NCBI RefSeq assembly: GCF_000235425.2
Contig: NZ_KI912266.1
Span: 2,362,142 to 2,426,141 of the forward strand
Origin: Pseudofrankia saprophytica
Lineage (GTDB): Bacteria > Actinomycetota > Actinomycetes > Frankiales > Frankiaceae
Direction of reading: 5' to 3'
Length of the DNA stretch: 64,000 nt
Below the pieces are notes generated by a model, which was not told the origin of the DNA, ran no database searches, and saw only the letters and a list, made by a program, of their open reading frames with translations. Both the position numbers and the translations under genes were made by a program. Below are positions 1 through 64,000 of the stretch, piece by piece (the first letter of the stretch is position 1; each line of letters begins with the position of its first letter).

Positions 1-1
1 G

Positions 2-2983
2 GACATCACGACCCCACCCGCCACCGCGGCGGCGGAGACCGAGCCGTCGTTCCGGTACGGCGCGCGGCTCGCGGGTGAGATCGAGAACCGGTGGCAGACC
101 TGGTGGCGCGAGCGAGGCACGTTCGCGTCCCCGAACCCGGTCGGACCGCTGTCCGACGGGTTCGAGGAGGTCAAGGGGCTGACCCCGTTCTTCGTCCTGG
201 ACATGTTCCCGTACCCGAGCGGCGCGGGGCTGCACGTCGGCCACCCGCTGGGCTACATCGGCACCGACGTGTATGCGCGCTACCTGCGGATGACCGGGAA
301 GCACGTGCTGCACACCTTCGGCTACGACGCCTTCGGGCTGCCCGCCGAGCAGTACGCCATCAACACCGGCCAGCACCCGCGGGTGACGACCGAGGCGAAC
401 ATCCGGAACATGCGACGCCAGCTGGGCCGGCTGGGCCTGGGTCACGACACCCGCCGCGAGATCGCGACCACCGACGTCACGTACTACCGGTGGACGCAGT
501 GGATCTTCAAGAAGATCTTCGACAGCTGGTACGACGAGCGCCTGGACCGGGCCCGCCCGATCGCCGAGCTGGTCGCCGAGTTCGAGGCGGGCACCCGCGT
601 CCCGAGCCAGGAGACGAACCCGTCCGGCCTGCCCTGGGGCGAGCTGGACGCCACCGAGCGTCGCAGGGTCGTCGACGGCCACCGGCTGGCCTACCTGGCC
701 GAGGGCCTGGTCAACTGGTGCCCCGGGCTGGGCACCGTGCTGGCCAACGAGGAGGTCACCGCCGAGGGCCGCAGCGACATCGGCAACTACCCGGTGTTCC
801 GCCGCCCGCTGCGCCAGTGGACGCTGCGGATCACCGCCTACGCCGAACGGCTGATGGCCGACCTGGATCTGGTCGACTGGCCGGACTCGATCAAGCAGAT
901 GCAGCGCAACTGGATCGGCCCCTCCGATGGCGCCCACGTCACGTTCCCGGCCTGGATCGGCGGCCCCGACGACCCGCCCGGTCCCGCGCTGGCGGTAGAG
1001 GTGTACACCACCCGCCCGGACACCCTGCCCGGCGCGACGTTCATGGTGCTGGCGCCCGAGCACCCGCTGGTCGAGCACCTGACGGCCGCCGCCTGGCGCG
1101 ACGGCACCCCGGACGGCTGGAAGTTCGAGGAAGCTCGCCCGGTCGACGTCGCCGAGGCCGAATGGACCCCCGCCGCCGCCGTCGCCGCCTACCGGGACTT
1201 CGCCGGCAAGCGCAGCGATCGCCAGCGCGGCGAGGAGGTCGACCGCACCGGCGTCTTCACCGGTGCCTACGCCCGCAACCCGATCACCGGGGTGGCCATC
1301 CCGATCTTCCTGGCGGACTATGTGCTGCTGGGTTACGGCACCGGCGCCGTCATGGCCGTCCCCGCACACGACCAGCGCGACTTCTCCTTCGCCCGCGAGT
1401 TCGGCCTGCCGACCCCACCGGTGCTGGCGCCCAGCGACGACTTCCTGGCCGAGCACGGCCTGTCCTCGAAAGACTCGGTCGACGTCTGGCCGGTGGCGTT
1501 CTCCGGCGAGGGCGAGTACCTGCCCGCCCCGCCCGGCGCCCCGGTGCTGACCGGCCTGTCCAAGGCCGACGCGGTGAAGACCACCGTCTCCTGGCTGGAG
1601 GACGCCGGCCGTGGCCGGGCCGCCCGGTCCTACCGGCTGCGCGACTGGCTGTTCTCCCGGCAGCGCTACTGGGGCGAGCCGTTCCCGATCGTCTACGACG
1701 AGACCGGCCTGCCGATCGCCGTGCCCGACGAGGCGCTGCCCGTCGAGCTGCCGGAGATGACGGACTTCCGGCCGACCCCGATGGCCGACGACGACGCGTC
1801 CGAGCCCGTGCCGCCGCTGGCCCGGGCCACCGACTGGACGACGGTGACGCTGGATCTGGGCGACGGGCCGCGCCAGTACCGGCGCGAGACGAACACGATG
1901 CCGCAGTGGGCCGGCTCCTGCTGGTACTACCTGCGTTACCTGGACCCGACGGACACGGAGCGGTTCGTCGACCCGGAGATCGAGCGCTACTGGATGCAGG
2001 CCGTCAGCGGGCCCGCGGGGGACGGCGGCGTCGACCTGTACGTCGGCGGTGTCGAGCACGCCGTGCTGCACCTGCTGTACGCCCGGTTCTGGCACAAGGT
2101 CCTGTACGACCTGGGCCTGGTGTCGACGAAGGAGCCGTTCAAGCGGCTGTTCAACCAGGGCTACATCCAGGCCGACGCGTTCCTGGACGCCCGCGGCATG
2201 TACGTGCCCGCGGTCGAGGTGACCACCGACTCCGGCGGCGCCCTGCGCTACCAGGGCGAACCCGTCACCCGACGGTCCGGGAAGATGGGCAAGAGCCTGA
2301 AGAACAGCGTGACGCCCGACGAGATGTACGACGCCTATGGCGCCGACACCCTGCGCGTCTACGAGATGGCGATGGGCCCGCTGGACGCCGACCGCCCCTG
2401 GCGGACCGATGACATCGTCGGCCCGCACCGGTTCCTGCAGCGGCTGTGGCGCAACCTGGTCGACGAGGCGACCGGCGAGGCCAGGGTGGTCGACGCGGAG
2501 CCGGACGACGAGGCGACCCGGACGCTGCACCGCACGATCCTGGCGGTGCGCGCCGACTACGCCGGGATGCGCTTCAACACCGCCGTCGCCCGGCTGATCG
2601 AGCTGACGAACTTCGTCAGCAAGCACTACAGCGACGCGAACCGGCCGCCGCGCGCGCTGGCCGAGGCGATGGTCCTGATGGTCGCCCCGCTGGCGCCGCA
2701 CATCGCCGAGGAACTGTGGGCACGGCTGGGCCACGACGGATCACTGGTCCACGAGCCGTTCCCGGTGGGTGACGAGGCGCTGGCGGCCGAGTCGTCGGTG
2801 ACGCTGCCGGTCCAGGTCAACGGCAAGGTCCGCTTCACCCTGTCCGTCCCCGCCGGCGCCGGCGAGGACGACATCCGGACCGCGCTGACCGCCCACGCCG
2901 ACTACGCCAGGCACACCGACGGCAAGACGGTGAAGCGCCTGATCATCGTCCCCGGCCGCATCGTCAACATCGCCGTCGCCTGA
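2..2983 (+). CDS. leuS: leucyl-tRNA synthetase (5' end outside window)
   Basis: Charges tRNA-Leu with leucine in the cytoplasm. The open frame runs from the first bases of the window, so the true start lies upstream; an internal ATG at 203 would cut off family sequence. Counting from base 2, the class I HIGH-type signature HVGHPLGY is near codons 78-85, an editing (CP1) domain with TTRPDTLPGATFMVLAPEHPL-like sequence follows at about codons 330-355, and the KMSKS-type loop reads GKMGKS near codon 760, followed by the anticodon-binding and C-terminal domains. KMGKS rather than KMSKS is normal for this LeuRS group. The roughly 990 visible codons already match the length expected of the actinobacterial enzyme, so little is missing. 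It ends 17 bp before the convergent DUF3616 gene. Confidence 0.97.
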   Translation, partial: DITTPPATAAAETEPSFRYGARLAGEIENRWQTWWRERGTFASPNPVGPLSDGFEEVKGLTPFFVLDMFPYPSGAGLHVGHPLGYIGTDVYARYLRMTGKHVLHTFGYDAFGLPAEQYAINTGQHPRVTTEANIRNMRRQLGRLGLGHDTRREIATTDVTYYRWTQWIFKKIFDSWYDERLDRARPIAELVAEFEAGTRVPSQETNPSGLPWGELDATERRRVVDGHRLAYLAEGLVNWCPGLGTVLANEEVTAEGRSDIGNYPVFRRPLRQWTLRITAYAERLMADLDLVDWPDSIKQMQRNWIGPSDGAHVTFPAWIGGPDDPPGPALAVEVYTTRPDTLPGATFMVLAPEHPLVEHLTAAAWRDGTPDGWKFEEARPVDVAEAEWTPAAAVAAYRDFAGKRSDRQRGEEVDRTGVFTGAYARNPITGVAIPIFLADYVLLGYGTGAVMAVPAHDQRDFSFAREFGLPTPPVLAPSDDFLAEHGLSSKDSVDVWPVAFSGEGEYLPAPPGAPVLTGLSKADAVKTTVSWLEDAGRGRAARSYRLRDWLFSRQRYWGEPFPIVYDETGLPIAVPDEALPVELPEMTDFRPTPMADDDASEPVPPLARATDWTTVTLDLGDGPRQYRRETNTMPQWAGSCWYYLRYLDPTDTERFVDPEIERYWMQAVSGPAGDGGVDLYVGGVEHAVLHLLYARFWHKVLYDLGLVSTKEPFKRLFNQGYIQADAFLDARGMYVPAVEVTTDSGGALRYQGEPVTRRSGKMGKSLKNSVTPDEMYDAYGADTLRVYEMAMGPLDADRPWRTDDIVGPHRFLQRLWRNLVDEATGEARVVDAEPDDEATRTLHRTILAVRADYAGMRFNTAVARLIELTNFVSKHYSDANRPPRALAEAMVLMVAPLAPHIAEELWARLGHDGSLVHEPFPVGDEALAAESSVTLPVQVNGKVRFTLSVPAGAGEDDIRTALTAHADYARHTDGKTVKRLIIVPGRIVNIAVA

Positions 2984-3000
2984 CCCGATCCGGCCGGCTG

Positions 3001-4170
3001 TCAGGAGCCGGGGAGGGGGATCCGGTCGAGAAGTACCTCATGGGGGCGGGGACGGCGGCGGGGGGACGGGCTGTCGTAGGCGACCAGGAGCGTCCCGTCG
3101 TCGCCGGGGGCGTGGGTGATGCCCTCCGCGTGATCGACGCCGTCCCCATAGGGAATGTCGAGGACCTTCTCGAGTTGGTTGCCGGTGACCACGACGCTGG
3201 CGCGCGCATGGGCCGCGCCGCGCCAACGGTAGACGCGGACCGGGCCGTCCAGGTCCATCGTCGGGCCGGCGAGGAGAAGAAGGTCGTCGCCGTGCGCCAG
3301 GAGGTCGCGGACGCCGAGACCGTCGAGATCGAGGAAGTGCTTGCGGTAGGGCACGCCGGTCGCGCGAGGCCGGCGGCCGTCGACGGGGGCGAGCAGCAGG
3401 TGCTGGCCAGGGCCGTCGACCAGGCGCAGTTCGAGGACGACGGCCCACCCGCGCAGCACCGGGCCGCGCAGGCCGACGTAGATCCTCTCGCCGGCGACGG
3501 CGAGGCCTTCGACGTCCAGGCCGTTGTCCTTGCTGGGGATCTTCAAGAAGCGGCCGAGATGCTCGTCGTCGGCGAGCGCCGTCGTCAGCCGGGTCCGCCT
3601 GCGCAGACCAAGCGCGGCGGCGGTGAGCCGGGTGCCTGGCCGGGTGGGGTCGGGCGCGGACGCGACGAGCGTCGGCAGGCCGCCGGCCGTCACCACGGGG
3701 ATGCGCCCGATCAGGAAACGGTTGCGGTTCCTGGCGACCTTGGCGAGCCGGAGCAGGGCCTTCTCGGTGGCATGGCCCGGCTTCACCCGCCTGCGGGTCA
3801 GACTGTGCGAGCCGACGAACCAGAGGTAGCCGCCGGCTCGGTCGATGCCCTCGATGTCTATCTCCGGCACGACGCCGTCATCGCCCGGCCCCTCGGGTAG
3901 CGGCAGGAAGTCTCCGATCGGGAACGAGACATGGCCGCCGTAGGCGTCGCCGGCGGCGTCGAGCGTCACCCGCTCGATCGCGACCGTCTCGTCCGCGCCA
4001 AGCCAGAGGCAACGCCCCTCCGCCTTGAGGGTCGACAGCGACTCGGTGGCGTCGACGAGGTCGGCGGCGCGCCCGTCGGGCCTGACGGTGTCGTCCCCGG
4101 GACCGCCGAGCCGGACGACCACCGTGGCGATGCCCGTGGCTGGAGGCGATCGGCGGTCAGGAGGGGTCAT
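3001..4170 (-). CDS. DUF3616 domain-containing protein
   Basis: About 389 residues resembling the DUF3616 family, predicted beta-propeller-like proteins of unknown function. Visible family-like stretches include GRCLWLGADE near the N-terminus, IEGIDRAGGYLWFVGSHS in the middle and a later segment with LDVEGLAVAGERIYVGLRGP. No signal peptide is obvious. I placed the start at the ATG at 4170, inside the last codons of the response-regulator gene (14-nt overlap), because that gives translational coupling; an alternative start seven codons upstream would extend the overlap. It is the last gene of a kinase-regulator-DUF3616 operon, suggesting its activity or amount is tied to that signalling pair. 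Family call is from recall of the family, not a search. Confidence 0.85.
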   Translation of the reverse strand: MTPPDRRSPPATGIATVVVRLGGPGDDTVRPDGRAADLVDATESLSTLKAEGRCLWLGADETVAIERVTLDAAGDAYGGHVSFPIGDFLPLPEGPGDDGVVPEIDIEGIDRAGGYLWFVGSHSLTRRRVKPGHATEKALLRLAKVARNRNRFLIGRIPVVTAGGLPTLVASAPDPTRPGTRLTAAALGLRRRTRLTTALADDEHLGRFLKIPSKDNGLDVEGLAVAGERIYVGLRGPVLRGWAVVLELRLVDGPGQHLLLAPVDGRRPRATGVPYRKHFLDLDGLGVRDLLAHGDDLLLLAGPTMDLDGPVRVYRWRGAAHARASVVVTGNQLEKVLDIPYGDGVDHAEGITHAPGDDGTLLVAYDSPSPRRRPRPHEVLLDRIPLPGS

Positions 4171-4906
4171 CGTAGCCCTCCCGGACGGCAAAACGGGCCA
4201 GTTCCACCCGGTTGCGAAGTTGAAGCTTGCTGAGGACGTTGTGGACGTGATTCTGCACGGTGCGGGGGGAGACCCCGAGGCGGTCGGCGGCGTCCCTCGC
4301 GGTCAGGCCCTTGGCGACGAGACGCAGCACCTCGACCTCGCGGGCGGTCAGCCGGGGCGCGGCCGCCGACCTCCCGGGGGCGGGGCTCGGTTCCCTGGCG
4401 GCGCGGGACATCTCGCCGAGGACCAGCGCCGCGAGGCCCGCGCTGAAGACCGGTTCGCCCGCGGCCGTCCGGCGCACCGCGTCCACGAGCTCCTCGGGAC
4501 GCGCCGACTTGACCAGGTAGCCCGACGCCCCGGACTTGACGGCCGTCAGGACGTCCGCCTGCTCGCCGGACGCGGAGACGACGAGCACCGACCCGCGAAA
4601 CCCGGTCGCGCCGGCCTGCGCCCGCAGGCCACGGATCACCTCGACCCCGGAGCCGTCGGGCAGCGAGAGGTCCAGCACGACGATGTCCGGCCTGGTCGCC
4701 GCCACCACGCGCAGCGCCTGCGCGACCGACCCGGCGGTGCCGACCACCCGGAAGCCCGAGGCGTCGAGGTCCCGGCTCAGCGCGTCGCGCCACAGCGGGT
4801 GGTCGTCCACGACCACGATCCGCCGCGGCTGCTCTGGCGCGGCGTCGCCCGGCGGTCCCGACCCCGCGGGTGTCGCGCCAGATCCCGCCGGCTCATCGGG
4901 GGACAC
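4157..4906 (-). CDS. NarL/LuxR-family response regulator (MacR-like)
   Basis: A DNA-binding response regulator of about 249 residues. The receiver domain has the acidic pair D34-D35 (VVVDDHP), the phosphoacceptor D79 in DIVVLDLSLPDG and the conserved lysine in GYLVKSARP. A LuxR-type helix-turn-helix occupies the C-terminus (LTAREVEVLRLVAKGLT, then VSPRTVQNHVHNVL). The GTG start at 4906 lies within the end of the histidine kinase gene (14-nt overlap), so the pair is coupled; an upstream reading of 50 more codons is just kinase sequence in another frame. Its partner kinase has the DUF5931-type architecture of the Streptomyces MacS kinase, so this is probably MacR-like. A candidate operator for it lies at 6307-6322. 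Confidence 0.93.
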   Translation of the reverse strand: MSPDEPAGSGATPAGSGPPGDAAPEQPRRIVVVDDHPLWRDALSRDLDASGFRVVGTAGSVAQALRVVAATRPDIVVLDLSLPDGSGVEVIRGLRAQAGATGFRGSVLVVSASGEQADVLTAVKSGASGYLVKSARPEELVDAVRRTAAGEPVFSAGLAALVLGEMSRAAREPSPAPGRSAAAPRLTAREVEVLRLVAKGLTARDAADRLGVSPRTVQNHVHNVLSKLQLRNRVELARFAVREGYDDPS

Positions 4907-6248
4907 GCAGCTCGACCTCCGTTCCCTGGCCGGGGCGGCCGGACACCGCGACCTCGCCACCCAGGTCACGGATGCGCCCGCGGACGCTGACCGCGAGGCC
5001 AAGGCGCCCCTCGGCCGCCGCCTGCTCGGGCCGTCCCGGCGCGATACCGACACCATCGTCGCGAACCGTCACGGCGACCTCGTCACCATCGTCTTCCAGC
5101 AGCACCCAGGCCAACGCACCAGCCCCGGCATGCCGGGCGACGTTGTCCAGCGCCGCCCGCACCGCCGCGACGACCTCGGCGGCCCGGTCCGCCCGCAGGA
5201 GCACCGGGACCCCAGGAGTAGCGACCGTCACCACCAGCCGCCGGGCCGGTCGCCCGGTGGCTGGCTCACCGGTGGCGTGCGCCAGGGCCAGCAGCGCCTC
5301 CGCGAGGTCGGTGCCAGCGGCACCGCTCCGGCCCACCGGCCCGTTCGACCTGCCGGGACCTGCCAGGAGGACGGGCGCGGTGCCCTGGGCGGTCGTCGCC
5401 GGCCCGCCGGGGCCTGGAGTGCGCAACAGGTCGCGCAGCAGGGCCTCCTGCTCGGCGGCGAGCCTCGCCACCTCCGCTGTCGGCATTCCTCGTGGTGCCT
5501 CCCGGGCGATCAGCGCGAGGACCTGCAGCACGCCGTCGTGCACCCGGCGTGCCAGCCGCTCGCGCTCGGCGTCACCGGCGCGCGCCTCCAGCACGTCGGT
5601 GAGCGCCGCCTGGGCGCGCAGCGCCGTGCGGCTGAGGTGCCCGGCCACCGCGCCCGAGACGAGGAGCAGCATGCTCGTGCCCACCAGCGCGTCGGTCAGC
5701 ATCCGCCACTCGGCGATGAAGATGGCCGACATCAGCAGCCCGCTCGCGATCCCGCCCGCCGCGCCCCAGAGCAGCGCGGCGCTGAACACACCGCTCGTCA
5801 CCCACATCATCGGCAGGGCATGGCTCGCCCGCGGGCCGACGAGCTCGGCGCCGGCCACCAGGCCAGCGCAGACCGCTACGTCGGCGAGGACGAGGCCGTG
5901 CAGCAGGCGAGACCGGTTCCCTCGGTTGGCACGGGGCACCAGCACGGACAGCGCCGCCGACCAGCCGACCATCACACCCAGCAGGCCGACGCCCAGCGCC
6001 GGCCGGTAGGCGTCGTCGAGCCGCGCCGCCCCGGCGACGGCCGCATAGCCCAGCGACACCCACCGGAACACCGAGAGCGACCGCCACAGCGCGCCACGCA
6101 CGCCATCCGGGCCACGACCGGTGATCACCACGCCCAGCTCGGTCAGCCGGGTGCTCGAAGCGTGGAAGGGCTGCCGCCCACCGGGTGCCGCTCCCAATAC
6201 CGCGCCGTCGGCGCCGTCCGACACCGTGTCGTCGGCGCCGCCCGCCAT
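4893..6248 (-). CDS. membrane histidine kinase of the HisKA_3/DUF5931 (MacS-like) type
   Basis: Sensor kinase of about 451 residues. The N-terminal half is a membrane domain with several hydrophobic segments (for example around LGVGLLGVMVGWSAALSVLV and TSMLLLVSGAVAGHL). The dimerisation/phosphotransfer motif ERLARRVHDGVLQVLALIAR has the phosphoacceptor His near residue 237, and the C-terminal HATPase domain has an N box (AALDNVARHAGA) and a G box (VRDDGVGIAPG). I chose the ATG at 6248 because AGGAG lies 7 nt upstream; a GTG at 6305 would add 19 residues and run into the palindrome at 6305-6324. It is the first gene of the operon and lies divergent from a YiaA/B-type membrane protein gene, a likely target. 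MacS assignment is by architecture only. Confidence 0.92.
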   Translation of the reverse strand: MAGGADDTVSDGADGAVLGAAPGGRQPFHASSTRLTELGVVITGRGPDGVRGALWRSLSVFRWVSLGYAAVAGAARLDDAYRPALGVGLLGVMVGWSAALSVLVPRANRGNRSRLLHGLVLADVAVCAGLVAGAELVGPRASHALPMMWVTSGVFSAALLWGAAGGIASGLLMSAIFIAEWRMLTDALVGTSMLLLVSGAVAGHLSRTALRAQAALTDVLEARAGDAERERLARRVHDGVLQVLALIAREAPRGMPTAEVARLAAEQEALLRDLLRTPGPGGPATTAQGTAPVLLAGPGRSNGPVGRSGAAGTDLAEALLALAHATGEPATGRPARRLVVTVATPGVPVLLRADRAAEVVAAVRAALDNVARHAGAGALAWVLLEDDGDEVAVTVRDDGVGIAPGRPEQAAAEGRLGLAVSVRGRIRDLGGEVAVSGRPGQGTEVELRVPR

Positions 6249-6304
6249 TGTCGCGCTCCTGCCGCCAGACACGGCGCCAGTCTCGCAGAAGCGGTCAGAA
6301 CGCA

Positions 6305-6324
6305 CCTGAGCGTACTTACTCAGG
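6305..6324. promoter_or_regulatory. candidate MacR-type operator (inverted repeat)
   Basis: cctgag (6305-6310) and ctcagg (6319-6324) form an inverted repeat around an 8-nt spacer. The core at 6307-6322 reads TGAGCGTACTTACTCA, which keeps both outer TGAG/CTCA tetrads and a nearly intact right half of the consensus TGAGTACnnGTACTCA that I recall for Streptomyces MacR. It sits in the divergent region between the MacS-like kinase gene and the YiaA/B gene, where autoregulation would be expected. Confidence 0.55.
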
Positions 6325-6380
6325 ACATCGTGTGTGCTCTGGCTCAGGTCGGCCGCCGCGTTCGTCCCGACACTGGCCGC

Positions 6381-6674
6381 ATGACGAAACCACCGGCTTC
6401 GCGGACGACCACGTCATTCTTCGTGCAGTCCATCCTGTCCTTCGCCGTCTCGACCGTCTCGGTCCTGGTCGCCATCGCGTATCTGCCCGGCGACGCCTGG
6501 ATGCGCGGGCTCCTGGGGCTCGGCCTGCTCTACGTCGTCACCTCGACGTTCACGCTCGCCAAGTGCGTGCGCGACCATCAGGAGACGGCCAGCGTGGTCA
6601 GCCGGGTGGACCAGGTCCGCCTCGAGCGCCTGCTCGCCGAGCACGACCCGTTCCGTACGACCTCCAACACGTGA
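6381..6674 (+). CDS. YiaA/YiaB family small inner-membrane protein
   Basis: A 97-residue protein with two hydrophobic segments (FFVQSILSFAVSTVSVLVAIAYL and GLLGLGLLYVVTSTFTLAK region) and a charged C-terminal tail rich in RVDQVRLERLL. The spacing of two helices with the ending TLAKCVRDHQE fits the YiaAB two-helix domain. Function of the family is unknown. The ATG at 6381 is the only start that gives this domain as a whole protein; the frame upstream is open but has no family sequence. It is transcribed away from the kinase operon across a shared promoter region with a MacR-like palindrome, so it may be regulated by that two-component system. Confidence 0.85.
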   Translation: MTKPPASRTTTSFFVQSILSFAVSTVSVLVAIAYLPGDAWMRGLLGLGLLYVVTSTFTLAKCVRDHQETASVVSRVDQVRLERLLAEHDPFRTTSNT

Positions 6675-6786
6675 CGACCACCCGTCGGCCGCTCGGACAC
6701 CCGGATGTCGGGATGTCCGGGCGGCCCGGTGTCTGAGCAGTCGATCTCCGAGCAACCGGGTGCCTGAACAGGCGGGTGTACGAGCG

Positions 6787-6816
6787 GTCGACGTCCTACC
6801 CGTCGACGTCCTACCC
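6787..6816. repeat. 15-bp perfect tandem duplication
   Basis: gtcgacgtcctaccc occurs twice head to tail (6787-6801 and 6802-6816). The second copy carries the TAG stop of arfB (6811-6813 on the minus strand), and the first copy supplies a second stop just beyond it. Confidence 0.9.
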
Positions 6817-7281
6817 GTCGGCGTCGGAGGCGCCCGGCCGGCGGGTGCGCTTGGTCGCCGAGCGGCGGCGTTTGGTGTCCAGGCGGCGCTCGACGGAGCC
6901 CCTGCTGGGCTTGGTGGGGCGGCGGCGCCGGGGCGGCGGCGCGGTGGCGTCGTGGAGCAGCGAGACGAGCCGGTCGAGCGCCGCCTCGCGGTTGCGCAGC
7001 TGGGAGCGCTGCTCGGAGGACGTGACGACGAGATCACCGTCCACCAGGCGCCCGGCCAGGCGGGCAAGAGCTCGTTCGCGCAGCGGTTCGGGGATGGCAC
7101 GCGAGCGAGCGACGTCGAAGCGGACCTCGGCCCGGCTGTCGGTGGTGTTCACTCCTTGGCCGCCGGGACCGGACGAGCGGGAGAACCGCCAGCGCAGCTC
7201 GGTCTCGGGCAACGCGAAGCCCGGGCGGACCGCGCGCGCGGCCCGCTCCTGGGGCACGCGTGCGACAGGCTCCTCGGGCAT
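6811..7281 (-). CDS. arfB: alternative ribosome-rescue factor / peptidyl-tRNA hydrolase ArfB
   Basis: A 156-residue class I release-factor-like protein that hydrolyses peptidyl-tRNA on stalled ribosomes. The catalytic GGQ motif is in SSGPGGQGVNTTDS (G40-G41-Q42), followed by the RF-1-like fold (SRAEVRFDV, VVTSSEQRSQLRN). The C-terminal 45 residues are dominated by Arg, Lys and Pro, as expected for the ArfB tail that enters the mRNA channel. It lacks the codon-recognition domain of RF1/RF2, matching its short length. It lies alone between the YiaA/B gene and pckG, in the same direction as pckG but behind a strong terminator. Confidence 0.93.
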   Translation of the reverse strand: MPEEPVARVPQERAARAVRPGFALPETELRWRFSRSSGPGGQGVNTTDSRAEVRFDVARSRAIPEPLRERALARLAGRLVDGDLVVTSSEQRSQLRNREAALDRLVSLLHDATAPPPRRRRPTKPSRGSVERRLDTKRRRSATKRTRRPGASDADG

Positions 7282-7437
7282 GAACCCATGGTGCCAGGAT
7301 CCCCCGCCCGCCGGAACCGGATAAACCGGACGCCGGCCGAGGCGGCGAGCGAATCCGCCGGCGGTAGCTTGACGCTGTCTGTGCCCTGCCGTGGTTGTGA
7401 ACCGGCCCGCTCGACGACCACCGGAGGGCGGAAACGG

Positions 7438-7474
7438 CGATCGCCCCCGCCGATGGGAGCAGCGGGGGCGATCG
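7438..7474. terminator. transcription terminator of pckG
   Basis: Perfect 13-bp arms cgatcgcccccgc (7438-7450) and gcgggggcgatcg (7462-7474) around an 11-nt loop, 66 bp past the pckG stop. No T-run, as is common in high-GC actinobacteria. Confidence 0.8.
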
Positions 7475-7539
7475 TCGGGCGCGAGCCGGATCGGGCGTAG
7501 GGCGGGTCGGCCTGGGTCAGGCGTCGGCCGGGGTGGTGG

Positions 7540-9363
7540 CTAGCTGCCCAGTCGCTCCACCAGGGCCTCGTGCTCGGCCCAGAGCTCGGCGGGGAGGCGG
7601 TCGCCGAAGGTGTCGTAGTGCTGCGGGATCAGGGCGGCCTCCTGCTTCCACACCTCGGTGTCGAGGGTGAGCAGGGCCGTGAGGTCGGTCTCGGAGACGT
7701 CCAGGCCTTCCGTGTCGAACGACTCCGTCGTCGGGTGGACGCCGAGCGCGGACTCGACGCCGTCCGCCTCGCCCTCCAGCCGGCCGACGATCCAGGCCAA
7801 CACGCGGCTGTTCTCGCCGTAGCCCGGCCACAGGTACTTGCCCTCGGGGCTCTTGCGGAACCAGTTGACGTAGTAGATCCGCGGCAGCTTCGAGGCGTCA
7901 GCCTTCTGCCCGACCGAGAGCCAGTGGGCGAAGTAGTCGGCCATGTTGTAGCCGCAGAACGGCAGCATCGCGAACGGGTCGCGGCGCAGCTGGCCGATCG
8001 CGCCGGCCTGTGCCGCCGTCGTCTCCGAGGAGACGATCGAGCCGAAGAACACGCCGCGCCGCCAGTCGGGTGCCTCCGTCACCAGCGGCACCGCCGTGGC
8101 CCGGCGGCCGCCGAACAGGATCGCCGAGATCGGCACGCCGCGCGGGTCCTCCCACTCGTCGGCGATGGTCGGGCACTGGCCGGCGGGGACGGTGAACCGG
8201 GCGTTCGGGTGCGAGGCGGGCTCGGGCGAGTCCGGCGTCCAGTCGCGGCCCTTCCAGTCGATCAGGTGGGCGGGCTTGTCCTTGGTCAGTCCCTCCCACC
8301 AGACGTCGCCGTCGTCGGTGCGGGCGACGTTGGTGTAGACCGCGTTCCCCCACAGGGACGCGATCGCGTTCGGGTTGGTGTCGACACCGGTGCCGGGCGC
8401 GACGCCGAAGAAGCCTGCCTCCGGGTTGACGGCGTAGAGCCGGCCGTCCTCGCCGAAGCGCATCCAGGCGATGTCATCGCCGACCGTCTCGGCCTTCCAG
8501 CCGGGGATCGTCGGGATGAGCATCGCCAGGTTGGTCTTGCCGCACGCCGACGGGAAGGCCGCCGCGACGTAGCGAACCTGGCCCTTCGGGGAGGTGAGCT
8601 TGAGGATCAGCATGTGCTCGGCGAGCCAGCCCTCGTCCCGCGCCATCACCGAGGCGATCCGCAGCGCGTAGCACTTCTTGCCGAGCAGCGCGTTGCCGCC
8701 GTAGCCCGAGCCGTACGACCAGATCTCCCGGGTCTCCGGGTAGTGCACGATGTACTTCGTGGTGTTGCACGGCCACGGAACGTCTTCCTGTCCGGGCTCC
8801 AGCGGGGCACCAAGCGAGTGCACCGCCGGCACGAAGAAGCCGTCCTCACCTAGCTGCTCGAGTGCCGGGGCGCCCATGCGCGTCATCGTGCGCATCGAGA
8901 TCGCCACATATGCAGAGTCGGTGATTTCGACGCCGAGAGCGGAGATACGCGATCCGAGTGGCCCCATGCAGAAGGGCACAACGTACATGGTGCGGCCTCG
9001 CATACACCCGCTGAACAAGCCGCGAAGTGTGCCGCGCATTTTCTCTGGCTCGACCCAGTTGTTTGTCGGACCGGCGTCCTCGCGATTCTCCGAACAGATG
9101 TATGTCCGGTCTTCGACGCGGGCGACATCGTTCGGGTCGGAGGCGGCGTAGAAGCTGTTGGGACGTTTCTCCTCGTTAAGCTTCACCAAGGTCCCGCGCT
9201 CGATGAGCAGGCTGGTGAGCCGGTCGAACTCCTCGGCGGAGCCGTCGCACCACTCCACCCGGTCCGGCTGAGTGAGTTCGGCGATCTCGCGCACCCAGGC
9301 GATCAACCTGGCGTGCTTGGTCGGGGCGGCATCCAGCCCGGGAATCTGTGCCGCGGTCGTCAC
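7540..9363 (-). CDS. pckG: phosphoenolpyruvate carboxykinase (GTP)
   Basis: A 607-residue, full-length GTP-dependent PEPCK converting oxaloacetate plus GTP to PEP and CO2, the entry step of gluconeogenesis. The P-loop-like kinase motif is [13 protein letters not shown]; other family-typical parts are [20 protein letters not shown], the metal/oxaloacetate region [14 protein letters not shown], and [10 protein letters not shown] near the guanine site. The GTG start at 9363 has GGAGG about 11 nt upstream. Actinobacteria often label this gene pckA although the enzyme is the GTP class. The monocistronic gene is closed by the hairpin at 7438-7474, and glpX (fructose-1,6-bisphosphatase) later in the window belongs to the same pathway. 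Confidence 0.98.
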
Positions 9364-9541
9364 AGCTCACACCTCCGCTCGCGTCGAACCTGCCGCGTTC
9401 TCGCCTCGGTATACAGGTGCAGCTTGCGCACCCGAACGACCTCGTGTACCGGCGGTCACAAACCAACGGCTACAGTGGAAGCCGCTACCCTGTGAAGTCT
9501 GTACTGGGGACGCTCGAGGCCGCGTTCAGGATCATTAGACT

Positions 9542-9574
9542 GTACCGCTCTTTCCATGCACAGTCGCGCGGTAC
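9542..9574. other. inverted repeat between pckG and hemolysin III gene
   Basis: gtaccgc (9542-9548) and gcggtac (9568-9574) form a 7-bp inverted repeat with a 19-nt spacer in the roughly 317-bp divergent region upstream of pckG. It might be an operator or an early-transcript hairpin; no family is indicated. The rest of this region shows only promoter-like elements, such as TGTATACC on the minus strand near 9410 and TATCGT at 9669-9674 on the plus strand. Confidence 0.4.
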
Positions 9575-9680
9575 GCCGGGGGGCGGAAACGTTGGATCCA
9601 TCACGCATCGGGACGGGCTGGCCAGGCCCGGTGCGCCGGGGCGCACCGCCCTCGGGGGCGGGTGCGGTTATCGTTCTGGC

Positions 9681-10406
9681 GTGGTCACTCACGCAGCGAC
9701 GCAGCCGACCGGGCCGGGACCTGACGGCAACCGCGCCGAGGACGGCGCCGACAAGCGGGCTCACCCGCGTGACCTGACGCGACCGCGCATGCGGGGATGG
9801 CTACATGCGGGCGCATTTCCGGTAAGTCTGGCGCTCGGCGTGGTGGCCGTGGCGCTGCCGACGACGCTCGGCGCCCGGCTCGCGGTCGGCGTTTACGCGA
9901 TCAGCATCACCGCATTGTTCGGGACGAGTGCGCTCTACCACCGGACCATGTGGTCGACCTCACGGGCGCGCGCGCTGATGAAGCGGCTCGACCACTCGAT
10001 GATCTTTGTTTTCATCGCGGGGACGTACACGCCCTTCGCGCTGCTGGCCATGCCCAGACACATAGCGCAGCCGATCCTGGCCGTCGTCTGGGGCGGGGCG
10101 GCGCTGGGCGTCGTCCTGCGCATGCTGTGGTTGCACTCACCGCGCTACCTGATCGTGCCCCTCTACATCGCGCTGGGCTGGGTCGCGGTCTTCGTCTTCC
10201 CGGAGGTCCTGCACACCGCCGGCGTCGCCACGCTGACCCTGCTCGTCGTCGGCGGCGCCTGCTACAGCGTCGGCGCGATCATCTACGCGCTGCGCCGCCC
10301 GAACCCGTCGCCGACGGTCTTCGGCTACCACGAGGTGTTCCACGCGTTCACCCTCGTCGCGGCTTGCTGCCACTACGTCGCGCTGATGCTCGCCATCTAC
10401 CGCTAG
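9681..10406 (+). CDS. hemolysin III / PAQR family membrane protein
   Basis: A polytopic membrane protein of about 241 residues with seven predicted helices. Family hallmarks are GTSALYHRTMW, the KRLDHSMIFVFIAGTYTPFAL block and the C-terminal FGYHEVFHAFTLVAACCHYVA, containing the His/Ser residues that in PAQR proteins sit at a metal site (SALYH, D in RLDH, HEVFH). The role in bacteria is not established; despite the name most are not toxins. I used GTG 9681 because TATCGT, a -10-like box, ends 6 nt before it (leaderless pattern). An ATG at 9789 would give 205 residues and still contain all helices. Confidence 0.88.
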   Translation: MVTHAATQPTGPGPDGNRAEDGADKRAHPRDLTRPRMRGWLHAGAFPVSLALGVVAVALPTTLGARLAVGVYAISITALFGTSALYHRTMWSTSRARALMKRLDHSMIFVFIAGTYTPFALLAMPRHIAQPILAVVWGGAALGVVLRMLWLHSPRYLIVPLYIALGWVAVFVFPEVLHTAGVATLTLLVVGGACYSVGAIIYALRRPNPSPTVFGYHEVFHAFTLVAACCHYVALMLAIYR

Positions 10407-10455
10407 GGCGCTCCCGTTGCTGGACGCTCCGCGCCCACAACCGGGCAGCGCCTCG

Positions 10456-10519
10456 GGGTTCCTGCCGGATCGGCGGAGCTTGCGGAGCCGATCTGGGAGG
10501 TCCGGGGCGCTGAGCGCCC
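10456..10519. repeat. intergenic palindromic repeat, copy 1
   Basis: Within the 354-bp gap before the DUF255 gene, the block ggggttcctgccggatcggc, a spacer containing gcttgcggagccgatc, then ggaggtc and a gggcgc/gcgccc hairpin matches pieces at 57909-58038 in similar order. Internal arms gatcggc (10468-10474) and gccgatc (10487-10493) are perfectly complementary, as are gggcgc (10505-10510) and gcgccc (10514-10519). The rest of 10407-10760 shows no gene. Confidence 0.7.
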
Positions 10520-10760
10520 TCTCCACGTGGTTCCGGGCCGAGGCATATGGCGGTGGCTGGGCTGGATCGGGGGCTGACGAGGTGGCCGGGTTGGCACTGC
10601 GCTGATGCGCCGTCACGATCTGTGGCTGGGTTGGGGGAACGCGTCACTAGAACGAGGTCCCACCCGACGACGTCGGCCTGGTCGGCCCGCGCGGCGGGCG
10701 GGAAGGCGTCGTTGGGCAATAGCGTCACAGACTGTGTCGTGACCGCGTTAAGGAGCTTCT

Positions 10761-12782
10761 GTGGCGAACAGGCTGGCTGACCAGACGTCCCCCTATCTGC
10801 TGCAGCATGCCGACAACCCGGTCGACTGGTGGCCGTGGGAGCCGGCGGCGTTCGCCGAGGCGGCCAGCCGGCAGGTTCCGGTCCTGCTCTCGGTCGGATA
10901 TGCGTCCTGCCACTGGTGCCACGTCATGGCGCACGAGTCGTTCGAGGACGACACCACCGCGGCCTACATGAACGAGCATTTCGTCAATATCAAGGTCGAC
11001 CGGGAGGAGCGCCCGGACGTCGACTCCGTCTACATGGACGTCACGATGGCGCTGACCGGGCACGGCGGCTGGCCGATGACGGTGTTCCTGACCCCGACGG
11101 GGGAGCCGTTCTTCGCCGGCACCTACTTTCCGCCTACCCCCCGGCCCGGGATGGGCTCGTTCCGCCAGGTCCTCTCGGCGGTGTCGTCCGCCTGGGACAC
11201 CCGCCGCGAGGAGATCGAGTCCTCCGGCGCGGACATCGCCCGCAAGCTCGCGGAGGCCGCCGAGGCGCCCGTCGCCGGTGGCCGCGGCCCGGCCATCCGG
11301 CTGGACGGCGAGCTGCTCGACACCGCGGTCGACCAGCTCGCAGCCAGGTTCGACCCCCGTCACGGCGGATTCGGCGGCGCGCCGAAGTTCCCGCCGTCGA
11401 TGGTCGCCGAGCTACTGCTGCGTCACCACGCCCGCACCGGGAACGAGCGCTCGCTCGGCATGGTCGCCCTCACCTGCGAACGGATGGCCCGCGGCGGGAT
11501 CTACGACCAGCTCACCGGCGGATTCGCCCGCTACAGCGTCGACGCGACGTGGACGGTCCCGCACTTCGAGAAGATGCTCTACGACAACGCCCAGCTGCTG
11601 AGGGTCTACCTGCACCTGTGGCGGACGACCGGCGACGCGCTCGCCGCGCGGGTGGTCCGCGAGACGGCCGCCTTCCTGCTCACCGATCTGCGCACCCCGC
11701 AGGGCGGCTTCGCCTCAGCCCTGGACGCCGACGCGGTACCGCCCTCGGACTCGGACACGGATGGCCACCCCCACCAGCCGGTGGAGGGGGCGAGCTACGT
11801 GTGGACGCCCGGGCAGCTGGCCGACGCGCTCGGCCCGGATGACGCCGCCTGGGCGGCCAACCTGTTCGAGGTCACCGCGACAGGCACGTTCGAGCATGGG
11901 TCATCCGTGCTCGCGCTGCCGGCGGACCCCGACGACGCGGACCGGTTCGCCCGGGTCCGGGCCACGCTCGCGGCCACGAGAGCCGCCCGCCCGCAGCCGG
12001 CGCGCGACGACAAGGTGGTGGCGAGCTGGAACGGCCTGGCGGTCGCCGCGCTCGCCGAGGCGGGCGCGCTGTTCGAGGAGCCGGAGTGGGTGACGGCCGC
12101 CGAGCGAGCGGCGGTGTTGCTGCGCGACGTGCACCTCGTCGACGGCCGGCTGCGCCGCACCAGCAGGGACGGCCGGGTGGGTCCCAATGTGGGCGTGCTC
12201 GACGACTACGGCAACGTCGCCGACGGCTTTCTCGCGTTGCACCAGGTGACCGGAGCCGTCGAGTGGCTGGAGCTCGCGGGCCAGCTGCTCGACGTCGCCC
12301 GAGCCCGCTTCCGCGCCGCCGACGGCGGCTTCTACGACACCGCGGACGACGCGCCGACGCTGCTGCGCCGGCCCCGCGAGGTCTCCGACTCGGCGACCCC
12401 CTCGGGCCAGTCGGCGTTCGCCGGCGCGCTGCTCACCTACGCCGCGCTCACCGGCTCGGCGGGGCACCGCGAGGACGCCGAGGCCACGATCGGCCTGCTC
12501 GCCCCGTTGCTCGCCAGGGACGCCCGGTTCGCCGGGCACGCGGGCACCGTCGCGGAGGCGCTGCTCGCCGGCCCGCCCGAGGTCGCCGTCGTCGGCCGGC
12601 CCGACCTGGAACGGCTCGCCCGGCTTGGCACCACGCCCGGCACGGTCGTGGTGACGGCCGGACCGCTCACCGTCGACCGTCCCGAGCCCGGGGTCTACGT
12701 CTGCCGGCATTTCGTCTGCGAGCGACCCGCGCGCACGGCCGAAGAGGTCCGCCGCCTGCTCGGCGCGCGCCTGCCGGCCTGA
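10761..12782 (+). CDS. DUF255 thioredoxin-like domain protein (YyaL/SPATA20 family)
   Basis: A 673-residue protein. The N-terminal DUF255 thioredoxin-like domain carries SCHWC within [16 protein letters not shown] (about residues 50-65) and the family block [18 protein letters not shown]; the rest is an alpha/alpha-barrel region like those of glycan-processing enzymes, with [17 protein letters not shown] and [14 protein letters not shown]. Members are found in all domains of life, but the reaction is not established. The length is normal for the family. GTG 10761 is preceded by AAGGAG at about 10748-10753, a clear ribosome binding site. No signal peptide, so cytoplasmic. Confidence 0.94.
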
Positions 12783-13293
12783 GCCTCCGCGCGCCTCGCC
12801 GGTAGCTGTCCGTGACCGGCTTGGGCGGGGGGACCGATTGAGTGATGATCGTCTTCTGTTGGGTATGAGCGGAGGGTGATAGAGCGCGGCGTGAGTTCGT
12901 GCTGGACAGCGATCGCGGCGTGGCCGGGGGGTGACGGGTATCACGTAACGGCAGCGCCTTCGGCCGCATCGCGCAGGCGTCGACGCGGCGACGTCATGGC
13001 TCATGGCGAATGCGCAGGGTAACGGTTCGCGTCCGATGTCGGCGGTCATGGTGATGCCGTGGCATCTGCGTTACGGAAGGCGTCGATGTACTTTCGCGAC
13101 GTGTTCGGCAAAGTTGGTCGCCAACGCTCCGACCTGCGGCTACCGTGATGCCCTGACGTCTCAAGTCGTGGTCCGGCATTGGGCTGGACCGCTGGGAGGC
13201 CCCTACGTGCCGCAGTCGCGACAACGCCAGGAGGCCGGGACCCGGCCCCCTGTGGGGCTCTTCCCGGACAACTCCTAGTAAGCGGGTGGGCGT
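12783..13293. other. 511-bp gap upstream of the PIN-PhoH gene
   Basis: No convincing gene. An open frame at 13003-13278 (91 codons) ends 15 bp before the PhoH start, but its third-position GC is visibly lower than that of the flanking genes and I recognise no domain. It is mentioned under findings because mycobacterial phoH2 is preceded by a small antitoxin gene. Confidence 0.4.
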
Positions 13294-14586
13294 GTGCCAC
13301 GAACGCATGTCGTCGACACAAGCGTGCTGTTGTCTGACCCTCGCGCGCTGCTGCGATTCGCGGAGCACAACGTCGTGCTCCCCCTCGTTGTGATTGGGGA
13401 GCTGGAGGCCAAGCGAAACCACCCCGAACTGGGCTGGTTCGCCCGGGAGGCGCTGCGCATCCTGGACGACCTACGCATAAAGCACGGGAGGCTTGACCAC
13501 CCGCTGCCGCTGGAGACCGGCGGCACCCTGCGAGTAGAACTCAACCACACTGACCCGACAGTGCTACCACCGGGGTTCCGGGTCGGTGACAACGACTCGC
13601 GCATCCTTTCCGTCGCGCTCAACCTGGCCGCGGACGGCGACGACGTCGTCCTCGTCACCAAGGACATGCCGCTTCGCGTCAAGGCCTCCGTCGTCGGCCT
13701 CGACGCCGAGGAGTACCGGGCGCTGCAGCCGGTCGACACCGGCTGGGGCGGAACGGCGGAGCTCGGGGTGAGCCAGGAGGACCTCGACCGGCTGTACGCG
13801 GGCGAGCACCTGACCCTCCCGGCCGCGGCCGAGCTGCCCTGCCACACCGGTCTGGTGCTGACCGCCGCCGGCGGCAGCGCGTCCGCGCTCGGCCGGGTCT
13901 GCCCGGACAAGTCGGTGAAGCTGGTGCGCGGCGACCGGGAGGCGTTCGGGCTGCACGGTCGCAGCGCCGAGCAGCGCGTCGCCCTCGACCTGCTGCTCGA
14001 CCCGGAGATCGGGATCGTCTCGCTGGGCGGCCGGGCCGGCACCGGCAAGTCGGCGCTGGCACTGTGCGCCGGCCTCGAAGCGGTGATGGAGCGCCGCGCG
14101 CATCGCAAGGTCGTCGTCTTCCGCCCGCTCTACGCCGTCGGCGGTCAGGATCTCGGCTACCTGCCCGGCAGCGAGAACGAGAAGATGGCGCCCTGGGCGC
14201 AGGCGGTCTACGACACCCTCGGCGCACTGGTCTCCGAGGACGTCATCGACCACGTCGTCGAACGCGGAATGCTCGAGGTGCTGCCGCTGACGCACATCCG
14301 CGGCCGCTCGCTGCACGACTCGTTCGTGATCGTCGACGAGGCGCAGTCGCTGGAGCGCGGTGTGCTGCTGACCGTGCTCTCCCGACTGGGTGCCGGTTCC
14401 CGGGTGGTGCTCACGCACGACGTGGCGCAGCGCGACAACCTGCGCGTCGGCCGGCACGACGGCGTCGCGTCGGTGATCGAGACGCTCAAGGGCCACCCGC
14501 TGTTCGCGCACGTCACGCTGACCCGCTCCGAGCGCTCGCCCATCGCCGCACTGGTCACGACGATGCTGGAGGACCTCGTCCTATAA
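13294..14586 (+). CDS. PIN domain-PhoH family ATPase (PhoH2-like)
   Basis: A 430-residue fusion. The N-terminal PIN ribonuclease domain starts [12 protein letters not shown] and keeps the acidic residues expected of PIN nucleases (D8, E in [10 protein letters not shown] in GDNDSRIL, D in LVTKDM). The C-terminal PhoH ATPase has a Walker [13 protein letters not shown] (about residue 250) and a Walker [11 protein letters not shown], with a conserved [11 protein letters not shown] stretch. In mycobacteria PhoH2 is an ATP-dependent RNA helicase and RNase acting as the toxin of a toxin-antitoxin pair, so RNA unwinding and cleavage is the likely activity. GTG at 13294 begins the PIN fold exactly. 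It is convergent with the sigma-factor operon. Confidence 0.94.
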
Positions 14587-14659
14587 GGGCTCCATAGGAA
14601 CTCCAGAGGAAAGGGACACCTCGCCTGACGGCTCGGTTCGGGCTCACGGCGCACGACGG

Positions 14660-14694
14660 GGTGGCGGATCACGGGACAGCCCTGATCCGTCACC
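14660..14694. terminator. bidirectional terminator between phoH and the sigma-factor operon
   Basis: Perfect 12-bp arms ggtggcggatca (14660-14671) and tgatccgtcacc (14683-14694) with an 11-nt loop lie between two convergent genes; the plus-strand 3' side is followed by a slightly T-rich ctgttccgttcc. Confidence 0.8.
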
Positions 14695-14778
14695 CTGTTC
14701 CGTTCCGTCGCCTTGTTCCGCCGTGCCGGGGAACGGCTCACCCGGCCCATCGGCCACCTGGGTCCGGCCGGCCGATGG

Positions 14779-16116
14779 TCAGGACGGGCAGCGCAGGTCC
14801 GGCGCCCCGAGAGAGCCGATCAGATGGCAGTAGCTCGTCCGGCTGATCTGCCAGCCGTTGGCGGTGTGCACCGCCTCGCCGAAGGTGTCGTTGGGCGAGG
14901 ACGGCGCCCCGCCGGGGACGGTGGGCATGGATGTCCCCTGGCCGAGCCGACTTGGCACCGTTGGGTCGGTGAACGAGACCAGGAGCCAGGCGGAGACCGC
15001 ATCCGGGGCGACGGTGAGCATCTGATCGACCCGTACCGAGAGCGTGGCGGCGAGCCCCGGATGCCGAGCCGCGATCTCGTCGTGGAGCGCGGCCAACGCC
15101 GGGGCGTCCTGGACCGCTGCGGCCCACCGGCTGTCGGGGACACCGGGGGCGAAGGCGTCGTGGAACGCCGCGCGGACCGCCGCCGCCGTCGTGTCGTCCG
15201 GCGGCGCCGGTGGGGCCGGCCGCTGGCCGAGCGTGAGCCTCGCGGCGATCCGGGCGACGACGGCCGGGTCCACGGGGCTCGGCCCGGCGGCCTCGACAGC
15301 CAGCTCGGTGTGGTCCGGCGCCGTCCACAGCAGTGCGGTGCGGTAGCGGTGGTCGGCGGGGCCCGGCCGGCCGCCGGTGTCGGTGTCGGCGCTGGCCAGG
15401 ACCGCGGGCTGGCCGGCGACGGTCGTCGCGGTGACGTCGACCTTCCCGACCGGCCCGAGGGATGGGTTGGTTAACTGCGCGGCGATGCCGGCGGTGTCCC
15501 GCGGGCTGTAGCGATCCCAGGTGGCGGTCACCCAGACCAGCGCCGGGGGGGCGAGCGCGGCGGCCGGGGCGGTGGACGCGGACCCGGCCACCGCGTCCAG
15601 GTTGGTGGCGCCGGGCAGGGCGAACTCGCTGATGTAGCTGAAGGGGCCGAACAGGTCGGCCGCCGCGGTCAGCAGGGGAAGGTCGTCGAGCTCGATGGCG
15701 AAGGCCAGGTTGTTGGGCGCGACCCCACGCGGGCCGGCGTAGACCCTCGCGTCGGCGTCGGCGCGATGGGTCATCCCGGTGGGAAGCCAGGTCACGGTCA
15801 CACCGCCGTGGGTGTGGAGTCCCGCGCGCGCCGGCGGAGGGGCCGACGACGGGCTGGTCGCGGGGACGACGGTACTGGCGGACCCGCCGCCGAGCAGGCG
15901 CAGAGGAATGACGACGCCGGCGGCGACGAGGACGGCCACGAGGCCGGCGACGACCGAGATCCGGCGACGGCGGGCGCGGGCGTGGACACCGGCGGTGAAC
16001 GCGGCTGGTTCGACGGCGCCACGGCGGGAGAGCGGGCCGCGCAGGGCGTGGATGCCGTTGGCCAGGTCCTCGTCGGTCGGGGGGTGATTGGCCGGGGTGT
16101 GGTCGGTGGCGGTCAC
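14779..16116 (-). CDS. membrane-anchored protein encoded after an ECF sigma factor (possible anti-sigma factor)
   Basis: About 445 residues: a cytoplasmic N-terminus of some 50 residues, one transmembrane helix (ISVVAGLVAVLVAAGVVIPL), and a long extracytoplasmic region starting Ala/Ser/Pro-rich and continuing with no recognised domain. No zinc-binding HxxxCxxC anti-sigma motif is visible in the cytoplasmic part, so it is not a ZAS-type anti-sigma factor. The GTG start at 16116 overlaps the sigma-factor stop (GTGA, 4 nt), so translation is coupled. Topology and coupling suggest it controls or is controlled by the sigma factor; a function other than anti-sigma activity is possible. Confidence 0.8.
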   Translation of the reverse strand: MTATDHTPANHPPTDEDLANGIHALRGPLSRRGAVEPAAFTAGVHARARRRRISVVAGLVAVLVAAGVVIPLRLLGGGSASTVVPATSPSSAPPPARAGLHTHGGVTVTWLPTGMTHRADADARVYAGPRGVAPNNLAFAIELDDLPLLTAAADLFGPFSYISEFALPGATNLDAVAGSASTAPAAALAPPALVWVTATWDRYSPRDTAGIAAQLTNPSLGPVGKVDVTATTVAGQPAVLASADTDTGGRPGPADHRYRTALLWTAPDHTELAVEAAGPSPVDPAVVARIAARLTLGQRPAPPAPPDDTTAAAVRAAFHDAFAPGVPDSRWAAAVQDAPALAALHDEIAARHPGLAATLSVRVDQMLTVAPDAVSAWLLVSFTDPTVPSRLGQGTSMPTVPGGAPSSPNDTFGEAVHTANGWQISRTSYCHLIGSLGAPDLRCPS

Positions 16117-16757
16117 CGCGCCTCCCCACGGGAGCGCCGGATCGCCGGGGCGGCAGCGGTGGTTTCCCCGGTCTCGTTGGTAAGGATGTCGGCCCGCGGG
16201 CCGTCGGTGGGCGCGGGAGCGGGTGCGCGGCCCGGTGGGGTGAAGCCGTGCAGATGGTGGCTGCCGCGCAGCTTCGCCAGGCCGCGGGACGTCTGGGAGC
16301 GGACCGTGCCGACGCTGCAGCCGAGGGTGGCGGCGACGTCGGCCTCGGGCAGATCGTCGAAGTACCGCAGCACCAGGACGGCCCGCTGCCTGGGGGGAAG
16401 GGTGCGTAGCGCCCGGATGAGAGCCTCGTGCGCGGCGAGCTGGTCTGCCGGATCCGCACCTTGGTCGGCGGGGTTGGCGGCCCAGTCGTCGTCGGCGAGC
16501 AGCGGCACCTCGCTGACCCGTGCCCGCAGCCGGCGCCATCGCGAGGTGGCCGCGTTGACCAGGGCGCGGCGGACGTAGGCCTCCGGCTTCGGGTCGTTCA
16601 TCCGGCCCCAGTGCCGGTAGGTGCGCTCGAACGCGCCCTGCAGCAGGTCCTCACCCGCGGCCCAGTCACCGCCGACGAGCAGCACGGCGCTCAGTAGCAG
16701 CCGCTCGGCGCAGTCAGCGACGAACTGTTCAAAGCTGGCGTCACCATCGGCCCGCAC
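16113..16757 (-). CDS. SigE-family ECF RNA polymerase sigma factor
   Basis: A sigma-70-like protein of about 214 residues. Region 2 reads DWAAGEDLLQGAFERTYRHWGRM and LVNAATSRWRRLR; region 4 carries LRTLPPRQRAVLVLRYFDDLPEADVA and the helix-turn-helix LGCSVGTVRSQTSRGLAKLR. The GTG at 16757 has AGGGAG 7-8 nt upstream and gives the usual start of this family (FEQFVADCAERLL); an ATG at 16802 would add 15 residues. A C-terminal tail of about 45 residues after region 4 is Pro/Ala-rich and not part of the core fold. It is coupled to the downstream membrane protein, which probably senses or transmits the inducing signal. Confidence 0.92.
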   Translation of the reverse strand: MRADGDASFEQFVADCAERLLLSAVLLVGGDWAAGEDLLQGAFERTYRHWGRMNDPKPEAYVRRALVNAATSRWRRLRARVSEVPLLADDDWAANPADQGADPADQLAAHEALIRALRTLPPRQRAVLVLRYFDDLPEADVAATLGCSVGTVRSQTSRGLAKLRGSHHLHGFTPPGRAPAPAPTDGPRADILTNETGETTAAAPAIRRSRGEAR

Positions 16758-16900
16758 GCTTTGTCTCCCTGGAAGTCCGGCATCGCCTTGTCTCATACGC
16801 ATCCGGCCCTGCCGGCAATGCCTGGCGATTCCGTACGAGTGCCTTGAAGATCCCTGCGGCTGCCTGGTCAGCGGTCGATCTGCGCCGCGGCGCCCAGCCG

Positions 16901-17449
16901 TCAGCGCGTGGCGTCAGATAGGCGGCGGAGGGCCTTCGCGAACCGGGTGGCGAGGTAGCGCTGGAGCATCGGGCCGATCGGGCCCGCGAGGCGGGGGAGG
17001 AGTGTCGCCGGCCGGCTGAACGCCCTGATGGTCAGCCACACGACGTCGTCGCCGTCCCGGGTGAGCACGAACGATTCCTCGCCCGACTCGGGATGGCCCG
17101 GCAGCGTCCCGTAGGCGAAGCCGGCGCTGTCCGCGTCCGGCTGGTCGTCGGCCCAGACGACCCGGCAGGGAGCGCTGATCCGGAGCGGTCCGAGCCCTAG
17201 CCGTGAGGTGACCGCCACCCCTGGCGCGGCTCTCGGCGCGGAAGTGGGTACGCGCAGGCCCGCCGCCCGGTGCATCTGCCAGGTGAGCACCGCGTCGGCC
17301 GCCGCGCGGAAGCCGGCGGCACCGCTGGCGACGGGCACCTGGTGAAGCAGGTGATGGTAGGCGGCGGGAAGAGACGTGTTCCTGGTCGCGCCGACCTCGT
17401 TGTACGTGAAGGGGCGGGGGTCGTCGTCGGGCCGGTCGCCTGCCGTCAT
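16901..17449 (-). CDS. DUF1990 family protein
   Basis: A 182-residue protein matching the DUF1990 pattern: FTYNEVGATRN at the N-terminus, VLTWQMHRAAGL, CRVVWADDQPDADSAGFAYGTLPGHPESGEESFVL and a hydrophobic C-terminal helix with RYLATRFAKALRRL. The family is related in fold to SRPBCC-like proteins and has no assigned reaction. Its start overlaps the end of the YndJ-like gene by 4 nt, and DUF1990 and YndJ-like proteins are commonly neighbours, so they probably act together at the membrane. Cytoplasmic. Confidence 0.9.
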   Translation of the reverse strand: MTAGDRPDDDPRPFTYNEVGATRNTSLPAAYHHLLHQVPVASGAAGFRAAADAVLTWQMHRAAGLRVPTSAPRAAPGVAVTSRLGLGPLRISAPCRVVWADDQPDADSAGFAYGTLPGHPESGEESFVLTRDGDDVVWLTIRAFSRPATLLPRLAGPIGPMLQRYLATRFAKALRRLSDATR

Positions 17450-18489
17450 GGTCGTGCCTCCCTAGAAGTCGCCGGGGTAGAAGTCGCCAGGGTGGGGCGG
17501 TCGAGCCTGCGCCAGGCGAGCAGGGCGCAGACCGCGAAGCCGAGTGCGTTGGCGATGCCGTGGGTGGCGATCATCCAGGTGACCGAGAGGTGGGGGAGAC
17601 CCGCCGCTCGCCCCACCGCCCAACTGAGCGCGAGCGCCATGCTGAGGGGGAGCACCGCGCACGAGACGGCCACCAGGCAGCGCGCCAGCCGGTCGCCGCG
17701 CGGACGGATCCGCCGCCAGGTGAGCCAGGCGGCCAGCCACAGGCCGACCGTCAGGATCACGGCGCCGGCGAGCTCGACCCAGTCGGAGAGGAAGAACCCG
17801 GCGAGGACGACCAGGGTGCCGGCGGGAACGGACCAGGCCGCGGCCCCAGCGCGTGGGTCACCGGGCAGGGCGCGACAGACGAGGGCGGCGATGAGTGCGG
17901 CGGCGAAGCCGGCGTAGTGAAAGTGCGCGACGGTGAGCGCGAGGACGGTCGGCGAGTATCCGAAGAGCGGATAGCCCGCGCCCGTGGCCACCAGCGCGCT
18001 GGACGCGATCACCGGTGCGACCAGCGCGCTCGCCATGGCCGCCCGGACCGGGGCGGGCAGCCGGCCACGGCGCGGGTCGTCGCGCCCGGCGTCTCCGGAC
18101 TCGACCCGCGCGAATCCGGGCTCGACCCGCGTGAACTCGTCCGTCGCGCGTCCCGCGACCTCGGGCAGGGCAGCCAGCAGGGCAACGGTCCCGGCGGCGT
18201 AGACGCCGGCCAACGCGGCCGCCACCGGGCCGCGCGGGACGAGGAACGACACCGCGCCGGGCAGCGCGGCCAGCGGCCACAGGCGGCGCAGCGGGTCAAG
18301 GGTGCGCAGGTCGAGCAGCCCGAGCCCCCACGGCATGACGACGAGCATGCCGATCGCGATCAGCAGGGCGAGCAGGGTCGCGCCATATGGAGTCAGCCCC
18401 GTCGCCGGGGCCGCGGCTGACACGACTGGCGGGACTGACGACGCGGACACTCGCGGCAGCGCGGCGAAGGAGGTCGCCGTCCGCATCAT
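17446..18489 (-). CDS. YndJ-like integral membrane protein
   Basis: A 347-residue polytopic protein with about nine hydrophobic segments (for example TLLALLIAIGMLVVMPWGLGL, PSVTVLALTVAHFHYAGFAA region and LVVLAGFFLSDWVELAGAV). The histidine pair in VAHFHYAGF and the block WMIATHGIANALGF are features I associate with the YndJ family, whose function is unknown. It overlaps the TetR gene by 4 nt at its start (ATGA) and the DUF1990 gene by 4 nt at its end, making a tight three-gene operon controlled by that regulator. Confidence 0.82.
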   Translation of the reverse strand: MMRTATSFAALPRVSASSVPPVVSAAAPATGLTPYGATLLALLIAIGMLVVMPWGLGLLDLRTLDPLRRLWPLAALPGAVSFLVPRGPVAAALAGVYAAGTVALLAALPEVAGRATDEFTRVEPGFARVESGDAGRDDPRRGRLPAPVRAAMASALVAPVIASSALVATGAGYPLFGYSPTVLALTVAHFHYAGFAAALIAALVCRALPGDPRAGAAAWSVPAGTLVVLAGFFLSDWVELAGAVILTVGLWLAAWLTWRRIRPRGDRLARCLVAVSCAVLPLSMALALSWAVGRAAGLPHLSVTWMIATHGIANALGFAVCALLAWRRLDRPTLATSTPATSREARP

Positions 18490-19349
18490 CGGCGCGAGCC
18501 CGGCAGGCGCAGCTCGGACAGCAGCGCGTGGAGGTCGTCGGCGACGGAGCGCAGCACGGGCACCCTGGTCAGCGCGATCGACCGGGCGATCAACGGCGCG
18601 ATCGCGTCCACCAGCCGGCGGGTGCGAACCTGGCCGGGCGAGGTGTCGTAGACCCAGAACAGGGTGATGCCGAGGTAGGCGAGCCAGAGCAGCTCCGGCA
18701 GGTCCGGCGCCAATGGGCCGCCCGGCGCCTTGGACCGCGCGGCGCCGGGACGATCGGCGGGGCCTTCGAGCACGTCCCGGAACAGCCCGATCGCGGCGTC
18801 CCTGGCCGCCGTCGACTCCTGGCTGAACGGGCTGGCCGCCGCGCCTGGCGGGATGGCCACCTTGATGAACGAGCCGGCGAAGGAGTGGTACCGCGTCATC
18901 TCGTCGATCCCCGCGTGGATCACGCGGCGCAGCCGGTCCGCGAGGTCCGGCGACCGCAACGCCTCGGCCGCTCGCCGCCGGTGCCCCGCCTGGATGGCGT
19001 CATAGAACTCCTGGACCAGGTGTTCCTTCGAGCCGAAGTAGTAATAGGCGTTGCCCAGCGAGACGCCGGCCGACTGGGCGATCCCGCGCATCGTGGTCCG
19101 CTCGTAGCCCTGGCCTCGGAAGGAGGCCAGGGCCGTTTCGAGGATCAACGCGCGGGTCGCGGCGCCCCTGCCGGGGGGTTGCGCCCGCCCCGCGTCCCCC
19201 CCGGCCCCCCCGCCCCTCGTGTCCTCGGCGCGCTCGCCGTCATGGTGGTCGCCGTCACTGTGGTCGCCGTCGTTCTGATCATGAAGCTTCGCGCTGTCGT
19301 CGCCAGCCACCGGACGCCTTCCGTGGGGGTCTGCGGAACCCGTCGGCAT
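18486..19349 (-). CDS. TetR family transcriptional regulator
   Basis: A 287-residue repressor-type protein. The TetR helix-turn-helix spans about residues 65-110: RALILETALASFRGQGYERT, then MRGIAQSAGVSLGNAYYYFGSKEHL. The ligand-binding C-terminal domain follows. An unusual 60-residue N-terminal extension is rich in Asp, His and Gly (DGDHSDGDHHDGERAED) and is encoded partly by 15-bp DNA repeats; I see no better start after it. It heads the YndJ-DUF1990 operon and is divergent from the sulfatase gene. The palindrome at 19367-19380 lies in the shared promoter and is the probable operator, so it likely represses both sides. Confidence 0.92.
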   Translation of the reverse strand: MPTGSADPHGRRPVAGDDSAKLHDQNDGDHSDGDHHDGERAEDTRGGGAGGDAGRAQPPGRGAATRALILETALASFRGQGYERTTMRGIAQSAGVSLGNAYYYFGSKEHLVQEFYDAIQAGHRRRAAEALRSPDLADRLRRVIHAGIDEMTRYHSFAGSFIKVAIPPGAAASPFSQESTAARDAAIGLFRDVLEGPADRPGAARSKAPGGPLAPDLPELLWLAYLGITLFWVYDTSPGQVRTRRLVDAIAPLIARSIALTRVPVLRSVADDLHALLSELRLPGSRR

Positions 19350-19366
19350 CGACGTTAGCCAGGAAC

Positions 19367-19380
19367 TTGAACGTGTTCAA
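19367..19380. promoter_or_regulatory. probable TetR operator
   Basis: TTGAACGTGTTCAA, a 14-bp inverted repeat with perfect 6-bp arms (TTGAAC/GTTCAA) and a 2-bp centre, sits 18 bp upstream of the tetR start and 83 bp upstream of the sulfatase start. Size, symmetry and position are typical of TetR-family operators. Confidence 0.75.
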
Positions 19381-19462
19381 CTCGCGCGCTGGGTGGTGCG
19401 TTGGTAGGAGGTTGGCTGCCGTCAGATTGATCCGGTCGGTCACAGCATGGAGGCTGACAGAC

Positions 19463-21712
19463 ATGCCGCCCTCGTCCCGGCCGCCGGCAGGCGCGCCGAA
19501 CGTCGTCGTGATCCTTCTCGACGACCTCGGTTTCGCCCAGTTCGGCGCCTACGGCTCCGACATCGCCACACCGGCCGTGGACAGGCTCGCTGCGGCTGGG
19601 TTGCGCTACAACCGCTTCCATGTGACCGCGCTGTGCTCGCCCACCCGCGCCGCGCTGCTGACCGGCCGCAACCACCACGCGGTCGGCATGGGATTCCTCG
19701 CCGACCTGCCGACGACCGACCCCGGCTACACCGCCCGCATCCCCCGCTCGGCCGCGACCCTGCCGCGCCTGCTGCGCGACGCCGGCTACAACACGATGGC
19801 GGTCGGCAAGTGGCACCTCGTCCCGTCCGGGGAGCGCAGCTCGGCCGGCCCGTTCGACCGGTGGCCGCTGGGCCTCGGATTCGAGCGCTACTACGGCTTC
19901 CTGCGCGGCGACGCCAACCACTGGGCGCCAGAGCTGGTCCGCGACAACTCCTACGTCGAGCCGCCCGCCGGCCCGCGCGACGGCTACCACCTGACCGAGG
20001 ACCTCGCCGACCAGGCGGTCCGGATGGTGGTGAACCAGCAGGAGTCGGCGCCGGGCAAGCCGTTCTTCCTCTACTTCGCCACCGGCGCGATGCATGCGCC
20101 GCACCACGTCGAGCGGTCCTGGGCTGACGCCTACGCCGGCCGTTTCGACCTCGGCTGGGACCGCTGGCGCGAGGAGGTCTTCGCCCGCCAGCTCTCCTCC
20201 GGGGTCGTTCCGGCGGGCACGACGCTCACCGAGCGGCCGTCCTGGGTTCCCGGCTGGGCGGACCTGAGCGCAGACCAGCGCCGGGTCTTCGCCCGCATGC
20301 ACGAGGTGTACGCCGGGTTCCTCTCGCACACCGACGCGCAGATCGGGAAGGTCGTCGAAGCGCTCGAACGGCTCGGCGTGCTCGACAACACGCTGCTGTT
20401 CGTGATGTCCGACAACGGCGCGAGCGCCGAGGGCGGCGTGAGCGGCACGTCCAACGAGCACACCTTCACCCACCGGGTCGTCGACGACCTCACCGACAAC
20501 CTCGCCCGGCTGGACGACTGGGGCGGCCGGCGCGGCTACCCGCACTACGCCTGGGGCTGGGCCTGGGCCGGCAACACGCCGTTCCGGCTGTGGAAGCGCT
20601 ACACCTGGCTCGGTGGCACCCGGGTGCCGATGATCGTGCACTGGCCGGCCGGCATCGACGCCGGTGCCGTCCAGGCGGCGAGCGGCGTGCGCGGCCAGGT
20701 CGGCCACGCGATCGACGTCCTGCCGACGGTTCTCGACGCCTGCGGGATCGAGCTGCCCGATTCGGTCGACGGTGTGCGCCAGCAGCGGATCGCGGGCGCG
20801 AGCCTCCGGCCGACCTTCACCGACCCGGCGGCGCCGAGCCCGCGCACGACGCAGTACTTCGAGATGCTCGGCTCCCGTTCGATCATCGCCGACGGCTGGA
20901 AGGCGACCACCGACCACGTCTCGGAGGGGGTCATCGACGAGGAACGGCTGATGGAGGGCAGCCGGCACTTCGACGACGACCGCTGGTCCCTGTTCCGGCT
21001 GGCGGACGACTTCTCCGAGGCGCACGACGTAGCCGACGACCATCCCGAGGTGGTGGCGCGGTTGGAGCGGCAGTGGTACGTCGAGGCGGGCGCGAACAAC
21101 GTGCTTCCGCTGTACGACGGCATGCTCAAACGGATCGCTACGCTCCTGCCCCGCGCCTACCCGCCGGCGCAGACCGTGGTGCTTCGACCGGAGGGCGGGC
21201 CGGTCTCGGACGACTCGCTGCCGCTGATGTTCGGCGGCGCCCGGATCATCGCCGACGTCGAGGTCCCGGACCCGGCGGAACGAGCCGCCGGGGTGCTGTT
21301 CGCCCTCGGCGACTGGACCGGTGGGTTCGCCGCCTACGTCGTGGACGGGACGCTGCGCGTCGCGGCGGCCATTCCCGGCGCGGACCTCGAGGTGGTGGCC
21401 GGCCGGCCGCTGCCCACCGGCCGGCACTGGGCCGGGCTGGTGCTGCGGCCCGAGCCGGCGGGCGGCCTGCACGTCGACGCCGTCGTCGACGGTGAGGCGG
21501 TCGGGACCATCCACGTCGACCACACGCTGCCGTTCGTCTGGCAGCACGGCGGCACGTCGATCACGCTCGGCGCCGATCGCGGCCTGCCGGTCAGCGAGGG
21601 CTACGACCCGCCGTTCCCGTGGACCGGCACGCTGCACCAGGTGCGGATCGACGCCGGCTCGCAGCTGCCGCCCGAGCGCGACTTCCTCCGGATGGCACTC
21701 CAGGTCGAGTGA
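19463..21712 (+). CDS. type I arylsulfatase-family sulfatase with C-terminal jelly-roll-like domain
   Basis: About 749 residues. Hydrolyses sulfate esters; the natural substrate cannot be told from sequence. The N-terminal metal site is NVVVILLDDLGFAQFGAYG, and the catalytic signature is CSPTR in ALCSPTRAALLTGRNHH, whose Cys is converted to formylglycine by a separate maturase. Further family parts are MAVGKWHL and FVMSDNGASAEG. After the sulfatase fold, roughly residues 560-749 look like a beta-sandwich (LamG-like) with GGARIIADVEVPDPAE. No signal peptide is evident, so a cytoplasmic enzyme is possible. ATG 19463 has GGAGG 9 nt upstream. The divergent TetR regulator probably controls it. Confidence 0.93.
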   Translation: MPPSSRPPAGAPNVVVILLDDLGFAQFGAYGSDIATPAVDRLAAAGLRYNRFHVTALCSPTRAALLTGRNHHAVGMGFLADLPTTDPGYTARIPRSAATLPRLLRDAGYNTMAVGKWHLVPSGERSSAGPFDRWPLGLGFERYYGFLRGDANHWAPELVRDNSYVEPPAGPRDGYHLTEDLADQAVRMVVNQQESAPGKPFFLYFATGAMHAPHHVERSWADAYAGRFDLGWDRWREEVFARQLSSGVVPAGTTLTERPSWVPGWADLSADQRRVFARMHEVYAGFLSHTDAQIGKVVEALERLGVLDNTLLFVMSDNGASAEGGVSGTSNEHTFTHRVVDDLTDNLARLDDWGGRRGYPHYAWGWAWAGNTPFRLWKRYTWLGGTRVPMIVHWPAGIDAGAVQAASGVRGQVGHAIDVLPTVLDACGIELPDSVDGVRQQRIAGASLRPTFTDPAAPSPRTTQYFEMLGSRSIIADGWKATTDHVSEGVIDEERLMEGSRHFDDDRWSLFRLADDFSEAHDVADDHPEVVARLERQWYVEAGANNVLPLYDGMLKRIATLLPRAYPPAQTVVLRPEGGPVSDDSLPLMFGGARIIADVEVPDPAERAAGVLFALGDWTGGFAAYVVDGTLRVAAAIPGADLEVVAGRPLPTGRHWAGLVLRPEPAGGLHVDAVVDGEAVGTIHVDHTLPFVWQHGGTSITLGADRGLPVSEGYDPPFPWTGTLHQVRIDAGSQLPPERDFLRMALQVE

Positions 21713-21753
21713 GGCACCGGTAAGGCGTGGCCTGCCCGTTGCGAGCGGTGGCC

Positions 21754-21801
21754 GGGACGAAGCGCTGCCAGGACGAGGCGCTGCCGGGACGAAGCGCTAC
21801 A
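21754..21801. repeat. three 16-bp tandem repeats
   Basis: gggacgaagcgctgcc, aggacgaggcgctgcc and gggacgaagcgctaca lie head to tail between the convergent sulfatase and HAD genes; the last copy reaches the HAD stop codon. Confidence 0.85.
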
Positions 21802-22609
21802 CCTGTTCGACGTCCTGCGTCAGGGTGCGGACGTCCTGGCCGACCTGGATGTCGGCGACGCTGCCGACGACGGCGGTCGGGCGGAAGGGGTAGCGCCCGA
21901 TGTCGGCGCGGGCGGTGATGCCGGACAGGACCAGGACGGTGTCCATGCCGGCCTCGAGGCCCGCGATCACGTCGGTGTCCATCCGGTCGCCGATCATGAC
22001 GGTGGTCTCGCTGTGCGCGGAGAGGCGGTTGAGACCGGTGCGCATCATCAGCGGGTTGGGCTTGCCCACGTAGTAGGGCTCGACACCGGACGCCTTGGTG
22101 ATCATCGCCGCGACCGAGCCGGTCGCCGGCAGCAGGCCCTCGGTGGACGGGCCGGTCGGGTCGGGGTTCGTCGCGATGAACCGGGCACCGTCGCGGACCA
22201 GCCGGATCGCCTTGGTGATCGTCTCGAAGCTGTACGTCCGGGTCTCGCCGAGCACGAAGTAGTCGGGCGAGCGGTCGGTGAGGACGTACCCGATCTCGTG
22301 CAGCGCCGTCGTCAGCCCGGCCTCGCCGGCGACGTAGGCGGTCCCGCCGGGGCGCTGGGCGTCGAGGAACCTGGCGGTGGCCAGCGCCGACGTCCAGATC
22401 CGGTCGGCCGGGATGTCGAGGCCCGAGCCACGCAGCCGGGCCTGCAGGTCCCGGGCCGTGAACATCGAGTTGTTGGTCAGGACCAGGTAGCCGAGGCCCG
22501 CGGCCGTGATCGAGGCGAGGAACCGGTCCGCGCCCGGGACGAGTTGCGCCTCGTGCACGAGGACGCCGTCCATGTCGATGAGGTAGTTCTCAATGACCCG
22601 AGTGCCCAC
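21797..22609 (-). CDS. HAD-IIA family (NagD-like) phosphatase
   Basis: A 270-residue HAD hydrolase. Motif I is LIDMDGVL with the nucleophile and acid/base aspartates, motif II is the LTNNS segment, the motif III lysine is in YVGKPNPLMM and motif IV is VMIGDRMDTDVIAG. The capping segment between motifs II and III gives subclass IIA, which contains NagD-type nucleotide phosphatases and glycerol-phosphate phosphatases; substrate not resolved. It is divergent from a class II aldolase gene. Cytoplasmic, normal length. Confidence 0.93.
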   Translation of the reverse strand: MGTRVIENYLIDMDGVLVHEAQLVPGADRFLASITAAGLGYLVLTNNSMFTARDLQARLRGSGLDIPADRIWTSALATARFLDAQRPGGTAYVAGEAGLTTALHEIGYVLTDRSPDYFVLGETRTYSFETITKAIRLVRDGARFIATNPDPTGPSTEGLLPATGSVAAMITKASGVEPYYVGKPNPLMMRTGLNRLSAHSETTVMIGDRMDTDVIAGLEAGMDTVLVLSGITARADIGRYPFRPTAVVGSVADIQVGQDVRTLTQDVEQV

Positions 22610-22729
22610 GACTCGGGGATTCTGCCGTCAGTGACCTGCGGATGCTCGCACCGGGTCGACAGGCACGTCACCAGTGCCTTTGGCCGATCCGGTGTCGGGC
22701 TCATGGAGGCCATGTGGTGCGCTAGTGGC

Positions 22730-23494
22730 ATGGCTGACAACCTGATCTTCCGGCTGCCGCCGACGTTCGAGACCGTCGAGCAGGAGCGCCAGCACCGCAA
22801 GGAGCGGCTCGCCGCCGCCCTGCGGATATTCGGCTGGTTCGGCTTCGAGGAGGGCGTCGCGGGCCACATCTCCGCGCGCGACCCGGAGCTCACCGATCAC
22901 TTCTGGGTCAACCCGTTCGGCGTCTCGTTCTCCCACATCCGGGTGAGCGACCTGATCCTGGTCAACCAGGCCGGTGAGACGATCGAGGGCCGCTACCCGG
23001 TGAACCCGGCCGCGTTCGCGATCCACTCCCAGATCCACCAGGCCCGGCCGGACGTCGTCGCCGCGGCGCACAGCCACTCGCCCCACGGCCGGGCGCTGTC
23101 CACCCTCGGCCAGCTGCTCGAGCCCATCACGCAGGACGCGTGCGCGTTCTACGAGGACCACGGCCTGTTCGAGGAGTTCGGCGGCGTCGTGCTCGACCTC
23201 GACGAGGGCAAGCGGATCGCGGCGGCGCTTGGTGGGCACAAGGCCGTCATCCTCGCCAACCACGGCTTGCTGACCGTGGGCGACTCGGTCGACACGGCCG
23301 CCTGGTGGTTCATCACGATGGAGCGTTCGGCGCAGGTGCAACTGCTGGCGAAGGCCGCGGGCACGGTGAAGCACATCGCCCACGACAACGCCCGGCTCAC
23401 CCACGACCTCAACGGGAACCCGCTCACCGGCTGGCTGAACTTCCAGCCCCTGTGGGACCAGATCACCCGGCGCGAGCCCGACCTCCTCGACTAG
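22730..23494 (+). CDS. class II aldolase/adducin family protein
   Basis: About 254 residues of the class II aldolase/adducin fold, zinc enzymes that cleave or epimerise sugar phosphates. Metal-binding histidines are visible in AAAHSHSPHG (about residue 105) and ILANHGLLTVG (about residue 175), and EEGVAGHISARDP near the N-terminus matches the substrate-binding region. The start is uncertain: ATG 22730 begins MADNLIFRLP, while ATGs at 22703 and 22712 in frame would add 9 or 6 residues; none has a well-spaced ribosome binding site. Substrate not predictable; adjacency to a HAD phosphatase could mean a shared sugar-phosphate pathway. Confidence 0.9.
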   Translation: MADNLIFRLPPTFETVEQERQHRKERLAAALRIFGWFGFEEGVAGHISARDPELTDHFWVNPFGVSFSHIRVSDLILVNQAGETIEGRYPVNPAAFAIHSQIHQARPDVVAAAHSHSPHGRALSTLGQLLEPITQDACAFYEDHGLFEEFGGVVLDLDEGKRIAAALGGHKAVILANHGLLTVGDSVDTAAWWFITMERSAQVQLLAKAAGTVKHIAHDNARLTHDLNGNPLTGWLNFQPLWDQITRREPDLLD

Positions 23495-23788
23495 CTCGGC
23501 CAACCACCGCCCACCGCCCCGGGCGGCTCATATCCACTCCGAACCAGGTGGTCCAACGGGATGTTCGTCCCACTGGAGTGCCACTTAACCCATGGTTCCT
23601 GGAACGTCGGCAAAACGCCCAGCGTGGGACGAGACGGCGCCTCGCGTGGCGGGACAACGTAGACCCGAGGCCGCGCGTCTGTCCTGAGGGTGGCCGACTC
23701 CTGGGCCCGCGCTGGCGCGGTCGAGGCATGGTCGCGACCCTCGGTGACGCCGGGGGGCACGGGGTGGGTCTGATCGCAAGGAGCCGGG

Positions 23789-24421
23789 GTGGCGGGGCGG
23801 CGCAAGGAGTACCGGACCTGGGACGAGCTCAGCGTCTCGGAACGGCGCCGGGGACTGACGATCCTGGCCGGGGCCGGAGTCGTGGCGGTGGGGGCCGTGG
23901 TCCTGGTCTACGGCGGTACCGGCGGCGGCGGTACGCCCGTCGGCGCCCCGCCCCCGGCGACGGTCGCCGCAGCGGCTGTCGAGTCCCCGGCCGACACCGG
24001 TCCCGACCTCGACGAGTGGTACGCCGCGATCGACGGCTACCGCAAGGACATCGGCCAGGCCGAGGCGGACGTCCGCACGGCGATCGCCCAGGCCAACGGG
24101 ATGGCGCTCCAACCCGCGTGCGCCCTGCTGGAGACGCACGCGACCGCCGCCGACGGCGCCGGCGTCGCGGCGCCGGCCGGCGACGCGGGCCAGGCATGGA
24201 CGGACGGCCTGCGCGCGTTCACGCGGGCCACACGATCCTGCGCGCAGCTCTTCGACGGCACCCAGGTACCCCCGTCCACCCTGCTGACCGAGACCAGCAC
24301 CTCGCTGGACGCCGCCGACACGGCCTGGGCGCGGCTGTCATCGCCCGGCACCCGCGTCGCGGATGCCGCCGCCGGGTCGGGAGGCTCGCCCGCGCCGACC
24401 GCGTCCGCGGTCGCGGGCTGA
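23789..24421 (+). CDS. hypothetical membrane-anchored protein
   Basis: About 210 residues, not recognised. A charged cytoplasmic N-terminus (REYRTW-like segment with ELSVSERRRG) is followed by one hydrophobic helix (ILAGAGVVAVGAVVLVYGG) and an external part that starts Gly/Pro/Ala-rich and continues with a helical region containing two cysteines (QPACALLE and RSCAQLF) that could form a disulfide. The GTG at 23789 has AAGGAG about 7 nt upstream. The C-terminus ends Ala/Ser/Gly-rich. Single gene, convergent with the exported protein gene that follows, separated by a strong terminator. The upstream gap 23495-23788 shows no gene. Confidence 0.75.
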   Translation: MAGRRKEYRTWDELSVSERRRGLTILAGAGVVAVGAVVLVYGGTGGGGTPVGAPPPATVAAAAVESPADTGPDLDEWYAAIDGYRKDIGQAEADVRTAIAQANGMALQPACALLETHATAADGAGVAAPAGDAGQAWTDGLRAFTRATRSCAQLFDGTQVPPSTLLTETSTSLDAADTAWARLSSPGTRVADAAAGSGGSPAPTASAVAG

Positions 24422-24453
24422 GACCCGGCTCAGGGTCAGGACCAGGCCCAGGG

Positions 24454-24496
24454 CGCGCCCGCGGGCCAGCCCCGCTGGGGCCGGCCCGCGGGCGCG
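24454..24496. terminator. bidirectional terminator
   Basis: Perfect 14-bp arms cgcgcccgcgggcc (24454-24467) and ggcccgcgggcgcg (24483-24496), loop 15 nt, between two convergent genes. Confidence 0.85.
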
Positions 24497-24509
24497 GACG
24501 AACGGAACG

Positions 24510-26312
24510 TCAGGGCGTTGTCGTCGGCGTCGGCGCTGCCGCTCGCGTCGCGTCGGTGGACCTCGGGGCGGACGGCTGGGTGGCGGTCGCCGACGGCGAC
24601 TTCCCGGGCAGGTTCAACGGCATGCTCGGGGCGATCGTGACACCGGGCAGCAGCCCGGTGTCGGTCGCCGACGGCGTCGCGTTCGGGTCGGCGGACCCCG
24701 TCGGGGACGCGCTGGTCCGGATGATCGGTCCGTTCGCGCGGTCGAGCAGGGTCACGGCCGGGCTTGCCGACGTGAGCGTGGCCTTTACCGGCGCGAACAG
24801 GAATGACTCCTGCGGCTTGTAGTCGGCGTCCAGGAAGAACGCCCGCTCGATCGACTCGACCTGGACCGTCGCCCTGCTGTCCCGACCGGTGCCGACGACC
24901 CGGATCGCGCGAATCTGCTCGATGTCCTCGGCCACAGATCCCGGCGGCAGCTCGATCGCGGTCGCGGCCGGCTCGTCGCGCCGAAGCGACCACTTCGCCA
25001 CCCCGAGGTCCGACCGGTAGATCGTCGGGTTGCCGGCCAGCTTGACGCCGACCGAAACCCCTACCCAGGCCGCGTCGGTGTTGGGTGTGCCCTGGGTGGA
25101 CTTGCGCAGCACCAGGTAGAGGTAGGACCGCGGGTCACCGGCCGACTCGGTCGGGCTCGCGGACGGGTCGTCGATCGGGTCCTCGGCGGTCTTGCCCTCG
25201 CGGACGAGTTCCTGCGACATCATCCAGTAGGTCCACGGATTGCGGTCCATGATCCCTTCGGGCGCCTCGCTGCGCGGGTCGAGGCTGTCGAGCGCGGACA
25301 GCGAGAAGCGCATCTGCCCGTCCGTCTTCCCGCACACGTTGTTGGCGAGCCCGCAGATCTGGATGACGGGGTGCGCGCCCTCGTAGCCGCCGGTGAACGG
25401 GACGGTGGAGCCGTCCTGGCCCTGGACGGCGGCGCTTCCGGGGACGGCCTGGCCGGCGGCGTTGACCTCCACCTGGTAGACCCAGGCGATGTCGGTGCTG
25501 CGCCCCCACTGGGCGAGCGTCTCCGGGACGGAGGCGGCGCCGTCCTCGTTCGAGTAGATGACCGAGTAGCGGTAGATCTTGTTGCCGGTGCTCGGCGAGG
25601 TGGCCTCGGTGTGGAACGCGACCATCGGCGTGTCGGTCACCGCGCTCTGGAACGGCCCGTTGACGTCCGGCGTCACTCCCTGGCCGCTGCGCCCGTAGAT
25701 GATGGGGGCGTACTGGGTGGCGGCGAAACCGGCGTCGGCGGCGGTGACGGTGCGGAACTTCAGGCCGGTGAGGTTGGCCGTGTGCGTGGCGGCCGGGGAA
25801 CGGTCATCGGCGAACCTCACCTTCAGCGTGTGGCTGCCGGCTGGCACGTTGCCCAGGTCGAGGCTGCGGGGGATCGGGAACGACGCCGGGATGACGACGT
25901 CCGTCGTGTAGGTGTCGTCGACGTAGAGCGAGATGACCGCGGACTCGCCGCCGTTCGTCCCCCAGGATGCCTCCGGCGACGCCGTGCCCAGGTCGAGGAT
26001 GACCTCGCCACCCGTCGAGGTGAACGGCGTCGACACCTCCTGGCCACGGGTAACGGTGAGGTTGAGCGGCCCCGTCGGCTTGTCCTTGCCCCCACCGCAG
26101 GCGACCGCGGTGGTCGCCAGCACCGCCGCCGCGACGCCGGCACCCAGCAGCCGCAGCGTGGCCCGGCCGCGGGCCGCGGGCCGGCCGGGACCCGTCTCGG
26201 TGGTCGCCGTCGCCTCCGGGGTCCCGGTCTGATCGCCGACGCCGATCAGGGAGGTGTGCGCTGTCCCGGTCACTGGCCTCGCCTCCGCCTCCGTGCTATT
26301 GCCGTCCTTCAT
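24510..26312 (-). CDS. hypothetical exported protein, possible lipoprotein
   Basis: About 600 residues with no family I recognise. An N-terminal cytoplasmic stretch of some 50 residues precedes a hydrophobic segment (LLGAGVAAAVLATTAVAC) ending in Cys-Gly-Gly-Gly, which resembles a lipobox although the leader is long. The exported part has beta-rich sequence (VILDLGTASPEASWG, HTLKVRFADDRSP), a two-cysteine stretch (VIQICGLANNVCG) and a Ser/Thr/Pro-rich C-terminus. ATG 26312 has AGGA 9 nt upstream; an ATG at 26366 would add 18 residues. Probably surface-attached. No neighbour in the same direction, so no operon context. Confidence 0.72.
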   Translation of the reverse strand: MKDGNSTEAEARPVTGTAHTSLIGVGDQTGTPEATATTETGPGRPAARGRATLRLLGAGVAAAVLATTAVACGGGKDKPTGPLNLTVTRGQEVSTPFTSTGGEVILDLGTASPEASWGTNGGESAVISLYVDDTYTTDVVIPASFPIPRSLDLGNVPAGSHTLKVRFADDRSPAATHTANLTGLKFRTVTAADAGFAATQYAPIIYGRSGQGVTPDVNGPFQSAVTDTPMVAFHTEATSPSTGNKIYRYSVIYSNEDGAASVPETLAQWGRSTDIAWVYQVEVNAAGQAVPGSAAVQGQDGSTVPFTGGYEGAHPVIQICGLANNVCGKTDGQMRFSLSALDSLDPRSEAPEGIMDRNPWTYWMMSQELVREGKTAEDPIDDPSASPTESAGDPRSYLYLVLRKSTQGTPNTDAAWVGVSVGVKLAGNPTIYRSDLGVAKWSLRRDEPAATAIELPPGSVAEDIEQIRAIRVVGTGRDSRATVQVESIERAFFLDADYKPQESFLFAPVKATLTSASPAVTLLDRANGPIIRTSASPTGSADPNATPSATDTGLLPGVTIAPSMPLNLPGKSPSATATQPSAPRSTDATRAAAPTPTTTP

Positions 26313-26566
26313 CCTGGACTGTCCTGGTGTGGCGGGTTCAGGCGGCTCCCGCAGGTCTGACCTCATTGGTCGCGAACGTCGCCGGGGACACGTCTTTGGG
26401 GGTGGCCCGCCGCAGTGGGCGAACGTCGGAGTGACTTTCCGTGTTTGATCCGGTACTCAAAGGCTTGTTCGTCGGCGTCGCCGGATCGCCGATCGGCTCC
26501 GGCGTCCGGGTGCTACGAAGGTCGGGGTGCCGGGAGTCGGGGTGCCCGGGAGAGGGAGGGACGGGC

Positions 26567-27424
26567 GTGCGCGAGGATCGCGGTGCGGACAGCGCCAGTG
26601 CGGACAGGGCCAGTGCGGACAAGGCCGAGGCGGAACGGCCGGCCCGGTTGTCGAAGTCGGCCGCGGACTCCGAGCTGGAGCGGCTACAGGTCGAACTGGT
26701 TCGTATGCAGGAGTGGATCGTTCATTCCGGCATGCGTGTCGTCGTGGTCATGGAAGGCCGTGACACGGCCGGCAAGGGCGGCACGATCAAGCGCATCACC
26801 GAGCGGCTCAACCCGCGGCACTACCGGGTCGTCGCCCTGACGACCCCGACCGAACAAGAACGCACGCAGTGGTACTTCCAGCGGTATGTCGCGCATCTCC
26901 CGCCGGCCGGCGAGATCGTGTTCTTCGACCGAAGCTGGTACAACCGCGCCGGGGTAGAGCGCGTGATGGGCTTCTGTACCGACGCCGAGTACGACGAGTT
27001 CATGCGCACCTGCCCGCAGCTCGAACGGGCACTGACCCGCTCGGGGATCATCCTGCTGAAGTACTGGCTGTCGGTCAGCGACGAGGAGCAGGAACGCCGC
27101 TTCCACGCCAGGATGAAGGACCCGGGAAAGCGCTGGAAGCTGTCGGAGATGGACCTGCAGGCCCGGGCGCACTGGGTGGACTACGCCGAGGCGAAGGACG
27201 AGATGTTCGCCTATACCGACATCCGCGAGGCGCCGTGGTTCGTCGTCGACGCGGACGACAAGCGCTCCGCCCGGCTGAACCTCATCGCGCACCTGCTGTC
27301 CCAGGTTCCCTACCAGGAGGTCCCGCACCCGAAGGTCGCGCTGCCGCCGCGCCAGCAGCGCGCCTACAAGCGCCCGCCGATCGACAGCCAGACCTGGGTG
27401 CCACGCCGCTACGCGGTCGACTGA
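26567..27424 (+). CDS. ppk2: polyphosphate kinase 2
   Basis: About 285 residues of the PPK2 family, which transfers phosphate from inorganic polyphosphate to nucleotides. The Walker A region is VVVMEGRDTAGKGGTIKRI, and the Walker B/lid parts are EIVFFDRSWYNRAGVERVMG and GIILLKYWLSVSDEEQ. The GTG at 26567 has GAGGGAGGG just upstream; an in-frame ATG at 26441 would add 42 residues of poor quality. The extreme N-terminus carries an Ala-Asp-Ser pentapeptide repeat encoded by 15-bp DNA repeats. The next gene, 86 bp on, is an adenylate kinase, so the two probably manage ADP/ATP interconversion together. PPK2 class (ADP, AMP or GDP preference) is not resolved. Confidence 0.95.
   Translation: MREDRGADSASADRASADKAEAERPARLSKSAADSELERLQVELVRMQEWIVHSGMRVVVVMEGRDTAGKGGTIKRITERLNPRHYRVVALTTPTEQERTQWYFQRYVAHLPPAGEIVFFDRSWYNRAGVERVMGFCTDAEYDEFMRTCPQLERALTRSGIILLKYWLSVSDEEQERRFHARMKDPGKRWKLSEMDLQARAHWVDYAEAKDEMFAYTDIREAPWFVVDADDKRSARLNLIAHLLSQVPYQEVPHPKVALPPRQQRAYKRPPIDSQTWVPRRYAVD
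26583..26627. repeat. 15-bp tandem repeat inside ppk2
   Basis: Three near-identical 15-bp units starting gtgcggacag encode a repeated Ser-Ala-Asp-Xaa-Ala pattern in the disordered N-terminus of PPK2. Confidence 0.85.
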
Positions 27425-27510
27425 CCGGGAGACCGGGCACCACGTCCATCGACCGGCGGCACCGGGGACAGCACCGGCCGGGACGGCGCCAGGCCAGGGA
27501 GGTGGCACGC

Positions 27511-28182
27511 GTGCGCAAGTACGTCATCATGGGCGTCCAGGGCAGCGGCAAGGGAACCCAGGCCCGGCTGCTCGCCGCCGACCTGGACCTCGTCCACATC
27601 AACGTCGGCGACATCTTCCGCTGGAACGTTCAGAACCACACCAAGATCGGTGCTCAGGTGCGCCGGGCGGTCGAGCGCGGTCACCTGGTCGAGGACGACC
27701 TGGTCGAGCGGGTGGTACGGGAACGGCTGGCCAACCACGACTGGAACTACGGCTTCGTCGTCGACGGCTTCCCCCGCAACGCCCGGCAGGCCGAGTTCTT
27801 CCTGGAGAGCTACGACCTCGACGGAGTCATCTACCTCGACCTTCCGGATGAGGAGGTCGTGCGCCGGGTGCTCGCCCGCCGGCTCTGCTCCCGTTGCGGC
27901 CTGGACTACAACCTGATCGCCAGCCGGCCGAGGCACGCCGGGGTGTGCGACGTGTGCGGCGGCGCGCTGGTGGGCCGGGCCGACGACAACCCGGAGGCGC
28001 TCGCCGTCCGGCTGCGCGAGTACCACGGCAAGACTCGGCCTGTCCTCGAGATCTTCCAGCGCAAGGAGTACGTCGCGGCGGTCGACGCCCGCCAGCCGGT
28101 GCCCGCCGTCCAGGCCGACATCCGCGGGCGGCTGCGCCTGCCGCCGGTCGGCGCTGCGCCGGTCGTCACGCCCAGTCGGTAG
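27511..28182 (+). CDS. adk: adenylate kinase (zinc-lid type, likely second copy)
   Basis: About 223 residues. Interconverts AMP plus ATP and two ADP. The P-loop is GVQGSGKGTQ at the start, the NMP-binding region VGDIFRWNV and the motif GFVVDGFPRNARQAEFF follow, and the LID has four cysteines in CSRCGLDYNL and CDVCGGAL, the zinc-binding type. A DDNPEALAVRLREY segment closes the core. The GTG at 27511 has GGGAGG 8 nt upstream; a GTG at 27502 overlaps that site. The main adk of actinobacteria normally sits with secY in the ribosomal-protein region, so this copy beside ppk2 is probably an additional enzyme (inference). Confidence 0.93.
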   Translation: MRKYVIMGVQGSGKGTQARLLAADLDLVHINVGDIFRWNVQNHTKIGAQVRRAVERGHLVEDDLVERVVRERLANHDWNYGFVVDGFPRNARQAEFFLESYDLDGVIYLDLPDEEVVRRVLARRLCSRCGLDYNLIASRPRHAGVCDVCGGALVGRADDNPEALAVRLREYHGKTRPVLEIFQRKEYVAAVDARQPVPAVQADIRGRLRLPPVGAAPVVTPSR

Positions 28183-28222
28183 CGGTATAACCGTGCATTT
28201 GCACGCGCATTTTCCACGGAAA

Positions 28223-28239
28223 GCCGCTCGGCGGTTTTT
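28223..28239 (+). terminator. small terminator with T-run after adk
   Basis: gccgctcggcgg forms a short stem followed by ttttt, 41 bp after the adk stop. The surrounding 28183-28364 is noticeably more AT-rich than the genes and otherwise holds only promoter-like sequence for the Nudix gene. Confidence 0.55.
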
Positions 28240-28364
28240 GGCGGTATTTGGCCATTAGTGTCACGATTGGTGACGCGTAGAGTTATCGGACCTAGACCTT
28301 AAAGTTTGCCCAGGCTGCCCGGTCGTGTACATGGATGAGGCAATGCGGGGGTACGTTGCGTGGC

Positions 28365-28916
28365 GTGTCCGTGTCGAACAACGCAGTGGTCAGCACCGCG
28401 CTCGGCTACGTAGAGGCGAACCCCTCTGAGCTGGATACGGTTCGCGACCTCGTCATCCTGTCCCTGCTCGGCCCGCCGATCACCTTGCGCGGCACGCTCC
28501 CGGCGCACCTCGCGTGCCGGGCGGTCGTGCTGACGTCCGACCAGCATGTTTTGACGATTCGTGACGGGGAGCGGCCGGGATGGCAGTTCCCGGGCGGGCA
28601 CGTCGAGGACGAGGACTGCTCGCTCCTTGGCTCGACGCTGCGCCAGTTGCGCGAGCTCACCGGCATCGATCCGAACGTGCTGCGCCCGGAGTCGGCGCTG
28701 CCCTGCGATCTCGAGGCGGTCCCCGTCGACACGGTGCCCGGGCTCGACGAGCCCGAGCACGTCCACTACGACTTTCGCTACCTGCTGCACCTGCCGTCCC
28801 AGGAGCTCGGCTTCGACGTAGCGGTGGACGTTCGGTGGGTTCCGGTGGACGAGCTTCCTGGAAGACTGGGCGCGAAGCTCCGGCGCAGCTCCCGGACGCC
28901 GGCCGCTCTGCGCTAG
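28365..28916 (+). CDS. Nudix-fold protein with altered Nudix box
   Basis: About 183 residues with a Nudix fold: strand VVLTSDQHVLTIRDGERPGWQFPGGHVE, then the Nudix region and a typical HVHYDFRYLLHLP. However, the helix that should read RExxEExG reads RQLRELTG, so two of the three metal-binding glutamates of the consensus are Gln and Leu. It may be inactive or act as a sensor or regulator. The GTG at 28365 follows TACGTT by 6-7 nt (leaderless pattern); an ATG at 28335 would add 10 residues. It is preceded by an unusually AT-rich stretch. The SRPBCC gene follows in the same direction. Confidence 0.85.
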   Translation: MSVSNNAVVSTALGYVEANPSELDTVRDLVILSLLGPPITLRGTLPAHLACRAVVLTSDQHVLTIRDGERPGWQFPGGHVEDEDCSLLGSTLRQLRELTGIDPNVLRPESALPCDLEAVPVDTVPGLDEPEHVHYDFRYLLHLPSQELGFDVAVDVRWVPVDELPGRLGAKLRRSSRTPAALR

Positions 28917-28975
28917 CCGCGCGGTTCCTGGCCGCGGCCGCTGGCGCTTGCCCGGCCGAGGCGGGAGGTTCAGGC

Positions 28976-29521
28976 ATGGCGCGGGACGACGGTGGCGCGG
29001 GTAGTGGTGGCGGCCGCGCCGCGAACGGATTGCAGTCCTTCGAGCTGGTCGTCGAGTCCTCGGCGCCCGCCACGGCCGTCTTCGCGTTGCTCGCCGACGG
29101 CGCGAGCTGGTCGTCCTGGGGCGGCCTGCTCGTCCCGCGCTCCCGCTGGTACCGGACGGGCACGCCCGCGCCGGGCGGCGTAGGCGCGGTGCGGGAGCTG
29201 GGCATGCGCCCCGTCCTGTCCCGCGAGGAGATCGTCGAGTTCGTGCCGCCCCACCGCCTCGTCTACACGATCGTGTCCGGCATCCCGGTCCACGGCTACA
29301 AAGGGATCGTCGAGCTCGATCCACTGCCGGGCGGCGGCACCCGCATCAGCTGGCGAGCGACCTTCGTGCCGGCCTACCGCGGCACGGGCCCCCTGCTGAG
29401 GCTCTTCGCCCTCACCGCGGTCGGCTCGTTGGCGCGCCACCTCGCCAAGGCGGCGGCCGCCGGCCGCACCCCCGGCGTGCCGACGGCGGTGCCCGCTCCC
29501 GGGACGACCCCGGACCGCTGA
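28976..29521 (+). CDS. SRPBCC family protein
   Basis: A 181-residue protein with a START/Bet v1-like pattern: SFELVVESSAPATAVFALLADGASW at the N-terminus, where SRPBCC proteins begin, a central IVEFVPPHRLVYTIV strand and TRISWRATFVP near the end. Such proteins bind lipids or polyketides or act as cyclases, but nothing here indicates which. The ATG at 28976 has GGGAGG about 8 nt upstream. The C-terminal 25 residues are Pro/Ala/Gly-rich. It may be co-transcribed with the Nudix gene 59 bp upstream. Confidence 0.88.
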   Translation: MARDDGGAGSGGGRAANGLQSFELVVESSAPATAVFALLADGASWSSWGGLLVPRSRWYRTGTPAPGGVGAVRELGMRPVLSREEIVEFVPPHRLVYTIVSGIPVHGYKGIVELDPLPGGGTRISWRATFVPAYRGTGPLLRLFALTAVGSLARHLAKAAAAGRTPGVPTAVPAPGTTPDR

Positions 29522-29720
29522 GGGCGCCAGCCGTCCGGCACCGGAACATCGGGCGGCGACAGATCGGGCAATACCCGCGCGAGCTGCGCCCGGTGTGACG
29601 GAAATGATCCGGCCCGCTGCTTCCCGTCGTAATTTCCTCATATTGACAAAATATCGCCACGGAGCGTGAAGAATAGTTTCGACAACTTTTACGGCGGGCA
29701 ATCTCAGTGCTAGGGCGCCG

Positions 29721-29731
29721 TATGTATACAT
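29721..29731 (+). promoter_or_regulatory. promoter/palindrome of first serine hydrolase gene
   Basis: ATGTATACAT (29722-29731) is a perfect 10-bp palindrome ending 6 nt before the ATG. The related TATGTACA at 30723-30730 is at the same 17-nt distance from the start of the second, paralogous gene, so the two genes seem to share a promoter or operator type. The surrounding gap 29522-29737 is AT-rich. Confidence 0.5.
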
Positions 29732-29737
29732 GCGGTC

Positions 29738-30616
29738 ATGGCGCTTTTTCGTGGTCGTTCCGTTCCTTCGTGCCGTCCGGGTGGTGCCTCGCGCCTCCAG
29801 GTGCGTCTAGCCGGTTTGGTGGGTGCTGGGATCATTGCCGTCGCCCTGGTCACGGCCGGTCCGGCCGCCAACGCGGCCTCGGCGTCGACGACGCCGTCGT
29901 TCACCTCCGCCCTGGCCGCGAAGTGGCGTTCCTACCTCGCGACCAGGCCGGGTTCCGTCAGCGTCGCCCTTTATGACCGGAGTACCGGTCGGACCATCTA
30001 CGTGACCAAATCCGTCGGTAACGGATGGGAAACGGCGAGCACGGTAAAACTGGACATCCTTGCCCACCTGCTCTCGAGAACCGGGCAAAACGGAAATCTC
30101 ACGGCCGCGCAGCTGAAGCTGGCCAGGCCGATGATCTCGGTCAGCGACAACGCGGCGGCCAGTTCCCTGTGGAACCAGGCCGGCGGGCAGAGCGGGATGG
30201 ACGCCTTCTTCCGCGAGCTCGGGACGACCGCGACGGCAGCCGGCGCCGGCGGCAAGTGGGGCCTGACGAAGACGACGGCCCTGGACCAGCTCAAGGTCCT
30301 GCGCGCGGTCTCCTACCCGGGCGCCGTCCTGTCCAAGAACGCGCGAGCCACCGCCACCGGCCTGCTGAACACGGTCGTGCCAGCGCAGCGCTGGGGCCTG
30401 ACCGCCGGCGTGCCGACCGGCGTCTCCGTCCAGGTCAAGAACGGCTGGCTGCCCTACGACGGCGGCTGGGTGGTCAACAGCCTCGCCCACGTCCACGGGG
30501 CAAACAAGGACTACGTCATGGCCGTCTACACACGCAACAGCGCGACAGAGCAGACAGGAATCAACACCATTGCCGGCCTGTCGCGCCTCGCCTGGTCGAC
30601 CGTGCCGGCCGCCTGA
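29738..30616 (+). CDS. secreted serine hydrolase of the beta-lactamase-like (class A-type) fold
   Basis: A 292-residue exported protein. A signal peptide is clear (positively charged start, hydrophobic LVGAGIIAVALVTAGPAANA, Ala-x-Ala cleavage near residue 45). The penicilloyl-serine-transferase motifs are STVK (SxxK, about residues 99-102), SDN in MISVSDNAAAS, and KNG in VQVKNGWLPY in place of KTG. The class A Glu166-type omega-loop residue is not obvious, so a D,D-peptidase, esterase or cell-wall-binding role is as likely as beta-lactamase. The downstream gene is a paralog, about 60% similar in the core. No obvious operator other than the palindrome before it. Confidence 0.9.
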   Translation: MALFRGRSVPSCRPGGASRLQVRLAGLVGAGIIAVALVTAGPAANAASASTTPSFTSALAAKWRSYLATRPGSVSVALYDRSTGRTIYVTKSVGNGWETASTVKLDILAHLLSRTGQNGNLTAAQLKLARPMISVSDNAAASSLWNQAGGQSGMDAFFRELGTTATAAGAGGKWGLTKTTALDQLKVLRAVSYPGAVLSKNARATATGLLNTVVPAQRWGLTAGVPTGVSVQVKNGWLPYDGGWVVNSLAHVHGANKDYVMAVYTRNSATEQTGINTIAGLSRLAWSTVPAA

Positions 30617-30739
30617 CCCCGGCCGTCGGCTGTGCCCACGCCATCTGGGCACGGCCGATCGTCCAAGACCGGGAAGAGTTGAAGAATTTGTAACTATCCG
30701 GAACATTGCGCGTAGTCCAGGATATGTACAAATTCGGTC

Positions 30740-32053
30740 ATGGTTTCCGGCCGCTCGGCCCGCCGACCCCGCACGCGGCGGCGTTCTCGCGCGCGGCTGG
30801 CGAGCCTGACGGTCGCGGTGGGGGCTGTGGCGCTCGCGACCCTCGGTGGCCCGCCCTTCACGGCCGCCGCTACCGCCGCTACCGCCGCTACCGCCACCGC
30901 GACGGCGACGGCGACCGACGGTCGCGCCGTGTCGACGGCCGCGGCCGTCGTCGTCGATCGGGCGGTATCGGCGAGCCCGACCGACGTCGCCGGCGACTCC
31001 GCGCTCGTGGGAGTTCTCGGCATCGACTTCGTGGTCGCGGCGTCGGCTGGTACCAGTTCGGCTGGCCCGGGTTCGGCCGGCGTGACGCCGTCGGCTCCCA
31101 TCGCCGCCGCGACCGCTCCGACCGCCACCGCCGCGACCGCCACCGCCGCGACCGGAACCGCCCCGCCCGGAACCGCCCCGCCCGCGACGACACCCGCGTC
31201 GGCGCCGCCAGCGGCGACCTGGGAACCGGCGCCGGCCGGGCCGACGCCGACGCCGTCGGCGACCGCGAGCGGGCCACCCACCACGGCCGATCCGGACTCG
31301 TCGTTCGCGCCGGTCCTCGCGGCCGAGTTCCGCTCCTACCTGGCCACGCGTCCCGGCGCCGTCAGCGTCGCCCTGTACGACCGGACCAGCGGGCTGACCG
31401 TGGACGTCACGAACTCCACCCGGACCGGGTGGGAGACCGCCAGTACGGTCAAGCTCGACATTCTCACGGCGCTGCTCACCAAGACCGGTGAAAGCGGTCA
31501 GCTACCGGCCTCGCAGCTGCGGCTCGCCAAGCCGATGATCTCGGTCAGCGACAACGCGTCGGCGAGCGCCCTCTGGCGCCAGGCCGGTAGCCAGAGTGGG
31601 ATGAACGCCTTCTTCCGCGCGTTCGGAATGACCGCGACCACGGCCGGCGGGAGCGGGGCGTGGGGGCTCACCAAGACGACCGCCTATGACCAGCTCCGCG
31701 TCCTGCGAGCCGTCTCGTACCCGGGTTTGGGCCTGTCCGCCAATGCCATGGCAACCGCCACGAGCCTGCTGGGCACGGTGGTCGGGTCGCAGCGCTGGGG
31801 CCTGACCGCCGGCGTGCCGGCCGGTGTGTCAGTGGAAATCAAGAACGGCTGGCTGCCCTATGGCGGCGGCTGGGTGATCAACAGTCTCGCGCACGTGCAC
31901 GGGGCCGGCAAGGACTACATCATGGCCGCCTACACCCGCGACAGCCGAACCATGGGCATCGGCGTCGAGACCATCTCGGGCCTGTCCCGTCTCGCCTGGC
32001 AGTACGTCCCGGCAGCCCCGGTCCTGGACCCGAACGCGCCGCCGGAGCCCTGA
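30740..32053 (+). CDS. secreted serine hydrolase, paralog with long Ala/Thr/Pro linker
   Basis: A 437-residue paralog of the preceding gene product. After a signal/anchor-like N-terminus (LASLTVAVGAVALATLGG) comes about 150 residues of low-complexity Ala/Thr/Ser/Pro sequence, in part encoded by repeated gccgctacc units, resembling a wall-spanning linker. The catalytic part has STVK (near residue 233), SDN (MISVSDNASAS) and KNG (VEIKNGWLPY), spaced as in the first copy. The linker suggests it is attached to or spans the envelope while the first copy is freely secreted. Start ATG 30740, upstream element like that of gene one. Confidence 0.9.
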   Translation: MVSGRSARRPRTRRRSRARLASLTVAVGAVALATLGGPPFTAAATAATAATATATATATDGRAVSTAAAVVVDRAVSASPTDVAGDSALVGVLGIDFVVAASAGTSSAGPGSAGVTPSAPIAAATAPTATAATATAATGTAPPGTAPPATTPASAPPAATWEPAPAGPTPTPSATASGPPTTADPDSSFAPVLAAEFRSYLATRPGAVSVALYDRTSGLTVDVTNSTRTGWETASTVKLDILTALLTKTGESGQLPASQLRLAKPMISVSDNASASALWRQAGSQSGMNAFFRAFGMTATTAGGSGAWGLTKTTAYDQLRVLRAVSYPGLGLSANAMATATSLLGTVVGSQRWGLTAGVPAGVSVEIKNGWLPYGGGWVINSLAHVHGAGKDYIMAAYTRDSRTMGIGVETISGLSRLAWQYVPAAPVLDPNAPPEP

Positions 32054-32081
32054 CCGCGCCGGCTCGGTTCCGGCGGCGCGG
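32054..32081. terminator. hairpin between convergent genes
   Basis: ccgcgcc (32054-32060) and ggcgcgg (32075-32081) pair across a 14-nt loop immediately after the serine hydrolase stop, facing sthA. Confidence 0.5.
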
Positions 32082-32098
32082 CGGCGATCGCCCAGGCC

Positions 32099-33508
32099 TC
32101 AGCCGCTGAAGCGAGCGACGGCGCGCATCTTGTTCATGGCATCCAGCGCGGCGACCTTGTAGGACTCGGACAGCGTCGGGTAGTTGAAGACGCTGTCGAC
32201 GAGGTAGTCGATGGTGCCGCCACAACCCATCAGGGTCTGGCCGATGTGCACGATCTCCGTGGCGCCGGTGCCGAAGACATGGACGCCGAGCAGCTTGTGG
32301 TCGTCCGGGCTGACCAGCAGCTTGAGCATGCCGTAGGAATCGCCGACGATCTGGCCGCGGGCGAGCTCGCGGTAACGGGCGATGCCGACCTCGAACGGGA
32401 TCGAGCTTTCCGTCAGCTCATCCTCGGTCTTCCCGACGTAGGAGATCTCCGGGATCGTGTAGATCCCAATCGGCATCAGATCGGCGCGCAGCCCGTGTAC
32501 CTCCTCGCCGCAGGCCGAGTAGGCGGCGAGCCTGCCCTGCTCCATCGACGTCGCCGCGAGTGCGGGGAAACCGATGACGTCGCCGACGGCGTAGATGTGG
32601 TCCGCCTCGGTGCGGAAGTCGCTGCCGACCTTGATGCGGCCGCGGTTGTCCGCGGCGAGCCCCGCCGCCTCGAGCGCGAGCGCGTCGGTCAGGCCCTGCC
32701 GGCCGGCGGAGTACATCACCGTGTCGGCCGGGATCTTCTTGCCGCTTTCCAACAGGGTGAGCGTGCCGCCGTTGTGCCGCTCGACGGACACCACGGCCTC
32801 GCGGAACCGGAACGTCACGGCCAGGTCGCGCAGGTGGTACTTCAGCGCCTCGACGATCTCGAGGTCGCAGAAGTCGAGCATCCGGTCGCGGCGTTCGACG
32901 ACGGTCACCTTCGTTCCGAGCGCGGCGAACATCGAGGCGTACTCGATGCCGATGACGCCCGCGCCGACGACGACCATCGAGCCGGGAATGCGGTCGAGGT
33001 TCAGGATCTGGTCGCTGTCGACGACGGTGCGGCCGTCGAAGGCGACCGTCTCCGGCCGCGCCGGCCGGGTGCCGGTGGCAATGATGATCTTCTCGGCGGA
33101 GATCCGGCGCACCTCGAGGCCGTCCAGCCCGGTGACGGAGACCGTGTGCGGGTCGAGGAACTTCGCCATCCCGGTCACGACCGTGACGTGGTTGCGGGAG
33201 AGCTGGCTGCGGATGACGTCGATCTCGCGGCTGATCACATGCTGCGTGCGGGCCGACAGGTCACCGACGGTGATGTCGTCCTTGACCCGGTAGCTCTGCC
33301 CGTACATCTCGCGCTGTGAAAGACCGGTGAGGTAAAGGACGGCCTCGCGCAGCGTCTTCGACGGGATCGTGCCCGTGTTGATGCAGACGCCGCCGATCAT
33401 GTCGCGCTTGTCGACGATCGCTACGCGCCGGCCAAGCTTCGCGGCGGCGATCGCGGCCTTCTGCCCGCCCGGCCCCGACCCGATGACCAGGACGTCGTAG
33501 TCGAACAT
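32099..33508 (-). CDS. sthA: Si-specific NAD(P)+ transhydrogenase (soluble)
   Basis: A 469-residue flavoprotein that interconverts NADPH and NADH. The FAD-binding Rossmann motif is [21 protein letters not shown], the NAD(P) motif is [20 protein letters not shown], and a second FAD contact is [14 protein letters not shown]. The active-site region reads [16 protein letters not shown]: the second cysteine of the disulfide found in lipoamide dehydrogenases is Thr, the pattern expected of SthA rather than a defect. The dimerisation domain ends with [21 protein letters not shown]. Balances reducing power for biosynthesis. The upstream gap 33509-33820 appears to hold only its promoter. Confidence 0.96.
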
Positions 33509-33820
33509 TCGGGCTCCCCCTCAGCGACCCGCCCCGGGTCCGTGTCGGCCGGCCCGCGTGCGTGCGTGCTGAGAGTATCCAGACTGAACGGGAAATAAGG
33601 CCACAGTGCTGGGGTTGTTACCCGCATTTTTCCGTCGCGGTTCCGTCGGCGACACCAACGGTGGGCCGCCGCCGGAGCCCGTAGCCCGCCAGCATGAGCC
33701 GGCGGCCCCCTGCCGATGCCGACGGAGGCGGCACGGGCCCCCGGAGTGGGGCCGGTCAGCCAGGCCGGACCGGGTGAGGTGGCACCCGAGGCGCGGGCTG
33801 GCGCCGTCGCGGGCTCGAGA

Positions 33821-36493
33821 TCACTGCCAGTCCGGCAGGTACCACGACGCCGAGGCCAACTCGTCGCGCAGACTCTCGGCCAACGCCGCCACATGCGGTT
33901 CCCGCAACATGGTGTCGTGCGTGCCGGGCATTCGGTGAACGGTGGTGTGGCCCCGCAGCAGGCGTCGCCAGGCTGCTTCGTCCGCCTGGCTGTCCTGCTC
34001 GGCCATGTACAGCACAGTTCTGCCGTCGTAGGGACGGATACGGTAAAACGACGTCAGCAGCTCACTCTGCTTGAAGAAGCGTCGGTATGGGCTTGTGCCG
34101 GTCCGGATGTATCCCGTCAGCGCCAGTTCCGTCAACCAGCGCGGGGTCCCGCGGGTCGGACGGTACCCAGACGGCACGAGCCGCGGCCGCCGCGATTCTC
34201 GCCGGGATTCCTCCTCTGGCCGGGAAACCTCCCCGGATATCGGCTCCGCGTCGAACAGCGGCACCTTGCCGCCCGAGGCCAGGAAGGGAAGCCTGGTGTC
34301 AACGATGGCCAAAAGGGCAACCAGCTCGCCGGCGGCCGTCAGTCGTTTCGCGATGTCGTAGGCGACGAGGCCGCCGAAGGAGAATCCCACTAGGTGATAT
34401 GGCCCGCGGGGCTGGACACGGCGTAGGTCGGCCAAATGCCGACGGGCATGCTGTTGCACGCTCCAGTCGGCCCGCGCGCGTTCTTCCAGGCCCCTTGCCT
34501 GAAAGCCGACCACGGTGCGTACGCCATCCAGACGGCGAGCCAGACGGAGAAAGCTCAATGCCATGCCGCCGCCGCCGGCGAAGCAGAACAGCAGCGGCGC
34601 GGAGCCATTCCCGACCAGGCGGACACAGGTCGCGCCTGGCGTGGCCGTCGGTGAGCGGTTGATCTTTTCCGCGAGTGCCGCGACCGTCGGTGCCGCGGCC
34701 AGGACCGACGGGGGGAGGTCGACGCGGAGGTTCCTGTTGATCTCGAGGATCAGCTGCTGCGCCACCACCGAGTCGCCGCCGAGTTCACCGAACTCCTCGA
34801 AGACCCCGATGTCGTCCAGGCCCAGCACCTGCCGCCAGACCTCCAGGAGGAGCGCCTCCGGATCCGTCCGCGCACGGGTGCGGTCCGCGCCAGCCCGTTC
34901 TGGGATGTCGGGCAGCGCCCGCCGGTCGATCTTTCCCCGTTCGGTGCGGGGTAGCGCGTCGAGCAGCAGGATCCCCGTCGGGACCATCCAGGGCGGGAGC
35001 TTCTCGCGCAGATGGCGGCGGATGTCGGCGATGGTCGTGCTCGCCTCCGGAACGAGCTCGACATAGGCGCAGAGCCGGGGCTCGCCGGTCGAAGGCGACG
35101 GCCGGCCGGTGGCCACGGCGGCGCGGACATCCGGCAGAACCAGCAGGGTGGCCTCGACCTCGGCCGGTTCGACCAGATAGCCGCGAATCTTGACCGCGGC
35201 ATCGGCCCGCCCGGCGAGCCGCAGAAAACCGTCGTCGTCGACCTTGCCCAGATCCCCGGTTCGGTAGAACCGGCGGCCGTCCGGGGAGGCGCCGAAGCGC
35301 TCGGCGGTTCGCTCGGGGTCACCCAGATATCCAGAAGCGAGGTAGTCGGAGACGATGACGACCTCGCCGGTCTGACCTGGGCCGAGCACGGTGCCGTCTT
35401 CGTCCCAGATCTGCGCCTCGCGGTCCGGGACCGGCCTTCCCGCGGGCAGGGCGCCAGGAGGCATCGGCGACGTCCTGCCATACACGTTGAAGGCCAGGCA
35501 GCCGATCTCGGAAGCTCCCGTCCAGTTGGCGAAGACGGCCTCGTCGCTGAGGCGCGGCCAGAGCGCGGCGACGTCCCTCCCGTTGACCGGTTCGGTTGAC
35601 GTCGTCACCAGTCGCAGATGGTCGAGGACACGGCCAGGCGGCAGGTCGGCCAGCAGCCTGCTCAGCAGCGAAGGAGCCATGTGCAACGTCGTCGGCCGCC
35701 GCTCGGCGAGCCAGGTGAGCGTACCGGCGGTGCCCGCCGAGCGCGGGTCGAAAAGACAGAGGGTGGCCGCGCTGCACAGCGCCCACAGGACGACCTCGAA
35801 GCCGGCCGCGAACGAGTACGGCAGCAACAACGCGACCCGGTCCGCCGGTGTGAAACCCAGCGCGGCGCATCCGGACCACGCGTCGCACATCACCATGCGC
35901 TGGCCGCGGATGACGCCCTTCGGGGCACCGGTGGACCCGGAGGTGAAGAAGATGGCGACGGCGCGGTCGCCTACGGGCGGCGTCGGTCCGGCGTGCGGGC
36001 CGTCATGGGCCGGGAGCGCGGTGTTCTCGGCCGTGGCCAGGGCCTCCGCGAGGAGGGCGACCCGACCGTTCGTGCCGGCGGCCGCGCGCGCCGCGTCCGC
36101 GTGCCTGGCACTGGTGAACAGAAGCGGCGCCCCGCTGGCCGCGAGCATGCTGGCCAGCCGCGCGGCGGGCGCCGTCGGGTCGAACTGCGTGAACGGCCGG
36201 CCGGCCTTTATCGCCGCAAGAAGTACGACAATCCCGTCCACGTCCTGTCCGAACAGGGTCGCGATCGGTTCCGTACCGGTGCCGAGCTGGGCCGTGATGA
36301 CGTGGGCGAGGACGGTCGACCGGCGGTCCAGCTCGGCGTAGGTGATGCTGGAGTCCGCTGAGACGACGGCCACGCGTTCCGCCGCGGCCGCCGCGACCTC
36401 ACCCACCCGGATCGCCAGCGAGCTTTTCTCGTATGCCTTTCCAAAGGGCGGGACCGAGATTCCCCAGGACTCCGTCGAGGTGACCGCGGTCAT
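33821..36493 (-). CDS. A-T-TE NRPS-like synthetase (adenylation, carrier, thioesterase)
   Basis: About 890 residues, one complete tridomain. Adenylation domain: A3 FFTSGSTGAPKGV near residue 185, A7/A8 region YRTGDLGKVDDDGFLRLAGR and IRGYLVEPAEVE near 440, A10 lysine motif LPRTERGKIDRRAL near 520. Carrier domain: GELGGDSVVAQQL, attachment Ser near 570. Thioesterase: GFSFGGLVAYDIA with nucleophile Ser near 705, probable Asp in AIVDTRLP and His in PGTHDTML. No condensation domain. The A4 position that in amino-acid-activating domains holds Asp (FDxS) is FAAGFEVVLW, and A5 reads NWTGASE, so the substrate is probably not an alpha-amino acid. ATG 36493 was chosen after AGGAGG; an ATG at 36517 overlaps that site. 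Divergent from an O-methyltransferase gene. Confidence 0.92.
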   Translation of the reverse strand: MTAVTSTESWGISVPPFGKAYEKSSLAIRVGEVAAAAAERVAVVSADSSITYAELDRRSTVLAHVITAQLGTGTEPIATLFGQDVDGIVVLLAAIKAGRPFTQFDPTAPAARLASMLAASGAPLLFTSARHADAARAAAGTNGRVALLAEALATAENTALPAHDGPHAGPTPPVGDRAVAIFFTSGSTGAPKGVIRGQRMVMCDAWSGCAALGFTPADRVALLLPYSFAAGFEVVLWALCSAATLCLFDPRSAGTAGTLTWLAERRPTTLHMAPSLLSRLLADLPPGRVLDHLRLVTTSTEPVNGRDVAALWPRLSDEAVFANWTGASEIGCLAFNVYGRTSPMPPGALPAGRPVPDREAQIWDEDGTVLGPGQTGEVVIVSDYLASGYLGDPERTAERFGASPDGRRFYRTGDLGKVDDDGFLRLAGRADAAVKIRGYLVEPAEVEATLLVLPDVRAAVATGRPSPSTGEPRLCAYVELVPEASTTIADIRRHLREKLPPWMVPTGILLLDALPRTERGKIDRRALPDIPERAGADRTRARTDPEALLLEVWRQVLGLDDIGVFEEFGELGGDSVVAQQLILEINRNLRVDLPPSVLAAAPTVAALAEKINRSPTATPGATCVRLVGNGSAPLLFCFAGGGGMALSFLRLARRLDGVRTVVGFQARGLEERARADWSVQQHARRHLADLRRVQPRGPYHLVGFSFGGLVAYDIAKRLTAAGELVALLAIVDTRLPFLASGGKVPLFDAEPISGEVSRPEEESRRESRRPRLVPSGYRPTRGTPRWLTELALTGYIRTGTSPYRRFFKQSELLTSFYRIRPYDGRTVLYMAEQDSQADEAAWRRLLRGHTTVHRMPGTHDTMLREPHVAALAESLRDELASASWYLPDWQ

Positions 36494-36591
36494 CTGCGGG
36501 TGATCCCTCCTTGGCATTACGTCTCGCTGGTGAGAACTGCTCCAGCCCCGACCACCGCGAACACCACGGGCCGACCGGCGGGCGCTATGCG

Positions 36592-36609
36592 TCAACAACG
36601 CGATGTTGA
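36592..36609. promoter_or_regulatory. inverted repeat TCAACA-N6-TGTTGA in divergent promoter
   Basis: tcaaca (36592-36597) and tgttga (36604-36609) are perfectly complementary, 99 bp upstream of the NRPS start, in the 474-bp region between the synthetase and methyltransferase genes; operator-like. Confidence 0.5.
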
Positions 36610-36682
36610 TTCCTGTGTTGCGGCGTGATGCCGCGACAGATGGCCACGCCGGCGGCAAGCGTGGCCGGTCGTGGCGATACGT

Positions 36683-36697
36683 TAGCGCGTTGCGCTA
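36683..36697. promoter_or_regulatory. inverted repeat TAGCGC-GTT-GCGCTA
   Basis: A perfect 6+3+6 palindrome in the middle of the same divergent region, compact and symmetric as expected of a dimeric repressor site. No regulator gene lies next to it. Confidence 0.55.
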
Positions 36698-36967
36698 GCG
36701 GAGCATAGCAGGCGGAGTTGACGCGCTGCCTGGATCTCTCCGCTCCGCGGCGAGGCGTTAGTCGTGTCAGTCGCCTCGTAACTAGTCGGCGGGTACTGGT
36801 CGGTGTCGGCGGTAAAAAGGATGTTGCGTGGGTCCCGCGGGCGGGAACATCCGCCGCGGGGCTCAAGGACGTCCTTCGCGCTCGGAGCATCCAACGCTCC
36901 CGGCCGGTCGGCGGCGGTGGCACGCGTGCTAGCGTCCGTCCTAGGTCAGGACGCGGTTGGGGGACAC

Positions 36968-37714
36968 ATGGCCGACGAGAATGCTCGCGGGGTTCTGGGG
37001 GAACTTCCGCGCCGTGCTATTCGGCGGCTGCGAGGGAACGATTCCCCTGAGGCCAAGACCCACTTCGTATGGAAAAGGGTCGTGCGCTATGCGCGCGGCC
37101 ACACGACCCGACGTGACCCGGTCCTCGCGGATCTGGCCGCCGCGACGCGCGAGCTCGACGGGCCGAAATGGCTTCCCATGATGGAGGTCCCCCACGAGCA
37201 GGGAGTCCTGCTGACGATCCTGGTGGCGGCCGCGGCGCCCGCGCAGGCCATCGAGATCGGTACCTTCACCGGTTACTCGGCGCTCTGTATCGCCCGGGGG
37301 CTGCCGCCCGGTGGGCGGCTGCTGTGTCTTGATGTCGAAGACAGCTATACCGCGGTCGCGCAGCGGCACTGGAAGGCGGCCGGCGTCGATGACCGGATCG
37401 AGCTGCGCATCGGGCGGGCCGTGGACAGCTTGGCCGAGCTCCCCGAGCAGCCGACCTTCGGGCTCGCGTTCGTCGATGCCGACAAGGAGTCCTACATAAC
37501 CTATTGGGAGCAGCTCCTGCCGCGGATGCTTCCCGGCGGGTTGATCCTGATGGACAACGTGCTGTGGCATGGGCGGGTGGCCTATCCGTTCCTTCTCGGG
37601 AAGAAGGAGCGGAAGCTGCGCCGGTTCAACGACCACGTCGCGGCGGACCCCCGCGTCGAGCACGTGATGCTGACGGTGGGCGACGGCATGACGGTGGCGC
37701 GGGTCCTGTCGTGA
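36968..37714 (+). CDS. class I SAM-dependent O-methyltransferase (CCoAOMT-like, family 3)
   Basis: About 248 residues. The SAM-binding motif I is AIEIGTFTGYSALCIARGL, acidic motif II CLDVEDSYT, and AFVDADKESYITYWEQLLPRM followed by LILMDNVLWHGRV is the metal and substrate region typical of the catechol/caffeoyl-CoA OMT family, which methylates aromatic hydroxyls in a divalent-metal-dependent way. ATG 36968 has GGGGG 4-8 nt upstream. It is divergent from the A-T-TE synthetase gene and the two share about 470 bp of palindrome-bearing promoter DNA, so it likely methylates the synthetase product (inference). It is convergent with glpX. Confidence 0.93.
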   Translation: MADENARGVLGELPRRAIRRLRGNDSPEAKTHFVWKRVVRYARGHTTRRDPVLADLAAATRELDGPKWLPMMEVPHEQGVLLTILVAAAAPAQAIEIGTFTGYSALCIARGLPPGGRLLCLDVEDSYTAVAQRHWKAAGVDDRIELRIGRAVDSLAELPEQPTFGLAFVDADKESYITYWEQLLPRMLPGGLILMDNVLWHGRVAYPFLLGKKERKLRRFNDHVAADPRVEHVMLTVGDGMTVARVLS

Positions 37715-37795
37715 TCTTCTCCGGGACGGGTACCGCGTTCACCTGACCGCGCGGAGGCCGCGCTCCGGAGTGGCACCTGGCCGCCCGCCGGCCGC

Positions 37796-37825
37796 GCGGG
37801 CGGGCGCGGGCGGGCGCGGGCGGCG
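37796..37825. repeat. 10-bp GC tandem repeat
   Basis: gcgggcgggc twice plus gcgggcggcg, between the convergent methyltransferase and glpX genes; with the preceding ccgcccgccggcc it can also fold and may terminate both transcripts. Confidence 0.75.
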
Positions 37826-37923
37826 GGCACCGACCGGCCGCGTCACCGGGTCGCCGCCATGATCGCGGCGTGGACCCCGTGGGGCGGGCGCTCTGATCCG
37901 GGACCGAGTACGGCCGGAGATCG

Positions 37924-38949
37924 TCAGAACGGGACCGTCGAGTAGGCCTGCAGTTTCGTGAGCTGGTGCTGGCTGTCGACGCGGCGAATGGTGCCGCTGC
38001 GCGAACGCATGACCAGCGACGACGTGTTCGCGCCGCCCGGCCGGTAGCGCACCCCGGCAAGCAGCTCGCCGTCGGTGATGCCCGTCGCGACGAAGAACAC
38101 GTTGTCGCTGTTCACCAGGTCCAGCGTGGTCAGCACGCGGGTGGTGTCATGGCCGGCGGCCTCGACCTTGCGCCGCTCGTCGTCGTCGCGCGGCCAGAGG
38201 CGGCCCTGGATCACGCCGCCGAGGCAGGTCACCGCGCAGGCGGTGATGATCCCCTCCGGCGTGCCGCCGATCCCGAGCAGCAGGTCGACGCCGGTGTCCG
38301 CGGAGGCGGCCATCACGGCGCCGGCGACGTCGCCGTCCGAGATCAGCTTGACGCGCGCACCCGTCGCCCGGATCTCGTCCACCAGCTGGGCGTGCCGTGG
38401 CCGGTCGAGCACGACGACGGTGACGTCGCGCGGGTGAATGCCCTTGGCCTTCGCCACCGCGCGGACGTTGTCGTCGACGGAGGCGTCGATGTCGACGACG
38501 GCGGCGGCCTCCGGGCCCGTCACGAGCTTGTCCATGTAGAAGCAGACACTCGCGTCGTACATCGTGCCGCGCTCGCTGACGGCCATCACCGAGACAGCGT
38601 TGTTCATGCCCTTGGCCGTCAGCGTGGTGCCGTCCACCGGGTCGACGGCGACGTCGCACTCCGGGCCCTCGCCCGAGCCGACCTCCTCGCCGTTGAACAG
38701 CATCGGGGCCTCGTCCTTCTCGCCCTCCCCGATGACGACGACGCCGCGCATCGAGACGGTGCCCACCAGCCGGCGCATCGCGTCGACGGCGGCGCCGTCG
38801 GCGCCGTTCTTGTCGCCGCGGCCCACCCAGCGGGCGGCGGCGAGCGCGGCGGCCTCGGTCACCCGGACCAGTTCTAGAGCCAGGTTGCGATCAGGTGCCT
38901 GACCCTGCACGGCAAGCGGTTCGGGGACTGCCCGGCTGTCATGTGCCAC
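37924..38949 (-). CDS. glpX: class II fructose-1,6-bisphosphatase
   Basis: A 341-residue GlpX-type enzyme that hydrolyses fructose-1,6-bisphosphate in gluconeogenesis, Li-sensitive type. Family parts: [47 protein letters not shown] with the metal-binding acidic residues, and [17 protein letters not shown]. The GTG at 38949 has TAGTCT ending 6 nt before it, a leaderless arrangement, with no ribosome binding site. It is divergent from the DUF4245 gene. This is normally the only FBPase of actinomycetes and part of a conserved neighbourhood with fumarase and the xse genes. Confidence 0.97.
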
Positions 38950-39238
38950 AGCTGAAGACTAGTTCGCCGGCCCGGCCGCCGCCTGCGGTTGTGACCGCCA
39001 TCCGATCTCGCCGCAAGGCGCGACGGACCGCGGGCGCCGCGGTTACGGGTGGGCACGGACGGGTAAGGGCGCGGGCGGCCGTCATGCCCCCTCCGCACGG
39101 CGGCCGCCCACGCGTCACGTCCGACGCGCGCCTCGCCGGAAAGGTTGCGCCGACGTTTTCGTGTCGCGCGCCACGCTCCGCCCGCCCGCCCGCGCTCCCC
39201 CGGCCGTCCGCCGTTTCGCCGACCAGCATCATGGGAGG

Positions 39239-39823
39239 GTGGCACGCAAGCGTGGTCAGGAGACCATTCGGGACATGGCACTCTCGCTCGCCGTCGTCAT
39301 GGCGGGCGTCTTCGCCTTCGCCTTCTTCGTCCTTCCGCGCGGCGACGACGAACAGGCGGTCAAGGTCGTCGACAATGCCGACGTCTCGGTCACCTCGTTC
39401 GCGCGGCAGGCCCCTTACCAGGTGCTCGCGCCGGCCGGCCTCGCCGATGACCTGTGGAAACCCACCTCCCTGCGAGTCCAGGCCCCCGGCGCGGTCAAGG
39501 GCGTCGACACCGGCCTCACCGTGCTGACCATCGGCTATGTGGTCGACCGCAAGGGCGACCGGACGTTCGCCCGCTACGAGGTGAGCAACGCGCCGGACGC
39601 CGTGCAGCGTCTGCTGGGCAACCGCCCGGTGACCGGCCGGCGCACGATCGCCGGTGCGACCTGGGACGAACGCCGCGCCGACGACGGCCACCTGGCCCTC
39701 ACCCGCACGGCGGGCGGCTCGACCGTGATCATCGATGACGGCGACGGCTCCGGCGGCGCGAGCTCCGCGGACCTCGAGGCGCTCGCTGGTTCGGTGCGCC
39801 CGGTCTCGACGTCCGCCGCCTGA
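39239..39823 (+). CDS. DUF4245 domain-containing membrane-anchored protein
   Basis: About 194 residues: a short cytoplasmic N-terminus rich in Arg/Lys (VARKRGQETIRDM), one transmembrane helix (ALSLAVVMAGVFAFAFFVL) and an extracytoplasmic DUF4245 domain of unknown function with typical TSFARQAPYQVLAPAGL at its start and WDERRADDGHLALTRT later. The GTG at 39239 is in the standard place for the family, though GGGAGG directly abuts it and offers poor spacing; it may be leaderless. Mycobacterium tuberculosis has the same divergent glpX-DUF4245 pair (Rv1099c-Rv1100), which supports the call. Confidence 0.9.
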   Translation: MARKRGQETIRDMALSLAVVMAGVFAFAFFVLPRGDDEQAVKVVDNADVSVTSFARQAPYQVLAPAGLADDLWKPTSLRVQAPGAVKGVDTGLTVLTIGYVVDRKGDRTFARYEVSNAPDAVQRLLGNRPVTGRRTIAGATWDERRADDGHLALTRTAGGSTVIIDDGDGSGGASSADLEALAGSVRPVSTSAA

Positions 39824-39902
39824 CCCTCGACCGCTTGACCATCCGGCCGTGACCGCCCTGGACCGCGCCCGCCGGCCGGCGGGCGCGGTAGGTCAACCGC
39901 TG

Positions 39903-40163
39903 TCAGGGCGACGGGCGCCCCGGCCCTGGCTGGGGTTCGGCGGCGGCGATGCGGGCCCGGGCGCCGTCGAGCAGGGCCTGGCAGGTTCTGGCCAGTTCCT
40001 CGCCGCGTTCCCAGAGCGAGAGCGACTCCTCCAGGGTGACGCCGCCCGCCTCCAGCCTGCGCACGACGTCCTCCAGCTCCGCGCGGGAGTCCTCGAACGT
40101 GGGTCCGCCCCCGGCGGGCCTGCCGGGCCGCGCGGCGGCCTGCTCGGTGCTCGGCTCGGTCAA
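39903..40163 (-). CDS. xseB: exodeoxyribonuclease VII small subunit
   Basis: About 86 residues. Forms the small coiled-coil subunit of ExoVII, which degrades single-stranded DNA. The family core [20 protein letters not shown] and [20 protein letters not shown] is intact. The TTG start at 40163 overlaps the xseA stop (TTGA, 4 nt) and gives the standard length; the upstream frame is xseA sequence in another reading. Both ends are disordered: Glu/Ala/Gly at the start, Gly-Pro-Arg at the end. Confidence 0.94.
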
Positions 40164-41467
40164 AGCGGGGCTCCTTGGGGTTCTCGGGCGGGGGTGGGTT
40201 GGCTGGAGGCGGGGCCGGCTGGGTCGGGGACGGCGGCCGGGTCGGGGACGGCGGCCGCTTTGGTGACGACCGCTTCGAACGAGCCCGCCGCGACCCGGAT
40301 CCGGAGCGCCTGGTCCGCGGTGAGCGTCGCCGGGTCGCGGACGAGGGCACCGCTGGCCGCGTCCTGTACGAGCGCGTAGCCGCGATCGAGGGTCGCCGCC
40401 GGCGAGAGGGCGCGCAGGCGGGCGGTGGCGTGGACGACGTCGCGGCCCGCGACGTCGACGGCGTGCGTCACGCAGCGCCGCGCCCGCCGGGCGAGCGCGT
40501 CCACGGCCTCCGCCCGCCGATCCAGCTCCCGGTACGGCGCGGCGAGCACCGGACGGCCGCGCAGGTCGGCGAGCGCCCGATGTTCCCGCTCGATCCGCTG
40601 CTCGACCACCCGGCGGGCGCGGGCGCGCAGCTGCGCGACGATCGCCCCCTGTTCCGCGACGTCGGGCACCACCCGCTTGGCCGCGTCCGTCGGGGTCGAG
40701 GCGCGGACGTCGGCGACGTAGTCGAGCAGCGGGCTGTCCTGCTCGTGCCCGATCGCCGACACGACCGGGGTGCGCGCCGCGGCGACCGCGCGCAGCAGCG
40801 CCTCGTCGGAGAACGGCAGCAGGTCCTCCAGCGAGCCGCCACCCCGGGCGATCACGATGACCTGTACCTCCCGGTCGGCGTCGAGTTCGCGCAACGCGTC
40901 GATCACCTGGCCGGCGGCGAGCGGCCCCTGCACGGCGACCTCGCGGGTGACGATCCGCACCGCCGGCCAGCGCCGCCGGGCGTTCTCCACGACGTCGCGC
41001 TCGGCGGCACTCGCCCGCCCGGTGATCAGCCCGATCGCCGTCGGCAGGAACGGGAGCCGGCGTTTGCGGGAGGCGGCGAACAGGCCCTCGGCGGCGAGCA
41101 GCTGGCGCAGCGCCTCCAGCCGGGCAAGCAGCGCGCCCACGCCGACCGGCCTGATCTCGAAGACGTCGAGCGACAGCGTGCCCCGCCCGGCGAAGAACGA
41201 CGGCTTGCCCCACACCACCACCCGCGCGCCGTCGACCAGCGCCGGCCCGACGGCGTCACACACCGCTCGCGCGCAGGTGACCTGCAGCGAGACGTCCGCG
41301 ACCGGGTCGCGCAGGGTCAGGAACACCGTGTTCATCCCAGGCCGGCGGGAAATCTGGGTCACCTGCCCCTCCACCCAGACACGCCCGAGCCGTCCTATCC
41401 ACTCACCGAGCGCGCGGGACACCGTCCGCACCGGCAGCGGCTGTTCGGGGCTCGATGTCAACGCCAC
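40160..41467 (-). CDS. xseA: exodeoxyribonuclease VII large subunit
   Basis: About 435 residues. The OB-fold N-terminal domain ([20 protein letters not shown]) is followed by the ExoVII core with [35 protein letters not shown], the catalytic-region [19 protein letters not shown] and [11 protein letters not shown]-like sequence, then a C-terminal coiled coil and [11 protein letters not shown]. The GTG at 41467 was chosen because TACGGT lies 6 nt upstream (leaderless pattern); an ATG at 41485 is possible, and upstream in-frame sequence to 41848 has no family similarity. Coupled to xseB by a 4-nt overlap, divergent from ispH. Confidence 0.94.
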
Positions 41468-41755
41468 GCCCGCACCGTAGGACATACCGACGGGCAGATC
41501 CCGGCCCTGTCCTCCCTGGCGCGTGGCCTTGGCACGGTTTTCCACCTGGTGACGGCGTGTTCCCGGGTATGCCTTGCTCATCACACTGCGGGCCCGCCGT
41601 GGCACGACGCGCCGTCGACCGGCCGACACCCCCATCCGGAACTCTTCGCGGTCCAGGCCGCTGACCAGGCACGACAGGTGGAAGCGCTGAGTAGGACGGA
41701 AGCCGGCAACGCGTGACGCACCGGCAGCCGGTCTTCCCGCCGGGCCCGTGCCGCG

Positions 41756-41761
41756 TAGACT
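41756..41761 (+). promoter_or_regulatory. -10 box TAGACT of ispH
   Basis: TAGACT ends 8 nt before the ATG at 41770 and recurs, with the same spacing within 1 nt, before ychF (58040-58045). With no ribosome binding site before either gene, both mRNAs are probably leaderless. Confidence 0.6.
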
Positions 41762-41769
41762 GCCGAGAC

Positions 41770-42729
41770 ATGGGGCGGGTCCTGCTGGCCAAGCCGCGCG
41801 GCTACTGCGCCGGTGTCGATCGAGCGGTTCAGACCGTGGAGAAGGCACTGGAGCTGTACGGCGTTCCGGTATACGTGCGCAAGCAGATCGTGCACAACGC
41901 TCACGTCGTCAAGACGTTGGAGGCGAAAGGCGCGATCTTCGTTGAGGAGACGGAAGAGGTGCCGCACGGCGCTACCGTCGTGTTCTCCGCACACGGAGTA
42001 GCACCCACGGTGCACGAGGAGGCGACGGAGCGGAAGCTCCGCACGATCGACGCCACGTGCCCGCTGGTGACCAAGGTTCATCATGAGGCGCGCCGGTTTG
42101 CCCGTGAGGACTACGACATCCTGCTCATCGGCCACGAGGGCCATGAGGAAGTCGTGGGCACGACGGGCCAGGCGCCGGACCGGATCCACCTGGTGGACGG
42201 GCCCGAGGACGCAGCTGGGGTGGCGGTGCGTGACCCCAAGCGGGTTGCCTACCTCTCCCAGACGACGCTCTCGGTCGACGAGACCATGGAGACGGTCGAC
42301 GCGCTGCGCGAGCGGTTCCCGCACCTGACGGGCCCGCCGAACTCCGACATCTGCTACGCGACCCAGAACCGTCAGGTGGCGGTCAAGGAGATCGCTCAGG
42401 CGGTCGACCTGATCCTGGTCGTCGGCTCGCCGAACTCGTCGAACTCGGTCCGCCTGGTCGAGGTCGCGCTCGACGCCGGTGCGCCGGCCGCGTACCTCGT
42501 CGACAACAGCGAGCAGGTGCAGGAGCAGTGGCTCGACGGTGTGGAGACCGTCGGCGTCACCAGTGGCGCCTCGGTGCCGGAGGAGCTCGTCACCGAGCTG
42601 ATGGCCTGGCTCGCTGACCGCGGCTTCAACGACGTGGACGAGGTCACCTCCACCGAGGAGCACCTCCTTTTCGCCCTCCCGCCGGAGCTCCGCCGCGACA
42701 TGCGCTCCAAGGAACGCGCCGCCGGCTGA
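41770..42729 (+). CDS. ispH: 4-hydroxy-3-methylbut-2-enyl diphosphate reductase
   Basis: About 319 residues. Last enzyme of the MEP pathway, giving IPP and DMAPP; an iron-sulfur enzyme. The three cluster cysteines are in [20 protein letters not shown] and [11 protein letters not shown]. Other family parts are [19 protein letters not shown] with the substrate-binding His, and [15 protein letters not shown]. The ATG at 41770 starts the family-typical [11 protein letters not shown]; upstream in-frame sequence from 41713 is not family-like. Divergent from xseA, as in mycobacteria (xseA/lytB2 region). Confidence 0.97.
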
Positions 42730-42747
42730 GCCACCGGGGTGACGCTC

Positions 42748-42770
42748 GCCCACGCTCACTGAGCGTGGGC
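42748..42770. terminator. bidirectional terminator after ispH
   Basis: Perfect 11-bp arms gcccacgctca (42748-42758) and tgagcgtgggc (42760-42770) around one central base, between convergent ispH and the GH16-like gene. Confidence 0.85.
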
Positions 42771-42917
42771 GCGCCGCGCCGGCTGTTCGTGTGCCTGGAC
42801 TGGTGCTTGTCGGCCGGGGCCGCGGTCGGGAAGTGCTCCGACGCACCTGTGGCAAGGACCAAGCCTCGAACGGGATGAGTACGCGGTCTTCCGTTCAGGG
42901 CGGTCGCCCATCGAGCG

Positions 42918-44486
42918 CTAGAACGGCACGCCGCCCCGCCAGATCGATACGGGCCCGACAGTCATGGTCTGGGGAAAGGCCGTCGACGCGGGGTTACCGG
43001 CGCCGATGGCGATGTTCAGCACGAGGTACTGCGGCTTGCTGAACGGCCAGTCCCATCCCGAGGCCCGCGCGTCGTCGGCCCAGATCCGCATGTGTTCGCG
43101 CCGGTCGACGTAGAACCGCACGGTCTGGCCATCGAAATAGACCCCGTAGGTGTGGGGACGGGCACGTAGGTTCTTCCCCAGGTCGACGGAGCCGCCGGCG
43201 TCGCCCCAGCCGAACTCGGCTTCGGTCCGCGGGTCGGCCGCCATGGACATATGGGCCGCGCTGTGCACCCAGGTCGTGTCCTCGCCGACGACCTCCATCA
43301 CGTTCAACTCGCCGGACCGCGGCCAGCCGACCTGTCGAATGTCGCCCCCTACGAGCCAGAACGCCGACCAGACGCCCGCCCCCACGGGCACGTCGATCGA
43401 TGCCTCGACGTACGAGCCCGGCTGCACGGCGACCTTGCCCTCGGTGCTGAGCCGGGCGCTTGTGTAGTGACGCGGGATGCCGTCCGGGCCGGTGGCGTCC
43501 TCGCGGTACGCGGTGATCCGGAGATGGCCGGCGCCATCGACCTGGGCGTTGGCGGCGCTCGCGGTGTACGTCTGCAACTCGTTGTTGCCCCAGCCGTTGC
43601 CGCCGATCTCGTGGTTCCACTCGGCCGGGTTCGGCGACCTGCCCGCCGGGCCGGCAAAGGACACCACTCTGGTCGGCGGGCCGTTCACCCGCGCAGGCCC
43701 GGGCGCGGCCACCCGCCGGACGCTCGCGGCGGCAAGCTGGAAGTGGAAGGACCCGGTCGCGGGCAGGTCCACGTACAGGGATGTGCCGGAACCGCCGGGC
43801 GCCGTGCAGACAAACGTCCGGGACAGCAGGTGCCAGGAGCGGTCCGCGAAGCCGCCGTACTGGCTGACCTCCGTCGGCCGCTGCTGGTAGTGCCCGTCAC
43901 CGAGCAGCATCCCGACCTTGCCACTCGCGGCGTCGGCGTCGCGAACCCACAGCTGCATCCGGTAGGTGCGACCGATCTGGAAGTACTCTTCGGGCGTCCG
44001 GAGCGAGATCAGCGCCCACGCCCACGTCCCGTTCCCGCCGCGACGGCTGACGTCCACCGCGGTCGTCCCACCGGCGGGTCCGCTGATCCCGGTGACGCGC
44101 CTGAGCTGGACGGGGCCGGAGTCGGACTCGGCGCGCCAGCCCGACAGGTCGGTGCTCGCGGACTCGTTGAGGACGGCGTTCTCGGCGAGCACCGAGGTGG
44201 CGGGCGTCGGACCCGGGCCCGACGTGTCGGGGGCGCCCGCCTCCTGGCCATTCGCGGCCGCCACCGCCGAGGCACCCCCCGACGGCGCGGCTTCGCTGGC
44301 CGGAGAGACGCGGGTGCTCCTGGGGGCGCGGGTGACCTGCACCAGGACGACGGCCGTGGCCGTCAAGACGACGGCGATGGTGAGCGCGACGACTCTGCGC
44401 CGCTGACCGCGTCGGCGCCGGGCGACGTGCCTCGGTGAGGCAGGCGCCCCCACGCTCGCGGACTCGGGCGGAAGGCCGCCAACCAT
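42918..44486 (-). CDS. GH16-like (laminarinase/licheninase fold) exported protein with altered catalytic motif
   Basis: About 522 residues. N-terminal basic cytoplasmic part, a membrane helix (VVALTIAVVLTATAVVLV), a Ser/Ala/Pro linker, a carbohydrate-binding-like beta-sandwich (residues about 105-255), and a C-terminal GH16 domain with WNHEIGGNGWGNNELQTYT, TSARLSTEGK and WDWPFSKPQYLVLNIAIGA. The active-site motif normally ExDxxE reads GELNVMEVVG: both glutamates are present but the middle Asp is Asn (codon AAC near 43297). The enzyme may be slower, have altered pH optimum, or bind rather than cut. ATG 44486 has GGGAGG just upstream. It is followed, in the same direction, by nothing; the large membrane protein gene lies upstream, so both may be one unit. 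Confidence 0.88.
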   Translation of the reverse strand: MVGGLPPESASVGAPASPRHVARRRRGQRRRVVALTIAVVLTATAVVLVQVTRAPRSTRVSPASEAAPSGGASAVAAANGQEAGAPDTSGPGPTPATSVLAENAVLNESASTDLSGWRAESDSGPVQLRRVTGISGPAGGTTAVDVSRRGGNGTWAWALISLRTPEEYFQIGRTYRMQLWVRDADAASGKVGMLLGDGHYQQRPTEVSQYGGFADRSWHLLSRTFVCTAPGGSGTSLYVDLPATGSFHFQLAAASVRRVAAPGPARVNGPPTRVVSFAGPAGRSPNPAEWNHEIGGNGWGNNELQTYTASAANAQVDGAGHLRITAYREDATGPDGIPRHYTSARLSTEGKVAVQPGSYVEASIDVPVGAGVWSAFWLVGGDIRQVGWPRSGELNVMEVVGEDTTWVHSAAHMSMAADPRTEAEFGWGDAGGSVDLGKNLRARPHTYGVYFDGQTVRFYVDRREHMRIWADDARASGWDWPFSKPQYLVLNIAIGAGNPASTAFPQTMTVGPVSIWRGGVPF

Positions 44487-44605
44487 GGATCCTCCCGCCA
44501 TTGGCCTGGTACGCCGGAAATAGTAGATCTATCTGGCGGGGGCTATGTAGGTGGTCCCGGTTCGCCCGTGGTGTCGCGGTCAGGATCGGGATCGGTCCAG
44601 CGCGG

Positions 44606-46837
44606 TCATCCCGCCCGCGCCGCAAAGCGGTCCGGTTCGAACCGGAACAGCACCGTCCCGTCATCCTCGCGGGTGACAGACCAGTACGGGGAGGCGCGGA
44701 AGGCTTCGCGAAGGGCGGCGAAGCGGTCCGGCAGGTCGGTCCCGTAGGCCCAGCCATAGTCCGACGACACCGGCGACCACACGGCGTACAGCTCGTAGGG
44801 CCCCGGCGACTGGTTCTGGACATACGTGACGAACCGGGCGGTGAGGCTTGCCATCTTCGCCGAGCCAGTGAGATTTTCGTCCTCGGGGTCGGCCGGCGTC
44901 GGCAGGTCCTGGACTCGCAGGCCGGTCGGACTGCCCGAACTGCGGGCCGGGGAAACCGGCAGGTCGCCTGGCCCCAGGCTGAACATGAAGAACTTCTCCT
45001 CGGGGTGGGCCTCCCCGTACGCCTGGAAGTACCGGACCGTTCTCAGGTCCCCGCCACGAATGACGTTCACCGCGTCCAGCCCGAACGCGGCCACCAGGAA
45101 CGTCGCGGTCAGCAGCGCGGACACGCCGAACCACGGCAACCGCCGGAGGCCGGCGCGGGATCGAGGGAAGACGCTGGCCCCGAGCAGCGCGAGCCAGGGT
45201 ATGGCGAACAGCATCGCCCGGAAGATGCCTTCGTTGCCGTACGGGTTCACGGCGACGAGGACCAGGCCGACCGCCGGGCAGCATGCCTGCGCCCACGCGG
45301 CCAGGTCGCGCCGTCTGCGGACCAGCGTGACGAGGGCCGCCACGCCGAGTAGCAGAACCCCACCGCAGAGCGCCCGCACCGTCTCGCCGACGATGGGCAG
45401 CCGGGCGAGTCCCGTCATGTTCGTCGTCGAGGGCGGCTTGAAGTTCTGCGACTGCCCGATCTCGCCCAGGTTGATGAAGCCGCTGACCGCGTTCCAGTGA
45501 ACGAGTGCCCACAGCACCGCCGGTCCCAGGAACAACGCCGGGATCCAGAACGGGCGCGCCTGGCGGAACACGACCAGCACGACCAGGACGCCACCGACCA
45601 CGTAGGGGCTCAGCTGGTGGGTGACCGCCAGCAGGCAGCCGGCGGCGAGCAGGAGGCCGGCGCGCGTCCTGGAATGGCGCTTGGTGAGCGCGAGCCCGAA
45701 CACGGCGAGCCCCACGACGAAGCCGACGGACTGGGGCGAGAAGTAGTCCGCGCCGATCGGGTCCGCGAGCACGGCCAGCGTGACCGCGACCCAGCAGTGG
45801 TAGGAATTGTCGAGCACCTTCCCGGCGAGATAGCGCAGGGCGGCCACTCGGAACACGCCCAGCAGGGACGGCCAGAACGTGGCGAGCCCGAGCGGGTCGC
45901 GGATCCCGGTGACGTCGCAGAGCCAGGCCATCGCCGCGAAGAAGCCGGACCAGTAGTTGTAGACGTCGACGCTTGAGTCGAGCCGGTGGATCGAGCGGAT
46001 CTGCTGTACCAGGTCGATGTGCTTCTCGGCCGACTGCGAGCGGGGCCCGTCGTAGACGAGCGAGGGCGTGAGCGTCAACACCACCGTCAGCAGCAGCACG
46101 GCGATGGCCAGGTCGCGTTCGTTCTCTCCGGAATGAAGGACGATCGCTATCAGAATGAGGGCCAGGCCCACGAACCACAGCGGCCCGATCAGCGGAACAA
46201 AGCCGTAGAAACCGGGGTCCAGATGGCGATGGGTGAACGCGGAGACCACGCACAGCAGAGCTCCCGCCGTCGCGCAGAGCACCGGCCAGGACTGGCCTGT
46301 CGATCGGCCGCCCGGCCACTGCCGGCGTAGCCAGCCGCCGATGCCCTGTGGCCCCAGGTCGCGCATGGCCAGCCGGATGCCGGCCGCGTGCGCCGGAACG
46401 CTCGCGGCCGCGACGATGACGAAGGCGGCTATCGGGTGCCAGGCATGGGTCTCGACCATGGCGACGGACACGAATACCAGCACGCAGAACCCGGTGACCA
46501 TCGTGAGGGTCATCCGCGTCGCCAGCCGGACGAACCGGTTGAACGCCCACGGCGCGGACCCGGGACCCAGCAGGCAGAATGCCAGCAGCGCCCCGAGCCG
46601 TGGGCCGTCGGCGCCAAGCGCCGCGGCGACGCTCCCCACCGCCAGCAAGGCCAGACTTCCGGCCGACAACGCCAGCCGGGCCGCGGCGGTGCCGGCCAGG
46701 ACGGCGTCATCCGCGAGCCCGGCGGGCGCTGGAGGCGCGCCCCGGCGCCCGCCTCGCCGGATGGTGATAGTCGCTGGTTCCGTGTAGCGGCTTCGCGTGG
46801 GCGGCGGCGCGTCGCCGTCGCCCACGCGAAGCCGCAT
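44606..46837 (-). CDS. large polytopic membrane protein, possible GT-C-type glycan enzyme
   Basis: About 743 residues with 12-14 predicted transmembrane helices (such as LALLAVGSVAAALGA and VGLALILIAIVLH) and a soluble C-terminal part of about 120 residues. Stretches like DVYNYWSGFFAAMAWL and ADYFSPQSVGFVVGLAVFG resemble predicted sugar-transfer membrane proteins of actinobacteria, but no catalytic motif is certain. I placed the start at ATG 46837, with GGAG 7 nt upstream; an earlier ATG at 47086 would add 83 disordered residues. The first 15 codons contain a perfect 15-bp inverted repeat. It precedes the GH16-like gene by 119 bp. Called as likely glycan-related by context only. Confidence 0.8.
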   Translation of the reverse strand: MRLRVGDGDAPPPTRSRYTEPATITIRRGGRRGAPPAPAGLADDAVLAGTAAARLALSAGSLALLAVGSVAAALGADGPRLGALLAFCLLGPGSAPWAFNRFVRLATRMTLTMVTGFCVLVFVSVAMVETHAWHPIAAFVIVAAASVPAHAAGIRLAMRDLGPQGIGGWLRRQWPGGRSTGQSWPVLCATAGALLCVVSAFTHRHLDPGFYGFVPLIGPLWFVGLALILIAIVLHSGENERDLAIAVLLLTVVLTLTPSLVYDGPRSQSAEKHIDLVQQIRSIHRLDSSVDVYNYWSGFFAAMAWLCDVTGIRDPLGLATFWPSLLGVFRVAALRYLAGKVLDNSYHCWVAVTLAVLADPIGADYFSPQSVGFVVGLAVFGLALTKRHSRTRAGLLLAAGCLLAVTHQLSPYVVGGVLVVLVVFRQARPFWIPALFLGPAVLWALVHWNAVSGFINLGEIGQSQNFKPPSTTNMTGLARLPIVGETVRALCGGVLLLGVAALVTLVRRRRDLAAWAQACCPAVGLVLVAVNPYGNEGIFRAMLFAIPWLALLGASVFPRSRAGLRRLPWFGVSALLTATFLVAAFGLDAVNVIRGGDLRTVRYFQAYGEAHPEEKFFMFSLGPGDLPVSPARSSGSPTGLRVQDLPTPADPEDENLTGSAKMASLTARFVTYVQNQSPGPYELYAVWSPVSSDYGWAYGTDLPDRFAALREAFRASPYWSVTREDDGTVLFRFEPDRFAARAG
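46788..46834. repeat. perfect 15-bp inverted repeat directly after a start codon
   Basis: cggcttcgcgtgggc (46788-46802) and gcccacgcgaagccg (46820-46834) are perfect complements with a 17-nt loop. On the minus strand the stem begins at the base after the ATG of the polytopic membrane protein gene, so it would fold at the translation start. Confidence 0.85.
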
Positions 46838-47638
46838 CGTCGGCTCCGCGTCAGTCGATGCGGCCCGCGGCGCCGGATCCTGTGCTTCCTTGGACCCCGC
46901 CCACCGCGGCCGCTCGGTCTGCCCTGCGCCGGTCGCCGACGCGGCGTCGTGGCGAAGACCGCCTCGAGCGCGCCACGGCGGAGGCGGAATCCGAGCTGGG
47001 CCGGCGTCTCCCGCCGTCACCGGCGGCCGACCGCGCCGACGGCCGCTGGAAAGGCATGTTCGACCACGCGCACCAGCGGTCCCCACGGCACGACCAACAT
47101 TGTCCCCCCGATTGGCTCATGCTTGCGCGCCCGTTTCTGCCACGACCGTTTCGTTTGGGCGGCCACATAACGACGGTGCGTGACCGTCGCCACTCGTCCG
47201 AATCGGGATCCGGTGCTCGCGCTTGTCCCGCTCGCTATGTGTTCCATATCACGGCTACCGGCCAGATGGCGGCGGGGTCAGCGTAGCAGGGGCACTCTCG
47301 CGCTGGTCCCGTGACTAACCCGCCGAGGAAGGTGATCGGTCGCTCTTCTCGCCAGGCATCACCCGTCCGCACCGACTTTGACGCGTCGATGAATCCGGAT
47401 TGAGGCGTTGGCGCCGGGGGGTGGGCCGGGACACCGGGCCCGCTGGCCGGCGAGCGCTACCACAGCGCGGGGCTGGATGGCGTGAGACTCGTTAGCCTGC
47501 GGAAGGGCGGGACGCCGGCCGGGGGCGTGGCGCGGCCGCCACCACAAAGGCGGCGGCACCACCCGCACATGACCGAAGATAGCCGGGGCAGTGTCGAGGA
47601 CGACGACGGCCGGTTCAGGACGAGGGGTATCGAGCAGC
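46838..47638. other. 801-bp region without a supported gene
   Basis: Divergent upstream region of the membrane protein gene and fumC. Several open frames exist on both strands but all have Arg/Ser/Pro-rich composition of shadow frames and none has a recognisable domain. It presumably carries the two promoters; a TAGCCT -10-like box lies near 47493. Confidence 0.5.
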
Positions 47639-49030
47639 ATGACCGAGCAGGAGTACCGGATCGAGCACGACAGCATGGGGGACGTGCGGGTCCCGGCCAG
47701 CGCGAAGTGGCGGGCACAGACCCAGCGCGCGGTCGAGAACTTCCCGGTCTCCGGGCAGCGCATCTCCCGGGCGCACATCGCCGCCCTGGCTCGGATCAAA
47801 GCGGCCGCCGCGACGGTCAACGCCAAGCTCGGAGTGCTCGACGGCGAGATCGCCGAGGCAATCGCCTCCGCGGCCGCCGAGGTCGCCCGCGGCGACTGGG
47901 ACGACCAGTTTCCGCTGGACGTGTTCCAGACCGGCTCCGGCACGTCGTCAAACATGAACACCAACGAGGTCATCGCGACGCTCGCCAGCGAGCGGCTCGG
48001 CCGCCCGGTGCACCCGAATGACCATGTGAACTGCTCCCAGTCGTCGAACGACGTGTTCCCGTCGTCGATCCACATCGCCGCGACCCAGGGCATCGTCGCC
48101 GAGCTGATCCCGGCGCTCGAGCATCTGGCGGCGTCGCTGTCGCGCAAGAGTGAGCAGTTCGCCGACGTGGTCAAGTCGGGGCGTACGCACCTGATGGACG
48201 CGACCCCGGTCACCCTGGGCCAGGAGTTCGGCGGCTACGCCGCGGCGGTACGCCTTGGCGTCGAGCGGCTGAACGCGGCGCTGCCCCGGATCGGCGAGCT
48301 GCCGCTGGGCGGAACCGCGGTCGGCACCGGGATCAACACCCCACCTGGCTTCTCCGCGACCGTCATCTCCGAACTGGCGGCCAGCACCGGACTGCCGCTC
48401 ACCGAGGCGCGCGACCACTTCGAGGCGCAGGCCTCCCGGGACGGCCTGGTCGAGGCATCCGGCGTCCTGCGGGTTGTCGCGGTGTCGCTGTACAAGATCT
48501 CCAACGACCTGCGCTGGGCATCCTCCGGCCCGCGCGCGGGCCTCGGTGAGATCCACCTGCCTGACCTGCAGCCCGGCTCGTCGATCATGCCCGGCAAGGT
48601 CAACCCGGTCATCCCGGAGGCGGTCTGCCAGGTGGTCGCCCAGGTCGTCGGCAACGACGCCGCCGTGGCGTTCGGCGGCTCGGCCGGCAACTTCGAGCTG
48701 AACGTGATGCTCCCGGTGATCGCCCGCAACCTGCTGGAGTCGATCCACATCCTGTCGACGATCAGCCGCCTTTTCGCGGACCGCTGCATCGACGGCATCG
48801 AGGCTAACGTCGAGCGCTGCCGCCGGTACGCCGAGTCGTCACCGTCGGTCGTCACCCCGCTGAACAAGTACATCGGCTACGAGGAGGCCGCGAAGGTCGC
48901 CAAGCAGTCGCTCGCCGAGGAGAAGACCATCCGCGAGGTCGTGCTGGAGCGAGGCTACGTCGAGGCCGGCAAGCTCACCCTGGAGCAGCTCGACGCCGCC
49001 CTCGACGTTCTCTCCATGACCCACCCCTAG
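47639..49030 (+). CDS. fumC: class II fumarate hydratase
   Basis: About 463 residues. Interconverts fumarate and malate in the TCA cycle; iron-independent class II. The signature [16 protein letters not shown] is intact, with [28 protein letters not shown] and [16 protein letters not shown] also as in the family. ATG 47639 begins [19 protein letters not shown]; the upstream open frame from 47591 is not family-like. A weak GAGGGG lies about 12 nt upstream. In many actinobacteria fumarase lies beside glpX; here it is about 9 kb away, separated by ispH and glycan-related genes. Confidence 0.97.
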
Positions 49031-49040
49031 CGGCGTGCCG

Positions 49041-49069
49041 GCGGCGGCGCCCCCGGCCGGCGCCGCCGC
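49041..49069 (+). terminator. fumC terminator, first hairpin
   Basis: Perfect 10-bp arms gcggcggcgc (49041-49050) and gcgccgccgc (49060-49069), 11 bp past the fumC stop codon. Confidence 0.7.
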
Positions 49070-49081
49070 TCTGGTTGATGC

Positions 49082-49108
49082 CACGCCAACGCCAGGACCG
49101 TTGGCGTG
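49082..49108 (+). terminator. fumC terminator, second hairpin
   Basis: Perfect 10-bp arms cacgccaacg (49082-49091) and cgttggcgtg (49099-49108) with a 7-nt loop; tandem to the first hairpin. Confidence 0.65.
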
Positions 49109-49257
49109 AATCGCTCACGTCCGCTGGCATTCTTGCCACGATGGGAGTCGGCGGATCTCGCCGGCTCAGCCCGATCTGTCGAGCCGTCGTCTGTCATGTC
49201 CGTGAAACAAGAGCGGTAACGGCTGTCACCTCTCGGGTGCCGTCAGCCGCCGTGCCC

Positions 49258-49310
49258 GTGAGCCGCGCCCAGCCGTCATCAGGTCCTCGGCCGGTTGGGG
49301 CGCGGCTCAC
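49258..49310. other. 13-bp perfect inverted repeat in an 870-bp gene-free stretch
   Basis: gtgagccgcgccc (49258-49270) and gggcgcggctcac (49298-49310), spacer 27 nt. It lies in 49031-49899, where I see no gene; a TAGACT -10-like box follows at 49357-49362, so a small transcript or the start of the flippase operon could begin there. Confidence 0.5.
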
Positions 49311-49899
49311 CCAGTCCGCCCGCGTCATCAAGGTGGCCGACCTGCGCTGCTGCTAGACTGACCGCGCCGGCAGCCGGCTGGAATGCCGTAGGCCGGCGCG
49401 CGACGGTTGGGGGAGTTCGTCGAAATTCCAACACCACTTGACGTCGCCACGTCGCCACCGTCCGGCGCTCTCGTCGAGGGTAATTGGTCGGCGCGGAATG
49501 TGAATATGGGCCGTGTCGCATAGCCCGGCCGGCACGTAAGCGACGTCGGTGGGGATCCCGGCCGGGGTGACGCGCATTCATCCAGTCCCTCACCCTGCGT
49601 CGGCCGCTTGTCGGGCTGCCAGTAGTCGGGGGCGAAATGGTGTCGGTTCCGCCGCGCGGCGAGCCGCTGAAGAACGGATCGGCTCCGGGTCGGCGGTCGC
49701 GGGTTCCGCGGGCCCGCGGAACCCGCGGTGGCGTCGCCGCCGCCTCTGGCCCCGGCTGGCTCACTCGGCCGAAGAGGACCGCGAAGCCCGAGCCGGCTCG
49801 AATCCGCGGTTCTTGCCCGACCGTGTCTGGCCGCGCCGGCGCTGACCTGGCCCGCCAGGGCGCGTCCGCGCGCCTGGCGCCTGGCCAAGGACCGCGGCG

Positions 49900-51831
49900 A
49901 TGAGTTCTGGCGCCTCGGACGAGACAGTCTGGCTCCGGTCGCTGCCAAGGTCCGAGCCGCTGATTCTCGGAGCGGCCGACGCGACCATGTGGCTGCGCTG
50001 GCAGCCGCCGACCCGGCCGGCCGCGACCGCGACCGCGCCCGCGGACGGGCCGCGGGCCGGTCGAGCCGGAGCGGAGCCCGACTCGTCCGTGCTGCTCGAG
50101 CCGCTGCGGGAGGTGGGCGCCGGCGCGGGCCCGCGGGGAGTACCGGAGCCGCGGCCCGCCGCGGAGGCATCGAGTTCGTCCGACGACGCCGTCGCGCGCG
50201 AGGTCTCGGGGATGTTCGGGCGCGACTCCCTCTACATGCTGCTGTGGGCCGTCCAGATCGTCGGCGCTGCCGGGGTGACTCCCTTCGTGACCCGGCTGAT
50301 GGGAGCGGACGAGTTCGGCGCGGTGGCCGCGGCCAATGCCGTCATGCAGGTGCTGTTCCAGGTGGCCGGGCTTGGCCTGCAGACGGCGATCCAGTGGAAG
50401 TACGCGGATTCGGCGGCTGGCAGCTCGGACGGCCCGGCCGAGGCCCGCAGGCTGCTCACCTTGTGCATCCTTGCGGCGACGGCGATCACCTGGCTCGTCG
50501 ACACGACCGGCCGGTGGTGGGCCCCGTCGCTGGGATTCGAGCACTACGGCGGGGCGCTGCGGCTGGCGGTCTTCTGGGCGGGCATCGCGGCCGTGACCAA
50601 CGCCCAGCTGGCGCTGCTGCGCAGCCAGGACCGGCTCCTGGGCTTCGGGCTGGTGAGCATGCTGCAGTCGGTCGTCGCCGAGATGGCGAGCCTCGCGCTC
50701 GTCGCCGTGACGACGCCGACCGCGACGAGCTTCATTCGCGGTCAGCTTGTCTCGCAGATCGCCGCCACCGCGCTCGCCGTGTTCCTCGTGGTGCCGGGAC
50801 GGCTGGGACCGCGGGACCGGCGCCTCGTGGGGGCGAGCCTGGCCTATGCGCTGCCGCTGGTGCCGGCGGTGCTCGCCACGCTCGTGCTGAACGCGGGCAA
50901 CCGCTTCATCGTCCAGAGCCATCTGGGCCCCGCCGCCGTGGCTCGCTACCAGATCGCCTACAACATCGGGTCGCTGCCGACGCTGCTGCTGTCGGTGCTC
51001 AACTCGGCGTGGATGCCCCGCATCTTCGCGGTCTCCGACCCGGCCACTCGGGCGGCGGTGCTCGCGGCGAGCCGGGACGCCCTCTACCGGCTGCTGTCGC
51101 CCGTGCTCGTCGGGCTCGCGCTCGCGGCGCCCCTGCTGCTGCGCACCTGGGCGCCCGCGGGTTACGGCCCTGGGCAGTTGCTCGCCATCACCTCGATCGT
51201 GATCGTCTGCGCGGTGCCGGCGACCGCCAGCCTCGCGCCCACGCGGGCGCTCATGGCGGCGGGCGCGACCGTCAGCATCGCCGTCGGGACCGCCATCGCC
51301 GCCGCCGGCAACATCGCCCTCAGCCTCGTGCTGGTGCCGAGGCTCGGCCTGTCAGGCGGTGCGCTGGCGACCGGTGCCTCCTACTGCCTGTTGCATGGCT
51401 TCCTGCTGGCAAGGGCGCGGGTGGCCGCGCCCACTGCCCGCACGAGCCCGCTGATCCTCGTGGAGCTGGGCCTCGTCGTCGCGGCGGTGCTGGGGCTGAG
51501 TCTTGTCCCGGCCGACGGCCCGGTGGCATTCGCGGGTCGGGCGGTCGCGATGCTCGCCGCGCTCGCCTGGTTCGGCGTCATCTTCCGAATGATCGCCCGT
51601 GGAAAGGGCGCCGCTCGCCCGGCGGGCCGCCGCCGGGCGAGCGGCCCGCGTCGGCACGAGGCGCTCGAGGCGGCCCCGAGGGCACGCCACCGCGCCGACA
51701 GCCACTCGCGGCCGGTCCCGACGGCCGGACCGGCCGGGCTGCGTGCCGACCTACCCGAGCAACCCAGCCGGCGCTACGAGGAGGCGCCGACCATGCAGCT
51801 GTCGTGGCGTTCGCTTGGAGGATGGAGATGA
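49900..51831 (+). CDS. Wzx-type polysaccharide flippase / lipopolysaccharide biosynthesis membrane protein
   Basis: A 643-residue protein of the MOP/MATE-like oligosaccharide flippase type, moving lipid-linked glycans across the membrane. About 110 disordered N-terminal residues precede the membrane domain of 12-14 helices, which starts GRDSLYMLLWAVQIVGAAGVT and includes the family-like MGADEFGAVAAANAVMQVLFQ and AGNRFIVQSHLGPAAVARYQIAY. A basic C-terminal tail of about 80 residues follows. ATG 49900 was used; AAGGA about 10 nt upstream is moderate. The stop overlaps the next gene by 4 nt (ATGA), so flippase and transferase are coupled. Confidence 0.9.
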   Translation: MSSGASDETVWLRSLPRSEPLILGAADATMWLRWQPPTRPAATATAPADGPRAGRAGAEPDSSVLLEPLREVGAGAGPRGVPEPRPAAEASSSSDDAVAREVSGMFGRDSLYMLLWAVQIVGAAGVTPFVTRLMGADEFGAVAAANAVMQVLFQVAGLGLQTAIQWKYADSAAGSSDGPAEARRLLTLCILAATAITWLVDTTGRWWAPSLGFEHYGGALRLAVFWAGIAAVTNAQLALLRSQDRLLGFGLVSMLQSVVAEMASLALVAVTTPTATSFIRGQLVSQIAATALAVFLVVPGRLGPRDRRLVGASLAYALPLVPAVLATLVLNAGNRFIVQSHLGPAAVARYQIAYNIGSLPTLLLSVLNSAWMPRIFAVSDPATRAAVLAASRDALYRLLSPVLVGLALAAPLLLRTWAPAGYGPGQLLAITSIVIVCAVPATASLAPTRALMAAGATVSIAVGTAIAAAGNIALSLVLVPRLGLSGGALATGASYCLLHGFLLARARVAAPTARTSPLILVELGLVVAAVLGLSLVPADGPVAFAGRAVAMLAALAWFGVIFRMIARGKGAARPAGRRRASGPRRHEALEAAPRARHRADSHSRPVPTAGPAGLRADLPEQPSRRYEEAPTMQLSWRSLGGWR

Positions 51832-52766
51832 CCTTGCTCGCGGCGGTGGTCATGGCGCACACCGACCCGACCCACCTACGGCGGCTGGTCTTGGCGCTCG
51901 ACGACGTGCCCATCTTCCTGCACTGCGACGCGCGTACGCCCGAGGCCACGTACCAGCGGATGACCAGCCGGCTACCCCTGCGGGTGACGCTCTGCGCACG
52001 CCAGCCGACGACGCTGTCGAGCTGGTCGCTGGTGGACGCGGAGCTGCGCGCGCTGCGCGTGGCGCTCGCCCGTACGTCAGCCAGGCATATCGCGGTCCTC
52101 TCCGGCGCCGACTATCCGTTGCTGGCAATGCCGGAGCTGGAGCGTGAGCTCTCCCGGTGGGACGGTTTCTCCTGGCTGTGGAACGTGCCGTTGCCATACC
52201 GGCCGTGGAGCACCCCGAGGCATCCCGACGGCGGCCTGTGGCGCCTGCGGCGGAGGTTCCTCACCTGGCGTAACCAGGTGATGTTCGTCAAGGACGTGCC
52301 GTTGCGCCTGCCGGTCAGCCGGTCGATTCCGGCTGACCTGGAGCCGCGGGCCGGCTCGCAGTGGAAGATCTACGCCCGTCACCACGCCGAGGCTCTTGTC
52401 CGGCTGATGGACGGGCGGCCGGACCTCGTCCGGTACTGGCGCGGCACGCTGGTTCCGGACGAGACCTTCGCCGCGTCGATGCTGGGCAGCCGCTCGCTGC
52501 TTGGCTCGGACGCGCTTCCGGCCTGCTACAGCCATCCCTGGCACATGGCGTGGCCGGCGGGTGGCGCGACGCATCCGGGCTGGCTGACGATGGCGCATTT
52601 CGACGACCTCGCGCGCGCTCAGAAGGAGCCCCCCGCCGATCCGGTGACCTCGTTCGCGGCTGTCGCCGGCGAACCGCGGGAGCACCGCAGGCTCTTCGCC
52701 AGAAAATTCGGTACGGCCGTGGACACAGACGTCCTCGACCGCATCGACGCCGAGCTGCGAGCCTGA
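51828..52766 (+). CDS. core-2/I-branching beta-1,6-N-acetylglucosaminyltransferase family protein
   Basis: About 312 residues of the GT14-like family: AAVVMAHTDPTHLRRLVLAL at the N-terminus, DVPIFLHCDART, SARHIAVLSGADYPLLAM and the C-terminal LVPDETFAASMLG, the pattern used by bacterial members that add N-acetylglucosamine or xylose branches. No membrane helix. ATG 51828 overlaps the flippase stop, with GGAGG at 51817-51821 giving good spacing. It probably decorates the glycan handled by the flippase. Sugar donor and acceptor unknown. Confidence 0.88.
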   Translation: MTLLAAVVMAHTDPTHLRRLVLALDDVPIFLHCDARTPEATYQRMTSRLPLRVTLCARQPTTLSSWSLVDAELRALRVALARTSARHIAVLSGADYPLLAMPELERELSRWDGFSWLWNVPLPYRPWSTPRHPDGGLWRLRRRFLTWRNQVMFVKDVPLRLPVSRSIPADLEPRAGSQWKIYARHHAEALVRLMDGRPDLVRYWRGTLVPDETFAASMLGSRSLLGSDALPACYSHPWHMAWPAGGATHPGWLTMAHFDDLARAQKEPPADPVTSFAAVAGEPREHRRLFARKFGTAVDTDVLDRIDAELRA

Positions 52767-52892
52767 CCAGCCCCGGCGAGGGCCGAGGCCAGGCGCCGCC
52801 TGGACGGGTGCGGTCCCGGCGCGAGCTCCCGGGGTCCGCCTCAGGGACGACTGGAACTGTCGTGGTCGGCCCGGCCCACCGGCTCGGCGGCC

Positions 52893-53921
52893 TCATCGTC
52901 TCGGTGGCACGCCCCCGGGCCTGGGTGCCCTGGCATTCGGGGTGCTCAGGCCACCGGTGCGCAACGCGACCAGGCCGCGGGCGTATCCGGCTCCGGTGAC
53001 CGCGACCCCCGCGAGCACCGCGGCCGCTTGTGGCCACCTGGCCCGCTCCCGAAGGCCCCGCGCGACGGCGCGGGGGAGGGTTCGCCGGACGTAGGCGCGT
53101 TCCGCCTCGAGCGCGGCGGTCGCGCCGACCAGGTTCGTCACGACGGCCTTCGAGATTCCTTCGGCGTAGCACCGCCGCTGGAAGTAGGCCCACTGGGCAC
53201 GCGTCCCGGGAACCTTGTGGTAGACCACCGCATCCGGCACGTGCAGCACGGACGCTCCCGGCAGGGCCCGGCGCAGACGGATGTAGAACTCGGTCTCCTC
53301 GCAGCCGAGCGGTGTGTTGCCGACGCGCCCAATTCCGTCGGTGAACCCCCCGACCAGCGGAAAGAACTTGCGGCGGAACGACATCGCGGCACCTATGGGG
53401 TTGCGGATCTCGCTCACCGTCGTGGGCAAGCCCACGTAGCTGCATCCGACGACCCAGTCGAACTCCGGGGGAAACCAGCCGGGGCGCGTCGTCAGCCAGT
53501 CCGCCGCGACGGTCCCGCCGACACCGACCACATTGGGATCCACGTAGGGCGCCGTCAGTTTGGCGAGCCAGTCCGCGGCGGCGCGCGCGTCGTCGTCGAG
53601 AAACGCGACGATCTCGCCGGTCGCCCGCTCGACACCCGTGTTTCGGGCGCCAGAAAGTCCTCGCGAGTTCTCGTTGGCGACGACGATGACGTCCGGGAAC
53701 GCTGCCCGGGCACGTCCCAGCAGCGCATTGTTGTAGTCGACGACGAGGATGATCTCGCTGGCCGGCGGATCCTGTGCCCTGATGCTGTCCAGCGCGGCGG
53801 TGATGTCGCCGAACCGGTCCTCGGTGTAGGCGCAGATGATGACGGACACAGCCGGCTGGTCAGGCTGACCGGTCGACGGCGTCGCGCGTCCGTCACTCGC
53901 GATGGCGTCGCCCGTGGTCAT
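52893..53921 (-). CDS. glycosyltransferase family 2
   Basis: A 342-residue GT-A enzyme. The nucleotide-sugar binding fold starts AVSVIICAYTEDRFGDITAA, the metal-binding DDD motif is in IVAFLDDDARAAADW, and NPIGAAMSFRRKFF followed by GCEETEFYIRLRRA contains the catalytic ED-type acidic pair. The C-terminal 60 residues include a hydrophobic patch (AAAVLAGVAVTGAGYARGLVAL), possibly membrane-associating. Start ATG 53921 overlaps the stop of the upstream GT2 by 4 nt, so the two are coupled. Probably elongates a surface glycan. Confidence 0.92.
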   Translation of the reverse strand: MTTGDAIASDGRATPSTGQPDQPAVSVIICAYTEDRFGDITAALDSIRAQDPPASEIILVVDYNNALLGRARAAFPDVIVVANENSRGLSGARNTGVERATGEIVAFLDDDARAAADWLAKLTAPYVDPNVVGVGGTVAADWLTTRPGWFPPEFDWVVGCSYVGLPTTVSEIRNPIGAAMSFRRKFFPLVGGFTDGIGRVGNTPLGCEETEFYIRLRRALPGASVLHVPDAVVYHKVPGTRAQWAYFQRRCYAEGISKAVVTNLVGATAALEAERAYVRRTLPRAVARGLRERARWPQAAAVLAGVAVTGAGYARGLVALRTGGLSTPNARAPRPGGVPPRR

Positions 53922-54829
53922 GCCGGCTCCACCCGCGGGACGCCCGAGGTGAGGGTTGTGTCCTCCCGCGGGCGTGTGATCGGCGCGGCTGGCGCGCGCG
54001 CCGTTGTGGCGGCGCCGAGCTGGGCGGGGTCCGTCGTCGCGTGCCGCGACAGGTCGAGGCGACGGCGCACCGCCTGCCTGTCGAGGGCGACCTGGCGGCG
54101 TAGCCGGCTCGGCATGGGCCGGAATGCCTCGGCGAAGATCGTCCTCAGCACACGCAGCCCGTCCGAGAGCGCGTTGAGGTTGGTCACGCCCATGAGCCGC
54201 GGGTGCTCGAAGCTGGCGACCTCGACAATCTTCAGGCCGCCGCGGGCTGCCCGGATGTTGATGAGGGTCTCCACCTCGAAGCCGTCACCCCACTGGGGTT
54301 CGTCGCCTCGTTGCCCCGGCTGCAGGTCGAGCACCGGCAGGCAGTAGGCCCAGAACGCGTTGTAGCCATAGCAGAGGTCGGTGAACCGATGCCGCAGCAG
54401 GATGTTGACCAGGGAGCTCAGGGCGAGGTTGCCGCGGCTGCGTAGCTTGGTGATATCGCTGCTCCCACCGCCCTCGATGAACCGGGAGCCCTTGGCGTAG
54501 TCGGCGCCGCCGAGCAGCGCCTGAACGAAGTCCTCGATCTCCGCGGGGTCGGCGGAGCCGTCGGCGTCCAGCATGACGATGATGTCGCCCGTCGCGGCCG
54601 CGAACCCGCTGGCCAGGGCGTTGCCCTTGCCCTTGCGCGTCTGGTGCACGACGACGCAGTCGGGCCGCATGGACTGGGCGACATCCTCCGTGCCGTCGGT
54701 CGATCGGCCGTCGACCAGGACGACCTCCGCGTCGGCGGGCAGAATCTTGAAGATATGTGGAAGGTTGCGGGCCTCATTCAGTGTCGGAATGACGATGCTG
54801 ACTCTTGGCCGCGGTTCCCCTACAGTCAA
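53918..54829 (-). CDS. glycosyltransferase family 2 (dolichyl-phosphate-mannose-synthase-like)
   Basis: A 303-residue GT-A enzyme of the DPM1/undecaprenyl-phosphate-sugar type: VSIVIPTLNEARNLPHIF, VVLVDGRSTDGTEDVA, a DAD metal motif in IIVMLDADGSADPAEIEDF and GSRFIEGGGSSDITKLRS, the classic acceptor loop. It probably transfers a sugar onto a polyprenyl phosphate at the membrane, the first step for the flippase pathway, but has no membrane helices of its own. The TTG start at 54829 has GGGGGA 6-9 nt upstream. Coupled to the next GT2 gene by a 4-nt overlap. Confidence 0.92.
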   Translation of the reverse strand: MTVGEPRPRVSIVIPTLNEARNLPHIFKILPADAEVVLVDGRSTDGTEDVAQSMRPDCVVVHQTRKGKGNALASGFAAATGDIIVMLDADGSADPAEIEDFVQALLGGADYAKGSRFIEGGGSSDITKLRSRGNLALSSLVNILLRHRFTDLCYGYNAFWAYCLPVLDLQPGQRGDEPQWGDGFEVETLINIRAARGGLKIVEVASFEHPRLMGVTNLNALSDGLRVLRTIFAEAFRPMPSRLRRQVALDRQAVRRRLDLSRHATTDPAQLGAATTARAPAAPITRPREDTTLTSGVPRVEPA

Positions 54830-55343
54830 CTTCCGTCCCCCTGGGATGCCTGGGCGCCGCCTGGCAGGTAGGCGGCGCGGCGCGCTCGATGCGCCTCAGA
54901 GGTGGCCGCGGCCCAAGAACCCCAAAAGGAATCGGCGCGGTATGGCTCTGTTGTTGCCCGGGCTGTCGATGTGGACGCTCTGGGCGCTCGGCGGTGTTGT
55001 CGTTCGAAACGAGAAGTAATTGAATCCCGCGGGTCATGTGTACGCAATATGCGGGAAATTGATCGATACCGACGCGCCGCCGACCCCCGATTCCAGTGCC
55101 TTTCCGCGCTTGCATTCCCCCGTTGTCCGGTCAAGCAAGACCGTCTGCCCGACACGGTAGCACTCACCCTCCGGCAGGGTTCTCGCGCTACGTCGTGTAC
55201 CACTTGTGCGTCTCGCCAGGTTCGAACAATGCGCCGGAGCGTGACTCGGCCACCGCGCGGCGTGACTGATTGCGGGTCGACGGGCGGAGGTATTCACCCT
55301 GGTTCGCCAATTAGGGCGACGTCGACCGGGGGCCGGGGAACGG
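54830..55343. other. 514-bp region without a supported gene
   Basis: Upstream of the GT2 pair. AT content is locally higher (for example near 54990-55080), open frames are shadows without domains. Probably the promoter of the GT2 operon plus spacer. Confidence 0.4.
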
Positions 55344-55736
55344 CTAGCTGCTGTGGTCGGGGGGCTGTTTCACGCCGCTGGGCGTGTTGCCGGAACGCCG
55401 CCTGGGGCCCGGTACCGATGCGCGCCCCCCCATTCGCCGCACCGAGGGGACCGATATTGGGTCGGCTGGTGGAGTGTCCCGGGCGGTGTCGGGCGAAGAG
55501 GGGCCAGTGTCGATCGGGGGCGGCTCTGGCTCGGTTGTCCGGCGTCTGGCGCGTCGCGGTTGCGCGAGCGGTTCATCGTGTGGATATCTGTGCCAGAAAT
55601 GCGAAAATCGGACGCAGCCGCAGATACCGCAGTCGTTTCCGGAGCGGTAATGGCGGTGAACCTGGCGCGTGTGGCCGCAGGTACAGGTTCGCAGCCAGCT
55701 CGGCATCCGGGCCGGCTGCGAAGCGCTCGCGGACAT
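55344..55736 (-). CDS. small Cys/His-rich protein, probable zinc-binding
   Basis: A 130-residue protein whose N-terminal third carries CTCGHTRQVHRHYRSGNDCG followed by ICGCVRF: four to five cysteines and several histidines in a CxCGH...HxH...DCxxCxC arrangement. Short actinobacterial proteins with this CGHxxxxHxHYxxGxDCxxCxC pattern occur widely without assigned function; zinc binding is likely. The C-terminal 80 residues are Arg/Pro/Ser-rich and disordered. No ribosome binding site is visible upstream of ATG 55736, so it may be leaderless. Moderate confidence because of size and disordered tail. Confidence 0.6.
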   Translation of the reverse strand: MSASASQPARMPSWLRTCTCGHTRQVHRHYRSGNDCGICGCVRFSHFWHRYPHDEPLAQPRRARRRTTEPEPPPIDTGPSSPDTARDTPPADPISVPSVRRMGGRASVPGPRRRSGNTPSGVKQPPDHSS

Positions 55737-55819
55737 GATTCGTTGATAACACGACGGCAGGGGTGGAAAGTCTCAGTTTTTGAATCCCGCGTGTCGGATG
55801 TCCGACCGGACCGCCTGCG

Positions 55820-56380
55820 TCACGGTCGGGTGTCGCGGCGGGCGCGGTTCGCCATCGTCCGAGCCCGCTCGCGGCGGACCACTGTCGCCCGGCGGGCCCG
55901 GACCAGCGCGATGATGATCACCAATAGCTCGGCGATCAACAGGCTCGGCGCGCGCAGGATCAGTTCGGAACCGATGTCGATTGCCTTCGTCTTCAGCCCG
56001 CCGTCGCTGCCGGTCGCCGGATGCAGGAAGCCGACCCCGGTGGTGATCGCCGCATAGACCAGCGGCGGCATGATGGCGACTCCGACCAGATCGTCCACAT
56101 GCGTGCGCAGCGTGCTCGCGACGCAGGCCACGACGAACAGGACGCCGAAGATCCAACCCAGGTGCCCGAAGACTGCCACGTCCGCGGCGGCGCCCGCGGC
56201 CCCGATGATCAGCACGATCAGCGAGGCTCCGAAGGCGGTAAGCCCGCGGCGGTTGTTGCTGATGACGGTCGTCGGTTGCAGGGTCGAACGGCGCCGTCCC
56301 GTGGGGGCACGGTCGGCCGGTCCGCGCGGCCGGTCGGTGCGACCTCGGGGGCCGGCGGGTTGCCTGTCGGGCAGACTCAC
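55820..56380 (-). CDS. DUF6542 family membrane protein
   Basis: About 186 residues: a basic, Pro/Arg-rich cytoplasmic N-terminus (residues 1-45), then four hydrophobic helices (LTAFGASLIVLIIGAAGAAA, WIFGVLFVVACVAST, the VGVAIMPPLVYAAITTG and LLIAELLVIIIALV segments) and a charged C-terminus. Length and helix layout fit DUF6542, an actinobacterial family of unknown function whose gene commonly lies between ispH and ychF (Rv1111c in M. tuberculosis). Here it is between glycan genes and rmuC-ychF, keeping part of that order. Confidence 0.82.
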   Translation of the reverse strand: MSLPDRQPAGPRGRTDRPRGPADRAPTGRRRSTLQPTTVISNNRRGLTAFGASLIVLIIGAAGAAADVAVFGHLGWIFGVLFVVACVASTLRTHVDDLVGVAIMPPLVYAAITTGVGFLHPATGSDGGLKTKAIDIGSELILRAPSLLIAELLVIIIALVRARRATVVRRERARTMANRARRDTRP

Positions 56381-56454
56381 GTGGGCAAGGTACCGCCCCA
56401 GGTTTAAGAATGCGTCAGCACGATACGTCGTGGCTGTACCGGTGGCCGATTCCT

Positions 56455-57849
56455 TCAGCTCTCCGTGTTCGCTCCGGCACCCGGTGGAGCCGCCTGAATG
56501 TCCGCTGTGTCGGGTGCCTCCATCGGCGGCCTGAAGGGCGAGGATGGCACCAGCTCCAGCTCTTCGAGGGGTTCTCGTCCATCAGGAACTGAGAGGAGCT
56601 CGACGGCCGTCAGCGGGCGGACACCTGCCTCCACTGGCTTGGGGCTGGGCAGTTCGTCCTCGACGACCTCCATCGCGGCCAGTCGGCGGGCCGACACCAG
56701 CACCCGGCCCTCCAGCGACCCCACGGCCGCGTTGTAGTCCTTGACCGCGCGTCCCAGGGAAGCGCCGAGCCGGTCGACGTGCTCGCCGAGCGTGCCGATC
56801 CGGGTATACAGCTCACGGCCAAGCTCGTAGACCTCCTTGGCCCGGGTTGTCAGCGCGTCCTGCGTCCAGGCGTAGGCGACGGTGCGCAGCAGCGCGATGA
56901 GCGTCGTCGGCGTGGCGAGCACCACGCCCCGGCCAGCCGCGTACTCGAGCAGGCCTGGGTCGTGGTCGAGCGCCGGTGCCAGGAACGCCTCCGCCGGGAC
57001 GAACAGCACGACGAACTCGGGTGAGTCCATTCGGCGCCAGTAGGCCTTCGAGCCGAGCTGGTCCACGTGCGCGCGCAGGTGCCGGGCGTGCGCGGCCAGC
57101 CGCTCGGCCCGCACGGTCTCCTCGGCGGCTTCGGCGGCCTCGAGGAACGCGGCCATCGGGACCTTGGAGTCGACGACGATGCTGCGCCCGCCGACCAGGT
57201 GGACGACCATGTCCGGCCGCTGTACCGACTCTCCCTCCTCACCGGCGACCGTGTGCTGCTCCGTGAAGTCGCAGCGTGCCAGCATGCCGGCGACCTCGGC
57301 GACGCGGCGCAGCTGCAGCTCGCCCCAGGCGCCGCGCGCCTGCGGCTTGCGCAGCGCGGTCACCAGCTGCGAGGTCTGGGTGCGCAGGGCGTCGGAGGCC
57401 TCGCGGGTGGCCCGAACCTGCTCGACCAGCGTGGCGTAGGCCTCGATGCGCGCGGTTTCCAGATCGCGCAGTCGTTCCTCCATCCGGGTGAGCGTCTCGC
57501 GCAGCGGCGTCACCAGGTTCTCCACGGCGGCGCGCCGCATGTCGAGGTCGCCGCGCGCCCGAGCGCCCGCCTCGTCGAGGCGGGCGGCCGCGAGCTCCAG
57601 GAACTGTCGGCTAGCCCCTTCCAGCGCCCGCGCCGAGAGCGCCTGGAAGGTGTCGGTGAGGCGTCGCTGGCTCTGCTCGACGAGCGCGACGCGCTCGGCC
57701 GCCGACTTGCGCTCATAGTCCAGCGCGGTCCGCATGCCGGCGACGTCGGCGTTCGCCCGCTGGGCTCCGGCCTGCCTGCCCGCGAGGTAGCCCCCCGCGG
57801 CCCCGACCACCAGGCAGGCCAGCGCCAGCAGCACCCCCGACGCATCCAT
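56455..57849 (-). CDS. rmuC: DNA recombination protein RmuC
   Basis: About 464 residues. One N-terminal hydrophobic segment (VLLALACLVVGAAGGYLAG) anchors it, a long coiled coil follows (residues about 30-150, Ala/Arg/Glu-rich), and the RmuC domain has GAWGELQLRRVAEVAGML, HLVGGRSIVVDSKVPMAAF, EFVVLFVPAEAFLAPAL and GVVLATPTTLIALLRTVAYAW. It limits certain recombination events and may be a nuclease-fold protein. ATG 57849 was chosen; a GTG two codons upstream is possible, and in-frame sequence up to 58002 is repeat DNA. Not operonic with ychF, which is divergent. Confidence 0.94.
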   Translation of the reverse strand: MDASGVLLALACLVVGAAGGYLAGRQAGAQRANADVAGMRTALDYERKSAAERVALVEQSQRRLTDTFQALSARALEGASRQFLELAAARLDEAGARARGDLDMRRAAVENLVTPLRETLTRMEERLRDLETARIEAYATLVEQVRATREASDALRTQTSQLVTALRKPQARGAWGELQLRRVAEVAGMLARCDFTEQHTVAGEEGESVQRPDMVVHLVGGRSIVVDSKVPMAAFLEAAEAAEETVRAERLAAHARHLRAHVDQLGSKAYWRRMDSPEFVVLFVPAEAFLAPALDHDPGLLEYAAGRGVVLATPTTLIALLRTVAYAWTQDALTTRAKEVYELGRELYTRIGTLGEHVDRLGASLGRAVKDYNAAVGSLEGRVLVSARRLAAMEVVEDELPSPKPVEAGVRPLTAVELLSVPDGREPLEELELVPSSPFRPPMEAPDTADIQAAPPGAGANTES

Positions 57850-57908
57850 GACCACAGCCAACCACCCCGGTCCGACATTTGCCCTGACCCGAAGCCACGC
57901 AAGGAGCA

Positions 57909-58038
57909 GGGTTCCTGCCGGATCCGGGGTTCCTGCCCGATCGGCGGAGCCGATCGAGGAGGTCTGGGAGCTTGCGGAGCCGATCCGGCAGGTTAGGCGC
58001 ACCGCCCGACAGGATCGGGGCGCTTCGCGCCCCGATCC
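57909..58038. repeat. intergenic palindromic repeat, copy 2 (rmuC-ychF)
   Basis: Modules: gttcctgccggatc, gatcggc/gccgatc arms (57939-57945, 57949-57955), ggtctgggagcttgcggagc, gatccggcagg (complement of the first cctgccggatc), then a 12-bp perfect hairpin ggatcggggcgc/gcgccccgatcc (58012-58023, 58027-58038, 3-nt loop). The 10456-10519 element contains the same modules in shorter form. Confidence 0.75.
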
Positions 58039-58039
58039 G

Positions 58040-58045
58040 TAGACT
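58040..58045 (+). promoter_or_regulatory. -10 box TAGACT of ychF
   Basis: TAGACT lies directly after the strong hairpin of the repeat element and 7 nt before the ychF ATG. No ribosome binding site, so a leaderless mRNA is likely; same arrangement as ispH. Confidence 0.6.
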
Positions 58046-58052
58046 CAAAGCC

Positions 58053-59129
58053 ATGGGTCTGTCGATCGGCATCGTCGGGCTGCCCAACGTCGGTAAGTCG
58101 ACGCTGTTCAACGCGTTGACCCGCAATGACGTGCTGGCGGCGAACTATCCCTTCGCGACGATCGAACCGAACGTCGGCGTCGTCGGCGTGCCCGACCCCC
58201 GGCTCGAGCGGCTCGGCAAGCTGTACAGCAGCCAGCGGATCGTGCCCGCCGCGGTGAGCTTCGTGGACATCGCCGGCCTGGTGCGGGGCGCCTCCGAGGG
58301 GCAGGGCCTCGGTAACAAGTTCCTCGCCAACATCCGTGAGTCGGACGCTGTGTGCCAGGTGGTCCGGGTGTTCTCCGACCCGGACGTGGTGCACGTCGAC
58401 GGCCGGGTTGACCCGGCGGACGACATCGCCACCATCAACACCGAGCTGGTTCTCGCCGATCTGCAGACCATCGACAACCGCCTGCCCAAGCTGACGAAGG
58501 AAGCGAAGGTCGACAAGACCAAGCAGCCCATGCTTGCGGCCGCCGAGGCGGCCAGGGCCGTCCTCGACCAGGGCAGGCCCCTGTCCGCCGAGCCCTCGAT
58601 CGACCGTGCGCTGCTGCGAGAGTTGTTCCTCCTGACCGCGAAGCCGTTCCTCTACGTCTTCAACGTCGACGAGGACGCCCTCGCCGACGATGCCAGGCGT
58701 AAGGAGCTCGCCGACCTCGTCGCGCCCGCGGACGCCGTCGTGCTGTGCGCCAAGGTCGAGGCCGAACTGCTGGAGCTGCCCGAGGAGGATGCCGCCGAGC
58801 TGCTCGCCTCGCTCGGGCAGAGCGAGAGCGGCCTCGCGGCGTTGGCCAGGATCGGCTTCCACACGCTCGGCCTGCAGACCTACCTGACCGCGGGCCCCAA
58901 GGAGGCGCGCGCCTGGACCATCAAGAAGGGCGCCACGGCTCCCGAGGCCGCGGGCGTCATCCACAGCGATTTCCAGCGTGGTTTCATCAAGGCGGAGATC
59001 GTTTCGTTCGGCGACCTGATGGCGGCGGGCTCGATGGTCGCGGCTCGCGCGGCCGGCAAGGTTCGCATGGAGGGCAAGGACTACGTCATGGCCGACGGCG
59101 ACGTCGTCGACTTCCGTTTCAACGTCTGA
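58053..59129 (+). CDS. ychF: redox-regulated ATPase/GTPase YchF (Obg family)
   Basis: About 358 residues. Walker [20 protein letters not shown]2/G3 region with [17 protein letters not shown] and [22 protein letters not shown], and a nucleotide-specificity motif in FNVDED where Obg GTPases have NKxD, in line with ATP preference of YchF/OLA1. A C-terminal TGS domain contains [13 protein letters not shown] and [18 protein letters not shown]. Associated with ribosomes and stress. ATG 58053 begins [17 protein letters not shown]; longer in-frame upstream sequence is repeat DNA. Full length. Confidence 0.97.
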
Positions 59130-59134
59130 CCCTT

Positions 59135-59155
59135 CCTCGGGCCGGAATGCCGAGG
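59135..59155 (+). terminator. small hairpin after ychF
   Basis: cctcgg (59135-59140) and ccgagg (59150-59155), loop 9 nt, 6 bp past the stop. Weak. The rest of 59156-59439 shows no gene and ends in the promoter of the next gene. Confidence 0.45.
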
Positions 59156-59439
59156 CTGCGGTGCGCGCGTTGATGGCCTGAGCCCGGCGGCGGTGGGAGA
59201 GCCGTGGCGCTTGGCATTGCTCATGGAAATCAGCGGCGGCCGGACGCGGCCGCGGCGCGCAATGTGGTAACGCTGCAACGTGGTCGTTCTACTCGCGGTG
59301 CCCAGATGGCCTACGTCGGCGTTAGGCGGAAGGACCGGATGAGGGGGCCCGACGGGCCATACACCGCACCAGCGAATCCGTGCCTCCGCTCGGCGAGATA
59401 CGGGCCCGTCCCCGCCTACCGCTTACGATCGCTACTAGT

Positions 59440-60738
59440 GTGAACATCGGGACTGCCAAGATGACTCGTGCGTACCCTGGCCCGCGGCGCTGGGACGCGC
59501 CGCCGAGGCTGACCGCGCCGACCGCCGTCATCGAGGTAGAACTCTCGGCCGAGGCGCCGCGGTTTCCGTCCGCCCGCGCGGTCCAGGCGCTCATCCGCCT
59601 TCACGGCCACCCGATGGGTATTCTGCGGCTCTCGGGCGCTGATATCGCCGGGGGTCTCGGGACGCTGCGCGAGAAGATAGAATATGATCTTGGTCCGGCC
59701 GTGCGGGAGCATCTCGCCGCGGACGGTGTCGCGGTACCTCCCGGCCCGTTGGCCGCCATTCTTCCCAGCTCGGACGCATGCCGTAGGACGGCGCCGAAGG
59801 ATTTTGGGGTCAGCGTCGTCGTCAATGCGTGTGAAGCCTCGCCGGAGCTGGTGAGGGCCCTGGCCAGCATCCAGGCACAGACCAGGTTGCCCGACGAGCT
59901 GATAGTGGTCGACAACCGTCCCACGACCAGCGGGATACCCGGCCTGCTCAAGGAGCTGGAGCTCGGGTCCGTGACCTATGTACCCGAGCCCGTCAAAGGA
60001 CTCGCTCGCGCCCGCAACACCGGCCTGGCCGTGGCGTCCGGCGAGCTGGTCGCTTTTACGGACGACGACGTCATCGCAGACCCGTCGTGGCTCGAGGTTC
60101 TTGTCTCCGGATTTGAGGACGAGAATGTGGCTGCCGTGACGGGGTTGATTCTTCCGGCGGAGCTCGAGACCGAGCCGCAGATCCTGTTCGAGGAGTTCGG
60201 CGGTTTCAACAAAGGTTATGAACGCCGGCGTTTCGACCTGCACCTGAACCGCCCCGAGAATCCGCTCTTCCCGTTCAGTGCGGGCATGTTCGGCAGCGGC
60301 GCGAACGCGGCCTTCAGAGCATCGCTGCTGCGGAGGCTCGGCGGGTTCGACGTGAGTCTCGGCACCGGCACGCCTTCGCGCGGGGGCGAGGATCTGGATA
60401 TCTTCCTCACCGTCATCCAGGCGGGGGAGGCAATCGTCTACGAGCCCGGCGCCATCATGTGGCATTCGCACCACCGGGGATACCGGGACCTGCGCCGGCA
60501 GATGCACAACTACGGGGTGGGCCTCGGGGCGATGATGGCCAAGCGCGTCCTGACCAGTCGTGCCGAGCGGCGTGAGCTCCTACGGCTGGCTCCCGAGTGC
60601 GCGCGCTACCTGCTGGACCCGCGCAGCCCCAAGAACGAGAAGAAGAACCCTGCCTACCCCAGGTCGCTCACGCTGTTGGAGCTCGTCGGCGTCGTGCGCG
60701 GCCCGTTCGCCTACCTCGCCAGCAGGCGATCATCCTGA
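59440..60738 (+). CDS. glycosyltransferase family 2 with conserved N-terminal domain
   Basis: About 432 residues. An N-terminal domain of about 110 residues (ALIRLHGHPMGILRLSG, then VREHLAADGVAVPPGP) precedes the GT-A fold: GVSVVVNACEASPELVRALA, the metal motif LVAFTDDDVIADPSW and MFGSGANAAFRASLLRRLGG, EDLDIFLTVIQAG. The same N-terminal domain and the same positions of GT motifs occur in the GT2-FkbM protein that follows in the opposite direction, so they are paralogs. The GTG at 59440 follows TACGAT by 10 nt; an ATG at 59461 would drop 7 residues. Convergent with the next gene. Confidence 0.92.
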   Translation: MNIGTAKMTRAYPGPRRWDAPPRLTAPTAVIEVELSAEAPRFPSARAVQALIRLHGHPMGILRLSGADIAGGLGTLREKIEYDLGPAVREHLAADGVAVPPGPLAAILPSSDACRRTAPKDFGVSVVVNACEASPELVRALASIQAQTRLPDELIVVDNRPTTSGIPGLLKELELGSVTYVPEPVKGLARARNTGLAVASGELVAFTDDDVIADPSWLEVLVSGFEDENVAAVTGLILPAELETEPQILFEEFGGFNKGYERRRFDLHLNRPENPLFPFSAGMFGSGANAAFRASLLRRLGGFDVSLGTGTPSRGGEDLDIFLTVIQAGEAIVYEPGAIMWHSHHRGYRDLRRQMHNYGVGLGAMMAKRVLTSRAERRELLRLAPECARYLLDPRSPKNEKKNPAYPRSLTLLELVGVVRGPFAYLASRRSS

Positions 60739-60793
60739 TGCCGGCGCCGCGGCATTCATCCGTCGACCACCGGCGGGACCGCCGATCGCCGGC

Positions 60794-60824
60794 CCTGACC
60801 GGCGCCGTGTCAGCGCCGGTCAGG
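60794..60824. terminator. bidirectional terminator overlapping a stop codon
   Basis: Perfect 12-bp arms cctgaccggcgc (60794-60805) and gcgccggtcagg (60813-60824), loop 7 nt. The right arm contains the stop codon of the GT2-FkbM gene. Confidence 0.8.
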
Positions 60825-63060
60825 CCGCCCTGGTGAGGACGGCGACCTCGAACGTTCCCGCGCCGGCCTTCACCACGCCTGCCACCCGGAAGCTCGCGTG
60901 GTTCTTGGCCAAAGATTCCAGGAGCTCGGCGGTCGTGTAGTCGTCGTGGCATTCGACGACGATGTTGCGAACCCGCCCGATCCAGCTTTCGCAGGAGTCG
61001 AAGAGCTCGCGTTCGGCGCCCTCGATGTCACATTTGAGCAGGTCGATCTCGCGCTCGGCCCCGGCCTCGTCGAGGATCGACTCGAGGGTGCGCACCGGTG
61101 CCTCAAAGGACGTCGCGTCCGCTCGGCCTGCCTCCCCGGAGGTGAGCCGGAAGGCGTACTCGCCCTGCGACGTCGTCAACGTGGCCATCCGTTCCCACCC
61201 GCCCACACACACCTGGTGGACCGTGGCTGAGGCGCCGGCGAGATTGGCGCGGAGTACGGCGGCGTTGCCCGGCTCGGGTTCCACCGCGACGACGTGGGCG
61301 TCCGGCCACCGTGCGAGGAACCATCGCGCGGACAAGCCGATGTTCGCGCCGAGATCGACGATCAGCCGTGGGGATGGTCCGACCACGGCGGAGACGGAGT
61401 CGTAGTCCCCGCGCTGGAAGATCTCGCGGAAGACCTCGAAGTCGGTGGAGTGGGTACGCAGGTGCAGCGGACCGCGCAAGGACTTCATCCGCAGTCGGAC
61501 GGTCGCCGGGCGCGGCACGACCAGTGGCTCGAAGCGGGTGCCCGCGGACCGGAGGCGGAGGAGCGCCACGAGGTCGGCGGGGCCGGTCAGGTCTCGGGTG
61601 ACCTTGCCCCAGAACTGGGCCAGCCCGGCGAGCTCACGCAGCCGTCGCCCTGGAACGGGCCGCGCCCCGCCCGGCGGCGAACCGGAGGATGGCGTGGCGA
61701 GCGGCGGTCGTGATGACGATGCCGCTGTGTCGATCTGAGCCCACGTGCGCGGTGGGCGCTTCCGCCGGGCGCGGACGTACAGCACCGGGCCCACGACGAA
61801 ACCGCTGAACTCGGCTCCGATGAGCCGCCACCTGGCGCTGTTCGCTGTCGGGCTGACCGCCTCCCGGGTGCTCGTGCTCACCTTCCGGGACATCCAGACT
61901 CCGCGGGGCACCAACAGCGCCACGTCGGCGCGGTGCTCCGGTATGTAGAGATGTTTCATCAGATACGCCGTCATACCGGTGCCGTAGTGGTACATCTGGC
62001 GGCGCAGCGACGAGAGGCTGCTGCGGTGGGTGTGCCACACGATGGCAGAGGGCTCGTAGGCCAGCCAGTGCCCGGCGAGGACGATCCGGGCGAAGGCGTC
62101 AAGGTCCTCGCCGCCGCCCGGAAGGGTGCCCGCGCCGAGGGCCTCGTCGAACCCGTCCAGCGCCCGCATCACCGAGGCGCGCACGGCGAAGTTGGCCCCA
62201 GTTCCGAAAATGCCCGAGGAATAGGGGTACGAGGGAATGCCCGGCGGGCGCTCGGTGAGGTGCCATAGACGGGGCCGGAAGCTGCCGGCCCAGTCGAGGC
62301 GCGCATCGAAATACCGTTCCGGCATGCTCTCCAGCGTCGCCGTCGGGACCAGACCGGTCACGCAGGCGACGTCTGGCCGGCGCTTGAACCCGCGTACCAG
62401 GCCCTGTATCCATTCCGGGTCGACCCGGGCGTCGTCGTCGGTGTAGGCGACGATCTCGGTCGTCGCCTCGAGCAGGCCGCGGTTGCGCGCGCACGAGAGG
62501 CCGGGACGGTCTTCTCGGACATATTGAAAGCGGGGGTCTGTGCCCACCTCGCGGTCGAAGACCTGTCGGGTGGTCTCATCCCGGGACGCGTTGTCCACGA
62601 TCAGGAACCGGAGCGGCTGGTAGGTCAGCGTCGACAGGCTGTGCAGCGTCTCGCGCAGCTGAGGGCCGCGGTCGCGCGTGCAGACGATGACGGTGACTTC
62701 GGGGCCGCCGTCGACGAGGGACACACAGGTCGCCGGGCGGGCCGGCACCGCGAGGCTCGGCGGGCCGGCCCACTCGAGCCCGTCGGCGCGCAGGTGTTCC
62801 GCGATCAGGTCGCGGAACTCCTCCGTCGATCGCGCCTGGACCTCGCCGAGGTCCAGGGCCCCCTCCCGGAGCGGCACCTCGATGAACCCCAGCGGGTCGC
62901 CATGAAGACGGACGAGAACGCGGGCATCCGCGTACCGAACGCTCGTACCCTCGGGCTGGCGAGGGTCGGACAGCTCGAGCTGACAGCAAAGAGTCGGCTC
63001 GGGTTCCGCCAGGACATGTCCTGCCTGCCCAAGGCCGCGCGCGGCTCCCCGTAGCCCCAT
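60820..63060 (-). CDS. GT2 glycosyltransferase fused to FkbM methyltransferase
   Basis: A 746-residue two-enzyme fusion. Residues 1-110 carry the small domain shared with the preceding GT2 (VLVRLHGDPLGFIEVPLREG). Residues about 120-430 are a GT-A glycosyltransferase: EVTVIVCTRDRGPQLRETL, metal motif EIVAYTDDDARVDPEW and GIFGTGANFAVRASVMRALD, GGEDLDAFARIV. Residues about 560-746 are an FkbM-type SAM methyltransferase, with motif I LIVDLGANIGLSARWFLARW and EIDLLKCDIEGAERELFDSC. It may transfer a sugar and cap it by O-methylation in one polypeptide. ATG 63060; upstream signal AGAGG is 12-13 nt away. The downstream 63061-64000 has no supported gene. Confidence 0.93.
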   Translation of the reverse strand: MGLRGAARGLGQAGHVLAEPEPTLCCQLELSDPRQPEGTSVRYADARVLVRLHGDPLGFIEVPLREGALDLGEVQARSTEEFRDLIAEHLRADGLEWAGPPSLAVPARPATCVSLVDGGPEVTVIVCTRDRGPQLRETLHSLSTLTYQPLRFLIVDNASRDETTRQVFDREVGTDPRFQYVREDRPGLSCARNRGLLEATTEIVAYTDDDARVDPEWIQGLVRGFKRRPDVACVTGLVPTATLESMPERYFDARLDWAGSFRPRLWHLTERPPGIPSYPYSSGIFGTGANFAVRASVMRALDGFDEALGAGTLPGGGEDLDAFARIVLAGHWLAYEPSAIVWHTHRSSLSSLRRQMYHYGTGMTAYLMKHLYIPEHRADVALLVPRGVWMSRKVSTSTREAVSPTANSARWRLIGAEFSGFVVGPVLYVRARRKRPPRTWAQIDTAASSSRPPLATPSSGSPPGGARPVPGRRLRELAGLAQFWGKVTRDLTGPADLVALLRLRSAGTRFEPLVVPRPATVRLRMKSLRGPLHLRTHSTDFEVFREIFQRGDYDSVSAVVGPSPRLIVDLGANIGLSARWFLARWPDAHVVAVEPEPGNAAVLRANLAGASATVHQVCVGGWERMATLTTSQGEYAFRLTSGEAGRADATSFEAPVRTLESILDEAGAEREIDLLKCDIEGAERELFDSCESWIGRVRNIVVECHDDYTTAELLESLAKNHASFRVAGVVKAGAGTFEVAVLTRAA

Positions 63061-63463
63061 CAGTGCCCAAACCTCTCGTCAAGTAGCCGGCGAGTCATTG
63101 TCGTACCGTCCGCGAACGATCGACTTCCGGGCCGTGGCTGATGAAGCCGGACGACCGCGGTCGGAGGCGCTGGCGGCGACCCGTCAGAACCTCCGCGGCC
63201 CGATCGTCGTGGGCGACCCGCGACGACGACCGTGGCGGCGCGCCGCTCGCGCGCCGCCAAAGACGGAGCACGGCCAGCTCGGCCGACACCTTCGCTCCCC
63301 GTCGCTGGTAGCCGATTAAGCGGTCCGTTCCTGATTTTCGGGCGGCGTCGGGCAACTCACAGAGGGCCTAATGTTTGTCACCAAATGATGGCGTCGTCGC
63401 CACGTGACGTGACAGTCGCGTGCCGGCCGGCCTCTCGTGGTGATCGTGTTCGGGCCGCGCTTT

Positions 63464-63483
63464 CTCGGCTATTTTTGGCCGAG
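63464..63483. other. hairpin with AT-rich loop in terminal gene-free region
   Basis: ctcggc (63464-63469) and gccgag (63478-63483), AT-rich loop. It lies in the last 940 bp (63061-64000), where several short open frames exist but none has a recognisable domain or good codon use. Confidence 0.4.
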
Positions 63484-63647
63484 TGTAGCAGGCTGAGACG
63501 AACTCATCCCTTGGGGGCGGTCCGCTGGTGAGTTCTGAGGTGGCGTGTGATCCACGACCTTCGCCTTGCTCCACTTTGCGGATCGTCTCTGGCGAACTCA
63601 TGTCGCGGATCAGGGCGGAGCGATGGCCATCAGCCGGTCCAAGGAGG

Positions 63648-63679
63648 TCGAGGACAATATTTGTCGAGGGCAATATTTA
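63648..63679. repeat. 16-bp tandem duplication
   Basis: tcgaggacaatatttg (63648-63663) followed at once by tcgagggcaatattta (63664-63679), differing at two positions; AT-rich compared with its surroundings. Confidence 0.8.
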
Positions 63680-64000
63680 CAGGCGAGTAGAAGTCTGGTG
63701 TCCTGGATGCCGGGGGGCGCCGCGTTGGTGCTCATGAAGCGCGGGCGTTGGTCGCCTTCTCGCGCCATAAAGTCGCCGAATTGTGCGTATCGCCGTCATG
63801 TAAACAAAGACTGGCCGGATCGGGCCGGGCGACGGTGGAGGAGGGAAGAAGAGCGCGGATGGTCGCCTGGTGAACCGCTGCTCGCCGCGTTGGCAAGACA
63901 AGTACGTCATCACGGCGCGGGACTGGTGGGCCTATTCCCGTGTCGGCCCTGTGCGCGCCTGGCGGGTGGAGTCCCCGCCGCCCTCCGGGTCGCCCGGGCG

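Follow-up and report, generated by a model that had tools for sequence, protein, structure and literature searches.

The DNA analysed here, referred to as the window, is a stretch of 64,000 nucleotides from Pseudofrankia saprophytica. It holds a synthetase gene with adenylation, carrier, and thioesterase domains (A-T-TE) and, divergent from it, an O-methyltransferase gene (Table 1). The ATG of the synthetase at 36493 is preceded by an AGGAGGG site, and its reading frame stops at 33821. In the Pfam profile, AMP-binding spans aa 33-390, AMP-binding_C 445-521, and PP-binding 548-609, Thioesterase begins at 635, and no condensation domain was detected in the 890 residues. Coordinates and Pfam matches agree with the preliminary description, which had reported an A-T-TE lacking a condensation domain, divergent from an O-methyltransferase across 474 bp. 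The two perfect palindromes it had pointed out are present (12 bp at 36865-36876, 10 bp at 36920-36929). They are not notable, as a palindrome of at least 12 bp turns up in 20% of gap sequences shuffled at the same base composition, and a role as regulatory signal was rejected on account of this chance-level frequency.

Table 1 Features of the locus and of the polysaccharide neighbourhood, with positions in the window
Feature	Position	Strand	Details
A-T-TE synthetase	33821..36493	-	890 aa, ATG start, own ribosome-binding site
Adenylation domain	34931..36397	-	aa 33-521, pocket AAEHTSWC, A4 Asp absent, A10 Lys present
Carrier (PP-binding)	34667..34852	-	aa 548-609, LGGDSV, Ser575
Thioesterase domain	33893..34591	-	aa 635-867, Ser705/Asp732/His859
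Shared divergent intergenic region	36494..36967		474 bp; 12-bp and 10-bp palindromes, chance level
O-methyltransferase, PF01596 (Methyltransf_3)	36968..37714	+	248 aa, ATG 36968
Segment with A-T-TE and methyltransferase only	33674..37922		Missing at the equivalent site in the two nearest relatives
GH16 with CBM	42918..44501	-	Homologous to GH16 near A-T-TE in L113, L228, L231, L236; putative member
11-TM polymerase-like protein	44606..47086	-	Hydropathy count, no Pfam match; homologues in A-T-TE loci; putative member
Flippase-like Polysacc_synt protein	49900..51831	+	Putative member of the neighbourhood
Two GT2 glycosyltransferase genes	52893..54670	-	44-49% and 63-65% identity with genes near several far A-T-TEs; putative members
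GT2 glycosyltransferase	59380-60738	+	Homologous to genes in A-T-TE loci; putative member
GT2 glycosyltransferase joined to FkbM methyltransferase	60820-63060	-	Homologues in A-T-TE loci; putative member

The A4 motif of the A-T-TE, aligned with E. coli EntF as the anchor, reads LLPYSFAAGFEVVLW and has Ala where EntF has Asp. The missing A4 Asp noted previously is thereby confirmed. The catalytic residues are kept: the A10 Lys (ERGKID), the carrier Ser (LGGDSV), and Ser705, Asp732, and His859 of the TE. By profile, the A domain belongs to the NRPS type, matching TIGR01733 with 261.7 bits (under the cut-off of 317.4). A whole-protein model built from five sequences was poor (mean pLDDT 64, pTM 0.46) and served for fold matching only; its best match, over A, T, and TE, was the EntF terminal module 5ja1. 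The methyltransferase scores 180.3 bits against PF01596 (cut-off 22). Its closest solved relative is 5lhm (174.5 bits), with catechol and caffeoyl-CoA enzymes further down the list, and a second copy, 60% identical, lies on the other contig of the same genome.

On sequence grounds, the A-T-TE is assigned to a little-known actinobacterial family of stand-alone A-T-TE synthetases. It has the family features, namely no A4 Asp, an A10 motif of the [ED]RGK[VI]D type, and an LGGDS carrier; in several other members, A10 or the carrier motif departs from this pattern. A quick tree with several long branches parts the family from NRPS terminal modules and places L242, which has a Ser-type code, among the latter as a non-member. 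The nearest relative in this tree is L067 (98% SH-aLRT), one of five A-T-TE paralogues in the genome, and the relatives found share at most 47% identity. The collection scan returned at least 80 loci, and two candidates per genome were scored in the class search. Bit score alone does not part the families, because the stand-alone G250 (460 bits) falls within the NRPS range. Genomes G014 and G017 of genus g2 were below the threshold of the first search, and a later search showed the gene in both. Of 30 plasmid-borne matches, the 20 listed had 29-36% identity; the two inspected are ends of large NRPS genes and were discarded as stand-alone A-T-TEs. For the neighbourhood comparisons we used 23 far loci (7 from the collection scan, 16 from the class search), which include the NRPS-type L242 and the long-branch L115, L117, L239, L240, and L241, and some of which are cut by contig ends.

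Genes for 3-amino-5-hydroxybenzoate (AHBA) lie beside the A-T-TE in all six genomes searched of g2, a genus other than that of the window. At these loci, the L078 aminotransferase matches AHBA synthase 1b9h with 651 bits, the L079 HAD protein scores 323.6 bits (above the AHBA cut-off of 246.65), and genes for DHQ synthase, shikimate dehydrogenase, dehydroquinase II, and Gfo/Idh/MocA proteins are also found. A GriH-like (3,4-AHBA) PF01959 gene is directly upstream of the A-T-TE in L114, L228, L229, and L233 (three lineages). It is accompanied upstream by a GriI-like aldolase gene in L114, L229, and L233, and the L228 stretch shows the GriH-like gene alone. The GriH-like protein had no match in the PDB. 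PF01959 occurs in only 20 of the 393 genomes of the class. Sixteen further genomes have it without a family A-T-TE beside it, and G061, the sole one of 14 far genomes to carry it, has it away from the A-T-TE. AHBA neighbours are true of a minority of the family. Against an aryl acid destined for a glycan, GriH/GriI genes are lacking within 9 kb in 19 of the 23 far loci, and no aminohydroxybenzoate genes lie beside the A-T-TE of the window. The genome itself contains no AHBA synthase and no PF01959; chorismatase and chorismate lyase, considered as sources of the acid, are both absent as well.

Some relatives are found within exopolysaccharide loci, again a minority of the family. A flippase-like domain is fused in front of the A-T-TE in L113, L228, L229, and L231, of which the last three are probably mycobacterial, judging from their likeness to L113; in L114, a separate flippase-like homologue is beside the A-T-TE. 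The flippase identity is proposed from a Pfam match that is weak and confined to L113 (E 0.0006, under the cut-off), the 11-13 TM of the fused domain (crude hydropathy count), and its homology to a separate 9-TM protein; a PDB search of the domain gave no match. The sister paralogue L067 is flanked by a weak Wzz-like gene on one side and a PF02397 sugar transferase gene on the other, and weak matches of the Wzc-like and flippase-like kinds are close by. The polysaccharide genes of the window itself start 5 kb off, beyond housekeeping genes, and its flippase-like protein does not match the flippase-like domains of the far loci. The polysaccharide proteins of the window match the flanks of 8 of the 23 far loci versus 0 of the 73 controls, with less flanking sequence per control locus (median 9.6 kb; 761 kb over all controls versus 340 kb over the A-T-TE loci). 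These controls are other collection-scan loci from many taxa, nearly all of them parts of larger NRPS genes. As the far loci are not mutually independent, they were collapsed by hand to 14 lineages, with polysaccharide genes in 4 and GriH in 3. The L112 link consists of 29-31% glycosyltransferase matches only.

Several observations speak against a polysaccharide role. No match to the polysaccharide proteins of the window was found within 9 kb in 15 of the 23 far loci, and congeners have polysaccharide genes at the same chromosomal site with the A-T-TE absent there. Clade Ia relatives, including one in the same genome, have neither AHBA nor polysaccharide neighbours, and most relatives' loci show neither link. 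The preliminary description had stated that no transporter is present and had concluded that the product is simple. The statement holds for the two genes only, as the window has a flippase-like gene and several glycosyltransferase genes at 49.9-63 kb, and the conclusion does not follow because several relatives are in a polysaccharide setting.

Which substrate is loaded can be approached through the pocket. A normal or decayed module for amino-acid activation would agree with the NRPS-type A domain and the EntF-like fold. However, the A4 Asp is missing here and in all 32 other aligned homologues from the same family of bacteria, the Asp is retained in the four NRPS terminal modules included in the alignment, and the catalytic residues are intact. 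We regard such a module as very improbable, and the earlier claim of a non-amino-acid substrate is supported. The previous reading was an arylpyruvate-dimerising quinone or furanone synthetase of the EchA/RalA/AtrA type with subsequent O-methylation. The domain order, the absent A4 Asp, and Ala 236 and Glu 239, which recur in the EchA-like code VAEFVGAAGK given in the available part of PMC9381841, are consistent with it. Moreover, a gene for an FMN-dependent 2-hydroxyacid dehydrogenase, which could supply 2-keto acids, adjoins the clade II paralogues in 4 of 4 loci. The pocket, in contrast, matches this code at 2 of 8 positions versus 6 of 8 shared with the AHBA-linked A-T-TEs of genus g2, and its first residue is Ala and not Val, the alpha-keto-acid mark according to the accessible portion of a paper on basidiomycete quinone synthetases (PMC10316625). 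Arylpyruvate dimerisation is hence improbable, while the aryl-acid half of the earlier proposal is retained, as some relatives lie beside AHBA genes. The acidic residue at position 239 is shared with the GriHI-linked L233. Agreement with L233 is 4/8, with the other GriH-linked members poor (L228 and L229 2/8, L114 1/8), and with L067 3/8. From the relatives' neighbours, the substrate is probably an aromatic (amino)hydroxybenzoate-type acid, a class that is moderately supported. An A-T-TE of the mycosporine type, such as MysE, was set aside; the segment of the pair contains no cyclase gene.

If an aryl acid is activated, the TE might also free a small molecule (ester, amide, or oligomer) that is then methylated and exported, and the polysaccharide neighbours would be incidental. 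Most g2 loci have the make-up of small-molecule clusters (MsbA-like ABC exporter, methyltransferase, glycosyltransferase, epimerase), and L233 combines GriH/GriI with a monooxygenase and a methyltransferase and has no match to the polysaccharide queries. The best fold match is also an EntF terminal module, and the TE of EntF makes a trimer. A free product does not readily explain the four flippase-like fusions or the sugar transferase next to the sister paralogue; we rate it as unlikely but still a serious candidate. A separate matter is whether the methyltransferase belongs to the A-T-TE at all. The segment with the two genes sits at an inversion breakpoint in the comparison with the two nearest relatives, with no convincing repeats joining the breakpoints. 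Of 58 genomes searched, counting this one, 31 have a member of the methyltransferase family, and the six loci that were inspected show it in other settings. The preliminary description had named relatives with the synthetase but lacking the methyltransferase as an outcome that would refute it, and this outcome was observed: the methyltransferase is at none of the 45 other A-T-TE loci examined, a weak test because the relatives found reach at most 47% identity. On the other hand, both genes are jointly missing from the relatives' matching site, and unrelated methyltransferases are near the A-T-TE in L233, L078, and L079. Chance neighbours brought together by rearrangement are, in our view, evenly balanced against everything else, and a true partnership is rather doubtful.

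The best explanation overall, which we put somewhat below an even balance, remains an aryl acid loaded by the A-T-TE, transferred by the TE to a glycan acceptor, and O-methylated on the ring. The A domain would adenylate an aromatic (amino)hydroxybenzoate-type acid, the acid would stay on the carrier in thioester linkage, and the TE would pass the aryl group to a glycan or other acceptor, most likely a sugar of the lipid-linked exopolysaccharide repeat unit before flipping. The A-T-TE would thus be a one-piece polymer acylating system, with the neighbouring methyltransferase modifying the aryl ring. We infer the acceptor and the methyltransferase partnership; for the glycan, the relatives' neighbours leave the case slightly short of even. 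More tentatively, and with considerable doubt, the family may include a dedicated exopolysaccharide aryl-acylation system: an NRPS-like enzyme would load aminohydroxybenzoate or a related aryl acid, its TE would transfer it to the lipid-linked repeat unit, one protein would also carry the flippase in some mycobacteria, and redox- or metal-active aryl-decorated sugar polymers would result. If true, NRPS-like enzymes also decorate surface glycans beyond making free small molecules, and aminohydroxybenzoates, known antibiotic starters, are polymer decorations. This might help account for the five paralogues in one genome.

Among the literature matches listed, none ties A-T-TEs or aminohydroxybenzoates to polysaccharides by its title or abstract opening, and the available part of an Actinoplanes polysaccharide paper (PMC13390465) does not contain "nonribosomal," "adenylation," or "AMP-dependent."

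Several known systems resemble parts of this proposal. EchA/RalA/AtrA-type synthetases share the A-T-TE layout without a C domain and the absent A4 Asp. They differ in the pocket (2 of 8 positions in common with an EchA-like code, Ala and not Val first), and some relatives here are tied to aminohydroxybenzoate and polysaccharide genes. The EntF-type module has the closest fold in the poor model, but the A-T-TE has neither its C domain nor the A4 Asp. In GriI/GriH 3,4-AHBA pathways (grixazone, bagremycin, ahbamycins), the likeness is the GriH/GriI-like genes upstream of the A-T-TEs in L114, L229, and L233. Free-standing ligases are proposed to activate 3,4-AHBA there, according to the available parts of PMC10179220 and PMC6692506, instead of an A-T-TE, and the pathway is missing from the genome of the window.

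RifA carries the AHBA-loading adenylation domain of the ansamycin loading module, with RifG-M as the AHBA cassette. The AHBA genes beside clade Ib A-T-TEs and a putative aryl-acid pocket resemble this type, whereas no polyketide synthase was noticed in the clade Ib stretches and the acid would go to the TE. In Dlt systems (DltA, DltC, and partners), an adenylating domain works with a carrier to supply acyl groups for a surface polymer, which is also the role proposed for the A-T-TE. The A-T-TE differs from them as a single polypeptide with its own TE, a non-amino-acid substrate, and, in places, a flippase-like fusion.

In the preliminary description, an A-T-TE synthetase, i.e., a stand-alone adenylation-carrier-thioesterase protein, was placed divergent from an O-methyltransferase. 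Both gene positions were confirmed. In Pfam, the synthetase has AMP-binding, AMP-binding_C, PP-binding, and Thioesterase domains and no condensation domain, and its A10 Lys, carrier Ser, and TE triad are all intact. Alignment to E. coli EntF and EntE, the anchors used for reading the pocket, places Ala at the position of the A4 Asp, in agreement with the earlier statement that this residue is missing. The pocket is AAEHTSWC at positions 235, 236, 239, 278, 299, 301, 322, and 330, as numbered in the GrsA domain. The palindromes reported between the two genes are present (12 bp and 10 bp), but their frequency is no higher than chance.

Coordinates of the gene pair, of the window segments extra to the two nearest relatives, and of the fused A-T-TE genes at loci fetched for comparison (L-numbers)
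Feature	Position	Strand	Remarks
A-T-TE synthetase	ATG 36493 to stop 33821	minus	890 aa
O-methyltransferase	36968 to 37714	plus	PF01596
Extra window segment	33674-37922		holds only the pair
Extra window segment	about 42.7-47.6 kb		GH16, 11-TM protein
Extra window segment	about 49.0-55.8 kb		flippase-like gene, two GT2
A-T-TE fused behind 11-13-TM flippase-like domain	L113:8603-12373		Mycolicibacterium sp. CR10; hydropathy count
A-T-TE fused behind 11-13-TM flippase-like domain	L228:6850-10743		hydropathy count; right after GriH-like gene
A-T-TE fused behind 11-13-TM flippase-like domain	L229:8855-12736		hydropathy count; right after GriH-like gene
A-T-TE fused behind 11-13-TM flippase-like domain	L231:8448-12455		hydropathy count

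The window contig (8.19 Mb) is part of a 9.98-Mb two-contig genome with five full-length A-T-TEs, the other four being 39–47% identical to the window one. At E 1e-120, matches to the window A-T-TE occur in 22 of 58 genomes including its own (three genera, one family), and the gene was later also found in two more genomes. When a profile was run across the class (393 genomes), 14 genomes outside that family gave matches of at least 549 bits. In a quick tree, the A-T-TE family is set apart from NRPS terminal modules, and the window A-T-TE groups with its own paralogue (L067/L002) at 98% SH-aLRT. The A4 Asp is missing from all 33 aligned family proteins, the window one included; in a further alignment, it is present in 0/7 named relatives and in 4/4 NRPS modules. 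The window A-T-TE is real and intact and belongs to a coherent family, of which no earlier description was found in the literature searched. L242, one of 16 far loci (outside the own family of bacteria) from the class-wide search, carries a Ser-type code and is a non-member.

Clade Ia loci have conserved but unrelated neighbors (Exo_endo_phos, HSP20, DUF4230, and SpoIIE-HAMP), an FMN-dependent 2-hydroxyacid dehydrogenase gene adjoins the clade II A-T-TE in 4/4 loci (L069, L081, L082, L083), and a luciferase-like monooxygenase accompanies that of clade III, also in 4/4 loci. As these neighbors differ, a single substrate or acceptor for the whole family is unlikely. The clade II substrate probably differs because the pocket there is ISNVMVST.

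In the two nearest relatives (sthA 97–98% identical), the glpX-DUF4245-xseA-ispH-fumC block has, with respect to sthA, the opposite orientation to that in the window, and the junction there lacks the pair. Within window positions 33674-55815, this glpX-fumC inversion is accompanied by gene gains or losses inside and at both ends; three extra segments were counted in all, against these two relatives and for this stretch only. In other congeners, GH16 adjoins sthA and a GT2 gene adjoins glpX without the pair. Hence, the polysaccharide genes are probably older at the window site than the pair. A tandem Beta-lactamase2-type gene pair of differing lengths (29738-32053) is paired likewise in the two nearest relatives, and a single protein encoded at 60820-63060 joins a GT2 glycosyltransferase to an FkbM-type methyltransferase.

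Related genomes do hold relatives of the synthetase, but the proposed two-gene unit does not recur: a window-type methyltransferase stands beside the A-T-TE in 0/45 other loci, and neither gene of the pair occurs in the 14 sthA/glpX stretches (L087-L100; contig ends cut L092 and L093). By sequence, the closest solved structure to the methyltransferase is 5lhm (174.5 bits), and the window genome has one other strong match, 60% identical. The protein is divergent, with 43–61% identity to the relatives aligned, compared with 61–80% among eight of those relatives, and its relatives have other settings in 6/6 loci looked at. In L233, L078, and L079, the A-T-TE has a non-homologous methyltransferase nearby. 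A functional link of the window methyltransferase with the A-T-TE is plausible, as a candidate only.

Regarding the substrate, aminohydroxybenzoic acid (AHBA) genes adjoin the A-T-TE in all six genomes searched of genus g2, whose enzymes form clade Ib (L077-L080, L190, L191). The set is whole in L078-L080, cut by the contig in L077, and without a called shikimate dehydrogenase in L190 and L191. The L078 aminotransferase matches AHBA synthase 1b9h with 651 bits, and the L079 HAD protein an AHBA-associated model with 323.6 bits (cut-off 246.65). Genes for an MsbA-like exporter, a glycosyltransferase, and an epimerase are also found in most of these stretches; a polyketide synthase was noticed in none of the six. 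From their neighbors, the clade Ib enzymes are predicted to use 3,5-AHBA. An AHBA cassette without an adjoining A-T-TE is found in three genomes of genus g6 (L192-L194). Two g2 stretches hold a second AHBA-synthase-like gene, 78% identical (L195:5656-6843, L196:5688-6914), and a large protein with weak similarity to A-T-TE.

In the grixazone and bagremycin pathways, 3,4-AHBA is made by GriI and GriH, according to PMC10179220 and PMC6692506. In L114, L228, L229, and L233, the gene immediately upstream of the A-T-TE is a GriH-like PF01959 gene, and a GriI-like DeoC-type aldolase is encoded on the same strand as both in L114, L229, and L233; MJ0400 is the best solved relative of the L229 aldolase. 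From these neighbors, the predicted substrate of the L233 enzyme is 3,4-AHBA. As only 20/393 class genomes carry PF01959, its adjacency to the A-T-TE in 3/14 far genomes is not due to chance. In G061, a fourth far genome with PF01959, the gene stands away from the A-T-TE. Genome G016 has two PF01959 genes (L243, L244), neither near its A-T-TEs.

The window pocket has 6/8 residues in common with the g2 enzymes, 5/8 with clade Ia, 4/8 with L233, 3/8 with the sister paralogue, 2/8 with L228 and L229, 1/8 with L114, and 0/8 with EntE, clade II, and clade III. AHBA synthase, PF01959, chorismatase, and chorismate lyase were each looked for in the window genome and are absent, which counts against the aminohydroxybenzoate reading; the acid would therefore be a different aryl acid or have an outside source.

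The best-supported role of the A-T-TE is a putative aryl-acylation of a glycan. Besides the four fusions, of which L113, the sole one scanned, gave a weak Polysacc_synt match in the TM domain, a separate 9-TM homologue of the fused domain adjoins the A-T-TE in L114 (Gordonia polyisoprenivorans), and all five loci encode homologues of some window GT2, GH16, and 11-TM proteins. When the polysaccharide proteins of the window served as queries, they matched the flanks of 8/23 far loci vs 0/73 control loci. The far loci are not mutually independent and include the NRPS-type module L242, several long-branch members, and some loci truncated at contig ends (340 kb of flank in total). The controls, nearly all of them parts of larger NRPS genes, have less flank each (median 9.6 kb, 761 kb in total), span many taxa, and were drawn from among the matches listed. 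The L067 A-T-TE stands between a Wzz-like gene (GNVR, weak) and a PF02397 sugar transferase, with AAA (Wzc-like, weak) and flippase-like (weak) genes further on, as well as an FAD monooxygenase. At the Gordonia amarae locus, a mycolyltransferase-like esterase gene (L112:8924-9952; Cmt1, 235 bits) ends 3 bp before the A-T-TE, and L227 and L242 carry homologues of it.

The main rival to glycan acylation is that the TE releases a free aryl product. The preliminary description, citing quinone- and furanone-forming synthetases, had instead suggested a dimer or ester derived from an arylpyruvate or aryl acid, followed by O-methylation. A product of the quinone type is unlikely, as the window pocket has only 2/8 residues in common with the EchA-like code VAEFVGAAGK given in PMC9381841.
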